A stretch of 64,000 nucleotides of DNA, from contig NBAY01000056.1 in assembly GCA_002794775.1 (NCBI GenBank), forward strand, positions 186,001 to 250,000. Direction: 5' to 3'. Shown here in pieces: positions 1-64,000 of this stretch (positions are counted from its first letter, which is position 1; every line of letters starts with the position of its first letter). Source of the stretch: Porodaedalea pini (Eukaryota > Basidiomycota > Agaricomycetes > Hymenochaetales > Hymenochaetaceae). Position numbers and translations under genes: made by a program. Under the pieces are notes generated by a model. That model was not told where the DNA came from. It searched no databases and saw only the letters and a list, made by a program, of their open reading frames with translations.

Positions 1-943
1 TCCTGTCGGTCGCGGGAGCAGAAGTCCGAGTCCCAGTATGAGCATCGGAGCAGGCAGGGGAGCGCGCACAAGCATGCTTCTTAACCTACCGAGTCCCGTA
101 CAAAGCTCGATCATTTCCGTGCCCTTGTCGCCTTCGTCTGTCTCACCCGGCGCCGGTCGTGTAGGTGGAAGAAGTCCTACGCTTGCAGGCTCGATCTCGG
201 GCTCGCCGAAGGTCTCACCTCCGCCTCTTACGACGAACTTCTCTGCCGAGCCGATGGTCCCCGGTGGATTCTCACCTAACGCGCAAATGGCTTTTGCTGC
301 GACGCCGCAGCTTGATAACGGAGCAAATACACCATCAAGTATTGGTGGATCAACGACTTATGAGAGCGCTCCGAGCTCGCCGAAAACGACGACTCTCGAA
401 CACCCACCGCATCCTCTTCCTATCTCGCCAGTGACACCCACTGCGATGACTTCGTTCGCCAGCTCCGCGTCCAATAGCAGCTCTTTCCCTCAAGCGCGCC
501 CGCAGGCCTCGCATCCGCCCTCGCCCTCGCAGAACGCGCACAAGCGTCTGTCCTTCTTGTCTTATAACGATATGCTGAGTTCCACACCCGTGTCCACTTT
601 GCCGCTCAGCAGCCTCACCTCGCCTGTCTCTGACGCACCACCGCCACACATTCCGGGTGTTTCACTCTCCGTCGGCACGGTTGGTGGCGGCTCACCGCTT
701 GGCTCGGCGTACGGCGGAGGAGGAAGTCGTAGCATCAGCTTGGCAAATAGCGCGCGCAATTCACTTGTTCTCGACGGTGTCTTTGGTCCGGGCCACGTAC
801 ACAGCAGTCTAGCGGCGGATGTGAAAGAGCCTACTGGTGGCGTTGGGGACGACCTTGGCGGGGAGTGGGAGCGCGAGGGCCTTGGACGTGGACTGGAAGA
901 GCGGCTCGAGGCGCTGATGGCCGTCGGGCCTGGTAAAGCGTAG
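1..943 (+). CDS. C-terminal part of a Ser/Pro/Gly-rich protein of unknown function (5' end outside window)
   Basis: The reading frame is open from base 2, so the Met at base 38 is probably internal and this is the C-terminal ~313 residues of a larger protein ending at the TAG at 941-943. The visible part is low complexity, dominated by Ser, Pro, Thr and Gly. It contains many SP or SPSP steps that would suit proline-directed kinases, and a more conserved-looking island near residues 168-200 of the frame (HKRLSFLSYNDMLSSTP). The last ~30 residues are acidic and helical-looking. I see no catalytic domain or membrane segment and do not recognise the family. Codon use and lack of stops over 300 codons support it being real. 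No intron is needed. Confidence 0.6.
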   Translation, partial: PVGRGSRSPSPSMSIGAGRGARTSMLLNLPSPVQSSIISVPLSPSSVSPGAGRVGGRSPTLAGSISGSPKVSPPPLTTNFSAEPMVPGGFSPNAQMAFAATPQLDNGANTPSSIGGSTTYESAPSSPKTTTLEHPPHPLPISPVTPTAMTSFASSASNSSSFPQARPQASHPPSPSQNAHKRLSFLSYNDMLSSTPVSTLPLSSLTSPVSDAPPPHIPGVSLSVGTVGGGSPLGSAYGGGGSRSISLANSARNSLVLDGVFGPGHVHSSLAADVKEPTGGVGDDLGGEWEREGLGRGLEERLEALMAVGPGKA

Positions 944-1737
944 TCCTATCCGCTAGCCTTCATCCACTGTCCATCCTACGAGGTGTGATATCACGTTCCG
1001 AGCAGAATCTGATTTGCTCTCGCTTTTCTTCTCTTTTTTTCTCCGGTTTTTCGCTCTTGAGGCTGTACGCTTTGGCCAGTTCTGTCATGAAATCCAAGAA
1101 ATTCCCGTCGTGGTTTGAAGGTTATCGTATCATGTTTTTTCCCCTGTTGCCTTTCCATGCTTCGCGCTTCCATGGTCACCTTACAAATATTGCTGTCTCA
1201 GTCACTGCACTGCAGTACATTCTAATTTGTTCCGCTTCACCTTTCTCGTCTCACCCGACTTCCTCTGTTTCAGATTCTTGACGGATGCTTCGGACTTCGA
1301 GAATTGTTTTGCTATCTTTTCCCACAAATAATCTTAACACTCATCTGTAACGTGGCATGGATCCAGCTATTCTTGTCACTCTTCATGTCTCCACTTCCGA
1401 TCTCCCTCCTTTTCCTATTCCATTTGCACTTCCCCCTTTCTCTCGCTTCTCTCTTAAGCTTGTCCCCTATATGTTCTATATTTTCATTCCTAACCCCTCC
1501 TCCCCCTGACCAAAGTGGGCTCATCCTGTTGTGGTCTCCGCCTTTTATTCATGTCGATGACGCTACCCCCTTTCTTTGGCTGAACTCGTCCTGGTATTTT
1601 CTATGATTGCATTTCAAACTGCAAGAATACTGTCTGTTTTATTCGTGTTCCATATAGCATGTATAAATGGGATGTGGGTGCAATGCAGAAAGAAAAGTTC
1701 TCCTCGAGACCTTCGGTTTTGGCTCGAGTACTACAGT
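944..1737. other. Intergenic, pyrimidine-rich on + strand
   Basis: Contains long C/T-rich runs after the upstream stop codon, likely 3' UTR and spacer. The short reading frames here have biased Phe/Leu/Ser composition expected from such sequence and no recognisable domain. I see no RNA gene or repeat structure. Confidence 0.5.
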
Positions 1738-2250
1738 AAAGCAGTGCTTCCTTTACCTTCGAAAGTTATGTACTCATTAGAGCCCGTGCAAGCTCTGACT
1801 GCTACAGTGCTAGTGCTCCCGACTCCCGAGGCGACTCGGCCTTGCAGGTTACGCGATGTTCGTGCATATTTGTCTCTGTCTGCTTTTGCTCGGTGCTGCT
1901 CGATCTCCTACTCAGGCTACTCTAACCCGAACCGCAAGGACAGGATCTCGTTAATTCCATTTATATCAGTTGGTACAGTGCAGCTGTGTCTGCTCGTTCA
2001 GCTTTTTAGATCCCGTTCTGCATTTTACTGTCAATGTAATTGCTTCGTTCTACCTGTGCTCTCCGAGCTACAACTCCGTGACCCGCCGCTCGGCTCTGCC
2101 ACTTCAAAATGCATCCGAGCCCACGAAATACGTCGAAACATACGGATATGTGGATACACATAATCACTGGGAGCTTCGGGCAACATCTAATACATGTGCA
2201 GGGCGTCGTGACCTGGCTTGCAGAATGGCCGACCAGTCCGTACGCTCCAA
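1738..2250. repeat. Degenerate dispersed repeat, copy 1
   Basis: This stretch aligns by eye, with many substitutions and small indels, to 3112-3610 in the same orientation. Shared landmarks include the GCTTCCTTT...AAGTTATGTACT start, a GCGACTCGG..TTGCAGG core, and a later CCGCCACTTC.AAATRC segment followed by a CCGAG..C.ACGAAAT-like stretch. A third copy of the distal half lies inverted at about 35480-35800. The long reading frame across it (1576-2163) is not conserved in the other copies, so it is unlikely to be coding. Confidence 0.6.
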
Positions 2251-3111
2251 ACAATTTCATTTCAAATAGTGACGGATCGCATTCAATAACAATATGGTCG
2301 AAAATCACCGTCATTGCGCAGCCTTCTATGTGCGCCGCATCAATTACAGGCCAAACACTGTTCTCGACGTGTGGACCCATAAACTCCGACATATCCTCCG
2401 TAGCAACACCAGACGCGAGGAGAGACCTGCGATGCACGTCTGGATTGGCCTGGGACCTGTGTTAATTGATAAGCTGACGAAAAGCCGGGAAAACCTAAAC
2501 AGGAGGGAAACAGATCTGGAGCCGATGATATGGAGAGCTGACCGGGAAGTACCATCGTTATCGGCGTGCAGCGGTCGCAGCTCGGCTGAGCTGTGTATGG
2601 CGCACTCAAAGATGGTGCAGACGCCTGCACTTTGACTTTTTGCTGCACATACATGAATAGTTGAAGTATTCACGCAAAACAATGCATTGAGGGTCACGAA
2701 GCACAGTCCACCTTCGCAATAGCCTTCGCGCTGCGCCGGAGTTTACTGGGCAGCAGGTCTTCGAAAATGAAGATTCACGAAGACGCCAAACATATGGTAA
2801 GCACCTCGGGAGTCAAGAGAAGCCCTGCATCGTTGAGATATTTGCAGGAAACTAGCGCAAGGATTGAAGGAAGATAGTGATGCGGATCTCAGTAGCGGCG
2901 ATATAAAGTCGCGCGTCTCAAAGCATCCTATGAGCACGTATAAATCTAATCTAGCCTGCGGAAGGTGATCTGGAGTAAGCGTCAACGTGCGAGCGGTTGT
3001 GCTGTCTCATTTAGACGCGGAATATTAATGCCGAAATGCATAAAAGCTGACAAATGCTTACTTCATCGAAGCCGAGTCACTTGCAATTGGGATCCTGGTA
3101 AAACAATGCAC
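2251..3111. other. Intergenic, no gene seen
   Basis: Only short unsupported reading frames occur. A stretch near 2373-2390 (GGACCCATAAACTCCGACAT) resembles 5900-5920, which sits directly at the left breakpoint of the truncated FUSC copy, suggesting that small repeats were involved in rearrangement here. Confidence 0.4.
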
Positions 3112-3610
3112 TGAAGCAGCGCTTCCTTTGCACTCGGAAGTTATGTACTGTACAGAGTATCTGTAGGCTTGGCTGGAGATCGAAATCCTCGCCCGGGCGA
3201 CTCGGTCTTGCAGGATGGTGAAACAATGTGACGTGTTTGATCGGTTTGTGCATGTTTGTCCCCATCCTTTTTACCTTGATCTCTCACTCTTCCTAAACTC
3301 AAGGGTGAGGGTTCGTCGCTGTCGCCTCTCTCAAGTAACCGATAATGGTTACTTTTTCCTGTTCAGCTATTCGGTTTCCGCTGTAACACGAACGTAAAGG
3401 TCGACGCACTACTTCACCTATGCTCTCCGTCGAGCCTCTGAGTCCGAGCCACAATTCCGCAACCTGCCGCGTGGCGCCGCCACTTCGAAATACGCCCGAG
3501 TCTACTCAATGCCTTGAAATATTCGGATCATAGAGCCTATGGGTCTCGGGTAACATGGAACGCTTCTACGCGGCATCGTGAGTCGGACGCAGTTTGAAAA
3601 CTGTCCGGTC
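3112..3610. repeat. Degenerate dispersed repeat, copy 2 (upstream flank of ADH copy A)
   Basis: Aligns to 1738-2250 in direct orientation. Its distal part, continuing to the ADH start, aligns to the inverted flank of ADH copy B (about 35120-35800). It is therefore part of the duplicated ADH block. Confidence 0.6.
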
Positions 3611-3864
3611 AGCCCGTTAAATTCCAAGGCCTACTACCTTCCGTGCACTCTGTCACACTCAGTGATAATATTGTAAAGGTCTCCATAATTTTACATCCTC
3701 TACGTGCGAACGGAGCGGCTCTGCTGTACGCAATGAAACCAGTATACTGCATCATCCAGAACTCGTGAGCCAGCGATACATTATTGTGGTGTTTTCTGTC
3801 TGACTGATGTGCTGCGCTTTGAGGAGTTGCGATTACTCTTTGGCCCGGAGCATGACGAACGGCT

Positions 3865-3874
3865 TGTATATAAA
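3865..3874 (+). promoter_or_regulatory. Putative TATA box of ADH copy A
   Basis: A TATATAAA motif lies about 80-90 bases upstream of the ATG. The same element (GTATATAA) is kept in the inverted ADH copy about 75-80 bases before its ATG, near 35195, although the surrounding promoter has diverged. Confidence 0.5.
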
Positions 3875-3953
3875 CCCCCGTTAAGCATCTGTGGAATACC
3901 ATCAATCGAACTATCTTCCACTGAAGCGACTTCTCTACTCTGATCTATCAATC

Positions 3954-5567
3954 ATGCAAGCTGCTGTCCATGTTGCGAACACCCCGGTCTTGAAGATCGT
4001 GAATGACTTCGAGATACCCAAACCAGGTCCCAACCAGGTACTTCTGAAGGTCCAGGCTTCTGGCGTCTGCCATTCCGATGTAAGTTGCTTGCACAGTCAT
4101 CTCTTGTAGTTTGTTGATATAGGATGCCTTTTCATCCAGGTTTTCTTGCTAAGCCAGTTCCCAGATGACCCTCGCACATATATCATGGGCCATGAGTGCA
4201 GTGGTATCGCAGTCGAGTACGTCTAGCTTTCCACCTTCACCCTGACAATGGGATGTGCTAACGAGAGTATCACTTTTACAGTCTCGGATCGAAGGTTAAT
4301 AAGATCCAGAAAGACAAGCGCTATGCTGTCATTAGTCTCGGAGGCTGCGCTGCTTGCCTCGCGAAACAGAACGGCGTGAAGCTCGCGCCCTCCGAGACTG
4401 CGGAACAGGAGTTTCTCAGCCTTCCCTTCTTCGGTATCGGAGGGAATGGTGGTCATGCGGAATATGCTGTAGTCGATGAGAACATGCTCGTTCCTGTTGT
4501 AAGTGCGATTATTGTACTGAATGGCTGAGATCATTGCATTCAATATTTTACCTTGTTCTTAGCCCGATAACGTGCTCCCGGAGCACGCAGCCGTGATGGC
4601 TGACGCAGGTATTACTGCCTGGCATGCTATCAAGAAGACCGCAGAAGTATCTGTTCTTCTAATTCCTCCATGATCTCCACTGATCTCTCTATATTCAAGA
4701 TCAAGAAAGGCGAGCGTGTACTCATCACTGGAATCGGCGGGCTCGGACTTCTCGCGGTGCAGTTCGCTGTCTTCCTCGGTGCGGAAGTATACGCCGTCGA
4801 CATGCGTCCGAGCAGCCGTGAGCTTGCCGTTCGATTCGGCGCTCGCAAGGCCTTCGATCTCGTGGAGCTCGACGCCGAGCTGGCCAAAGGCTTCAAAGTA
4901 GACTGTGCTGTCGACTTCGTCAGCACGGATACGAGTCAGTGAATCAATCCCAATGAACCGAACTCTGAGGACTGACGCAGACTTTGGATGTAGCATTCAC
5001 GAAGGAAGTTACTGCTGTCGGCAAGATTGAGCTTGACTCGGAACTCCAGAAGAGCGGACGGGTAGTCATTGTGCGTTGGCATTCGTTTTGCTTCATCTCA
5101 CCTCAGAAAACTGATATAACATGTTAAGGTCGGTGTCAGTGACCAAAACCTTGTCTTGAATGTTCTTCCGGGTATTGTTATGGGAATTCAGGGTAGGAGA
5201 TCTTTAGGTATAAAGGTGTTTAATCTCCGTTATTCATGACTTTGCTACAGTCCGCTTCTCTCTGTACGGAGTCAGGGAGGATTTGGTCGAGATTTTAGAC
5301 CTAGTTTCAAAGGCGAGTGACTCAACAACCTCTCTCCATACGGAATCCGTTATATTAATGCTCTGAATTCAGGGACTTATCAAACCTGTCGTTGACAAGC
5401 TGCCTTTGCATGAAGCGAACAAGGCATATGACGAGCTTCGGGCGAATCTGGTTCTGTCGCGCAAGGTACATACAAGATTTGAGTTACTGTAGATTCTCTG
5501 CCGCTGATTAGGCCGCGTTTTTCAAAAGGTTCTGATTCCTCCCGCGTTTTGGAATGGATCGCAGTAA
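3954..5567 (+). CDS. Zinc-type (MDR) alcohol dehydrogenase, copy A
   Basis: Medium-chain NAD(P)-dependent dehydrogenase with GroES-like N-terminal and Rossmann C-terminal domains. Exons that keep frame begin 3954-4079, 4140-4216, 4282-4498, 4563-4646 and 4700-4934, followed by exons from 4994 to the stop at 5565-5567. Visible motifs are GVCHSD (catalytic zinc Cys and following Asp), IMGHECSG (zinc His-Glu pair), a reduced structural-zinc site GGCAAC with only two close Cys, and the nucleotide-binding GIGGLGLLAVQFA loop near residue 175. The C-terminus reads LSRKVLIPPAFWNGSQ. One intron near 5311 appears to start with GC. The gene is duplicated in inverted orientation at 33499-35115. All junctions keep frame, so it looks functional; the substrate cannot be told from sequence. 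Confidence 0.88.
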
Positions 5568-5932
5568 TTGAATACTGTGTCAATTCTCTGATCGTTCAGA
5601 CGGATATATGAATACGTTCTAATGTATGTACTAATCGATGCATGTTCTGCGATCGGTAATGCACTTGAGCTATATGATGATGATTTGTTTTGCACATTTG
5701 TTGCTAATTATTGTGCGACACTTCAAAGTTTAATCGGACATTGCACTCAGAATAGCAAGTGTACTATGAGGACATTATTCGAGTTATTTATTTGGGTAAT
5801 GAATATTATCTAGGCACTCTAAAGAGACATTGGAAGGCACGGAGTGATCTAAATTTGAATACAGATCTAGAGATGCATAAGCAATGACTCGAATGCAGAT
5901 GCGGACCCATAGAATTCGACATATCCTCCTCA
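5568..5932. other. 3' flank of ADH copy A, duplicated in copy B up to about 5865
   Basis: An AT-rich spacer. Bases about 5570-5865 are matched, inverted, at about 33200-33498, marking the downstream limit of the ADH duplication. The last ~40 bases resemble 2370-2410 and abut the breakpoint of the FUSC relic. Confidence 0.55.
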
Positions 5933-7529
5933 GCATCGTCGCAAGCGGAAAGCATGAACGACACGGGACTCATCGCGCAGTTCTCATCTCCTCAGCACGC
6001 TCGCGACCTCACTCTCGCGGCCACCTCCCACACCTACGAACGATTTTAACTCCTCCGAGTCTCCGCGAAGCTTGCATTACGAGCCTCGGCGCTTGTTTCT
6101 CTGTCATCGAAGATGTAAACTGCCATCGACGGCCCTGGGCACAAAGATCACGATCGAACGCGAACCTCGAGAAAGCACTCAACGCTGCCATGGAAAGGCT
6201 CTGGCACGAGCGTGCTTCATTCGTCAACGAAGGACGCCTCTTCCTCGCAGAGCCCTTCGTCTCCGCGATTCCAGCTCTCTCCATCTCATCCCTAACCAAG
6301 GCTCTACATGCTACGCCGCCTCTTCGAGCCTTTCTAATTGCCTCCACGTTCTCTGCGCAGCTCGTCGTCGTCGCTGATGCGATCCTCCTGCTCGCCGAAC
6401 TCGTGCGGTCCACCTGCACGAAGCGCCGGAAGAGCAGGCTGTGGGTACCACGTGACCTCCGTGCTGTAGGAAATTGGTTGATTGGAAGGAGCAAGGATGG
6501 GGAGGAGGATGGATCTGACGAGAGTATGGGGGAAGGACCGCGCCCTGATTCCGGCATGTCCGACCAGGAAAAGAGCGGGAAAGCCTATAGTACGTCCAAA
6601 CATGATTTTAGTGAGAATATTTACGGACCAAGACGCACGAAACAGAACGAGATCCTGACAGCCGTCCGCCCACAAACTTGCTCCGAAGAGCGATGGATTC
6701 CGTTCACTCCCTGGACAAATGGGCAAAGTCGAAGGAAGCTATTGTGAGTACGCCCGTCTCGCTGTGACTTCTTCTCTGACATAACATCCTACCTTCTAGT
6801 ATATTTGGAAGTATCTCATTGTGTCCATCTGCCTTTGGCTGCCGTCTGTTTTCCCTGTTCAACCCAGACTTTCTATGTCGCCATAGCTCTTTTTCTATCT
6901 CGCTACTGAGTATGACTGCGGATTGGTTAGATAGCGGAAGTAATGTTGGTCTCCACGGTCGTCTCAGACCCTCCGTACTGGCGAGCCTCTTCATCAAATC
7001 TTGCCCTCTTCGCTTCTCGATAGGCTTCTCTACCACCGTGCACATGCAAACGCCGTCTCTCGTCTCCCGGAACCAGACCGAAAACTGAAATTGAAACCCT
7101 CGAAGGTGTCTATTTCCGATGCGTACCGATCCGGCAACCCCGACAATCGGTCTAGCAGCCAGGTCCACCTCCATCTCAAACCAAAGCCGAAGGCGTCGAT
7201 GATGTCGATTGTCTCGACAGCGTACACGGATATAGAGCACGGCGTTCGAGAAGATGTGACCGGCAAGCTTGTTGACTATGAAGGACGCATCCAAGACGTC
7301 AACTTTATGTATTTTGCGTCCGCGGTGTCGGCCGTATACGTCAGGTTGCGTCCGTAAGTCCGTCAAGAGTTCCCCGTGCTTCAGGTATGCTGATCGTCGG
7401 TTTGTTTGAAATTGACAGTGTCTCGATGAGCTCCATGATATTGCGAAGGACTTGTGTGGGGAGATTCCTTTCGAAGGATTCCAGGAATGGAGAGGAGAAT
7501 ACGAGCGTTCCTTTGGGCGCGGTGTTTAA
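5933..7529 (+). pseudogene. FUSC-type membrane transporter relic, copy A (5'-truncated and internally deleted)
   Basis: Aligns to the C-terminal two thirds of the full gene at 51001-55423. Similarity begins abruptly at about 5933, so the N-terminal membrane domain is absent. A second break near 6886 joins the segment before the central membrane domain directly to sequence near 51690 of the other copy, deleting about 1.4 kb that encodes the transmembrane FUSC part. Stops follow in the joined frame. The cytoplasmic linker (5940-6745) and the C-terminal DUF2421-like tail (about 7000-7529, ending RSFGRGV) remain readable. In this copy the stretch at 6361-6385 is in frame (AQLVVVADAILLLAEL), whereas the other copy has one extra base there. 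Clearly non-functional. Confidence 0.85.
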
Positions 7530-8887
7530 CTCGATTTTTTTTGTTGTTGCACATGATTATCTTCGGAACCGTCTCCGCGCAGCGAAGCTAACTAAAAGAT
7601 GTTTGCTCACCAACTGTGGAGGTTAATATATCAAAAGAACCTGACCTGTCCAAGCGATAGAATGTATCATTGCACTGCAAAGTCACGTATCATAAACACT
7701 TAAACCTGGGTAGGAGGACACACGAATTTTTTCCCCTTCATTATTAATAGGCTTTACCCGCATATTCTAAAAGATGAGGAAGGCATGATAACAAGTGGTA
7801 AGAAGAAGCAGCCAATTAAGAGACTTGATCCGAAGTTGATGCTCTGGCGCGTTGCGCACGTGACTACACCAAACAAAACACGCCCGGCAGCGGCGTTCTG
7901 CGATTCACTTTTTTCCATTTCAACAGAGGTCTCTGGAATATGTATTGGGAACACCGTGACCGTTGTATCTGTGCCCCCTGTACACTCATGCGAATCATTG
8001 CATAGATGGTCCTGTGCGCTTCCATGAATACGCGCCATTTTGAAGAACCCGGACGACGTCCTTACGATCATCTTTCCATTTCGGCCGCAATGTCCGCTTA
8101 CTCACGGAGTACTTTCACAAGATGGAACCGCGGAAGCAAAACGAGCATAGCGAGCTCTCTTATGACAGAGATAGGTCCTCGAAGCTGATAAATTTCCAGA
8201 TGTTTGGTTGTTAGCTCCCAGTTACAGAATCACATGCCCCTTTCATGTACCTCAAAGGGACGTAGCCTGCGCCATAATAGCGAGTGAGCCCTTATACATA
8301 GCCAACGGGATGGTATTTTCATCACTGCTTTCGTCACGAACACTAATGTTTTGTACTGAAGGACGCACTGGTCTACTCAATAATGCATAAGGGTACTTTT
8401 TTCTTCCTACCGTATAGATGGTAAATGGTTTCGACCTTCGAATGGTCCTAATGGAGCTGCTCTGATCCGCTTATAAGATCGTTGTTTCTTTCAGATGAGA
8501 TTCAGAAGCAGGCAAGGCGTGCTTCATCGACCTGAGCCCTCGGTAACTCACCTCATTTCGATCAATACAACGCTCAAATTACTAAATGCGCCTTCGTTGC
8601 GATAGAATACACTTCTGGGGGATGTTTGGCACTCAAATCCCTCTGGCTGGATGCGAGGGACGTGTCATTTACGTTATTTCACTTCCTTTTGTGCACGGTA
8701 AGGCCGCAAGAAGTTAATCTCATTCTGTCGAAGTCAATGTGCGCGAACCAGATTACTCTTCGGCACAGTTGAGTCTCGCTAACGTGAACCAAATAAGTTT
8801 AGCCCTCTAAACATCCGTGCTATTTAAGCCCGCTGCATACAATGCCTGTTATAAGTCACTCCAGATCATATCCTGCGCCTTATCAGG
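7530..8887. other. Intergenic region of block A containing the empty insertion site
   Basis: No gene seen. It is collinear, inverted, with 36544-37398 plus 50259-51000 of block B, where it is interrupted by the 12.86-kb palindrome. The uninterrupted target sequence lies at about 8026-8034 (GAATACGCG on the + strand), showing block A never received the element. A TATTTAA motif about 65 bases upstream of the SDR start may be its TATA element. Confidence 0.7.
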
Positions 8888-10039
8888 ATGAACGTCTTTC
8901 GTCTCTCCCTGCAGCAGGCGCGTAGGAACGGTCTTTGCGCGTTCACTCAGAATTCATGTCGCTTTCTTTCGACGACACGAGCTCGGTGGTCTGCCGAAGA
9001 CCTCATAGGTGTCAAGGCGTCTCTTCGTGCGAAGTCTGACCCTTCCTTCACGCCGCGGCCTACGTTATTTCAGCGGGAATTCGACCTGACCGGACGTGTC
9101 GCTGTCGTCTCAGGTGCTAATCGAGGTCTAGGCCTTGAAATTGCACAAGCACTCGCGGAAGCTGGTGCAATCGTTCACTGTTTTGACCTTCCCGCTACTC
9201 CAGGGGAAACCTGGGAGGCGGCTGCGGATTATGTTTCAAGGCTTGGGCTTCCCACGGCATGCCTCAAATATGCGAGTCTCAACGTAACCGACCAGTCCGC
9301 GACGTGGGACGCGGTCGAGGGGGTGGCAAATGCAGAAGGTAAACGACTTGATGTGTGCGTCGCAGCAGCGGGGATTATTCAAGGCGCGAGCTGTCTAGAC
9401 TACGCCGCAACGGAATTCTCGAAGGTTTTGAACGTCAATGTAAATGGCGTGTTCTACTTTGCGCAGGCGGCCGCTCGTCAAATAGTGAAGCGCGAGGAAG
9501 GTGGAAGCATTATTCTGATGGGCTCAGCAACCGCGTCGGTGGCGACTATAGTACGTGCTACCACAGCAAATAGTGTTTTCAATGCTAATCATATTTAATC
9601 CGTCAGGGAACTGAAGTTATCGCTTACAGCACGAGCAAATCTGCGGTACTCCAAATGGCGCGTTCTATGGCATGTGAGTTAGGAACAAAGAGGATTAGAG
9701 TCAACTCTCTCTCGCCGGGATATATTCGAACAAAGTGAGTCGCAGTGGTGCATATCTACTTAATAAACCTGTTGATCTAAGTTCTTCATATGTAGTATGA
9801 CGTCTCCGTATCTTGACGCACACCCTGAGCTCAATGCAGCTTGGTCAAGTCAGAATCCTCTCGGGCGCCTTGGAAGGTCGGATGAATTGCGTGGCGCTGC
9901 CGTATGGCTTGCATCCGACGCTTCATCATATTGCACTGGCAGCGAGTGAGTTTTCCGGAGTCTCGACTAGACCGTTTGAATTTGACCTGGCTCGTATTTA
10001 TGCAGTATTCTCGTTTGTGGTGGTCATGTTGCGTGGTAG
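8888..10039 (+). CDS. Short-chain dehydrogenase/reductase, copy A (intact)
   Basis: Classical SDR, predicted 324 residues from four exons: 8888-9550, 9607-9734, 9796-9945 and 10006-10039 (975 nt, in frame). The Rossmann motif SGANRGLG is near residue 75, an AAAGII strand replaces the usual NNAG, a catalytic Ser is in LMGSATAS, the YxxxK pair is in YSTSK, and SPGYIRTNM follows. The end ILVCGGHVAW resembles sorbitol/xylulose-reductase-like fungal SDRs, but the substrate is inferred only. The N-terminal ~35 residues are rich in Arg/Ser/Gln without acidic residues until later, a possible mitochondrial presequence. A decayed copy is at 36127-36543. Confidence 0.9.
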
Positions 10040-10390
10040 CTCGGGCCTGGTACATTTTTCTCTCTTTCGGTAAGCCTTCTGGGATATCCATGATCCGATA
10101 CTAACATGAAACGACCAATCTCATCTGTAATCTTGCGCTGTTGTGAAGTAGATGGCTTGAAGAGTGGATGTTAAGCCGGAATTCGTCCGACCATATCGGG
10201 CGTCTGTTCGATCCACGCAAGCTACGTAATTTATGACGATGGGCCTACTTGAAGTTTCTGATCGTGAATCGGCCTCTACTTGAGCATGCTTGTACATCTA
10301 CTACGACATTCGGAAATACCAACTTGTGCTTCTCCTTTGCTTCTCAAGTCTCAACGGCATCTCTTTCCTGGACAATACAGGGCTTTACCA
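10040..10390. other. Intergenic between SDR and GFA-like gene
   Basis: A short spacer between two + strand genes. No feature recognised beyond presumed terminator and promoter of the neighbours. Confidence 0.5.
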
Positions 10391-11421
10391 ATGTCTAAAA
10401 TGGATGACGCCGACTGTCAAGCGCCCTACGTCAAGACCAGGGAAAGGTTTGAAATCAAGTACACAGGTGGCTGTTTCTGCGGGAACATCAAGTTCGACAT
10501 TGCCGAAGATCCAGTCGGTATGTTGCGAGACGAATTTGATTTCTCAATCTACGTGACTTACGATAAAGCATCCATAAGATGCGAGCTATTGCCACTGGTA
10601 TGCTAAGTCTGTCCTCAGCGATGACTTGCTCTGATCACGTTTTCGATACAGCCGAGATTGCCAGCGGTAAGTACTCCCGATGTATCTATGAGAATCATTC
10701 ATAATGTCTCCCTTCAAGTCTGCACGGTGCGCCTTATCAATGGGTACGCCGTCTCCCCTTGCGACGATCATCACATAACCTTGGCTCATACTATATATAG
10801 GCCGCAATTATACACAAGGACGCCGTGTTCTTCCCTGAGGGCACAAAAGGCCTAACTTTCTACAACTCTTCGTAAGCGATCTCAAAGACTCGGTGTCACT
10901 ATCAGTACCAAATTGTGCAGGGAACATTCAAATGAACATAAACTTCCTTGCAAAGTGCTTTGCTCGACTTGTCACTCGCCAATCGCAGATGAAGGGCGAA
11001 GCATGATGCTCATGTTCCCTGTGGCGATCCATTTCAAGGGCGGTCAAGTTCCAGGTGCGCTTGCGACCTTCGAAATCCGTGAATCCAAACCCTGTTTCAC
11101 TATCATTTACTGATTTATGTGCCGTTCAGAATCGTTCAAAGCGTAAGTAATTTCGGTGTATTATCCTCCTATATGGCTCGTCTCTTGACGCCTGGATCTC
11201 TCGACGCGCCCCGGTATCCCACAGTACGCATCACATGTGAGTTCTGTCCTATTTTAATCTTAGGATATAACTCATTTCGCTAATGAACCTTGATGCGCGA
11301 CGCTGAAATGTTGGCTCATCTGACGCTGATCAGGTTCTACGGGTCGCGCGTAGAAGACGTGGCCGACGGCGTCCCTAAGTTTCTCGGCAAGAAGGGTGAC
11401 CGGCCCTATGAGGAGAAGTAA
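10391..11421 (+). CDS. GFA/CENP-V-fold zinc protein (glutathione-dependent formaldehyde-activating enzyme-like)
   Basis: Nine exons keep a single frame of 504 nt (167 residues): 10391-10517, 10579-10597, 10652-10666, 10719-10743, 10801-10871, 10921-11054, 11130-11142, 11225-11236 and 11334-11421. Five of them are only 12-25 nt. The protein carries the family's zinc-binding cysteines in order: GGCFCG near residue 22, YCHCRDCQ near residue 46, and the second-site pair CSTC in KVLCSTCHSPIADEG. The family binds zinc; a few members act on S-hydroxymethyl-glutathione, but most fungal paralogues have no known substrate, so catalysis is not claimed. A GSRVEDVADGVPKF C-terminal segment is typical. The microexons make automatic prediction likely to fail here. 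Confidence 0.88.
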
Positions 11422-12515
11422 GCCAAAGCGCATGGCACTCACGTCGCGAAGCCCGTATCGCATGGGGGCCTAGACAAAGAATGTCCTGCGGAGTTCCGGC
11501 TCAGGGGAAGAAGAAGTGGCTAAAGGCAACAGTTAGCGGGATTAAAACAATATGGGTCGTTCTTGCAACTGCATACGGTGTACCCGCTGAATATATACTG
11601 TTCTTTCCATGAAAGTGCTCGGTTCAGTTCAGCTGAGACTTCTCAAATAATTGCCATTGCAAATCGTTGTAAGCCACATTGGTTTATCGTTCAGTCACCG
11701 TGCTGATCGCTAGCTCGGGCGCGACATCTTCCAAGCTATACTGTGCTATCTCGATCCGAATTTGCGCAAGATCAGAGCGGTCCTATTCATCCCGTTCATG
11801 CATGACGAGAACGGAAGGTACATCTTAGAAGTGGTCCACGGCACATTGTCCATGCTGCACGCTCATGGTCATCGGAGTTTGGAAGAGGAATTAGGTACCC
11901 AGCGCTCTCTGTGCGCTGATGAGATGCGGAATGACCGGTTCAATTTGGTTCTACTCTGCCCTACGGTCATGCTCTGCACCCGCCATCATGCCCAAATATC
12001 CCTTTTTTGTGGCGCATTCGCCGAGGCTCTTCACCGGGATCTACGGTCTATTCTCTCGTTCTCAAACACCTACACGCATCAGAACGAGGATTATTAACTC
12101 TTGCTTATGCTTGCTGAAGTTCAATGGTAGAGTGGAGCATCTTGTAGGTGTCCACGGCTTCCCCACCATGACGTTCCCTGTCGCGGGCAAACATGCCGCC
12201 CATGCTTTCGTATCCTGATCGTCTAGAAGCAAGGCACCGCGCCTCCGCACCGATCGAGGCACCCCGCGCCGTCCACAAAGCGTCAAGATTGATTTTAGAA
12301 GCATCAGCGATTCCGTTCTCATCCTCATTTCGCCCAAGATAGTCGAGTGTTGATATCGTGAACTTACACTTACGGCTTGCGGACACAGCGCGCAGGCAGA
12401 CGCCCTCGCCAACACAAGTATAAAAGCTGAATCCCCGCGATTACGTGCCGTACGGAAGGCCTGCTTCACTTTAGTACCCAGTCTGCCTCTGCGTGAGCCG
12501 CTCTCAAGTTCAGAG
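11422..12515. other. Intergenic, no supported gene
   Basis: Several reading frames of about 100 codons exist (for example 11762-12097), but none shows a domain, conserved composition or plausible splice continuation. Promoter sequence of the hydrophobin presumably occupies the last few hundred bases. Confidence 0.45.
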
Positions 12516-13026
12516 ATGCATATGCGCGTCACATACCTGCTACTCCTTCCCTTCCTCACCTCCGCTGCAGCTGCACCAGACGCAGCGAACAAGCCCAAGC
12601 CATCGGCGACGCCGACGCAGCCGCCGAAGCCACCGCCAAGCTCATCGTGCAGCAAGGAGCTCCTGTGCTGTCTGGAGGCATCTGGGCCAGCCTCCCTCGC
12701 CGCGGAGCTGCTCCTGGACCTCTTGCACATCGACCTCACGTCCGCAGAGAAGAGTGAGGAGGTGGGGCTGACGTGTAGCACATTGCAGAAGCGTGGATTG
12801 GGAGAATGGTAAGCAATCTGTCTTTTAAAACTGATGTGGATAGCACCAAGGCTCATGTTTTCTTTTTCGCAGTTCTGAGAAACCTATGTGTTGCGACAAG
12901 AGCTTCGGTAAGGCAGCCACAGTTATCACTGATGTCCTTGTTAGTGTATACATTTTCTTACTTTTCCCCTTGTTCTATTTAGAGTCGGGAATCATCGCAA
13001 TAGGATGCGAGGAAGTCAGCATCTGA
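12516..13026 (+). CDS. Class I hydrophobin
   Basis: Small secreted amphipathic protein that self-assembles at air-water interfaces of hyphae and fruit bodies. Three exons (12516-12808, 12873-12907, 12983-13026) give 123 residues. A signal peptide (MHMRVTYLLLLPFLTSAAAA) is followed by a Lys/Pro-rich linker of about 25 residues and then all eight cysteines in the pattern C-x5-CC-x34-C-x10-C-x5-CC-x12-C. This fits class I spacing. The fifth cysteine is created across the first splice junction, so the unspliced frame hides it. The C3-C4 loop contains a long Leu/Ala-rich segment. The Pro-rich linker before the first Cys is longer than in many hydrophobins. The gene looks intact. Confidence 0.92.
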
Positions 13027-13720
13027 TTTTGGTAGGGAGCCAGCGAGGACAAACCGGGGCTTTCGTCAACCCCCTATGCCTGTCCCTATCTATGCTGAAC
13101 TTTTCTTCCGTGTCCCCTTTCTGATATTGTGAATAGACAGTTCCATATAGCTCAGTGTTCGTCATTGTCGTTGTCTGACTTCTACCCTGTTCGCGCAGTC
13201 CGTTATATAACATCGTTGTCCCAAATGTTTGTAGTGATTCTCATCGTCAGTCGTAAAACACGTAAGTCGTTGTAACGATGCGTTCTTGAAATTGGCTGCG
13301 ACATAGAAAAGAAATTGATGGCATGCTCCCTGATCTCGCTCCTGGATTGATCACCCAGGAGCAATTGTTTCGTTATGGCAGCAAGCGCCCGTGTCGCGGC
13401 CCAATTTTCCCAGTCAGACAGTCCATCTTGAAGACAGACAATTGACTGTAACTGTCGGCTTGAGCTAAAGGAGACGACGGTCCCGTATAGCAGTAGTTTC
13501 TTAAGAATCAAGCCCAAGTTCGCAGGCATTATTCAAGCAAACCGGATACATCACGAAAACAAGACAAATATTACATTTGCATACATTTAATTGTAAGAAA
13601 TGAAATATGTAAATTATATGCAAGCCTTGTGGGTAATATTGTACGCCATTACACTGGTTGGTGCTTCTTACAAGGCTCGTAATAATTGTCAAAGCTCACA
13701 AGACTTATGGAGATTGTAAT
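13027..13720. other. AT-rich spacer, possibly old repeat
   Basis: No gene seen. Short words such as AAGCCTTGTGG recur here (near 13622) and at 15420-15600 on the far side of the HMG pseudogene, hinting that both are pieces of one decayed repeat. This is weak. Confidence 0.35.
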
Positions 13721-13729
13721 TCTCCATGA

Positions 13730-13992
13730 TTCTTGTCAGACATTACCAGAACTACAATCACATGTAATTACTTGGGACACCAAGAAGAAAATAGAAAAAG
13801 TAGCTTTTTGGTTTTCTTTTGCTCCTTTTTTTATTTTATAATATTTCCTTTCTTAACTGTTTCTCAAATTTCAGGTTTCTTAATTTCTCAGGTTTCATTC
13901 TTTTTCTTAGTGCTGTAGGTCTTGAACTCACGACCTCTCTCTTATAATTTGCTTAAGGATTTCAATATACCACTAAACCATTTATACTTAAA
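13730..13992 (-). repeat. tRNA-derived SINE-like element
   Basis: On the minus strand, TGGTTTAGTGGTATATTG (complement of 13963-13980) resembles a pol III A box. GGTCGTGAGTTCAAGACC (complement of 13918-13935) resembles a B box, with spacing close to a tRNA. Downstream on the minus strand is an A-rich tail-like region up to about 13800. It does not fold as a complete functional tRNA (no good acceptor stem), so a SINE head or tRNA relic is the better reading. The outer boundaries are approximate. Confidence 0.5.
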
Positions 13993-14091
13993 TGCAAGTG
14001 CAAGGCCAGTACACATGAACAATACGGATCTCATTCAGACCTGGACTTAGAAAACACGTCAAGATGTGACACATCGTTACACCTTGCTTGC

Positions 14092-15213
14092 TTCCACCAC
14101 CATCTTGCCACAAAATTTCTCCAGCGCCAGGCCGACCTGTCCAAGACGATCTCCCAGCAGTGGCACTCGCTCTCTGCAGAGGAACACAAATACTGGGACG
14201 ACCTTGCGAAGCAGCGCAAGAGGGAGCATGAAGAGATGTATCCTTGGTATGTCTATCAGCCCACACGCACTGTCAAGGAGAAAAAGGGCAAGGCAGAGTC
14301 GACGGCGGGTGGGCAGGTGAGGAAGAAGAAGGATGGGAAGAAGGAGCGTCGTGACCGTACCAGTCGAGCAGCCGTGTGCGCGGTTCCGGCGCGCGTGCCC
14401 GCAACAGTCCCTTGTGCTCCACCACCAGCACCACCAGCACCACGAACGTCTCCTCATCTGCATCGACCGCCGACTCGGAGGACTTCAGCGAGCTCGACTC
14501 ACTCTCCACCGACGGGTCTCTCTATTGTCCGTATGGCTATGCGAACTGCGGGTGCAGCAGCATGCGCGAAGTCGAGATGGCGGATCTCGCGGACTTCGAC
14601 ATGAGCGAATCGGAGGGATCGCAGGGCCAGGGTCACGGTCAGACGCTCTCGCTCCCGCTGAGCCTCTCGATGCCCTCGCTCTCCGGTGCATCTGGTTCTG
14701 GATCAGGAGCGAGCCTTGCGATCGACACGCCTCTCTCGAATCGGGCCCGCTCAGCACGTCTTCCTACTCGTACTCGCACGACGGTGGACATGGGCACGGA
14801 CACGGACACTTGCTTTCCGCGCAAATCCCGACTCAGACCGCCCAGAGCCTAGTTCCCGGACCGCTTAGCTTTGTCCTCCCGCAGAACCGCCGCTCGACGA
14901 GCGCACCGGGTGCACCGACGCCACCGACGATGCCAGCTGACCTCTACCCGCCTGCGCCTCCTACAATCAAGATCCCGAGGCTGCTTGAGACGGCGCCTGG
15001 TTCGAACAGTAGCTCGGCGGTTGGCTCACCTGCGACGCATGAGGGCAGCGAAGGCGTGCAGCAACGCAGATGGATGGCCACGGCCAGCAAAGACAAGGAG
15101 AGTTTGGTGGGATGAGCGGTTTCCAGTTCCTGAACTCGCATCCACAGTCCATGAGCTACGGTATGCCAGGGCAGGTTCCCGGTTTCTCGACTGCTGGCGG
15201 CGAGATGCAGGTG
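14092..15213 (+). pseudogene. HMG-box transcription factor relic
   Basis: Bases 14110-14260 encode the second half of an HMG box (QADLSKTISQQWHSLSAEEH, then KYWDDLAKQRKREHEEMYPW), the helix 2-3 region of MATA-HMG-like proteins. The first helix (RPPNAF..-type) is missing: upstream sequence gives no exon for it and is occupied by AT-rich DNA and the SINE. Downstream the Ser/Gly/His-rich tail is readable only by changing frame at least three times, near 14350-14400, 14750 and 15060, ending in a Met/Gln/Ser-rich segment (GMSGFQFLNSHPQSMSYG). 5' truncation plus multiple frame breaks indicate a pseudogene. Confidence 0.75.
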
Positions 15214-15691
15214 TGTTTTTTCTGCTTTTCGTAGTAGCGCATCTCGATGTCTGATCATTTCTTGTTGATCGTAAAGCATAACTCCGTGTTTCGGGTCTAC
15301 GAGGAACAGGTGCCCATCACCGCTAAGCCTCGCCCTCGCGCGCTCATAATAATAATATTGTTGCTTAAGACTCGTCATGCCCTTCTGTGCAAATGTATTC
15401 AAATCCAAATAATTTTATTGTGCATATAATTAATTATAAAGTGCATAAAGTACTTGTACAAGCCTACAATTAAGTTGAGAGCCTTGTTATATGATTACAT
15501 TGAGTTGCAGTGCTTGTGGATAGCTACATTCAAATGAAAGCCTTGTGGTTGCTTGTCAGTGCTTGTAATCACATATACTATGATATAGGCAGTGCTGATC
15601 CTTGCCTAATGCGTGTCAGAACTAAATGTCACTACCAGCCGCGGATAGTTTTCGTGATGTAGTGATTCTGATTAGCAAGGGAGAGAAAGAG
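15214..15691. other. AT-rich spacer before CACTA element
   Basis: Holds repeated short words (CTTGTGG, GTGCTTGT, CTTGTAATCAC) but no gene. It may be related to 13540-13740. Confidence 0.35.
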
Positions 15692-15694
15692 ATT

Positions 15695-15720
15695 CACTGC
15701 GTTTCAGAGGGTGTTAATAC
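15695..15720 (+). repeat. Left terminal inverted repeat of CACTA element
   Basis: Begins CACTGCGTTTCAG, preceded by ATT. It matches the inverted right end except for a three-base block. Confidence 0.92.
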
Positions 15721-16132
15721 ACCCGCGCGTAGCCGGTATTAACTAATCTATACAAATGTACACAGAAAAGCGGTATAGGTTAGCAAAAAAAAATTGTATA
15801 GGCTTGAATAACTTACTTAAACAAATATAATTTATTTTGGCTAGATGAGCTAGCCAAAATGTCTGTTTAGTTGTGTGTAGTTACGTTACAATTTTGTGTA
15901 GTTTACTTGCCCTGTATAGGCAAGGTAATCAGATCGTCTAGGTCCGTGTAGCTGACATAATCCGAAGTAGTTATTAACGTAAGTGGGGTAGATAAGATTA
16001 GGATTTACCTTTGCGTAGATCGGCCTCGGGACGACGCGTTCGACTTAGACGCGACGCGCAGCTCCGCGCAGCATATAGACGCCTTGCACCTTGACTCACA
16101 CCACGACATCGCTCGTGGCTTCTCACTCAAAC

Positions 16133-19100
16133 ATGGCACGCAGCAAGACTAAAACCAACAAAACCAACAGCAACAACAACAGCAAAAGCAACGAAAAGAG
16201 CAAGTACAAGTACCAGCAAAGAACCAAGCTATGCAAGTGTCGGACTTGCCTGAGCGACACGAACGACAAGGGACGTATGCAGCCGGTGTATACGTTCCTT
16301 CGGCATTCCAAGCGCGATCTCAACTCAGCAAGCTCGGAGCCAGCAAGATTCGATTCAAGATACGCCGCTCAGCCTTTCAGTGCACCAACACGAGCGTCAG
16401 CGCCAGTGCAACAGCAACAGCAGCAACTGCAAGACGCAGCCGCAGCCGCAGTCGCAGCCGCAGTTGGAGCCTCTACTGCACCGGGTGCGAACGAGCCTAC
16501 TTTCATCTACGAAGACGATGGCGACGGGGGAGCGTTCGGCGAATGGGGCGGGATGGACAGTCAGAGCGAAGGGGACGGCGCGTTTGCGAGCGATGAGGGA
16601 GAAGTGCGGGGACAGGACGTAGAGATGCAGGATGAGGCTCATTACGAACCCCCAGGTGCGTGTCATTATTCTATTCACTTCGCAGGACACTGACGGATGA
16701 TGTCTGTACATGGCACGCTATTACGATGATTATTCATGTATGCAGCCGTTCGAGGAGCCGAAAGACCGCCGCTCGAGCGCTTCCACGACATTCCTGATTA
16801 TATTGCACGTCCTACATACATCTTCAACATTCCAGACAAGCCGCAGACTCTAGAGCGCGTTATCAAATTTTCGGACAGTACTTTTTTCTGGCGGATAATC
16901 TTGTTGCTTGTAACTTGGCTCCACCTGGTTTATCATCTGCCACACCGAGCATGCAACCTCACCCTTCGAGTCCTCAAGCACGTCTTCTCCCTTCTCGATG
17001 TCTGGCCGGCTGGCTCGTCTCCTATCATTACATTAGGCTCAGCATTCCACAAGTTAAATCTTGACGACAAGTTCCTCATCTTGCCACTGTGCCCTGGCTG
17101 TCGGCGCGTCTTTTCTCATGATTCCCCTGAAGCCTCTGAATGTCCGGACTGCTTAACTTCTCTATTCGAGCGAAGAACTCCTACAGAAGACGCAAAAATG
17201 AAGCTAAAATACCCCTTTGACCCGATCTCACGGCAAATGGCAGAGCTAGTCATGCAGCCTGGTATGGAGGATCTACTGGACTCCTGGAGAAACAATAAAC
17301 ACAAGGACGGCGAATACCGTGACATCAGCGACGGAGCGGTCTGGAATACTATCAATTCCCCGAATGACAAGATCTTCTTCGACCGTAGTCCCGATCGCGA
17401 CGACAAGAATGAGCTCCGCATCGGACTAGTGCTCGGGTATGACGGGTGAGTCTCGGTCTTCGCTTTAATGCATCATCAAGCTGCAGGTAACGGCGAGATG
17501 TTGAGCATGTTGAGCGGCGTCGGCTCAGACGCTTTACTAACGATATCAAAGCTTTACCTTCACACAGAGCAAAAGCGGCAGGACCCATAGCTCGGACGCC
17601 CTGTCATTCAGCATCGCTAACCTGCCGATCCAGCTGAGGTGAGCTTGTCTTTCTTGTACGACGCGCCGCCTCTCTCAATCTCTTGTATCTTACTTAGATA
17701 TCGGCCACGTTACCTTTTCCTCTGCGGCATTTCTCCAGGACCGAAGGGCCCTGATGCCGAACAAACCCAATATCTTCTTGAACCGGTTGTAGACGATCTC
17801 ATCCGCTTGTACGAGGACGGCATCGTGGTCAACACGCCACGTTTCCCAGCAGGTATGTTATTATAATTAATACTTTATTGACTGAATATATGCATATCCA
17901 GTACACGGTACAGGTCATCTCGTCCGCGTCGCGGTCGTTGCAGCAAGCATAGATCATGCTGCACTCTGTAAGCTCTGCCATGCGGCGAGCCATGCTCACC
18001 TAACAGCTTTCTGTACGAGATGCGAAGCTCGACTAGAGATCCTGAAGACAGCCGATGGATTAAAGGACGGTACGATATACTTTAATAATTAATAATAGTC
18101 ACTGATTCACTTTATTAAGTATCTACACCGCGTACTGGAGCAAAAAATCGCAAGCTCGCGTTTGAGTACCGCGAGCTAACTGACGACGAGGAGAAACAGG
18201 AGTTTTATGACGAGAATGGCGTCGGGTACACGGAGCTCGCTAGACTCCCTTATTTTGATACCGTCCGTATGGCGGTAGTTGATCCAATGCATAATATTCT
18301 GCTAGGTTCGCATTTCCCCTCTCTCTCTTTTTTTTACTTCAAACTCGTCTATTTATTCTGTCAGGCATTATGAAGTCGCAATGGCACGACTCCTGGATCA
18401 AGACAGACGCGCTCCGTAAACGAACGCAGCCTTACCTGGTCCAGCGTGAGCTGGACCTTTTGAATACTTATCTTAAAGAGGTACGTTATAGTAAAATAAA
18501 TAACAAATAAATAACAAATCCTTTCTATTTCCATCTAGTTCGAGATGCCATCATGGGTTGGACGACTGCCATCGAATGTTGGCTATCCCGCGGCCGGTTC
18601 CCTTAGCGCAGATGAGTACAAGTGCATGGCACTTGTATATCTGCCAGTTATCGTAAGTTCGTCTCGAGCTCCTGGGATAAGACGATTGGGACTCACTATT
18701 TCTGAGGTACCTTTCGTCTGGGCCGAATGGCAACCGCTCGCCGCTGAGGAGCACCGGAAAGCACACAGGAGATGGGAGAAGAGCGCCGCCGACAAGCCCG
18801 AGCCAAAGATTCGCATGCACGAAGACGATGCGGAGAATTTCCTCAAGTTATCAGCGGCTCTCAAGATACTCCTTGGACGCTCGGTTCGAGAGCCCGATCT
18901 CAAACGAGCGAAGACTCTCCTGGATGAATACTTACAAGGATACCTGAAGGTGAGTTCTCTGATTCAACAAACAGATACTATAATCTAAAATAATTAATAG
19001 ATCCACCCCGAGGACGTCAAGCCAAATTTCCATTATATTGTCCACATGCTCGACCAAATCCGCGACTACGGGCCCGTCTATGGCTTCTGGACATTCACCT

Positions 19101-20162
19101 TCGAGAGGCTTAACAAGACCCTCAAGAGCTTCAAGACGAACAATCACGGAGGAGGAGAGATCGAGGTCTCCTTCTTCCGTGAGTTCCAGAGGGACGTTCG
19201 CCTTCGGGAGCTCGTCACATTCATATCCCGCGCGGACGCTGAGACCATCGGTAGAGGAGCAGGGGAAACGGCGTGTCTCCTATTGGAGACCGATAGCGAT
19301 AATCGAGGGACCGTAGCTTCGTTATGCCGGGAGATTGATGAGGCAGCAGAAGACGGTCTCTTTTTTTATTTTTATTTTATTTTAAAATTTACTCTCAAGC
19401 TTTTATTAACCATTAAATTTTTAGTTGGGAAGCGTTTCAGCCCCGGCCCAGGCTCCGTCGACCAGCTCACTAACGCTCTGCAGAGGAGCTTGGTCCATTT
19501 TTACAGAAAACATCACAGTTATGCGAACGTTTGCGCTCGTAATGCCGTACTCCCCCCGAATCCCGCAAGCCCACCGAACTTTTTGCTCGACCGTGTGGAG
19601 TACCTGAAATACCTGGTACTCGATGGGAGACGAATCGTCCCATCCTCTGACATATATCATGCGCCGAACTCAATTATCCAGGCCCAACATAATGGAAAAA
19701 AACTTGTCGGCCAAGTCGTGCGCCTCCTCAAACACTCACAACGGCTTATCGAAGGAAGCACTACCCTACTACATGTTCGCTGGTTTTTTCCGCTCGAACC
19801 TGGTGTTCTTAACACCGTAATATGGGACTCATAGTACGTTATATGATTTCGAACATTTTCTTTCGGAACTCCGAATCACTCGTCTCGTTTTTAGCCCCGA
19901 ACTCGAAGAAGGCTTCTTCGAGTTCGACTCCTATCTCAACGACGGGTTGCCAACTCTCATTCTTCCCGACCAGATCATCTCCCAGGCTTGCCGCGTCAGG
20001 ATAGCATACCGGCAGCCTCGCGAATCGGCTGATATCGACGAAGCCGATGATGAGGAGGCGCGTAAAATTTGGGTAACAATTGGTTTAACCAAGGTAAAGT
20101 ATTTATTTCCGTCAATTTATCTACTGACAACGGTTTTATCACAGGATGTACTTACTGTTTAA
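16133..20162 (+). CDS. Tnp2-family transposase of the CACTA element
   Basis: Catalyses excision and integration of the element. Start chosen at the ATG of MARSKTKTNK, a basic N-terminus rich in Asn/Lys followed by a Cys-containing segment, then Gln/Ala-rich and acidic low complexity. About a dozen exons join in frame; the first ends at 16655 and the second runs 16746-17446. Family landmarks are a Cys pair region CPGCRRVFSH..CPDC, the strand LVLGYDGFTFTQSKSG created by splicing near 17447-17553, YRPRYLFLCGISPGPKGP, a zinc-ribbon-like CKLCHAASHAHLTAFCTRC, the VVDPMHNILLG motif (about 18270-18305) holding a catalytic Asp, and PVYGFWTFTFERLNKTLKSF (about 19073-19130). It terminates at 20160-20162. 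No internal stop remains after splicing. Confidence 0.85.
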
Positions 20163-20641
20163 TGAATAGAAAGCTTTCTGTGAGTGATCCACATTTTTAT
20201 AACTTAATTATATTTTATTTGCATTCTATTGACTGTTACATGCTTTCTAGCGCGGTATATCGTTGTTAGGGAGAGTCAGTCCATCACTGAGGTGAGCCTT
20301 TTAGTGATTAATAAGTGAGCTATAAGTTGCAGCGGGGAAAACGAGTCCATAAGCGCGCGTAGAGGTTCTGGTCAGCCGTGAGGTACGTGATTGAGAGAGA
20401 TTGAAGGACGAAATGAGCTGATAACAGTGCAAGAACGAGCAAATGCCCAGCGGAAGACGGCGGTGACATCGTGCGGAGAGCGTACGTACTCAAGCTCCGA
20501 CTCGAAGGCGGAAGCAGCATTGTTAGGAGAGGAGATTGATGAGCTGTTCGGGGTAGCGGCGAGCGACGACAGGAAGAGTGAGATGATTTTGCGCTGCATA
20601 GCAGATGCAGAACCAGAAGAAGCGGCGAGCGAGTGAGATAG

Positions 20642-22240
20642 TCAAAGCGAGTCGAGGTCGAGGTCGTCCGGGTTCGATTGCGCCAGCCTTCGCCGGGCAG
20701 CTTTCTTGCGATCCGGGTCATCTTCCTTCCAGTCGTCGTCGACCATGAATGGCCAGACGCGTTTCTTGCAGGGCGGTATGCCGACCTTCGTATTGCCGAG
20801 GTTGATTCGCCTGGCCATAGCACGCGGGGTCTCTTCTTTCTCTTCCAGTTCTCTGACCATCAGAGTATCCAGACGCTCGTAAATCGTGCTTAACTTGATT
20901 GCTTCGGTGAGTAGAGTATTCTAATTCTATGATCGATGAACTCACTTTTACTGAGCGGAACGCCGGCTTTTTCTCCTCCCAGACCTTCACTTTCGCGCGT
21001 CGCTCTCCCTCCGTGAGCGCGGCATGCGTGGCGAGTATGATACGATGGTCCGCCCTCGCTGCCTTGACCCTCTCCTCTCTCATCGCGACCCTGGCATCCT
21101 CATCCTCGTCCTCTTCAGCTGGTGCGTCCGAGACATTATCGGAGTCAAGCTCACTAGCGAGCTCTGTCATACAGTCGGACTGGAAAATCTCCAGCGGCAG
21201 CGCGACTCCGTACTCGGCCTGGTACGCTGTCGCCTGCCTCTTCCGCTGCTCCTTTGTCTAGGCAGAAAGGTAAGTAAATGTCCTTCGAAAGGACCGGAGA
21301 CGACCTTTCCATACTCACATGGCGCCGGCGAAGGTGCCTCCTGTTCTTTTGCATAGATTTCTTGTTTTTTTTTTTCTTCACAGGGTCCATTGCCTTCTGG
21401 AACGCACGTCTCTGGTTATCGTAGGTTGTTCCCGCAAAATTAACGCAGTCGTCTCGCTTGAATGGCACACCGTCGCATACGAAATGGCCCGTGGCCGGAT
21501 CGGTCTTGATAGAATGATGTCAATATCACGCAGGATGTCGAGACAGATCGAGCCGTTCAAGTACGTACCTCATATTCTTGAAGAACAAGATCAACCGCGC
21601 GGCTGATAAAATCTTGATTTGTAGAGTCCCCTGCCGGAAATTCATAGTTCGGGATGTAGCCCTGCTCATCTGCTGGCAGGGCTTCGTTGTCTTCTTCTTC
21701 TGCAACTCCTTCACCCCGTTTCGCGAGTGCCTTCATCACTCGCCTGGTTTTTCTCTAACAAAAACCAATTAGCATATAAGCAGGTCAAAAAAAAAGGGTA
21801 CGCACCATCAGTTCATCGCGCACCCCTTTTTGCGCTGACGACATGTCTCGCACGCGGCCTTTCGACAAACGAGCGCGCTTTTTGCGCCGTCCACTGTCGT
21901 CGTCGTCGTCATCGTCGCCCTCGTCGTCTGCATCGCTATCCTCGCCCCCATTCCGCCATGTCAGCACATTCACCCGGGTCTCAACTCGGTCGAGTCGCGC
22001 TACGAGCTGTTGAAGCGCAGGTTCAGCTAAAGGAGCTGCTTGATGTACGGGCGAAGAGGGTTGAGCGAGTAAGCGAGGGTCGATGACAGGGCCATCAGAT
22101 GACGGCGGCAAGGACGACCCGGTTCCCGAACTGCTCGTTTGCTGCGACTGGGGCGTTTGCGGCTGCGCGACTTGCTGCGCCTTCCACGTACTGTAGTACG
22201 CTAGGAACGCCGGGTCGAAAATGCCGGTTTGCTGGTCCAT
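20642..22240 (-). CDS. Second CACTA-encoded protein, acidic, coiled-coil (TnpA-like role inferred)
   Basis: Multi-exon gene convergent with the transposase. From the ATG at 22240: a Gln/Ser/Pro-rich start (MDQQTGIFDPAFLAYYSTWK), a short leucine heptad segment (LQQLVARLDRVETRVN), a run of Asp/Glu, and a basic nuclear-localisation-like RRKKRARLSKGR. Later exons give an acidic segment, FVCDGVPFKRDDCVNFAG, a Lys-rich tract, and a Glu/Arg-rich C-terminus ending DDLDLDSL. The exon joins near 21780 and 21560 keep frame; those between 20900 and 21400 are approximate. Position and composition suit the accessory DNA-binding protein that CACTA elements often carry, but there is no recognised domain. Confidence 0.65.
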
Positions 22241-22620
22241 AGCGCACGGGGGGGTCGACGCGATGCAGTACGCGTCGCTGAAGCGCGCGCTTTCGCTTAG
22301 CACAGTAGTCACGAGACCGTGTTGTATTAGTAACATTTCCTAATATAGCTCAAAAACCGTCCCCAAATCGGATCTGAAAAGTTTTAAGCAGTATCCTAGC
22401 ATATACATACACAAGTAATTTAGGCCACCTAAACAAATCTATGCAAAATTTTGTAGGTATAATATTTGAATCTAGACAGATACATGTATTAACTCAATTA
22501 AACAGCTTGTGCTAACCCTCCCGGGTCAGACTCCTAACTTCTAGACACCATCTGTCTAGATAAGCAAAAAATTCCTGTCTAGGCACGTGTACCTTATGTA
22601 GCACGCGCCTAGACAGGACT

Positions 22621-22646
22621 GTATTAACACCCTTCAAAACGCAGTG
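22621..22646 (-). repeat. Right terminal inverted repeat of CACTA element
   Basis: On the minus strand begins CACTGCGTTTTGA, followed on the + strand by the ATT target duplication. Confidence 0.92.
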
Positions 22647-22649
22647 ATT

Positions 22650-23054
22650 ATTCATCTGCAGAAGCTTACTTAGTATCACGTTGGTTCCTTTATAGATACG
22701 CAGGATATCATCTTTGATGTATTTCTTTTTGAGACACTGAGGCACTTCACTGAGGCTCAGAGTCCAGACTGGTGGGTGTTCAACTGAAACGAGTGTGACA
22801 AAGTGACAATTAATGGCAGGGTAAGGACGTGACCCCCGCGTCAACAAGTCGACGGCTCGACGCGCTCTCGTCTTCCGACATCATGTTCAGACCTCCATGC
22901 GTTTCGATCAGCTACCGCCTTACGCCAGAAGAATACTCACAGTATGTCTGGCGTGCTCGATATTCGGATGCTTTCTCTATGCCGCCTCGTATATCAGGCC
23001 GTCGCTGTCGCCGACGGTGAGTTACCTTTTTTCACATATTTTTTCGTGCACGAC
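22650..23054. other. Upstream region of GH16 gene
   Basis: No independent gene seen. It may hold the promoter and possibly a short first exon of the GH16 gene: an alternative upstream ATG at 22979 could splice through a GT near 23021. Confidence 0.4.
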
Positions 23055-24473
23055 ATGCCTATTGAAATCACGCTCTTCAAGTCACCTCTCCTCCTATTTC
23101 TCTCGTGTCTAATGGCATTACCATTGCGTATGTTTGCCGCCGTCGTGTCAAGAAACAGCACAAGCAACACTACGAGCAACGGCACGGCAACATACACGCT
23201 CAAAGATAACTACGTTGGACCGGGCTTCCTCTCCGGCTTCACCTTTGAGGCTATCTCTGACCCGACGCACGGGCGCGTCAATTACGTCGATCGGAGTCAT
23301 GCCCTTACGCAGAACCTCGTCTCTTCTACTTCGAGCTCGTTTATCATGCGTGCAGACTCGACGACGAAGCTGGACGCGAGCGGGCCGGGCAGGAACAGCG
23401 TACGGATAATAAGCAAGAACACTTACACGCATCATCTCGCGATGTCAGTTCTTGGCTGCTTCTTCCTTGACTTGTACATAATACTGATCCCGGTGCTTTT
23501 TGTCTCTTTAAAAACTTAGCTTTGACATCCAGCACATGCCTCAGGGCTGTGGCACGTGGCCAGCCGCTTGGGAGACGTCCAAGAGCAATTGGCCGGCGTC
23601 TGGAGAGGTGCATTTCAGTCCGGTATTTTACTGTAGCTTGGCTGATTTTACTCTTGAAACTAGGTAGATATTCTTGAGGGCGTGAATGACCAGGGTCCGA
23701 ATGCCATGACTTTACATACAAGCTCAAACTGCACGATGCCCAGCGACCGCGCAATGACAGGGTGTGTTTCTCCATATCGTCCTCTTCCTCTCTATATCCA
23801 TCCATCTTTCCCATCCCTGTCTGTCTTTAGAGCATCGGCATCCAACAATTGCTACTGGGCCGATAACGGCAATGCCGGCTGTGGCGTGCAGAACAGCAAG
23901 GAAAACAGCTACGGACCCGCATTTAACACCGTCGGAGGCGGTTGGTATGTCCTTGAGCGCACAAAATTCTTCATTCGCGTTTTCTTCTGGTCGCGCAACG
24001 ATGCAAGCGTGCCGTCGGCCGTGCCCCTCGGGTCGTCGGTGATCGATCCAGCCGGTTGGGTACGTTCAACTTAAGCTAAGCTTTTGCGGTTATGCTGATC
24101 ATTACATCTTTGGACTTGTGCAGGGACACCCGGTGGCGCTATTCCCGGACACGCAGTGCGACCTCAGCACGCATTTCGGCCCCAATAACATCATCTTCGA
24201 CCTCACCTTCTGTATGTCATTCACTTCTTCTCGTTTCATTCCTGCCCTTTCTTACTCTCAGTTTGTCCAGGTGGTGACTGGGCTGGCGAGCCTTCCGTGT
24301 ATAGCGCATCTGGATGCCCAGGGACGTGCGTAGGTACGTAGTTTTCCTTGTTCTCTCTCACCGCCGGTCCTCGCTCATCCCCGTTTTCTTCGCCGGTAGA
24401 CTACGTGAACAATAACCGTACGGCGTTCGAAAACGCTTACTGGGACGTCGCAGCCGTGCGCGTTTACATATGA
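23055..24473 (+). CDS. GH16 endo-beta-1,3(4)-glucanase (laminarinase-like), secreted
   Basis: Fungal GH16 hydrolase related to basidiomycete laminarinases acting on beta-1,3- or mixed-linked glucans of cell walls. The start is tentative; from ATG 23055 a hydrophobic leader (LLLFLSCLMALPLRMFAAVV) could be a signal peptide or anchor. Following motifs match the family in order: NYVGPGFLSGFTFEAISDPT, GRVNYVD, SGPGRNSVRI, GCGTWPAAWE, the catalytic E-x-D-x-x-E in GEVDILEGVND (built across the intron at about 23609-23664), HTSSNCTMP, and GVQNSKENSYGPAFN. It continues with GGGWYVLERT, FGPNNIIFDLTFCGDWAG and DYVNNNRTAFENAYWDV. About seven short introns keep frame. It lies directly after the CACTA right end, so its promoter may be affected by the insertion. 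Confidence 0.9.
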
Positions 24474-24852
24474 TTTACTCGTGTCTCGAATAGGGGCTTG
24501 TTTGTAAGATTATTGGTGTACTTCTAACTGCGTTCTCGGCATCTTTTTGTTGGTCTTTATACATGAGCTTGAGTTACGACACCACTTCACGAATGCAACG
24601 TTTTCCAATGTACACTATTCTTTGCCAAAATCATACAAACCTTGGAATGTCTCATCGAACGAGCTATCCTCTAAGAACCCCTCATGTGTTCTTTTCAGGC
24701 TTTAGCTCTGCAGAACCGACGGAGTAAATTTCGGATACCAGAAGGGGGGGGGGGGGTTAGGTATGAATCCAAAAGTGACCAAAATAAATACATGGTTCCA
24801 CGACACCAGATATCAAAACGTATTGAAGTACAACCAAGTAAATGAGCTTACT
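24474..24852. other. Convergent intergenic region with poly-G tract
   Basis: Spacer between the convergent GH16 and GNAT genes. It contains a run of about 13 G near 24746-24758, the longest homopolymer of this kind noticed in the window. No gene. Confidence 0.5.
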
Positions 24853-25805
24853 CTACGCATCCGTTTCCTTCCGCCTAACGTCTTCGCTTCCCCCGTCCTC
24901 CTTGATATCCTCTTGCTTACCCAAATTCAAATCACCCGCCTCCGTCACCATGACACCGTCTGCCTTCGGCACCACCGGCTGGCGGACCATGCAAGGCATC
25001 TCGACACGCTCGCCGGCGTAGGTAAAGCATATTGCGTCGACCTGCACGAATCCATGCGCAGCGTACAGCGGAAGGGCTGTAGGCGTCGACTCGAGGATGA
25101 ACAGCGTTCGCGCAGCATCGGCGATGGCGGTGCATTGTGCAAGGAGCGCGGAGCCGACGCCACGGTGCTGGAAGGACGGATGTACGAAGAGGAGGTTTCT
25201 GAGCGACGATATTTGTCAACAGCTGTTGTACTTGAGCAAGTTAAATGAGAGGCCAGAACGTACAAAATGAAATATTCGCGGTCTTTATCTACCCTATCAT
25301 GGACCGCTTCTTGCTCTTTCTTGAATATCTTCACCGCTCTGACGTCCATCCCATCGGCATCGTTCCACAGCCTATTTCTTACTTTGTCCACCGCGGGGTA
25401 CACAACGTCGCCCAGCACGCGCTCTTTCCATCTCCTGCTCCTGCGTGCGTTCTCCATCATCTCACGCGGCGGCGTCATCTTCGCCATCCCCGCCACAACC
25501 TCCTGCCCTTCCTCATCTTGCGCAAATGCGGTGAAGAGTAATAAGCCATCGCGCAGATTCTGTGAGCGCTGGCGGATTGTCGAAGCGAAGTCGGGCCAAT
25601 GCCGTGGGTGAGCGCCGGAACGCGCTAGCGGCACACGAAATGGGAACAAGAGACGCGAAAAGACATCGAAGGGTGGAAACGCTCCAGAGAAGGCGAGGAG
25701 CTCGCAGGCTGTAACTGCAGGCAGATCGTCATACATCGTAGGCGCGACCCTCACCTCTGTGCGCGACGCACTCGTCGGCTGATCTGGTTGTGCCGTTACG
25801 ACCAT
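24853..25805 (-). CDS. GNAT-family N-acetyltransferase
   Basis: Single-domain acetyl-CoA-dependent acetyltransferase, substrate unknown. From the ATG at 25805 the N-terminal part contains an FPPFDVFSRLLFP segment and an Arg-rich helix. An intron from about 25254 to 25200 joins DREYFIL to NLLFVHPSFQHRGVGSALL, the GNAT motif A with its HRGVGS acetyl-CoA loop. Next come ADAARTLFILESTPTALPLY and AAHGFVQVD (motif B). The C-terminal ~40 residues are acidic and Lys-rich and end ETDA. The similarity class is that of small fungal GNATs usually left uncharacterised. Intact by eye. Confidence 0.82.
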
Positions 25806-26722
25806 TTTCTATGTATATAGTCGTTATTGCCAATCAGCATACAGACAATATCCGAGAGCACTAAGAGCGTACCGATGGTTTATTCTGAAGATACGGAGAC
25901 CCACGATGGTGAACAGCGAAGGAGGCGAGGTCAGGGCTGCCATGTGCAAGGCGGCACCTGTTCCGACGAGACCGTCGCAGCGCCCGGGGGCAGTACTAGT
26001 GTTGAGATCACAGCGCACAGCATCAGTCCTTCACATCAACGACACTGGTGAAGACGTCGAATGCTGAGCATGTCCTGGACATCATCCTGTGAAAACACAG
26101 GTGGTGAAGAGTCTTCGTTGTGCGTCAGTCTAGGAGTTCAGTGCCGTTGATCGGCGCGGGTCCTGTTCAAACTCCGATCAAAATATAATCCTGTCGACTC
26201 GGACAAGTCTCGGTGCACCCTCCAAGAAAGCAAAAGATCTTTGGATGAGACAGAGTGACTTACAATGCAGCACCGGCATGGCACATTTGTCAGCTTAGGT
26301 ATGCGATGCAGCTTTCGGTGTTCGACTGGCAGATCTTGAATCCACAGGCGAGAACGTCGGTCAAGCGGAGCCTCCGACCCATCATTGATGCCCTGAGGTT
26401 CACCTCAAAGCTTTCAGCATGCTTTTTGGTATGACTACGTCGCTTTTTCTGAAATAGTCGTGATATTCTGACAACGCATCCCATTATGGTTGCTTCGGCA
26501 AGAGAATACGCTCCGTTCATGACCGTGGCTTAACGATCAATGATGCGCCTGGCCAGGGTGCAAGACCTTGCAATACCGCTTGGTGATCTCGGTGCAGAGC
26601 CACCATGTGATTGCTATACAGGCAAAAAAACAGCTTTTGGTTGGCGACTCTATAAAAGCGAGTGTTTCCATACGTGCTTGAACGAACTCACCCATCGACC
26701 ATCATCATAGACTGGCATTGTG
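25806..26722. other. Divergent intergenic region
   Basis: Lies between the divergent GNAT and aspartic protease copies. Short frames on both strands (for example 25824-26018 minus) show no domain. A TATAAAA motif near 26651 is a likely TATA box of the protease copy. Confidence 0.45.
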
Positions 26723-28554
26723 ATGCATTCTCGTCTGGCATTGGTCACTCTTACAGGCTTAGGCCTTGTTCATTCCTCTCATGCTCTGTCCTTCTCATTT
26801 TCTGCCTCCTCTAACAAAGACCAAATTTCCGACAACACTTTCGACTGTCAACAACGTCTCGAATTCTGCCGCCATCTACACGACCGAGCTCACCATGTCC
26901 GGACAGAAATTCCTTGTGCGTCATAGATCTGATGGCTGAAAGTGCGCAGATTCTAACTGAGTGTTAGGTTCAATTGGACTCAGGAAGCTCAGATCTATGG
27001 TTGGATACGACTGGAGTTGATTTGTCAAGTTTCACAGACACCGGTGTCAACGGTTCCATTACTTATGGGTATGATCAATTCGTAACTTGAGATTCCGTGA
27101 TTTAATATCTCAGTCTAACAGGGATAAAACGGTTGCTCAAGGACCTATACTGATCGGAAATGTTACGGTTGGTACATTCTCAGCCAGCCAAGCGTTCAGT
27201 GAGTAAACTTCTCCATGTACTAGAGAACGTTGTTCTGACAGATATCGGATAGTCTCAGCGCCTGGAACGAACGCGACAACGTATAATGACAAAGGTCTCC
27301 TTGGGGTAGGACCGTAAGTCTCAATCGTGTACACCAAATAGAAGACGAATCCGACTGATCCCGTTTCAAACCACCTCCCCAGGCCACTTCTATCCGTAAT
27401 CAATAAGGACCTCAATGGCACATCGTTTGACGGAAGCATGTTCCTGAAAAACGTCTTTAACGCTGATCCCACTCTCAAGGAGTTCATCTCCTTTGCGCTT
27501 TCTCGCTCCGAAACTACCGGAACCACCGGCGGAGGCATCTTCACGATGGGCGAAATCCCGTCCAACCTCACAGCAGTGTCAAGTAGTCCGCAGCTGGGCG
27601 TTATCTCCGCTTTGAACCGCTGGACCGTATTCATGGATGGCATGGTCGTGAATGGCAAAAACGTGTCATGCAATAGTGCTTTGTGAGTCGTTTCGTGCAG
27701 TTCGCCTCACAACGACCTTCTGAAGGAACCCTGATAACATACAGCTCGAGCATTGGCATCCCCGGGCAGGGCCCGCAGCAGACTCTGGCCAACCTGGATA
27801 CGGGGACGGGACTCGCAACTGTTCCAAAAGTCTATGCAGATGCAATCTATGGCTCTATTCCGGGCGCGACTTTCAACGAAGCTGCTGGAATCTATGAAGT
27901 TCCGTGTGACACGAGGATCAACGTTAGTTTCGTATTCGGGTAAGTGCGCCTCTGCCTGGCTATTTCATATGCATTCACATCTCTCTCAACTGACAAAATC
28001 GTGGTTCTCATGCAGAGGAGTGGATTATCCAGTGCATCCAATTGATACGGTCTAGGCAGGCGTCGGCGATGATGGTTCTATAACCTGCTTTTCCGGCTTC
28101 GCGCCGATAGATGTCGATCCTAATGAAAGTAAGCAGTCTCTAGATCTATCCGATTTCTGTAATGAAGTAGCTGACAGGGATCGACAGATACGGAAGACCT
28201 CATACTTGGCGACATCTACGCGGTCTTCAACTTCGGCGAGTTCATAAGCGGGACCAGCGCACCGACCATCCAGCTGCTGAGTGTGAGCAGCTGCATTGGT
28301 ATACATAGACCTCAACAGATCAACCTAACTAACCTTTACTACCACAGACTACAGATGCTGATAAGGCATACACGGAGTTCGACACACTTTCTACACAGCG
28401 TAATCAGTCTTTGACTAGTGCAGGCGTATCCTCAGGTTCGAGCACTTCCTCCGCGTCTAAGCGCAATGCGGTAGCAGCTTCGAGGCTTGAACGATTTGGC
28501 ACATGTATCGGCATACTTGCAATGGGACTCCTGAGCGGTGCGCTCATTTTGTAG
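26723..28554 (+). pseudogene. Pepsin-like (A1) aspartic protease, copy A, decayed
   Basis: Collinear with the intact copy at 30542-32376. Signal-peptide exon MHSRLALVTLTGLGLVHS, first active-site region VQLDSGSSDLW (DSG rather than DTG) and second ANLDTGTGLATVPK are recognisable. Disabling differences are a net 8-nt loss near 26845 that shifts frame in exon 1, a TAG at 28053-28055 where the other copy has CAG (after HPIDTV), and loss of the residues SFMRN near 28200. The C-terminus keeps a Ser-rich stretch and hydrophobic GPI-type tail (ILAMGLLSGALIL). Most of the middle remains in frame, so decay is recent or partial. Confidence 0.82.
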
Positions 28555-28802
28555 GAACGAAAATTGAATTGGGAGTGCTGGAGTGAAGATCTTCTACTAC
28601 TTCACAATCAATATAACTCGTGTCTCTTTGGCATAATCAATAAGTTATAATCCAGACTTTTGAGATCATACCCTGATGTGAAAACCTACGCATTTAGCTA
28701 GAAGCTTTTGGCAGGACTGATAAACTTCCGTTGTGTAGAAAGCATGCTCATTTTGTAAGGATCGTACAATGTTTGTTTGTCGTCCAAATCTGGTGAAACA
28801 TT

Positions 28803-30310
28803 TTAATACATCCTCGCAATACCTTCATCACCGGCAAGCCACACGCCACCCCGAGAGTCCACAGTGAGGGCGCGCAGTGGCTCGCAGTCGTCGCCGCACG
28901 CGAGCTCGGCACGCACTTCCGGACCATTCGGTCGTATACTCGCAATAAATGGCAGCCCATCCGTGGTAGCCACAGCCAGGTCCGGCTCTCTTCCAGTGTA
29001 GGCATCGTTCTCCACTTCTGAGTCAATGTTAGATGTCCTTGGGACGAAGCCGAGACCTTCTATCCCAGCTGAGTTCCTCTGGAAAGTGCACAGCGGAGCG
29101 CCGAGAGCGCGAGTGTCGAACATAGCCACGACACCAGATGAGGAACCTGTGGCGAGGAGTGACGACTTCGAGTCATAAGCGATCGCAGTAAGCGGGCCGT
29201 GTCGCTGGTAATCCCGCATTGAAGAGGAGTGAAATACGGATGCTTTTGCCCCGAGATCGATACACTCGAAGTCGCCATTTTGCAGTGCGAGAAATATGCG
29301 CTTGTCAGCCGTTCCGGCCTCACGCGGATCCAACTCAGGGCCCTCACTATCTGTCGAGGATGACGGAGCTCCTCCGAGTGACAGCGCGCTAATTGGGGAG
29401 TATTTCTGCACGCCAAGTACCCTAATTTGTTGCCCACCAGCAACATCCCACAGGCGAAGAGTACCATCCCGTGCTCCTGACAATACATTGCGCCCGCGAT
29501 CCACGATTGCTATGCCAGTCACTGGACGCACATGCCCTTTAAAAGTCCGCACAGGCTTGGGAGGTGCAGAGAGCACGAGGTCTGCATCAAGAACATGTAC
29601 GGAGAAATCGGCACCGGCAGAGAGGAGGACGCGAGAAGAGGGGAAATAGGATAATGCTTCGATGGAGGTTCCGCTGAGGTGTGGTACATATGTGAGCGGA
29701 GTGGCTGAGTTTTCATCTGAGCCTGGTGAGCCTTGAGGTGAAAGGGAAAGTGGAAGACGGCGTATTGATCCATCTTCATATCCTAAGGCAATCTGAGACA
29801 GATCAGGGGAGACAGAGATTGCATTGATTTGCTTCGACTATTTTTGTCTTAAGTCAGATGAAGAACACGGTTTCATTAATAAAAATTGTCAACCTTCAAA
29901 GTGCTCCCTGGGTCTCGTACGATGTATCTTGGAACACGCATGATGGTTGGCGGAATTGCGAGGGCTTGGCATGATGCTAAATAATTTCCCTAAGAATAAG
30001 GAACTTCAGCTCCTTTCTTCAGACATTCTTGTATAATTAAGAGCAAAGGACACGCCTTTTCTGCTTTCTCGAGGTGAACACCATCTCTACTGGTAAGTTC
30101 GATGGGTCTAGGTCCGGAGGTGCTCCCGCGTCGCTCGCCGAGCTCGATGCGCACTTTGCCGTGCACAGATTGTGAACCTGTCTTGTAGCAGGAGAGCCAT
30201 ATGTCCTCGAACGGGATTACACCGTCACGAACATCAGATATGACATTCTGGAAATCGTGCTGTATGGACGCAATTGGAAGAATGATATTATTCGAGGATT
30301 CGGAAGTCAT
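28803..30310 (-). CDS. WD40 protein, PAAF1/Rpn14-like proteasomal ATPase-associated factor
   Basis: Members of this family chaperone the 19S proteasome base. From ATG 30310 (MTSESSNNIILPIAS) an N-terminal domain with FEDIWLSCYKTGSQSVHGKV and IELTSRDGVHLEKAEK is followed by IPPTIMRVPRYIVRDPGS, and then WD repeats. Clear ones are INAISVSPDLSQIALGYEDG, HVRPVTGIAIVDRGRNVLSG followed by ARDGTLRLWD, and LTAIAYDSKSSLLATGSSSG. The end is GVWLAGDEGIARMY. Joining the first two exons in frame requires an intron starting GCGTGT at about 30056 (GC-AG) that removes an in-frame TAG; this is inference. A GT-AG intron follows at about 29895-29838. It is sandwiched between the two inverted aspartic protease copies. 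Confidence 0.82.
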
Positions 30311-30541
30311 GTCTTTCGTTGTTGTCCGAGGTAAGGTCGTAAATGTGACGCGCAACACTAAGCAATGCATTCCCACGAATACAAAGTCCAAATTAGAACA
30401 TGTGACTATTCTCACTTGAATTAAGCAACATCAGACAAGCTATCTTTTTATGTTAACAAAATATCTAATGATCGTGCCGTATAGTTCGGTTTTAATCAAA
30501 AACGTGAAGGAATGAAGAGGTCCTGAGTCCAAGTATCTTAT

Positions 30542-32376
30542 CTACCCAATCAGCGCTAAGAGTCCCAGTGCAAGTAAAGGTAACCATCCGCCCCATCGCT
30601 CAGGCCTTGAAGATGCAGCTGCATTATGCTTAGATGCGGAAGACGTGCTAGACGAGCCTGAGCTTGACGTCGGCGAGGATGTACTCTTGCCAAGTAAAGA
30701 TTGATTCCGCTGAGCAGAGAGTGTATCGAACTCCGTGTACGCCTGGTCAACATCTGTCGTCTATAGCGAAAGAAACAACAAAGATTAGTCCTGATTAAAT
30801 GAAATCACTGTAGAGACCCACGCTTAGCAGTTGAATTGTCGGCGCGCTGCTTCCGCTTATGAACTCGCCGAAATTGAACACGGCGTAGATGTTCCGCATA
30901 AAAGAGTCTCCAAGCAGGAGATCTTCTGTATCTATCAAGAATCATCAGCCACTTGACTTCAGACATTCGACAGTCTGCTCACTCTCGTTTGGATCCACAT
31001 CTACAGGCAAGAAGCCAGAGAAGCATGCTACAGATCCATCACTGCCAATGGTTGCCTGAACAGTGTCAATGGGATGTACCGGGTAATCCACCCCTCTAAA
31101 ACAGTAAAGCGAAAGGGTTAAAAATCCAGAAAGGCGCAGTCAAGCAGAATAGCAATTACCCGAATACGAAGCTGACGTTGATCTTCGCATCGCATGGAAC
31201 TTCATATAATCCAGCAGCGTCGTTGAAAACTGCCCCAGGAATAGACCCGTAGATTGCATCGGCGTAGACTTTGGGGACGGTTGCGAGCCCCGTCCCCGTA
31301 TCCAGGTTGGCTAGTGTCTGCTGCGAGTTTTGCGCAGGAATGTCTAAGCTCAGACTATGCACGATCAGGCTTTGTCTGGAATAAAACGTGCAAAAAGAAA
31401 AGACATACAAAGCGCTGTTGCCCGACATATTCTTGCCATTCACGACCATTCCATCCATGAGCACAGTCCAGCGATTCTTAAGGATGACGTCCAGTTGTGG
31501 ACTGCTCGACACCGCAGTGAGGTTGGAAGCGATTTCTCCAACAGTGAAGATACCTCCGCCAGTGGTCCCCGTCGCTTCCGAGCGAGAAAGGGAAAATGAA
31601 ATGAGTTCCTTGAGGGTAGGGTCGGAGTCGAATACGTTTTGCAGGAACATGTTGCCGTCAAACGATGTGCTGGCGAGGTCTTGGCTGATCTCGGAAAGAA
31701 GCGGTCTACAGTAGAAGCAGAGAGATCGGTCAATGTATTTCTCATTTGGCCAAGTGCGCATGCGAAGACCTACGGTCCGACTCCAAGAAGACCCTTGTCG
31801 TTGTATGTAGTCGCGTTAGTTCCAGGAGCCGAGACTGTTCATGACCCATCAGCACAATGTCATCGGCCTCGTTTCAGTAGAAACGTACTGAATGCTTGGC
31901 TGGCTGAGAACGAGCCGATTGTCACGTTTCCAATCAGTACAGACCCTTGGGCAACGGTACCATCTCTGCAGAACTGAAATATTAAGATATAAGAGTACAT
32001 CTTCCTAATCGGGTTCAACGTACCCATAAGTGATGGAGCTGTCAACACCGGTATCCGTGAAACTTGATAAATCAACTCCAGTGGTGTCCAACCAGAGATC
32101 CGAGCTTCCTGTATCCAGTTGCACCTGACCCTCCAGTTAGAGCTCACACACTTTCTAACCATCAATTATGTGGCGCACAAGGAATGTCTGCCCAGACATG
32201 CTGAGTTCAGTCGTGTAGATGGCGGCGGAATTCGAGACGTTGTTGACATTCTGAAAATCGAAAGTATTATTGGAGGTCTGGTCCTTGCTTGAGGTAGTGA
32301 ACGGAAGGGATAATGCTTCAGTGAGGTGGACGAAGCCTGCGCCCGCGAAAGTGATAAACGGCAGACGAGAATGCAT
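30542..32376 (-). CDS. Pepsin-like (A1) aspartic protease, GPI-type, copy B (intact)
   Basis: Secreted or wall-anchored endopeptidase. ATG at 32376 gives a signal peptide (MHSRLPFITFAGAGFVHLTE). Active-site motifs are VQLDTGSSDLWLDTTG (first Asp) and ANLDTGTGLATVPKVYADAI (second Asp), with conserved SITYGDGTVAQG flap-like and GLLGVGPPLLS segments. Exons join in frame through about eight short introns. A Cys pair lies in YEVPCDAK and VACFSGF. The C-terminus has a Ser-rich stem and a hydrophobic tail (LPLLALGLLALIG) typical of a GPI signal. The paralogue at 26723-28554 is broken, so this copy presumably carries the function. Confidence 0.87.
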
Positions 32377-33200
32377 CGCGCAGCGAGCAGAGAGAAGAAA
32401 TGGACACGCTTCAGTAGACTCACCTTTATAATAGACACGATCACGAGAGCCAACACGCGTCTTGGATACCCACTGACAACGCACACAATGGCAGAGAGGC
32501 GAATAGCGAATCACATCACAAAAGAACTGCGCCCGAGATCACCACATGGCCCTCTTTCGGCTTCGTTTGATGAAATGCCATGGATACGCCCTTCACGTTT
32601 ACCAATAATCCTCCAGGCCGTAGTGGTATCACTGACCTACGCGATGGAAGCTTCAGATGGAAGCATCTGCATACAACAAAATGGCGTGTTGCAGGCGTTG
32701 GGCGTACCGAGGTCTTATATAACTTTGATCGAATCGCCTACTGTAGCCACAGCGAATCGAGAGTCGCACAATACACTTCGAGGGCCATGGCAGTATCAGC
32801 ATTTTCGGCGACGGTCGAAAGAATGTGATGTACGATGTACGTGTAGATGTTATACATGTACTACGAAAATCGTGTCCGTTCCGCGAAAATAAAACCACGT
32901 GACTGAAACGCGTCGCGTCCGTGTCATTGTTTCTATGTCATTGTTTTTTATTTAGATCACTCGGCGCTTTCTAATCTCTCTCCATCATGCCAAGATGATG
33001 TCACTTAAATAAGTAGCTTAAATAGTGCCATCATATCACAGCTGCTACTCTTTATCCTCGAGGTTCGCATCGCATTAGTGTAACAGAATATAATATGCAT
33101 AGTTTATTTGGTAATGCGAGTCCAATACAGAGTGATCGAGAAGGTAAAAATAGAGAGAAAAGGGTGGGTGCCAGCCGCCAGAGGTGGCTCCGGCTATGTA
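32377..33200. other. Intergenic between protease copy B and the ADH block
   Basis: Promoter of the minus-strand protease (a TATAATAGACA-like stretch lies near 32428), then AT-rich DNA. No gene seen. Frames such as 32326-32892 overlap the protease start and have no domain. Confidence 0.45.
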
Positions 33201-33498
33201 TTCAAATTTAGACCACTCCGTGCCTTCCAATGTCTCTTTAGAGTGTCTAGATAATATTCATTACCCAAATAAATAACTCGAATAATGTCCTCATAGTACA
33301 CTTGCTATTCTGAGTGCAGTGTCCGTTTAAACTCTGGAGTGTCGCATAGTAATTGCAGCGAATATACAAAAAAATCATCATCATATAGCTCAAATGCATT
33401 ACCGATCGCAGAACATACACCGATTAGTACATACATTAAGAACATAGAACGTATTCATATATCCGTCTGAATGATCAGAGAATGGGTACAGTATTCAA

Positions 33499-35115
33499 TT
33501 ACTGCGATCCATTCCAAAACGCGGGAGGAATCAGAACCTTTTGAAAAACGCGGCCTAATCAGCGGCAGGGAATCAATCGCAACCTAAATCTTGTATGTAC
33601 CTTGCGCGACAGAACCAGATTCGCCCGAAGCTCGTCATATGCCTTGTTCGCTTCATGCAAAGGCAGCTTGTCAACGACAGGTTTGATAAGTCCCTGGAAT
33701 CGGAGTATAAATAAAACGGGTACGGTATAGAGACTCGGAGAGGTTGTTGAGTCACTTGCCTTCGAAACCAGGTCTAAAATCTCGACCAAATCCTCCTTGA
33801 CTCCGTACAGAGAGAAATGGACTGTAGCAAAGTCATGAGTACCGGACATTAGCCATCCTTATACCTGAAGATATCCTACCTTGAATTCCCATACTAATAG
33901 CCGGTACAACGTTCAAGACGAGGTTCTGATCACTGACACCGACCTTAACAAGTTCCATCAGTTTTCTCTGATTTAATATGAAGCAAACTGAAAGCCAACG
34001 CACAATGACTACCCGTCCACTCTTCTGGAGTTCCGAGTCAAGCTCAATCTTGCCAACAGCAGTAACTTCCTTCGTGAAAGCTGAAATTCGGACCGGTATT
34101 AGTATCTAGTGCTTGGTTCAACGGGTCTGATCCACTGACTCGTGTCAGTGCTGACAAAGTCAACAGCACAGTCTACTTTGAAGCCTTTGGCCAGTTCAGC
34201 GTCGAGCTCCACGAGATCGAAGGCCTTGCGAGCGCCGAATCGAACGGCAAGCTCACGGCTGCTCGGACGCATGTCGACTGCGTATACCTCCGCGCCGAGG
34301 AAGACAGCGAACTGCACCGCGAGAAGTCCTAACCCACCGATGCCAGTGATGAGCACGCGCTCGCCTTTCTTGATCTTCAGTAACAGGGAGATCAGTGGAG
34401 ATTATGGAGGAAGTAGAAGAATAGATACCTCTGCGGTCTTCTTTATAGCATGCCAGGCAGTAATCCCTGCGTCAGCCATGACAGCTGCGTGTTCCGGAGG
34501 CACGTTGTCGGGCTGAAACATACGTCAGTCAATCCATGGCTATTTTTTTTCATCCAAACCGATGATTGAACATACAACAGGAACAAGCATGTTCTCGTTG
34601 ACTACAGCGAACTCCGCATGGCCGCCATTCCCTCCTATGCCGAAGAAGGGAAGACTAGAGACCTCCTGTTCCGCAGTCTCGGAGGGTGTGAGCTTCACGC
34701 CACTCTGTTTCGCGAGGCAAGCAACGCAGCCACCGAAACTTATGACGGCGTAGCGCTTGTCCTTCTGGATCTTATTAACTTTCGATCCGAGACTGTATCC
34801 TCGTTAATACAAATTCTTCCGTATCATAGTGAAAGCGAGAAGTGAGACGCACACGACTGCGATACCAGTACACTCGTGGCCCATGATATACGTGCGAGGG
34901 TCATCCGGAACCTGGCTTAGGAAGAAAACCTAGAATAAAAGGGATCCCATATTGACATGCTACAAGAGACGACTGTGCAGGAAACATACATCGGTATGGC
35001 AAATTCCAGACGCCTGGACCTTCAAAAGGACCTGGTTGGGACCTGGCTTCGGTATCTCGAAGTCATTCACGATCTTCAAGACCGGGGTGTTCGCAACATG
35101 AACAACAGCTTGCAT
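33499..35115 (-). CDS. Zinc-type (MDR) alcohol dehydrogenase, copy B
   Basis: Inverted paralogue of 3954-5567 with the same exon plan and very similar protein. ATG at 35115 (MQAVVHVANTPVLKIVNDFE); motifs GICHTD, IMGHECTGIAV, GGCVACLAKQ, GIGGLGLLAVQFAVFLGAEV and the C-terminal LSRKVLIPPAFWNGSQ; stop at 33499-33501. The intron beginning GCAAGT near 33758 has a good GC-AG donor at the position where copy A has GCGAGT. Differences from copy A are scattered substitutions, and the introns differ in sequence and length. It appears intact. Copies A and B therefore look like functional paralogues that could differ in expression, since the proximal promoters have diverged. Confidence 0.88.
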
Positions 35116-35800
35116 GATTGATAGATCAGAGTAGAGAAGTCGCTTCAGTGGGAGATAGTTCGATTGATGGTATTCCACGGACGCTGAACTGGGGCTTATA
35201 TACTTGTCGCTCGACGACCTCTAGGGCGCCAGAATAATCACAGCTCTTCAAACCGCGGCAAATCAGTCAGACAGAAAACACCACAAGAATGTATCGCTGG
35301 CTCACGAGTTCTGGATGATGCAGCATACTGGTTTCACTGAGTACAGCAGAGCGGCTCGGCTCGCAGATGGAGGACTGTATAATGGAGAATTTTATGTTAT
35401 TACTACTGATTGCGACGGAGTGCACGGAAAGTAGCAGGCCTTGGAATGTAACGGACTGACTGGACAGTCTACAATCCGAGTCCGAACCGCGATGCCCCGT
35501 GGAGGCATTCCATATCGAACCCCAGAGGCACTGTGGATCGGTATGATCCGAATATTTCAAGACATTGAGTAGACTCGGACGTATTTTGAAGTGGCGGCGC
35601 CGTGTGGTGGGTCGCAGAATTGTGGCTTGAGCTCGGAGAGTCGGAAAATATACGTAGGTAGTAGAGTCGTGTCGACCTTTACGTTTGTGTCGACCTTTAC
35701 GTTTGTGTTACAGCGGGACTTGAATAATTGAACGATCAAAATTACCCATTATCGGCTACTTGAGAGAGACAACAGCGACGAACCTTGATCCTTGAGGTTA
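35116..35800. repeat. Duplicated upstream flank of ADH copy B (inverted match to 3300-3950)
   Basis: Matches the ADH copy A flank in reverse. It contains a tandem duplication of an 18-bp unit ACAAACGTAAAGGTCGAC (minus strand, near 35675-35710) that occurs once in copy A near 3391. Confidence 0.65.
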
Positions 35801-36126
35801 ACTTGAAGGGAAGAGCAAGGCATCCAGCGAAAGGACGGAGTCAAATGTTCGCATACGGATGAAACTCGTCAAGCCTAGCAGCCGAAGCCTTCAGGGACTC
35901 TCTAGAGCACATGATTTTCCGGGTTTAAAGTGACTCGCTTGGAAATAGTAAATATTTGTAGTATCTATGTCAATAAGGCTGTGAACTTGTGATGCCGATC
36001 ATCTAGACGAGGGGCAACCCCGACACTGCCGGGACACGTGTTCGACTCGACTTACGCGTCGAGGAGCATGACCCGTACCGTGTCCGTACTGGCAGGGCGA
36101 GTGTAAGGAACCAAACACCTCTTGCC

Positions 36127-36543
36127 CGCGGACTGGTCGATTGCGTCGAGACTCGCATATTTGAGGCATGCCGTGGGAAGCCCAAGCCTTGAAACACAAT
36201 CCACAGCCGCCTCCCAGGTTTCTCCTGGAGTAGCGGGAAGTCAAAACAGTAAACAATTGCACCAGCTTCCGCGAGTGCTTGTGCAATCTCCAGGCCTAGA
36301 CCTCGATTAGCTACCTGAGACGACCGCGACGCGTCCGGCCAGGTCGTATTCCAGCTGAAGTAACGTACTAGGCCGCGGCGTAAAGGAAGGGTCAGACTTC
36401 GCACGAAGAGACGCCTTGACACCTATGGGGTCTTCGACAGACCATCGAGCTTGTGTCGTCGAAAGAAAGCGGCATGAATTCTGAGTGAATGCGCAAAGAC
36501 CGTTCCTACGCGCCTGTTGCAAGGAGAGATGAAAGACGTTCAT
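36127..36543 (-). pseudogene. SDR relic, copy B (frameshifted and 3'-truncated)
   Basis: From ATG at 36543 it follows the SDR at 8888 closely (MNVFHLSLQQARRNGLCAFT). It gains one base in the Rossmann loop (GGTAGCTAATCG instead of GGTGCTAATCG near 36310), which brings TAA into frame. Similarity stops abruptly at about 36127, after NVTDQSA-equivalent sequence, so the catalytic YxxxK region and the rest are absent. Non-functional. Confidence 0.88.
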
Positions 36544-37391
36544 CCTGATAAGGTGCAGGATATGACCTGGAGTGAACATAACAGGCATTGTATGCAGCGG
36601 GCTTAAATAGCACGGATGTTTAGAAGGCTAAACCTATTTGTTGCACGTCAACTGTGCCAAAGAGTAATCTGGTTCGCGCACGTTGACTTCGACAGAATGC
36701 AGATTAACTTCTTGCGGCCTTATCGTGCACAAAAGGAAGTGAAATAACGTAAATGACACGTCCCTCGCATCTAGCCAGAGGGATTTGAGTGCCAAACATC
36801 CCCCAGAAGTGTATTCTATCGCAACGAAGGCGCATTTAGCAAATTGAGCGTTGCATTAGTCGAAATGAGGTGAGCTATCGAGGGCTCAGGTCGATGAAGC
36901 ACGCCTTACCTGCTTCTGAATCTTATCTGAAAGAAACAACGATCTGATAAGCGGATCAGAGCAGCTCCATTAGGACCATTCGAAGGTCGAAACCACTTAC
37001 CATCTATACGGTAGGAAGAAAAAAGTACCCTTATGCATTATCGTGTAGACCAGTGCGTCCTTCAGTACAAAACATTAGTGTTCGCGACGAAAGCAGTGAT
37101 GAAAATACCATCCCGTTGGCTATGTATAAGGGCTCACTCGCTATTATGGCGCAGGCTACGTCCCTTTGAGGTACATGAAAGGGGCATGTGATTCTGTAAC
37201 TGGGAGCTAACAACCAAACATCTGGAAATTTATCAGCTTCGAGGACCTATCTCTGTCATAAGAGAGCTCACTATGCTCGTTTTGCTTCCGCGGTTCCATC
37301 TTGTGAAAGTAGTCCGTGAGTAAGCGATGCCCATTGCGGCCGAAATGGAAAGATGATCGGAAGGAAGTCGTCCGGGTTCTTCAAAATGGCG
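36544..37391. other. Intergenic block B, left of the palindromic element
   Basis: Inverted, near-identical counterpart of about 8035-8887. No gene. It ends at the left target duplication. Confidence 0.7.
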
Positions 37392-37398
37392 CGTATTC
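37392..37398 (+). repeat. Left target-site duplication of palindromic element
   Basis: CGTATTC, repeated at 50259-50265. It can be read as 8 bp (GCGTATTC) if the last base of the right TIR is assigned to the duplication. Confidence 0.85.
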
Positions 37399-37660
37399 CA
37401 CTTCAGGCTACCCCTCTGAGCAGACCAAGTAGGTCTATTCGTACACACAACTAATTGACCATTTAGGTATTGAGCCTGGGCGTGCCCAATCCGCTGGGCA
37501 CTCCCAGTGGGTGCGGGTTGGGTGTGCCCAATTTTTTTTACTGTGGGAAAGTTGGGTGCACCCAGATCATTTGGGCACTCCCAACTGGGCCTGCCCAGTT
37601 TTTGGGCACTCCCAACCGGGCCTGCCCAGTTTTTGGGCACACCCAATTTGTTTTTGCCAT
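37399..37660 (+). repeat. Left terminal inverted repeat and subterminal motif cluster
   Basis: After the CACTTCAGG terminus come several near-palindromic words of the type TTGGGCACTCCCAA and TTGGGTGCACCCAG. The same words make up the internal minisatellite. They are plausible binding sites for a transposase supplied in trans (inference). Confidence 0.7.
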
Positions 37661-38540
37661 AAAATCTAGGGGCTTTATAAATGTTGTATTTTATTGTTTT
37701 TGATCCTACAATTTAGTGATCTTGCTATTGACCATTGGCATGAATTGAATTTTGGTCAAGATTAGTCTGCATCAGACAGGAAAGAATGCTGAGCATGCTA
37801 GACACACAGGACAAAAAGATATTTGTTGCTATTAGAAAGACTAAGATAATAAAAATAATAGAGATAGTATTGAACAGTTCTATATACTGTAAGACAAATG
37901 GAGAAATAGGGAAATTGTACAGCAGTATGAGAGAAATGAAAATAAATATGAGTCAGCTAAAAGTGTAATGACTACTTAAGAAATCATTAATGATATTCTA
38001 ACATTAAACATTGGGAATCAAGCTCCAGCATTCTAACTATATTAGAGAGATTATATGTCATAGGCTCTATGAGAAGTTCTAACTAGAGTGACATAGCTGC
38101 ACTGGACACTTAAGTAGAGCAATTGAAAACTGAACAAGTGCAAAGGTCTGATACATTAGGATTAGTTTGAATGCCCAAGTAGAATAGAGAGTATAAACTA
38201 AGAGGGAAACTGAGATAGAAATGTAGAAAGAGTGTAAGTCCACTAGAGCATTCTTATCATTTCTAACATGTTGCTGACCTTCTGAACATCATAACATAAC
38301 TTTGAGATACTAAGCATCTAACACTCTGAGATACACAAAGTATCAATACAGTGTAAAATCCTAGGATGAAGAGAACAAGAAAGGGAAGAGATTTGAAGTT
38401 AAAATGAAAGAGAGACTTGAAAGCAGTCAGACTTGAGCTGTGCTCAAATATCAGGCCTGGACTACTAAGCTTAAAAGATTAGATATGACTAGTTGACTGT
38501 ATCTAAATCTTTTACAGGTACCTAGTTGAGTATACTCAGT
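37661..38540. other. Left arm, AT-rich segment
   Basis: No gene. Mirrored exactly at 49046-49925. Short frames (for example 37786-37968) are present identically in both arms but lack any domain. Confidence 0.6.
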
Positions 38541-39095
38541 ATACCCAACTATTTGGGAGTGCCCAATTATCTGGGGGTGCCCAATTGGGCACACCCAACT
38601 ATCTGGGGGTGCCCAGTTGGGAGTGCCCAATTATCTGGGGGTGCCCAGTTGGGAGTGCCCAACTATCTGGGGGTGCCCAGTTGGGAGTGCCCAACTATCT
38701 GGGGGTGCCCAATTGGGCACACCCAACTATCTGGGGGGGCCCAGTTGGGAGTGCCCAACTATCTGGGGGAGCCCAATTGGGCACACCCAACTATCTGGGG
38801 GGGCCCAGTCGGGAGTGCCCAACTATCTGGGGGTGCCCAGTTGGGTGCGCCCAACTATCTGGGGGTGCCCAGTTGGGAGTGCCCAACTATCTGGGGGTGC
38901 CCAGTTGGGTGTGCCCAACTATCTGGGAGTGCCCAGTTGGGCACACCCAATTATCTGGGGGTGCCCAACTGGGTGCACCCAACTATCTGGGGGTGCCCAA
39001 CTGGGTGCACCCAATTATCTAGGGGTGCCCAGTTAGGTACATCCAATTATCTGGAGGTGTCCAGTTAGGTACACCCAAATGTCTGAGAGTACCTA
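38541..39095 (+). repeat. 32-bp minisatellite, left arm
   Basis: About 17 head-to-tail units of CAACTATCTGGGGGTGCCCA followed by GTTGGGAGTGCC, with variants at a few positions (GTG/GGG, GAGT/CACA/TGCG). Because 32 is not a multiple of 3, three successive units read through all frames, and all three + strand frames stay open with the same repeating peptide. The open frames are therefore a by-product of the repeat, not evidence for a protein. Mirrored at 48491-49045. Confidence 0.9.
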
Positions 39096-40356
39096 GCTAT
39101 ATAAGGTCTTTTTTGATTCCTGCCTTAGAATCATTTTTTAAAATGCAAAAAATCATTATGTCATGAAAATTAAATAAGTCTAGAATGGAAGCCTTAATAA
39201 TTCTATAGATAATTTCTCAAGCATTTTGTTCTAGACTCTGCATCTTGGCAGCTTTGCTCTGAAGACAAATCAATACACTACAATCATTGACCCGACACCA
39301 GAGCTTCCACAAGATTAAGGACAAGAAAGCATAAAACTTCATTTTGAAGAGATTACCACCCTGCTCCTCAATAGTGCTCTGTATCTTCTCAATTGCATGC
39401 TCAAGACACTCAATTGCTGCATACCGCAAACTCAAAATAAGTATAGAGTGAGACAATTACAACAAACACAGCGCACATTGTCAGTAGCATTTGTACCCAG
39501 CACACAGAGAGGCAGTGAAATGAGCTTTGCCTTGATAGGTACCACCTCAGTGCTCACCACCTCACCTGTCTGATAATATCAATGCCCATGTCCATATAGC
39601 ACATTAACTCAATGTCTGCATGCAGCTTGATTGGCTACAGTAGTTGGCCACCACATGATCATCACCATCAGCTGTGCGAATGTTGCCAGTAACAGCAAGT
39701 TCAACAGCATTGTGAAGACCTTCTCCAGCTCCATCAGTATGAGCTTGAATGCATCATACAGATGGCCATATGTCTTGCCTAGCAGCCACCATCACTATTT
39801 CCTTCTTGTCCTCACCTGTTGCCTCCAGTTTTGCAGGTGTGGTGCTGGACTGGCCCTCAGAGATCTCCTCTGACAAAAGTTTGGATGCAACATGTCATAA
39901 TATGGATGCAACCATCTTCTCTTCACATTTTGTAATGTCCTCCAGTGATACACAACACTTACTCAGATCAAAGTATCCTTCAAGGATAACAAATGAATGA
40001 CTGAGACTGATACAACAGATACAACAAGAGACAGACCCTTCCCCTTGTCCACATGTAGGATGACAATGATCTCTTTCCTTCCAACACAGATCAGCCTTTG
40101 AATTGAACAAGTTCACCTGCAAGAAAGCTCTGAGAGTAGAATCATCCCCTTGATGTTGTCACATTCAACCTGTATATATCATGAATGACAGTCAGTATTA
40201 AGTCGCATCGGCCTCTGACCCGACACTCAAGCCCAAGTTGGACAAATAGTTCAAATCTGTACTCCATGCGGGACTCCACACACCATTAGTACTGTTATTG
40301 AAGTTATAGCTATAATGATAGCTACATGACACCACACACAGTATCTCAAGCATTGG
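39096..40356. other. Left arm, degenerate region of unknown origin
   Basis: On the minus strand there are frames of 60-83 codons separated by stops, including one with a helical, charged segment (IECLEHAIEKIQSTIEEQGG, near 39340-39420). This could be a decayed gene or transposase remnant, but no family is recognised. Mirrored at 47230-48490. Confidence 0.45.
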
Positions 40357-41090
40357 TTCACCAAGTGAGAGTGGCAAGTACAAAAAGCACACTGTCAGCT
40401 CTTCAAGTGGGACAGGCATCGGGTCAGACGACAATGGTGTCTGACGGAAAGCGGAAAAAGCAATGTTCGTTGTGCACTGAGTGCCGCGTGCTGGTGAGCT
40501 GCAATGATCGTGAGAGGGCGGCACACTCCGCACGGCTGCGCCATCTGGCAGCGTAGCAGCACACCTGAGCTCTGTTCGCGAACCCTGCCTTTGTCTGCGT
40601 ACGGCCAAATTCCGGACTATTTGCATCGGACAAGGGTGGACTCGGGAAGTGCATCGCGTCGCGTGCTGCAGATTGTTGGCAGTGAACCAAATGCGATTGT
40701 TGATTCACCAAGTGAGAGCGGCGAGTACGACAGGCAGAATGTCAGTTTTTTGAGCGGAACGGGCATCGGTCAGACAACAATGGTGTCTGTGATGCAAGCG
40801 CGGAAGAAAGGAATGTTTGCTGTGCACTGAGCGCCGCAATGACCGCGAGAGGTGGACCAACAAACGAGAACGGCAACGATCCTGGGGATCAATAGTGGGG
40901 CAGCACGCTCCGCACGGCCGCATCACCTGGCAGCGTCGCAGCATGTCTGAGGTACTCCGTTTGCCATCCCTGCCTTTGTCTGCGCGCGGCCAGACTTCAG
41001 ACTTGCGCCTGCATCTGGCAAGGGTGGACTCGGGAAGTGCCCCGCGTTTGTGCACTGCAGAAACCGGAGACGATCCAAATGCATTCGTAC
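40357..41090 (+). repeat. Tandem duplication of a ~350-385 bp unit, left arm
   Basis: 40357-40703 and 40704-41090 share TTCACCAAGTGAGAG starts, a GGCATCGG.TCAGAC.ACAATG core, GTGCACTGAG, CCTGCCTTTGTCTGCG and CAAGGGTGGACTCGGGAAGT ends, with diverged middles. Mirrored at about 46496-47229. Confidence 0.75.
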
Positions 41091-41145
41091 CCTCGCTTTT
41101 CGTGCGTTGCATGTTGCGTGACTTCTCTTCCTGCGGCAGCGTAGT

Positions 41146-42307
41146 GCTCTTGCCGACCCAGAGACACCACCCTAGGGCATCGCCCAATGCGCGTTAGCAG
41201 CGTTCAACCACGCGTGATGGGACCGGAGAGCTTTGCCCATGCTCGATTCAAATAGCATCGATCCTGTAAGAATCTTGATACCACAACGAGTGCGGCGACG
41301 AAAGTGCGCCGCGGGCGAAGAAGCGGCGATGACAGAGGTGACAGCGGTGTGAACGGTTTTCCAAGGATCTTACGACGCTTGTCGTTAGACTGCCCTTGAG
41401 TCTGCATCTGCTGAGTTAATGGAAGCGAAGTGTCCATATGGTAGACTGTCGGCACGCGCGATGTGTCGGAGGGGTCCATTGACGTCAGCTCTGTCGGAAG
41501 ACCGCAGGGGTTGGACGTGTCCGAAGAGGTATTTGCCTTTGACGAGAGAGACGCCTCGCCTTCCCTCTTATCCAACTCCGGCTCGCCCCTCACTCCCGTG
41601 CTGATCTTCTCCTTCTCCGCGAGCCCCGTCACCTTCCCCCGCACCACCCCGATGTAGCAGAGCGCCGACTGCAGGACGCTACGTCTCGTGCGTGAACGGC
41701 GAGGCGAGTGCGATGCAGTGCGTATGCGACGAAGTGCGCAAGCGTATTCGGTATCACTGGTGCCCCTCCTGATCCTGCCGTTGCGGTAGCGGGGGAACGC
41801 GAGACGACTGCGGTCGAGGACGATGTGGAAGAGGTGGAGGACGACGGAGGAAGGATCTCGGGGCAGTCGAAGGTATGGCTGACGAAGCGCGCGCAGAGCT
41901 TGCTGATGTCTTCGTGCCCGTAGTAAGTGTCGACTGCCGGTGGGGGTGCTGCTGGCGCGGGGTGGTGCGAGTGGTGTGCGCGCGGGACTGCCGATGACTG
42001 TTTTTTTGTCGAGCGTTTTCGGCGCGGTCGGAGGGAAAAAAAAGTGATAGAGAAAAAGACACCGATCAACAGCCGCTCATCACTCAAGTATCAGAGATCG
42101 GGGGGAAAGAGGGGGGATGCTTACAGAACTCGAGGTAGACGCTGCGGCAGCGGCGGACGCAGAAGACGATTTCGCAGGTGGAGGCGGGGCGTACGTCGCG
42201 CGGTGCACGCGCCGGAAGGGCGAGTGGTTCGAGCTGGCACTCGACGGTGATATCGAATGCGGATGCGGATGGGGGTGGGGATGGCGCGGGGCGTGGACGG
42301 TGGCCAT
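41146..42307 (-). pseudogene. Captured PHO85/PCL-type cyclin fragment, left arm copy
   Basis: Mirror of 45279-46440; see that entry for motifs. Sequence appears identical to the right-arm copy. Confidence 0.75.
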
Positions 42308-42631
42308 ATTCGCTGCAGCGGGCTCTCTGGCTCTGGACGTTGACGAGCGTCTGTGAGCGTCGAAGGACAGGTGGAGTTGATGCGTGAGAAGAGGTCGCTG
42401 CGAATGTTTTGATCGGAACGAGATCCTTCTCGGACACAACGGTTGCGTCGCGTTCGCCGGACCGCTCAATGAGAAGGGCGGATGGGAAAACGGCTGACGT
42501 CGATGTTGAAGCGTGTGGATCGTCAAGGGGGGCAGGAGGAAGAGGCGAGGAACACGTGCTGCGTGAACAGGGCGAGGGAAGTTGAACCACACCAGTGCGG
42601 CAGAGACGGAGGGAAGAGTGACCAGCAGAAA

Positions 42632-42834
42632 GGAGCACCCTGCTTCATCGGGAAGCCCTGCTTGTCGTTTCCGCCAGAGACGCGGAAGACGTAGCCCTTG
42701 AACTCATCACCGAGCAAGTCGCTGGGGACACCTGGGACATCTTCTTGCCGTGGAAAATGCGGTAACGACGCTCATCGTCGATGTTGATCGTCTTTTGCTG
42801 GCCCATCGCCAGGTCAGCGATGTCGACACTTCAT
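42632..42834 (-). pseudogene. Captured ribosomal protein eS6 fragment, left arm copy
   Basis: Mirror of 44752-44954; see that entry. Same frame breaks in both arms. Confidence 0.8.
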
Positions 42835-42879
42835 GGCCGGTGGTGTCTTGAGGAGCTCGTCGTGTTCTGTCCCTTCAGG

Positions 42880-43640
42880 CAAGCAAAAAAAAATGATGAA
42901 AAGTAATTATTAGTATATTCAAATAGTTTTTATGATTATTTTTTTTGCTTACCTTGAGTGTGTGGCTGGTGGGACAGCCGTGCTCGTCGTCGATGGTGAA
43001 GACGAAACGACACGAACAACGACGACGCGTTGGTTGTGTTGCCTGATTTGGCTGATCGCCGCGTCTCAAACAAGCAATCAAAGCATTCCGATTCTTTCGG
43101 AAATCTCAAAAGTCTCAGCTGTTGGCCTCAGACAAATTCTACGGACGCGTTTAAAAATACAAAAAAATATGGAATAGTTTTATTATGTATGTATCTATAG
43201 CATAGCTAAGAACTACGCGTCCAGCGCGTTTTTTTATGGAGTCATAAATACAACAGTAATCTTGACATGCAGCACCAGGCCTCCAGAAGCATACACAAAA
43301 GTACAATATACCCTGAAAGGCCTGACACATATTCTATCATGAAGTAAGTGATACATTGTGTATGTATGCAAGGTTTCAAGCCAATCAGACAAGAACTGAC
43401 TTCATGATAGAGAAGGAGGTGGTTTCATGAGATCTTCTGAATCTGAGTGTTTTGTATATCCTGTTCCCAGTTTTTACTTTGAGGGCATATAAAATATTGA
43501 GCATATTTAGGGATATCGTTTTTATGTCTCTGTAAATTTACAGGTATCCAGCCTCAGTGGTTGGAGCTGGGGGAATTGCAAAACATCGAAAATCTTGGGT
43601 TTAAGAGGTTCAGAGAAAGCATATATTCATGTTGTTGCTT
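42880..43640. other. Left arm, inner AT-rich part with nested inverted repeat
   Basis: Includes CTATCATGAAGT at 43334-43345 and its exact inverse at 43399-43410, a small hairpin within each arm. No gene. Mirrored at 43946-44706. Confidence 0.55.
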
Positions 43641-43945
43641 GGTTCAAAGTATGAGAAGCTCAACAAATTTAGTTATTTGTATTTAAGTATGGTCCAAGAA
43701 AGATATCCAACCCTTAGTTTTGTGGGTGAGGCAAAAGTTGGGAATGGGGAGTGAAATGAGAGGTGATGCAGTTCATGTTTTGTGAAACTCGACGCAAATC
43801 CAAGAAACACAGAGCAGTTTTGCATGTATTTCCTCTCCCCCTTCAGAACTTTCCTCTAACTCCGAGATCTAGCACCTGATTACAATTATTGTAGTCATAT
43901 AAAGTACTAATATCTATTTTATAGAGCTTCCTGAAGTTTGGAATA
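43641..43945. other. Unique centre (spacer) of the palindrome
   Basis: 305 bp not shared between the arms. Pairing stops exactly where left 43641 is G and right 43945 is A. The spacer has no recognisable gene; the 60-codon frame across its right edge is not supported. Confidence 0.8.
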
Positions 43946-44751
43946 AAGCAACAACATGAATATATGCTTTCTCTGAACCTCTTAAACCCAAGATTTTCGA
44001 TGTTTTGCAATTCCCCCAGCTCCAACCACTGAGGCTGGATACCTGTAAATTTACAGAGACATAAAAACGATATCCCTAAATATGCTCAATATTTTATATG
44101 CCCTCAAAGTAAAAACTGGGAACAGGATATACAAAACACTCAGATTCAGAAGATCTCATGAAACCACCTCCTTCTCTATCATGAAGTCAGTTCTTGTCTG
44201 ATTGGCTTGAAACCTTGCATACATACACAATGTATCACTTACTTCATGATAGAATATGTGTCAGGCCTTTCAGGGTATATTGTACTTTTGTGTATGCTTC
44301 TGGAGGCCTGGTGCTGCATGTCAAGATTACTGTTGTATTTATGACTCCATAAAAAAACGCGCTGGACGCGTAGTTCTTAGCTATGCTATAGATACATACA
44401 TAATAAAACTATTCCATATTTTTTTGTATTTTTAAACGCGTCCGTAGAATTTGTCTGAGGCCAACAGCTGAGACTTTTGAGATTTCCGAAAGAATCGGAA
44501 TGCTTTGATTGCTTGTTTGAGACGCGGCGATCAGCCAAATCAGGCAACACAACCAACGCGTCGTCGTTGTTCGTGTCGTTTCGTCTTCACCATCGACGAC
44601 GAGCACGGCTGTCCCACCAGCCACACACTCAAGGTAAGCAAAAAAAATAATCATAAAAACTATTTGAATATACTAATAATTACTTTTCATCATTTTTTTT
44701 TGCTTGCCTGAAGGGACAGAACACGACGAGCTCCTCAAGACACCACCGGCC

Positions 44752-44954
44752 ATGAAGTGTCGACATCGCTGACCTGGCGATGGGCCAGCAAAAGACGATC
44801 AACATCGACGATGAGCGTCGTTACCGCATTTTCCACGGCAAGAAGATGTCCCAGGTGTCCCCAGCGACTTGCTCGGTGATGAGTTCAAGGGCTACGTCTT
44901 CCGCGTCTCTGGCGGAAACGACAAGCAGGGCTTCCCGATGAAGCAGGGTGCTCC
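44752..44954 (+). pseudogene. Captured ribosomal protein eS6 (RPS6) fragment, right arm copy
   Basis: Encodes the N-terminal third of the small-subunit protein eS6, recognised by [44 protein letters not shown] and FPMKQG. The reading frame is broken at least twice, just after the ATG-AAG start (one-base shift before DIADLAMGQQK) and between MSQ and the LGDEFKG block. It stops abruptly after FPMKQG. Because eS6 is an essential host gene, this is a transduplicated fragment, not the working copy. No function is expected. Confidence 0.82.
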
Positions 44955-45278
44955 TTTCTGCTGGTCACTCTTCCCTCCGTCTCTGCCGCACTGGTGTGGT
45001 TCAACTTCCCTCGCCCTGTTCACGCAGCACGTGTTCCTCGCCTCTTCCTCCTGCCCCCCTTGACGATCCACACGCTTCAACATCGACGTCAGCCGTTTTC
45101 CCATCCGCCCTTCTCATTGAGCGGTCCGGCGAACGCGACGCAACCGTTGTGTCCGAGAAGGATCTCGTTCCGATCAAAACATTCGCAGCGACCTCTTCTC
45201 ACGCATCAACTCCACCTGTCCTTCGACGCTCACAGACGCTCGTCAACGTCCAGAGCCAGAGAGCCCGCTGCAGCGAAT
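44955..45278 (+). other. Right arm, junction DNA between eS6 and cyclin fragments
   Basis: GC-rich sequence linking the two captured fragments. Frames are open, but no domain is seen. It may be untranslated or promoter DNA captured together with one of the genes. Mirrored at 42308-42631. Confidence 0.45.
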
Positions 45279-46440
45279 ATGGCCACCGTCCACGCCCCGC
45301 GCCATCCCCACCCCCATCCGCATCCGCATTCGATATCACCGTCGAGTGCCAGCTCGAACCACTCGCCCTTCCGGCGCGTGCACCGCGCGACGTACGCCCC
45401 GCCTCCACCTGCGAAATCGTCTTCTGCGTCCGCCGCTGCCGCAGCGTCTACCTCGAGTTCTGTAAGCATCCCCCCTCTTTCCCCCCGATCTCTGATACTT
45501 GAGTGATGAGCGGCTGTTGATCGGTGTCTTTTTCTCTATCACTTTTTTTTCCCTCCGACCGCGCCGAAAACGCTCGACAAAAAAACAGTCATCGGCAGTC
45601 CCGCGCGCACACCACTCGCACCACCCCGCGCCAGCAGCACCCCCACCGGCAGTCGACACTTACTACGGGCACGAAGACATCAGCAAGCTCTGCGCGCGCT
45701 TCGTCAGCCATACCTTCGACTGCCCCGAGATCCTTCCTCCGTCGTCCTCCACCTCTTCCACATCGTCCTCGACCGCAGTCGTCTCGCGTTCCCCCGCTAC
45801 CGCAACGGCAGGATCAGGAGGGGCACCAGTGATACCGAATACGCTTGCGCACTTCGTCGCATACGCACTGCATCGCACTCGCCTCGCCGTTCACGCACGA
45901 GACGTAGCGTCCTGCAGTCGGCGCTCTGCTACATCGGGGTGGTGCGGGGGAAGGTGACGGGGCTCGCGGAGAAGGAGAAGATCAGCACGGGAGTGAGGGG
46001 CGAGCCGGAGTTGGATAAGAGGGAAGGCGAGGCGTCTCTCTCGTCAAAGGCAAATACCTCTTCGGACACGTCCAACCCCTGCGGTCTTCCGACAGAGCTG
46101 ACGTCAATGGACCCCTCCGACACATCGCGCGTGCCGACAGTCTACCATATGGACACTTCGCTTCCATTAACTCAGCAGATGCAGACTCAAGGGCAGTCTA
46201 ACGACAAGCGTCGTAAGATCCTTGGAAAACCGTTCACACCGCTGTCACCTCTGTCATCGCCGCTTCTTCGCCCGCGGCGCACTTTCGTCGCCGCACTCGT
46301 TGTGGTATCAAGATTCTTACAGGATCGATGCTATTTGAATCGAGCATGGGCAAAGCTCTCCGGTCCCATCACGCGTGGTTGAACGCTGCTAACGCGCATT
46401 GGGCGATGCCCTAGGGTGGTGTCTCTGGGTCGGCAAGAGC
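45279..46440 (+). pseudogene. Captured PHO85/PCL-type cyclin gene fragment, right arm copy
   Basis: Starts with a His/Pro-rich exon (MATVHAPRHPHPHP). An intron with GTAAGC donor near 45463 and ACAG acceptor near 45589 can still be drawn, so genomic rather than cDNA sequence was captured. Next comes GHEDISKLCARFV, LAHFVAYALHRTRL, then in a shifted frame LQSALCYIGVVRGKV. After a Ser/Thr-rich insertion comes RTFVAALVVVSRFLQDRCYL plus NRAWAKLSG, and finally GWCLWVGKS. These match the N-terminal cyclin box of fungal PCL cyclins that bind PHO85-type kinases. Frame changes near 45900 and 46370 disable it. Confidence 0.78.
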
Positions 46441-48490
46441 ACTACGCTGCCGCAGGAAGAGAAGTCACGCAACATGCAACGCACGAAAAGCGAGGGTACG
46501 AATGCATTTGGATCGTCTCCGGTTTCTGCAGTGCACAAACGCGGGGCACTTCCCGAGTCCACCCTTGCCAGATGCAGGCGCAAGTCTGAAGTCTGGCCGC
46601 GCGCAGACAAAGGCAGGGATGGCAAACGGAGTACCTCAGACATGCTGCGACGCTGCCAGGTGATGCGGCCGTGCGGAGCGTGCTGCCCCACTATTGATCC
46701 CCAGGATCGTTGCCGTTCTCGTTTGTTGGTCCACCTCTCGCGGTCATTGCGGCGCTCAGTGCACAGCAAACATTCCTTTCTTCCGCGCTTGCATCACAGA
46801 CACCATTGTTGTCTGACCGATGCCCGTTCCGCTCAAAAAACTGACATTCTGCCTGTCGTACTCGCCGCTCTCACTTGGTGAATCAACAATCGCATTTGGT
46901 TCACTGCCAACAATCTGCAGCACGCGACGCGATGCACTTCCCGAGTCCACCCTTGTCCGATGCAAATAGTCCGGAATTTGGCCGTACGCAGACAAAGGCA
47001 GGGTTCGCGAACAGAGCTCAGGTGTGCTGCTACGCTGCCAGATGGCGCAGCCGTGCGGAGTGTGCCGCCCTCTCACGATCATTGCAGCTCACCAGCACGC
47101 GGCACTCAGTGCACAACGAACATTGCTTTTTCCGCTTTCCGTCAGACACCATTGTCGTCTGACCCGATGCCTGTCCCACTTGAAGAGCTGACAGTGTGCT
47201 TTTTGTACTTGCCACTCTCACTTGGTGAACCAATGCTTGAGATACTGTGTGTGGTGTCATGTAGCTATCATTATAGCTATAACTTCAATAACAGTACTAA
47301 TGGTGTGTGGAGTCCCGCATGGAGTACAGATTTGAACTATTTGTCCAACTTGGGCTTGAGTGTCGGGTCAGAGGCCGATGCGACTTAATACTGACTGTCA
47401 TTCATGATATATACAGGTTGAATGTGACAACATCAAGGGGATGATTCTACTCTCAGAGCTTTCTTGCAGGTGAACTTGTTCAATTCAAAGGCTGATCTGT
47501 GTTGGAAGGAAAGAGATCATTGTCATCCTACATGTGGACAAGGGGAAGGGTCTGTCTCTTGTTGTATCTGTTGTATCAGTCTCAGTCATTCATTTGTTAT
47601 CCTTGAAGGATACTTTGATCTGAGTAAGTGTTGTGTATCACTGGAGGACATTACAAAATGTGAAGAGAAGATGGTTGCATCCATATTATGACATGTTGCA
47701 TCCAAACTTTTGTCAGAGGAGATCTCTGAGGGCCAGTCCAGCACCACACCTGCAAAACTGGAGGCAACAGGTGAGGACAAGAAGGAAATAGTGATGGTGG
47801 CTGCTAGGCAAGACATATGGCCATCTGTATGATGCATTCAAGCTCATACTGATGGAGCTGGAGAAGGTCTTCACAATGCTGTTGAACTTGCTGTTACTGG
47901 CAACATTCGCACAGCTGATGGTGATGATCATGTGGTGGCCAACTACTGTAGCCAATCAAGCTGCATGCAGACATTGAGTTAATGTGCTATATGGACATGG
48001 GCATTGATATTATCAGACAGGTGAGGTGGTGAGCACTGAGGTGGTACCTATCAAGGCAAAGCTCATTTCACTGCCTCTCTGTGTGCTGGGTACAAATGCT
48101 ACTGACAATGTGCGCTGTGTTTGTTGTAATTGTCTCACTCTATACTTATTTTGAGTTTGCGGTATGCAGCAATTGAGTGTCTTGAGCATGCAATTGAGAA
48201 GATACAGAGCACTATTGAGGAGCAGGGTGGTAATCTCTTCAAAATGAAGTTTTATGCTTTCTTGTCCTTAATCTTGTGGAAGCTCTGGTGTCGGGTCAAT
48301 GATTGTAGTGTATTGATTTGTCTTCAGAGCAAAGCTGCCAAGATGCAGAGTCTAGAACAAAATGCTTGAGAAATTATCTATAGAATTATTAAGGCTTCCA
48401 TTCTAGACTTATTTAATTTTCATGACATAATGATTTTTTGCATTTTAAAAAATGATTCTAAGGCAGGAATCAAAAAAGACCTTATATAGC
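46441..48490. other. Right arm, tandem unit and degenerate region
   Basis: Exact inverted counterpart of 39096-41145: the ~350-385 bp tandem unit lies at about 46496-47229 and the degenerate region, possibly an old gene, at 47230-48490. No intact gene. Confidence 0.6.
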
Positions 48491-49045
48491 TAGGTACTCT
48501 CAGACATTTGGGTGTACCTAACTGGACACCTCCAGATAATTGGATGTACCTAACTGGGCACCCCTAGATAATTGGGTGCACCCAGTTGGGCACCCCCAGA
48601 TAGTTGGGTGCACCCAGTTGGGCACCCCCAGATAATTGGGTGTGCCCAACTGGGCACTCCCAGATAGTTGGGCACACCCAACTGGGCACCCCCAGATAGT
48701 TGGGCACTCCCAACTGGGCACCCCCAGATAGTTGGGCGCACCCAACTGGGCACCCCCAGATAGTTGGGCACTCCCGACTGGGCCCCCCCAGATAGTTGGG
48801 TGTGCCCAATTGGGCTCCCCCAGATAGTTGGGCACTCCCAACTGGGCCCCCCCAGATAGTTGGGTGTGCCCAATTGGGCACCCCCAGATAGTTGGGCACT
48901 CCCAACTGGGCACCCCCAGATAGTTGGGCACTCCCAACTGGGCACCCCCAGATAATTGGGCACTCCCAACTGGGCACCCCCAGATAGTTGGGTGTGCCCA
49001 ATTGGGCACCCCCAGATAATTGGGCACTCCCAAATAGTTGGGTAT
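48491..49045 (-). repeat. 32-bp minisatellite, right arm
   Basis: Inverted copy of 38541-39095 with the same order of unit variants. Confidence 0.9.
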
Positions 49046-49925
49046 ACTGAGTATACTCAACTAGGTACCTGTAAAAGATTTAGATACAGTCAACTAGTCA
49101 TATCTAATCTTTTAAGCTTAGTAGTCCAGGCCTGATATTTGAGCACAGCTCAAGTCTGACTGCTTTCAAGTCTCTCTTTCATTTTAACTTCAAATCTCTT
49201 CCCTTTCTTGTTCTCTTCATCCTAGGATTTTACACTGTATTGATACTTTGTGTATCTCAGAGTGTTAGATGCTTAGTATCTCAAAGTTATGTTATGATGT
49301 TCAGAAGGTCAGCAACATGTTAGAAATGATAAGAATGCTCTAGTGGACTTACACTCTTTCTACATTTCTATCTCAGTTTCCCTCTTAGTTTATACTCTCT
49401 ATTCTACTTGGGCATTCAAACTAATCCTAATGTATCAGACCTTTGCACTTGTTCAGTTTTCAATTGCTCTACTTAAGTGTCCAGTGCAGCTATGTCACTC
49501 TAGTTAGAACTTCTCATAGAGCCTATGACATATAATCTCTCTAATATAGTTAGAATGCTGGAGCTTGATTCCCAATGTTTAATGTTAGAATATCATTAAT
49601 GATTTCTTAAGTAGTCATTACACTTTTAGCTGACTCATATTTATTTTCATTTCTCTCATACTGCTGTACAATTTCCCTATTTCTCCATTTGTCTTACAGT
49701 ATATAGAACTGTTCAATACTATCTCTATTATTTTTATTATCTTAGTCTTTCTAATAGCAACAAATATCTTTTTGTCCTGTGTGTCTAGCATGCTCAGCAT
49801 TCTTTCCTGTCTGATGCAGACTAATCTTGACCAAAATTCAATTCATGCCAATGGTCAATAGCAAGATCACTAAATTGTAGGATCAAAAACAATAAAATAC
49901 AACATTTATAAAGCCCCTAGATTTT
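49046..49925. other. Right arm, AT-rich segment
   Basis: Inverted copy of 37661-38540; no gene. Confidence 0.6.
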
Positions 49926-50258
49926 ATGGCAAAAACAAATTGGGTGTGCCCAAAAGTCCCCCAGACAGTCAGTGACAGTGACATATCTGGGCACTCCCAG
50001 GGCACTCCCACTGGGTGTGCCCAAAAACTGGGCAGGCCTGGTTGGGAGTGCCCAAAAACTGGGCAGGCCCAGTTGGGAGTGCCCAAATGATCTGGGTGCA
50101 CCCAACTTTCCCACAGTAAAAAAAATTGGGCACACCCAACCCGCACCCACTGGGAGTGCCCAGCGGATTGGGCACACCCAGGCTCAATACCTAAATGGTC
50201 AATTAGTTGTGTGTACGAATAGACCTACTTGGTCTGCTCAGAGGGGTAGCCTGAAGTG
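49926..50258 (-). repeat. Right terminal inverted repeat and subterminal motif cluster, with 71-bp extra sequence
   Basis: Inverted copy of 37399-37660 except for 71 extra bases at about 49950-50020 made of further GGGCACTCCCA-type words and a CAGTCAGTGACAGTGACA segment. Two single-base differences from the left arm are both at CpG. Confidence 0.75.
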
Positions 50259-50265
50259 CGTATTC
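50259..50265 (+). repeat. Right target-site duplication of palindromic element
   Basis: CGTATTC, matching 37392-37398. The sequence beyond it (ATGGAAGCGCACAGGACC) continues the block A empty-site sequence. Confidence 0.85.
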
Positions 50266-51000
50266 ATGGAAGCGCACAGGACCGTCCATGCAATGATTCG
50301 CATGCGTGTTTCGGAGGCACAGATACAACGGTTGCGATGTTCGCATTACATATCCCGCGGACTTCTGTTGAGATGGGAAAAAGTGAATCGCTGCGGGCTG
50401 CGTGCTTTGTTTGGTGTAGTCACGTGTGCAACGCGCCAGAGTATCAACTTCGGCTAAAGTCTCTTAATTGGCTGCTTCTTCTTGCCACCTGTTATCATGC
50501 TTTCCCTCATCCCTTAGAATCTGCGGGAAAATCCCATTCATGAACGAGGCAGCTTTTTTGTTTTTAATCCTGTGTCCTGCTTCCCAGGTTTAAGTGTTTG
50601 TGCTACACGATTTTCCGATGCAATGATGTATTCTATCACTTGGACAAGCCAGGTTCTTTTTGAGAAATTTAGTCCTTGCAATTAGCGAGCACACATATTT
50701 TATACAGTAAATTTTACTTGCTGTAACAACTCAAAGTAGAGCCCCTCCAGAGGCTCTGCACTTCGTTCTAGTACCGTTTCAAACCAGCTTTCCCTCACAA
50801 CAGAGGACATCCAATCTAAAATTAGCCTCTTCAGAAAGCTAGCTGTGTGCATGTCAATTAGAAGCAATGTTTACACTGCGGGGATGAGTACAGAATAAAT
50901 TATTGGTTGTTGGCAAACGTAGTGAGGTGAGGCACGGAAGTTAGTTTCACCACGAGAAGACAGTTCCGAAGATAAACATATGAAACGACAAAGAATTGAA
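50266..51000. other. Intergenic block B, right of the palindromic element
   Basis: Inverted counterpart of about 7530-8025 with several indels. No gene. Confidence 0.6.
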
Positions 51001-54000
51001 TTAGACACCGCGCCCAAAGGAACGCTCGTATTCTCCTCTCCATTCCTGGAATCCTTCGAAAGGAATCTCCCCACACAAGTCCTTCGCAATATCATGGAGT
51101 TCATCGAGACACTGCCATTTCAAACAAGACGATAGTCAGCATATCTGAAGCATGAGGAGCCCTTGACCAACTTACGGACGCAACCTGACGTACGGCCGAC
51201 ACAGCAGACGCAAAGTACATAAAGTTGACGTCTTGGATGCGTTCTTCGTAGTCAACAAGCTTCCCGATCACCTCTTCTCGAACACCCGTGTCGTGCTCCA
51301 TATCCGTGTACGCTGTCGAGACAATCGACATCATCGAAGCCTTCGGCTTTGGTTTGAGATGGAGGTGGACCTGGCTGCGAGACCGATTGTCGGGATTTCC
51401 GGATCGGTACGCATCGGAAATAGACACCTTTGAGGGTTTCGATTTCACCTTTGGTTCTGGTTCCGGAAGACGAGAGACGGCGTTTGCATGTGCATGGTGG
51501 TAGAGAAGCCTATCGAGAAGCGAAGAGGGCAAGATTTGATGAAGAGGCTCGCCAGTGCGGAGTGACTGTGAGACGACCGTGAAGACGGACATTACTTCCG
51601 TTATCTAACCAATCCGCAGTCACACTCAGTAGGGAGGTAAAAAGAGAGCTATGAAGACATACGAAGTCTGGATTGAGGACGAGTGTTTCGCGAATAAGTG
51701 ACACTCTCCATGACGGGTCTAAATGGCTTAAAGCGCTCGAGAGCTGTCAAACAAGTCGTGTTAGACAACATGATTTCGAAGGTTGCCAAAGTCATTACCT
51801 GGGTCAATGCCGCGAGGATCTCTCCTTCAAGATTCATCAACCTCTCGTACTCATGAACCGGCCAAGCTCCGCGGATACTCCCCTCCCATTGCGCAGCCTC
51901 GGTCTCAAGATGCAGGCCGCGCAATTGGTTAGCGAGTGGGATCACGCGCTTCCTGAACTCAGCAAACCATTGCGGAACGTACTTGATTTGAGAACGCGCA
52001 GGTGGGTAGCGTGCAGGCAGCTTCTGGCCCTTCTCCTCGTCATTAGTCTGGGTGTTGGTCAGGGAGAGGAAGATCGTCGATGTGCTCGCGAATTTTCCGC
52101 GAATGCGCGTGTACTGCGTTTCCTCCTCGTTGATCCACGACGTCATGAGGAGGGAATACAAGCCCGCGAGATCATTGATAATTGTAGCGTTGTGCACGCG
52201 AACAGCCTTTCGCCCCGATGTTGGCGGAATCATCATCATGACAAATGATGCTCCTCCGCCTATTAGAATTATGACTCTACCGTTCGAAATAATTCGAGAC
52301 AAAGGAGACTGACCAATAAACACTACAACAGCCCGTTTCCAGGCGACAGGCCACCCCACGCCGGGATTACTGACTGTGAAAATCTTCGCATCCAGCCATG
52401 AATAGCCGATTATGAGCGCGATGGTTACCTGGTAAGTTCGTGTAATCAGTTTAGCAACGTTGAATGACGCTTCTTCTCTTCACTTACATTGCACATTAAG
52501 AATGGCATCGAAGAGTGAGTTGGTGCAAAAATTCGAAGATAAAGAATGGGAATTAGGAAAACACCAAGGCTAGCAGCGAGTCCGTAGGGATTTCCATTGC
52601 TGCGAGCGCTACCTGTAAACAAGAAAGCGGTTAGATATATACAATATTAGAAGATGCCAGACAAGCGGAATAAATGACATACCGATGTACCAGATTAAAA
52701 TCCCAAGTACCATGCCCACAACTGTACCGATGAATCGAGCTATCAAGCTGGACATGCCGAAACGAATTAGAGAACAGGTTCGAGAAGATGCATGCAGTAC
52801 CTACTTGTAGAGCTGGTCGGAAGCATAAATATTCATAATAGTCTGCGCCGTGATGAGTGACCTGAAATGATCGTAATCGTCAGCTGCATATATTACAGAG
52901 CGCAGTAGTCCTACCAGACACCCTTTTCGATATAATAGATATCTGAAGTATTCGAAGTTAATGTTAGGTCAGAGCGCAATCACTTGCGTAGGACTTACGC
53001 GCGGATGCAGGAAAAACAGACGGCAGCCAAAGGCAGATGGACACGATGAGATACTTCCAAATATACTAGAATAGGATGACATGTCGGAGAAGAAGTTACA
53101 TCGAGACGGGCGTACTCACAATAGCTTCCTTTGACTTTGCCCATTTGTACAGCGAGTGAACGGAATCCATCGCTTTTTGGAGCAAGTTTGTGGGCGGACG
53201 ACTGTCAGGATCTCGTTCTGTTTCGTGTATCTTGGTCAGCAAAGACTCTCACCAAAATCATTGTTAGACGTACTATAGGGCTTCCCGCTCTTTTCCTGGT
53301 CGGACATGCCGGAGTCAGGACGCGGTCCTTCCCCCATACTCTCGTCAAATCCATCATCCTCCCCATCCTTGCTCCTTCCAATCAACCAATTTCCTACAGC
53401 ACGGAGGTCACGTGGTGCCCACAGCCTGCTCTTCCGGCGCTTCGTGCAGGTGGACCGCACGAGTTCGGCGAGCAGGAGGATCGCATCAGCGACGAACGAC
53501 GAGCTGCGCAGAGAACGTGGAAGCAATGATGAAGGCTCGAAGAGGCGGGGTAGCATGAAGAGCCTTGGTTAGGGATGAGATGGAGAGAGCTGGAATCGCG
53601 GAGACGAAGGGCTCTGCGAGGGAGAGGCGTCCTTCGTTGACGAATGAGGCCCGCTCGTGCCGAAGACTTTCCATGGCAGCGTCCAGCGCTTTCTCGACGT
53701 TCGCGTGAGATTGCGATCTTTGTGACCAAGGCCATCGACGACAGTTTACATCTTCGATGACAGAGAAACAAGCGCCGAGGCTCGTGGTGCAAGCTTCACG
53801 GAGAGGCATTGAAATCGTTCGTAGGCGTGGGAGGGTGGCCGCGAGAGTGAGGTCGCGAGCGTGCCGGGGAGATGAGAACTGCGCGATGAGTCCCGTGTCG
53901 TTCATGCTTTCTGCTTGCGACGATGTAGGGAGAGGTGGCACAGGTGGCTGGTCCGAGAACACTTGAGACGTAGAAGATAACATCGAATGCCACAATGCTG

Positions 54001-55423
54001 AGCGCGAGGAGGGGATAGGGGATGCGTAGTTGGCAACAAGTCGTGGAAAGGCTTGGAACCCACCTGAATAGATAGCAGATATGTCAGTTGTGTTCGGGAA
54101 AACAAAACGTGATCCGGATATGAAGAACCCACTGATTCTTGACACAAGGAGCTTGAGCGGCTCTTCGAGTTTCTTGCAGTCGCTTCCACTCCATCGGCCC
54201 CAACTGAACTCGGCCTCAACAAGTGCATTCCTCAGCATCACTAAACATGAGAAGTATTCAGTGTCGTGCGTCAAAAACCAGCAGATTCTAGAGTAGCGTA
54301 CATCCTTGCAGGCTCATCAATATTCTCCCTCTTAAGCCGGCACTGCGACCAACAGCGCCGCTCTTCTTCTGGACTTCTCCGGCTGTTTGCTCTGGAGGCG
54401 CAGCGAGGATCGCATCCTGGCCCTCGACGTACTTTTGCAACAGCTGAAGGAGCGTGCAAACAGACGTGAGATGCACGTGGCTCATAGTTTCTGGGAAAAT
54501 ACAGAGTATGCAAACCAAGGCTATGGCAACGTAGCAGGCGGTGGAGATGAAGAATGAGGAGACGATTGTATACTGAGCGACTGGGATGAGTGGGCCAATG
54601 GTCTAGATCCTATGCGTCAGAAAGAGTAGTAGCAAGAAAACGGGCTGAGCGCACGCAGAACACATCGGCTGTGATAACGCCGAATACACTGAGCAGGGCG
54701 AATTTCGGAGCATATGCACGGATGGAGGCAAAGAGAATAGTCGCAAATGCGAGAAAGGAACCGTAGACTAAACTCGACCTTCGATATCAGTCAGCTTTGT
54801 TTTGAATGGAGCAGAGAAAAAGAATACACGTACCTCCAGTCCAAGAATGCCCCTTGAAACACATCGAGGTTAAAGATGGCGTCAGGGTTGGCCGCTCCAG
54901 CGGCGCTAAGTACTTCCATGAGCCACCGTCTGATACAGCTATATTGTGATCTTACCTTTCACTAGCACGAAAGAGCTGATCGCTCAGTAGGACCTTGCTA
55001 CGTGCCGCAAGCGACGCGCGCATGGCTGCTACCCCAATGCCCCATCCCATCCCCATACCAACACATATCATCGTCATAAGCTAGAGAGCGAAAGGATGAA
55101 TATGCGTCATACCCCAACAGCTTGAAAGACAAACTCACGAAGATAAACATCTGTATTGGCATACTCGGTGGCACGATGAAAGCGACGACGAGTCCGAAAA
55201 ATCCACTGAAAAAAGGTTATTAAGCCATTCTGGAGATTGAAAACGAGACTCCTTACGCATTTCCTAGCGCCACGGCTGACCTATCCGGTAGTATCAGCAC
55301 AAAGCTGGCCCAAGTCGCTAGCCAGCATCTCGCGACCGTCTTCCAGGCGCGCGGGGACCTAAGGTTCGCCCGAGCCCACGGTGGCAGTAGACCTTCAAGC
55401 TTGTTTAAGACGTTCGGTGTCAT
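51001..55423 (-). CDS. FUSC-type (ArAE-like) membrane transporter, full-length copy B with an apparent 1-bp frame break
   Basis: Many-exon gene. ATG at 55423 (MTPNVLNKLEGLLPPWARAN) leads into membrane segments of the fungal 6-TM N-terminal domain (WLATWASFVLILPDRSAVAL, FGLVVAFIVPPSMPIQMFIF). A long cytosolic linker with helical repeats follows (about 54270-53240), then a second hydrophobic FUSC domain between about 53100 and 52250. A DUF2421-like tail has KVSISDAYRSGNPDNRS and ends RSFGRGV at 51001. The family is linked to export of aromatic acids and related compounds; substrate unknown. At 53489-53500 this copy has GTCGTTCGTCGC (minus strand) where truncated copy A has one base fewer and stays in frame, so copy B would stop early unless this is a sequencing error or is rescued by splicing. 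Confidence 0.72.
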
Positions 55424-56570
55424 TATGAATGGAAGGAGAGTTCAGTTCCTAGGAAGAGGCGGGGAGAGTCGGGTGGGGAAGAGAAGAGGGGTGAACGTAA
55501 GTTTCGAGACGGGACTCGATTGGCACATATATGTGGGCGCTGCTCAGAGTCAAATCGTCGAGGTCAATGCGGCGCATCGGGACTTCGGGCGGGATAGCGT
55601 GCCAAAGCGTGATCGCTATTAGTCTTTCCATGGGCGCCAGGAGTCCAGTACCGGCTGATTGATGGGAATCAGTCGTAATTTGAATCATCGAGGGCTATAA
55701 ATATCGATGTCGACTCAGACTCCTCTGTTTCATATTAAACAGGTAATGCTACGGACTCACCATAGGAGACACAGCAGAGATGATAGCCTGCGTGACAAGC
55801 GGCGTGTCCCCACACAGTCTGAAACGGCTTCAGTCATCGTGTCGTAAACGACACTCCTTTCCGGTGACAACGGAGTCTTCGATGATCGAGGGTAGCTCAT
55901 CAAGGTAGCAAGAAGGCACCACGTAGATCAGCGCAAATACCGAGAGCCTTGTTGGACGCATTTTCGTGGACCCGTTTGAGAAAAGAGACGATGAGTGCCG
56001 AGCATTGAAAACATCATGCTTCTGACTTCCCGAGGTGTAGGAATTCAGCGATATCCACAACCACCAAACAGATGCCAGCAAATAGCTCTCTAATTCCAGT
56101 GGCAAATCACGTCGATCTGTGTCTTGCGTCTTGCTGAAGATGCATTAATATTGCCATGGATGTCAGACGCGTTTGAGGAAAACTGTTTTCGACGTTTATA
56201 AATTATATGCAAAAGAAGCATGCAGTTCTCACGAATACAAAGTGCTTTCGCACGGGTACAAATGCCGTTTTGGAACTATCAGTATCACCTATGCCCGGAG
56301 TCATGTTTGCTTTTGACTGTCATGAAATCCCGGAATCCCAGTCTATTCGCGGAAGTTGCTGAGTGCCGTGAAGGCCAAGTTGCGATCAATGGCGTCAGGC
56401 ATTCGTCAAGGGCTATTGATAGTAAGTCATACTTTAATCTTGCCGCTCCACCTCCCTTGACACCACGCTTCACATATTAAACGCGTTCCCTAGGCCTGTT
56501 TGACCTTATTCCGTCTTTTACTACCTTTCGAAATAAAGCAACTCATCAATCTCATACGTGATTGTAAACT
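55424..56570. other. Intergenic, no supported gene
   Basis: Promoter of the minus-strand FUSC gene (a CTATAAATATC motif at about 55694-55704 is too far upstream to be certain) and of the small + strand gene. Short frames show no domain. Confidence 0.4.
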
Positions 56571-57034
56571 ATGGACTATCTCAAGAAATTCACTAACGAG
56601 GAAAATGCGGAGACGCCCTCGAATGGCGTCGCGACAGAGGCAGGCGGTGCGAGCACGCAGACCGACCAGTCGGGGAAGGGCGGCGGCTTCATGAGCAGCA
56701 TAAACAATGCGATGGGCGGAGGTGCGAAGGGCGAGAAGAAAGAGGGTGCGTGAAGCGTTGTTTCTCTTGCGATTCATACTCACGCGTCGCGATTTCATTC
56801 TTATTTCTCCTCATCGACCTTGCTCATCCTGACGCCGCGTTGTCTCTATTCTTGAACGTGTATACAGGCGGTCTTGACAAGGCGGTTGATTGGGTGCAGC
56901 AGCATGTTATGGGCGAGGGCCCACAGGACAACGAGTCCGCCGTCGAGCAAGCAAAGGACGAGGCCATCTCTGACACCATCCGCTCCCGGTACAAGAACAT
57001 GACCGGACACGATTTCCCCATCGCTGACAAGTGA
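56571..57034 (+). CDS. Small hydrophilic stress-type protein of unknown function
   Basis: Two exons (56571-56745, 56868-57034) give 113 residues. The N-terminal half is Gly/Ser/Glu-rich (MDYLKKFTNEENAET and GGGFMSSINNAMGGG). The C-terminal half carries a conserved pattern seen in many basidiomycete proteins of this size: GGLDKAVDWVQQHVMGEGPQ, ESAVEQAKDEAISDTIRSRY and KNMTGHDFPIADK. No Cys, no membrane segment and no signal peptide are seen. Such proteins are sometimes labelled DNA-damage-responsive by homology transfer; I do not claim a function. Intact. Confidence 0.85.
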
Positions 57035-58704
57035 ATGCGCCGGCCATAAGCGCTTTGCGACCTTTCGAATATCATGAATTTAGTGACTGGAAATGAAGGG
57101 AAGAGTTGCATATTGGTTCGAGGATATGTTTGGACTGTGTCGTGTCAGCAAACTTTGAGCTAGATCTAGGTGTTGTACAACCTTTTCATATCTGCTATTC
57201 TGTTGCGTTGATATTGAACTCTCGTTCTGGAAAGTGCATGATTTGAATGACATAGTTCTCGTGGCAAATGACCCGTGATATAAGATTACTGCGCGAGCTG
57301 CGGGTGACGTCAACGATGGGCATTCTGTCACTGGACTTTCTCTGTTCGTGCGCGCTATCGGTCACATCTGGCCTGGAGAAGACTAGCACTGAGGATATAC
57401 GCAGAAATTGCTTGCCCGAGGGATGAGACACTATTGGGCCTTGGTAACAGATTGAAAGCCTCCTGCTACGCCCTTTGCTGCAAGTCTTCAAAGTCTGCCA
57501 CTTGATGTCTGCTGCAAGGTATGGCAGCATCACTTCATGTTATCACTCCGGTTAGAGACGACAAACGAGGTTATCCTCGTTTGTCGTCTATGTTGTCTCG
57601 ACTTGTCTGTGTAGTCTGTTGTATGCCTTCGTTCTTCGTAGTCGTTCCCTGTATGATATCTCTGGTGTTAATTTAATTGTCGTTCGCTACGAAAAGCCAG
57701 GTGACATGTATGTTTTAAACATTTACTTCAAGGGTAAATTGTGTCAAAAAAGACGTTCAAATGTTGAAGTAAAGCCGCTGACCTCAGCCGTCTCTCGACT
57801 TTCGCTAACTTTTGCATCGTCGTTCATCCTGCACCTAGGACCCACATTTCTTGGATTGGCTGGACCAAAGCTTTGGTCTCAACTCGCAATGTCTGAAGAG
57901 AATGGTACACTTCCAGGAGCTTGTCAAGCTTCACACTGACTTGAGAAATATCAGTGGACATTGCACCGTGTTGCAATGAGGCAGGGTGATCCATGATAAG
58001 GGGCATGTCACCTTTAATGTTTTCTTGCATTTCGTCAACAGAGCGGGCTATTTTATCTAATATGACTTCACGTTCTGTCTCAGCTTCACTGTCCTTTGGT
58101 ATCGAGGGGGGTTCATTGCATATGCGATTAAATCATAAACTGACTGATCATTTTCAAACCTTGAGGTTACTGAAGTCACTCTGGAGAGTGAGGCATTGGT
58201 TACCCGAGATCCTGTTTCAGGATGTGCGCACCTCCTGAAACAGAACCCTTCGATGACAGCCAGCCGCTTGTCTTCGCACATCATGACATCAACTTACGGA
58301 ACATCCTCATTGATTCTGATGACGAGTCTGGCTCGTTGATTGGGAGTTTTCTTGATATTTCCCTCGTTGGTTCGAGTATGTGGAAATGATAGCAGGTGCT
58401 GAGCACGAGGATGCACCTGTCTCATGGTGTTTCATGATCCCATTGATTGCGGGCCATATTTCAGACAGGAGAAGTGGATGCAGAAGCTGTCATTTGTTTT
58501 AGATCTTGCCCACTCAAGCAACTTCAGATCAGTTCACGTAGTATCTCAACATGAATGAGTGATGTGTACATTTGTAAACGTATCACGAAAAGGCGGGTAA
58601 CTAAAAACACTCTAATGAGCTCACGAAATCAGATTGAAAACAAGATAAAAAATAAGAAAGGCATCCTTAAACTGGAACGCTCTACGCCAAGAATGCCTTC
58701 TCCC
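57035..58704. other. Intergenic, with a perfect hairpin
   Basis: Lies between the convergent small protein and ABCC genes. Minus-strand frames at 57824-58030 and 58057-58284 have a helical, charged look but no recognised domain and cannot be joined confidently. The hairpin at 57556-57589 is listed separately. Confidence 0.45.
57556..57589. other. Perfect 15-bp inverted repeat with 4-nt loop
   Basis: AGACGACAAACGAGG, loop TTAT, CCTCGTTTGTCGTCT. About 520 bp downstream of the small-protein stop codon. It could be a MITE remnant or an RNA hairpin; there is no further support. Confidence 0.7.
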
Positions 58705-61700
58705 TTATTCTGAGGCCTTCGCCTTCGCGGCCTCCTCTAGCTCAGAGAAGCTTCCACTCTTCATACACATGCCACGGAAGATGCCATCTTCTTTTCGAAT
58801 CAGATTGTATGGCGTGTCGAATTCGACAACTCGTCCTGCATCCAGCACAAGTAAACGGTCGTAGTCGATGACTGTGCGGAGACGATGAGCGACTGTAACA
58901 TGTAAGCTATTAGTCTTGGACGAGCGAGAAAGAGAAAAGTGCGCACTAGTAAGGAGAAGTGAGTTGCCAAACTCCTCGCGGATCGTCTGCTGGATTTTTG
59001 CATCAGTGGCGAAATCAATGCTACTGGTAGCTTCGTCAAGTACAACGACCGCGCTACGACGTAGTAATGCGCGCGCCATCGCGATGAGCTGCCGCTGCCC
59101 CGCACTAAAATTCAGTCCTCCAGCGCTCACGTCCGTGTCCAAGGAAATCTTCGTCGGACCAGCGCTTTTGCTGTCTGAGGCTATGTCTCCTTCTGCCACC
59201 GTCGTAGACTCAGACGGAGCCCGTGACGGAGACGCTGTACCAGATCCTGACGCTTCTGGGGATTCTACTGCAGTCGCATCCGTTTCTTCGCGTTCGATGC
59301 CTCGTACAGATGGTGCGCGAGAGGAGCGTTGCGATACGTACGCACTTTCCGATATCATCTGAACGCGGCGTAATACATCAAGGCACTCAAGATCAGTATA
59401 ATCGCCAAAGGGATCGAGGTTGTCACGGATAGATCCAGAGAAAAGCGTCGCGTCCTGTGGAATGAAAGTAAGACGCGAACGGAGGTCGTGCACACCGATG
59501 GTCGTAATGTCGATCCCGTCAATAATAATCTGGCCCTTTGCAGGGTCTATGAACCGTAGAACGCTCATCGCCAATGTACTCTTTCCACTCCCAGTTCGCC
59601 CGAGTAATCCGATACGTTCCCGAGCACGCAGAGAGAACGAGACATCGTGCAGCACTGCAGGAAGGTCAGGCGCGTAGCGTACTTCAAGGTCCTTCACTTC
59701 TAGCAACTTCTCCTCGTTTGGACCTGAGCTCGATGGCCAGTGCGCAGGCGGCCGAGAGTTTTCAATAACTGCAGGTGGCTCTTGCGGTAGATCGAGATAC
59801 TCGACAATGCGCTCCACGGAATTGAGGTCGAGCTCAAGCTGCGTCCAGAAGCGACACGCCCAGTAGACGTTGTTCGTCCAACTCATCTGTCGAAGGCTTA
59901 GTACCGAGTACTTCTTAGCCTACAGAGTACTACACCACTTACCACACTTGTGATACACAAAGCGGCCCAACCGGCACGCATTGTTGAATCGGAGGAAAGT
60001 GCGAACATTGTCGTGGTGAAGACTGCGATCGCGCTGAGGCAGTCAAAACGCAGAAGTAGCCAACGGTTTGTCATCCAAAAAAAGTAGAAACACTGGAGAC
60101 TTTTTTAAACCACAGTAAATAAGTGCAACACATATAACAACATTGACACCTACGTGAGATCGATCTTGGAGTACAGCCCATTCATGAAACGCGGCTCCGA
60201 AGAGAACGCGCGTACGGTGACAACTACGTACGCGCAAGGTTAGTAAGTCAACCAAGCAAATGGAGAATAAAAAATGCGGTGCTTACTGCCTTCGAGCAGC
60301 TCAGCAAAGCCGGAGAATATAGGAGAGCGCGACGTTGACTCCATACGCCGAAGATCACGACCGGTATTTAGATATCCGACGGCCAATTTATAGTAGAAAT
60401 ACCCAATGAATATCGCAGGAAAGACGAAGGGCGGGAAAATGGCGACGACGACGACCATAGACGTGAAGAGACTCGCAAGCGATTGATTGACGGTCTGAAG
60501 TGAGCTCGCTAGATTGGAGTCAATAGTTTCGATGTCCTTGCTGAATCGATTGAGAATCCGCCCCGCAGGCGTGACATCGTGCCATCGCATTGTCGCGCGC
60601 ACCACGGTGCCCAACAATTGCTTAAAAAGACTGCGAGATGCGTAGAGCGCACCGGTGTACTGCGTTGCGGACGAAGAGATTGATACTATCACCGTGACGA
60701 GTCCAATGAGCGCGTAGATCCCGACATAGAACAGCGGTTTCTCGTGCGCGGGAGGGAGGTGATCTTCGAGGCCCATCGAGCTGAAGCCAAGATGCGAGTT
60801 CGGGAAGTGGTGAGCTGAGAATGAATCAGGAAGCAGGCTGTGCTGTTCCAAGTCCACATTTGACGTGAAAATATGACTCAATAATGTCGTAGCTCCTCTT
60901 CCATATGCTTCACCCCAGACCTAGAAGAGAAGGTAAACTTAAGAGAGAAAGATAGATAAAGTATCGCACGAACTTTGATCCAGTACTTTTCTGTAAAGCT
61001 CAAGCCTTGCATGCAAACGACGAGTACAAATAGAATCGCCCACGTCCAGTAAGACCTGCGAACTTATTCTCAGCTCGCCATTCAGAATCCTGGAGAGGGA
61101 GGAAAGGGACTCACGAAGCCCTCAAATATGTGTTATAGATCTTCCACTTCACACCACCCGTTTCGCGTTCCTCGTCTTTCACAAGCTTGCGCGGCTTCTT
61201 TAGCTTCGCAGACGTCTCTCCACGAGCGTTCTCGCCCTCAGCTACAGCTGCAGCTTCTGCTTCAGCAACCGCAGATGCTTCCTTCTCCTCGCCTTCATCA
61301 GCTTTTTGTTCGTCCTCATGCCGCTCTTCGACTGCCTCCTCAAGCGTGATGGACTCGAGAGCGCCGCTATCGTGGAGATCCTTCACCGTTCCTTGAATAT
61401 CGATGCGCCCGTCGAGCATGCGCACAAGGTAATACGTTCCTGGCATAACGAGCTCAACATGATGAGTAACGAGAACCTATCAAAGATGTAATCACTTATG
61501 CGGGCATTCCGTAAGGAAGAGACATTCAGTACTCACGACTGTTCGATCCTTCAGCAGCGGGCCCATAAGCAACTTCTCAAAGAGGAGACGCGACGTATGA
61601 CTGTCCTGCGGTGCGAAAGTGTATTGATATAAGCTTACACACAAGCCAATAAACCGGAACTCACCACTGCACTCAAAGGATCATCTAACAAAACAAATTT

Positions 61701-64000
61701 CGCTCGTGAATAAACCGCTCGAGCAAGGGCAACGCGAGCTTTCTGTCCTCCGCTAAGACTGACACCGCGTGCACCGATTTCTGTTGCATCGCCGTCCTCA
61801 AATATCGCAAGGTCTGGCCGCAGCGCACACGCATCGAGCACGTCGTCATAGCGCTCGGGCTCGAACGGAGCACCAAACAGAATGTTATCTTTGATGGTTT
61901 GATGCTGTAGCCATGGCGTCTGTGCAGCATACGAGATCGAATGTGTGAGCCCGTTCTCGTACACATGGTGAGGGTCCTTGCGCATGAGGATTTTACCGCC
62001 AGGGAGAAGTGTCATCTCACCCAGCATAGCAAGCTAGGAAGTGGTAAAGGGTCAGAGAGAATATAGAGGATAATAATAGTGAAATCTGTACCAGCAAAGC
62101 AGTCTTCCCACTCGCCGTGGGTCCAGTGATGACGCTGAGAGCTCCATCGGGGAATGTGACGGAGATATCTTGCAACTCGAAGACATGATCCTGAACAACT
62201 GGACCCGGTCCTGCTTGCGAAATATCCGAGTGGATAGAGTCTGAGATGGCGGCCTCAGTATCTCGCTCCGAACTCGTCTTCCCTTTCTTATCCTTATCTT
62301 TCCCCTTCACATTCTTATCAGCGTCCGTGCCTTTCTCCTTTTCCTCGACCGCGTTCCATTTAAACGATGCATTACTGAGGCCTAGAACTGTGATATCCCC
62401 AAATTCGTTAAGCGTATCCTCTTTGAGAGCCGACACCTGCGGTCCGACCTCGTCTTCGTTAAGGAATGTCTCTATGCGAGCAAGGGCGACCCGAGTCTGA
62501 AGAATCTGTACCAACCATGATCTGACACGAGTCAGTATTTGAGACGTCCATAATCTACAAGGACACACTTACGGGATTACGTTCAGCGGAAGGCGGATCA
62601 TGCTGAACAACGCGATTGCGGTGAAAGCCGTGCCGACGGTAAGCTCCTTGCCCTGAATGACATACGTGAGGAAAGAAAGTACGCTGACGAGAATTGGCGC
62701 TGTCGACCAAACGGACTGGAACATGATCGAATTGAATCGACCTGGTGATCGGAATAGTTTATTGGTTAAGACGATGCACTGGAAGCGAGAGAATGAGGAC
62801 CCACTCTTCACGAGCCATTTCAACTCCTTTGCACGTGCAACGAGCGTTCGTGCGATCCAGCGTTCTTCCCACGCGAAGAACTTGACGAACTTGAGAGCGC
62901 TTAGCAGCTCGTTGACTACGCCCATCCTGCCATCGCGAGCAGCTAAAACACCCTTCTGTATCCGGATTGCACGACGAGCAAGAAAATTATTGAGAGGCCT
63001 GCGTTTGTGTTTGCATTAGTGAGATGGAGGAAAGAGGAGAAAAGAAATTGGGAAGGGAGAGGGGGACGAACCAAACGAGGATAAGGACTCCAAACCCCGC
63101 AAACGCGGAGACACCGAGAAGCTGATAGAGGAAGACCGAGGCGATGATAATCTCAAAGGGAGCGCCGTAAATGAAATATAAACCTGTGGTTCAAAAGATT
63201 AGCAGATTTCAGAATTACGACTGCTCAAAAACGTGCTAAGTTGCGTCACGTCGCAAAGTCGCGTTTTTCCCCCATCCAATGACTTCAGTACAACTGACTA
63301 ACCTGAGGTTACCTGGAGTAGTAGAAACAACAGATTAAATCAGATAACGTTCGCAATACCAGTATGCCGAGGGACAGGCACAAACCATTGCAATACGATT
63401 TGCATCTCCTGCCATGAGGTTTACGATCTTTCCTATGTCTGCACCGGCCTTGGGCTCGTCATCTTTGTCCTTTCTATCCTTCCTCTCCTTCTTTTCTTTT
63501 TTAGTCTCTTTGACTCCCGACATATCCTTTTCCTTCTCTTGCTTATTCACAATTCCCGAAAAGTCCTTTCTCTTGAGTGCCTTGTCGTAAATTGCGGACA
63601 TGAGCTGCGAACGAATGCGCACGCTGGCACGACGGCCATACCACAAATGTTGCAAGTCGGCTTGACTCTTGAGCACCTGCGCGGCAAACATAAGGACCGC
63701 GAAAAGGTACGCCCGCGCACGTGCGGCGGGGATGCCGCTGTCAATCGCATCGATGATGCGCTTGAGGAAAAACGGGCCCAGATAATTAAAGAACACCGAA
63801 GCAATGGTACCAATAAAGTCGAGACTAGCAAACACCTTGCTTAACAATATATCACGTTGAAAAGGAAACGTGCGTACATGATATCCTTCGAGTTGGCTGC
63901 CCAGATACACCACAGGAGGCTCCTCTTTTGGTCGAGCGTCGAGAATTTTCGGAATAAGGGTCTTGCACGCATGGATGAGCTGAGCTCCCACACGTCCTCC
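58705..64000 (-). CDS. ABCC-type (MRP/Ycf1/Ybt1-like) ABC transporter, N-terminus outside window
   Basis: ATP-driven exporter of conjugates or drugs, likely in vacuolar or plasma membrane. Reading from the right edge: TMD1 with YGRRASVRIRSQLMSAIYDK, a Lys/Asp-rich insertion, and GADIGKIVNLMAGDANRIAM. NBD1 follows with Walker A GPTASGKT, signature VSLSGGQKAR and Walker B FVLLDDPLSAV, then an acidic Ala/Glu-rich linker (about 61390-61150). TMD2 has DVTPAGRILNRFSKDIETID. NBD2 has Walker A GRTGSGKST, signature LNFSAGQRQL, Walker B VVVLDEATSSID and a switch-loop His created by splicing out a ~54-nt intron near 58894-58947 (IAHRLRT). A Ser/Glu-rich insertion of about 60 residues sits between the NBD2 Q-loop and signature. 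The stop is at 58705. About a dozen short introns; appears intact. Confidence 0.9.

Follow-up and report, generated by a model that had tools for sequence, protein, structure and literature searches.

A mobile palindrome of Porodaedalea pini, most likely a non-autonomous KDZ-type transposon, with arms probably kept identical by gene conversion

The window, a stretch of 64,000 nucleotides of Porodaedalea pini DNA (contig NBAY01000056.1, positions 186,001 to 250,000), contains at positions 37399-50258 (C56:223399-236258) a near-perfect palindrome. On our reading, this is probably a mobile, non-autonomous element of the KDZ type, whose 6-kb arms are likely kept identical by arm-to-arm gene conversion. 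The class of transposon is most likely not in itself new; the unusual aspect is how the arms evolve.

The palindrome described in the earlier note is real. By inverted-repeat alignment, the left arm (37399-43648, + strand) measures 6,250 bp and the right arm (43938-50258, - strand), which mirrors it, 6,321 bp, in agreement with the 6.2-6.3 kb announced, and the loop that separates them (43649-43937) is 289 bp long instead of the 305 bp given for the centre. Complementarity between the arms is complete (100%) across 6,018 nt (37631-43648 and 43938-49955). The right arm exceeds the left one by 71 bp, within 31-bp tandem repeats near the outer end (about 49956-50011); the proposed pairing of x with 87586-x is valid between about 37.65 and 43.65 kb, and the register slips in these repeats. 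A 32-bp tandem-repeat array lies in the left arm (38459-39162, +) and its mirror image is listed at 48492-49035 (-) in the right arm. The outermost 247 bp, forming the left (37399-37645, +) and right (50012-50258, -) terminal segments, are complementary at 99%. As had been reported, the same terminus, CACTTCAGG, is read at both ends, and a direct repeat surrounds the unit: the 7-bp target-site duplication CGTATTC is directly readable on the left (37392-37398) and on the right (50259-50265). Among 14 elements of the genome read through, the loop and its edges are conserved at 89-100%.

Counting the eS6 gene fragment carried by the arms (see below) gave 50 inverted pairs in the 53-Mb genome, so that the palindrome is likely to be present in about 50 copies. 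In C3, C78 and C50:67-80 kb, the paired eS6 pieces are separated by 8-12 kb. All 14 elements read end to end are palindromes, of 11-13 kb. The outer arm lengths match within 256 bp in 19 of 22 elements, and within 6 bp in 13 of those. Perfect target duplications of 6-8 bp were found in 18 of the 22 elements for which both ends were read; among the remaining four, two have a 7-bp duplication with one mismatch (C46 and C20) and two have none (C14b being one such case). When the flanks of 24 elements were deliberately mismatched, none of the 552 pairings reached 6 bp. The copies thus lie at different sites with duplications of their own, which supports the behaviour as a mobile element that had been suggested for the window copy. 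Many copies are 99-100% alike, and the distant elements diverge from one another by 6-17%.

A longer element of the same genome, C28:3533-25584 (22.1 kb), carries at both ends a 23-base terminus identical to that of the palindrome. Its terminal segments of about 250 bp show 97% identity to the palindrome ends, and it is flanked by the 8-bp target duplication ACTTGTAT. Analysis of nine of its frames against Pfam revealed one KDZ domain (2.4e-60), one CxC1/CxC2 match (CxC1, 1.5e-6), one match only below the cut-off and six frames without a match. A second element, C2:501266-530822 (29.6 kb), shares the first 18 bases of the palindrome, is flanked by an 8-bp duplication and also contains a KDZ domain. 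Across about 13 kb of interior, KDZ region included, it aligns colinearly with the C28 element at 77-86%. In these transposase-bearing elements the inverted arms extend over about 4 kb; in the palindromes they reach about 6.2 kb and take up some 97% of the length.

As first noticed, no transposase was found in the window copy itself, as far as a genome-wide search for the KDZ transposase and a Pfam comparison of ten frames of one arm can show: with 75 of 75 candidates scored, no PF18758 (KDZ) match was obtained inside C56:223399-236258, and among the ten frames only eS6 passed the Pfam cut-off. The palindrome is therefore non-autonomous at most. The suggestion of an undescribed class of transposon is not supported, since the palindromes have the terminal 250 bp or so, the CA..TG termini and the duplications of 7-8 bp in common with a KDZ-bearing element of this genome; a new class with an unknown transposase is rejected on account of these same-ended elements. 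Judged from their sequences, the palindromes are most likely non-autonomous KDZ-type DNA transposons, and it is likely that they would be mobilised by the KDZ transposase of the longer elements.

The arms had been called gene-bearing, which is correct for captured host gene fragments and incorrect for intact genes: the recognised pieces are fragments of eS6, HSP90 and cyclin genes. In the window, the cyclin-gene fragment (41702-42400, - strand, in the left arm; mirror coordinates 45186-45884, +, in the right arm) is 95.4% identical over 700 bp to a gene on C33. The eS6 ribosomal-protein gene fragment (42590-42863, -, on the left; mirror coordinates 44723-44996, +, on the right) shows 90% identity over 229 bp and 83% over 46 bp. 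The likely parent genes, as far as sequence comparison can tell, are located on C81 (eS6), C3 (HSP90) and C33 (cyclin).

The HSP90 insert, of 1,081 bp, is 95.6% identical to the host gene, intron included, and sits within the previously captured eS6 piece; the uninterrupted site is found both in the eS6 fragment of the window and in the host eS6 gene. Its capture was accompanied by a small deletion, and one of the junctions shows a match of 3 bp. Across the 50 elements, the insert occupies both arms in 20, neither arm in 30 and a single arm in none, and in C46 its letters and junctions are identical between the two arms. The 20 carriers do not represent 20 independent events, because a single capture was passed on by descent. 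Two extra HSP90 places, on C129 and C179, have no partner. The presence of HSP90 in both arms or in neither, never in one, indicates that a change arising in one arm is transferred to its partner.

The same pattern was observed for substitutions, counted with the loop left out. Per 6.2 kb or so, the left and right arms of the 14 elements differ by 0 (seven elements), 1, 1, 2, 2, 4, 6 and 30 substitutions, that is, by 0-6 in 13 of them. When arms were compared across 11 close elements, 2-33 differences (median 16) were found in a 4.44-kb core, and within an element the left/right differences in this core were zero in 8 of the 11 and 1, 6 and 17 in the others. In C46, C66 and C20, which lie at 6-17% from the window copy, the two arms differ by 0-2; for C144, left/right BLAST identity is 99.9% over 2.18 kb. 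Among the 72 variable columns of the core in the 11 elements, 48 are symmetric in all their carriers, 38 of these being private to a single element, and none of the 72 is discordant in more than one element.

Closer to the centre, in the inner 1.1 kb of the 14 elements, all left/right differences common to elements lie at most 162 bp from the loop midpoint. The same fixed differences at the loop edge recur in 13 of the 14 elements (in C20, symmetry extends a little closer to the loop), so that the palindrome is ancestral to these elements. Separate formation of the palindrome at the window insertion is thereby ruled out, and the idea that the element became palindromic by a template switch and then inserted proves too simple: the palindrome is ancestral and its arms keep being equalised afterwards.

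The arms therefore evolve in concert, with exceptions. In C40, 30 arm differences were counted, the 4.44-kb core accounting for 17, and some one-arm differences are common to other elements; the symmetry of the arms is thus not universal. According to the coordinates, three of the 22 elements are lengthened in a single arm, by 5.0 kb (C45), 6.5 kb (C19) and 6.3 kb (C69), from which it follows that large insertions escape copying. In 6 of the 14 elements the tandem-repeat arrays of the two arms differ by at least 31 bp, and 7 of the 14 show single-base indels between their arms. In a tree built on a short segment with two loop-edge sites in it, the arms of C120a and C35, and those of C42 and the window copy, pair across elements.

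The best explanation for the arm-to-arm copying, as read from these sequences, would be gene conversion in place. A piece of host gene would enter one arm as filler during the repair of a break and would then be copied into the opposite arm, mainly through recombination between the arms of the resident element and less as part of the transposition process. An unlikely alternative couples symmetrisation to transposition. On this view, a hairpin would form when the element is excised or replicated, one arm alone would template the new copy, and each insertion would begin as a perfect palindrome. The distribution of core differences is indeed more all-or-none than steady short-tract conversion would give (Poisson, 3e-6), the symmetry of changes extends to the loop edge, and the one-sided insertions of 5-6.5 kb, apparently acquired after insertion, have remained one-sided. 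However, three elements with mismatched or missing duplications still have near-identical arms (C46, 0 differences; C20, 1; C14b, 0). This argument for copying in place is drawn from two or three elements, and post hoc. We know of no KDZ step that produces such a hairpin intermediate. Slightly more doubtful still is a self-symmetrising cycle, in which each move rebuilds a perfect mirror by way of a hairpin and any one-arm change or captured gene is doubled at the next jump; to our knowledge, such transposition is known for no cut-and-paste transposon.

It is very improbable that these are ordinary foldback or gene-capturing TIR transposons, the copies being too young for arm divergence and no active copying taking place. 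Youth is in keeping with the many copies that are 99-100% alike and with the intact target duplications, but not with the 0-2 arm differences of C46, C66 and C20 at their distance from the window copy, nor with the 38 private substitutions present on both arms, nor with HSP90 in both arms; furthermore, youth predicts one-arm changes common to descendants, and the 4.44-kb core of the 11 elements holds none. Finally, an assembly artefact, in which inverted-duplicate reads or polishing created a false palindrome, is rejected as scarcely credible: missed-adapter or foldback reads are a known source of perfect palindromes, but a read artefact would mirror the flank, whereas the flanks here are unlike and carry perfect 6-8 bp duplications in 18/22 elements, and polishing tends to erase the between-element differences that are preserved here.

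As a rule, a long perfect palindrome is unstable and lost fast. Here, one genome holds about 50 likely mobile palindromes that capture host genes and carry the pieces in both arms. Copying between arms could be measured in this natural system with dozens of replicates in a single genome. If transcribed through, the inverted pieces, which come from essential genes (eS6, HSP90, cyclin), would yield double-stranded RNA.

Among known systems, the KDZ transposons of fungi resemble the same-ended long element in their KDZ and CxC1 domains. As far as the excerpts of the two reports go, they also share the CA..TG termini and 7-8 bp duplications: Kyakuja has CA..TG termini and 7-bp duplications, while a Dileera family and Zisupton have 8 bp (PMC12730594); Cryptococcus KDZ1, about 11 kb long, has TIRs of 241 bp and duplications of 8 bp, those of KDZ2/3 measuring 4-8 bp (PMC12810828). 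In contrast, the TIRs described in these excerpts range from absent (Kyakuja-1/2_LB) up to 241 bp (PMC12730594, PMC12810828), against about 4 kb and about 6.2 kb here. Among the literature matches listed, seen as excerpts, there was no giant palindromic KDZ element or derivative.

Foldback-like elements are similar in that long inverted arms with internal tandem repeats make up most of the element. The Drosophila FB family proper, however, generates a 9-bp target duplication, whereas 6-8 bp were found here in 18/22 elements and 9 bp in none. According to the passages available, the non-autonomous elements of Galileo (PMC3573991) and FB4 (PMC8277862) consist mostly of long TIRs with internal tandem repeats, and Tetris belongs with them. 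Galileo, as excerpted, makes 7-bp duplications, with 12 chimeric copies lacking matching ones, and its TIRs reach about 1.25 kb, the arms here being five times longer; its longest-TIR copy shows 95.2% identity, against an arm difference of at most 0.1% in 13 of the 14 elements here (PMC3573991). Moreover, Galileo uses a P transposase, while the likely transposase here is the KDZ enzyme found in same-ended elements.

Pack-TIR elements likewise contain host gene fragments with parents elsewhere, here likely eS6 on C81, HSP90 on C3 and cyclin on C33. The filler model of Pack-TIR and Pack-MULE capture, as outlined in part of PMC8277862, agrees with the intron-containing capture, the small deletion and the 3-bp junction match; unlike in those elements, the captured piece here is found in both arms at the same junctions. 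Lastly, the excerpt of PMC8981503 describes mammalian sex-chromosome palindromes whose arm identity of more than 99% is kept by arm-to-arm gene conversion. Those palindromes are chromosomal structures, whereas the one described here is a mobile element, represented by 50 inverted pairs.

The window corresponds to C56:186001-250000. The palindrome at 37399-50258 of the window is near perfect: 6,018 nt are complementary at 100% and the outer 247 bp at 99%, on either side of a loop of 289 bp. Tandem arrays of 31/32-bp repeats are present in each arm, and the right arm exceeds the left by 71 bp, the extra length lying in repeats near the arm end.

This palindrome is a mobile family. In the genome (53.3 Mb in 201 contigs), its 23-base terminus was found at 65 places with at most 3 mismatches, and a reversed control pattern at none. 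Furthermore, the fragment of the host eS6 gene captured in the arms gave at least 113 genomic matches, which comprised 50 inverted pairs, 7 single places, 1 intact host gene and 5 repeat entries for counted places; these eS6 counts are lower bounds (150 of 193 candidates scored). All 14 elements that were read through were palindromic, with a length of 10.7-13.3 kb (range without C45, whose right end is displaced), and the remaining eS6 pairs are taken as palindromes from the mirrored fragment. For the 22 elements with both ends known, outer arm lengths agreed within 6 bp in 13 and within 256 bp in 6 more. They were 5.0-6.5 kb apart in the other three, where one arm is longer: C45:138328-156012 (+5.0 kb), C19:44609-63683 (+6.5 kb) and C69:59507-78735 (+6.3 kb). 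Judged from the coordinates, this extra length probably consists of nested insertions of which the other arm has no copy.

Perfect flanking duplications of 6-8 bp were observed in 18 of these 22 elements; C46 and C20 had 7-bp duplications with one mismatch each, and C14b and C25 had none. When two longer elements carrying a Kyakuja-Dileera-Zisupton (KDZ) transposase (8 bp each) were added, the counts for perfect, one-mismatch and absent duplications became 20, 2 and 2 of 24, while 0 of 552 mismatched pairings of flanks reached 6 bp. The perfect duplications measured 7 bp in ten elements, 8 bp in nine and 6 bp in one; the stagger may be variable, or some of the 8-bp cases may be chance extensions. 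The two elements devoid of duplications, C14:367716-380808 (C14b) and C25:129738-143564, resemble chimeric Galileo copies in this respect and are possible products of exchange between elements.

The two arms of an element change together. Over ~6.2 kb, no left/right substitution was found in C14a, C45 (excluding its displaced last 36 bp), C29a, C70, C14b, C42 and C46; there was one in C29b and C20, two in the window palindrome and C66, four in C120a, six in C35 and 30 in C40. Array lengths were at least 31 bp apart between arms in 6 of the 14 elements, and single-base indels were present in 7. Between elements, the arms showed 2-33 differences per 4.44 kb (11 close copies), and C46, C66 and C20 diverged from the window palindrome by ~6-17% in aligned blocks outside the arrays. 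Among the 72 variable columns of the 4.44-kb core, 48 were symmetric in all carriers, 38 of them private to one element; the remaining 24 were discordant in C40 (17), C35 (6) or C120a (1), and none in two elements. In the core tree (22 rows), the arms of one element were together or identical in 10 of 11 cases, the exception being C40. This element (C40:9399-22106) is the sole palindrome of the 14 with many arm differences, and only its left arm clusters with C45/C29a. It may be a hybrid derived from two elements, or the assembly may have switched haplotype here. In a loop-adjacent tree (863 columns, 28 rows), the inclusion of two loop-edge sites made some arms pair with an arm of a different element, C120a with C35 and C42 with the window palindrome. 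Within the inner 1.1 kb of the 14 elements, shared fixed left/right differences begin 146-162 bp from the loop midpoint; they are common to 13, and C20 is symmetric slightly closer to the loop.

In C46, a 1,081-bp HSP90 piece, exactly identical between both arms, substitutes for a few bases at a site of eS6 that is uninterrupted in the window and in the host eS6 gene; one of the two junctions shows a match of 3 bp. The eS6-eS6 spacing was 2,118-2,130 in 27 of the 50 pairs and 4,260-4,372 in 17, the other six being 587, 2,568, 3,901, 8,081, 10,065 and 12,333; the value of ~3,200 expected if only one arm had the insert occurred in none of the 50. In the family search (83 of 91 candidates scored), HSP90 was found in both arms of 20 pairs, in neither arm of 30 and in one arm of none. 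Two unpaired HSP90 places lie on C129 and C179. As the loop is common to both classes of elements, the palindrome predates the HSP90 capture, and on at least one occasion the piece must have been copied out of one arm into the other.

We give most weight to gene conversion in place. Arm differences number 0 in C46 and 1 in C20, the two elements with mismatched duplications, and 0 in C14b, which has no duplication; this points to copying after insertion. Across 12 elements (C14b and C45 left out), the mismatch rate was higher in the duplications (2/87 bp) than in the arms (46/~74,400; p = 0.0015), in a small, post-hoc test with approximate arm length. In addition, terminal inverted repeats (TIRs) lying 14-21 kb apart in the KDZ elements are 1.5-5% diverged, whereas arms 0.3 kb apart differ by at most 0.1% in 13 of 14 elements, which more frequent conversion between neighbouring arms would produce in elements of similar age. 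A more novel reading, hairpin-coupled copying that makes the arms identical at transposition, is favoured over copying in place by the all-or-none discordance (zero in 8 of 11 elements) and by the 5-6.5 kb insertions still one-sided in three elements, but we consider it less probable in view of the few arm differences in C46, C20 and C14b.

All three captured host genes are present in the arms as fragments. The eS6 piece matches its parent (C81:91618-91995) at 90% over 229 bp; the cyclin piece (Cyclin_N, 6.4e-11) matches a likely parent on C33 over 700 bp at 95.4%; and the HSP90 piece, carried by the second class of elements, aligns with its parent (C3:769757-771424) over 1,089 bp at 95.6%, including an intron.

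The KDZ transposase domain (PF18758) gave 77 genomic matches, 2 of which sit inside elements with the terminus of the palindromes. The first, C28:3533-25584, spans 22,052 bp and has the 23-base terminus of the palindromes unchanged at both ends, an 8-bp duplication and TIRs 4.02 kb long (98.3% identity); one of its frames matches KDZ at 2.4e-60 and the preceding one CxC1 at 1.5e-6. The second, C2:501266-530822 (29.6 kb), has the first 18 bases identical, TIRs of ~4 kb at 95-98% and an 8-bp duplication, and matches the window palindrome at 77% over the terminal few hundred bases. Since ~13 kb of their interiors are colinear at 77-86% identity with the KDZ regions within, the transposase is part of the element and not a passenger. 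The terminal ~250 bp of the window palindrome match those of C28 at 97%, and a weaker similarity between the two exists in the tandem arrays; C66 shares more of its outer arm with C28 (92-97% over ~1.5 kb). These KDZ-bearing elements are thus likely helpers of the palindromes, which would be moved by the KDZ protein. The 4-kb TIRs of C28:3533-25584 also contain a mirrored 173-aa reading frame, so that arm content is doubled in a transposase-bearing element as well.

Around the window palindrome, the named matches of a host ABC-transporter frame are closest in agaricomycetes (Macrolepiota, Hygrophoropsis, Hericium and others) at ~60-65% identity, and metagenome proteins match it at up to 86%; the host is accordingly a probable member of the agaricomycetes. 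A short-chain dehydrogenase frame (PF00106) lies at 8855-9598 (+), and what by eye resembles a broken copy of it, at 36003-36588 (-), adjoins the left flank of the palindrome. Frames at 5881-6747 (+) and 53486-54313 (-), alike by eye, stand one on each side; the latter matches ArAE_2_N (PF10337, 1.7e-7), a Pfam search with the former gave no match, and the pair looks like a duplicated transporter fragment flanking the palindrome. At 16079-19834 (+), frames resemble by eye the proteins encoded by a fungal DNA transposon, although a Pfam search with three of these frames gave no match.

KDZ elements are already described (PMC12730594, PMC12810828), as are foldback elements whose long TIRs contain repeats, gene-capturing transposons (PMC3573991, PMC8277862) and gene-converting palindromes (PMC8981503). 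Their combination, a mobile multi-copy palindrome whose 6-kb arms evolve nearly as one, with captured gene pieces doubled, was absent from the literature matches listed.
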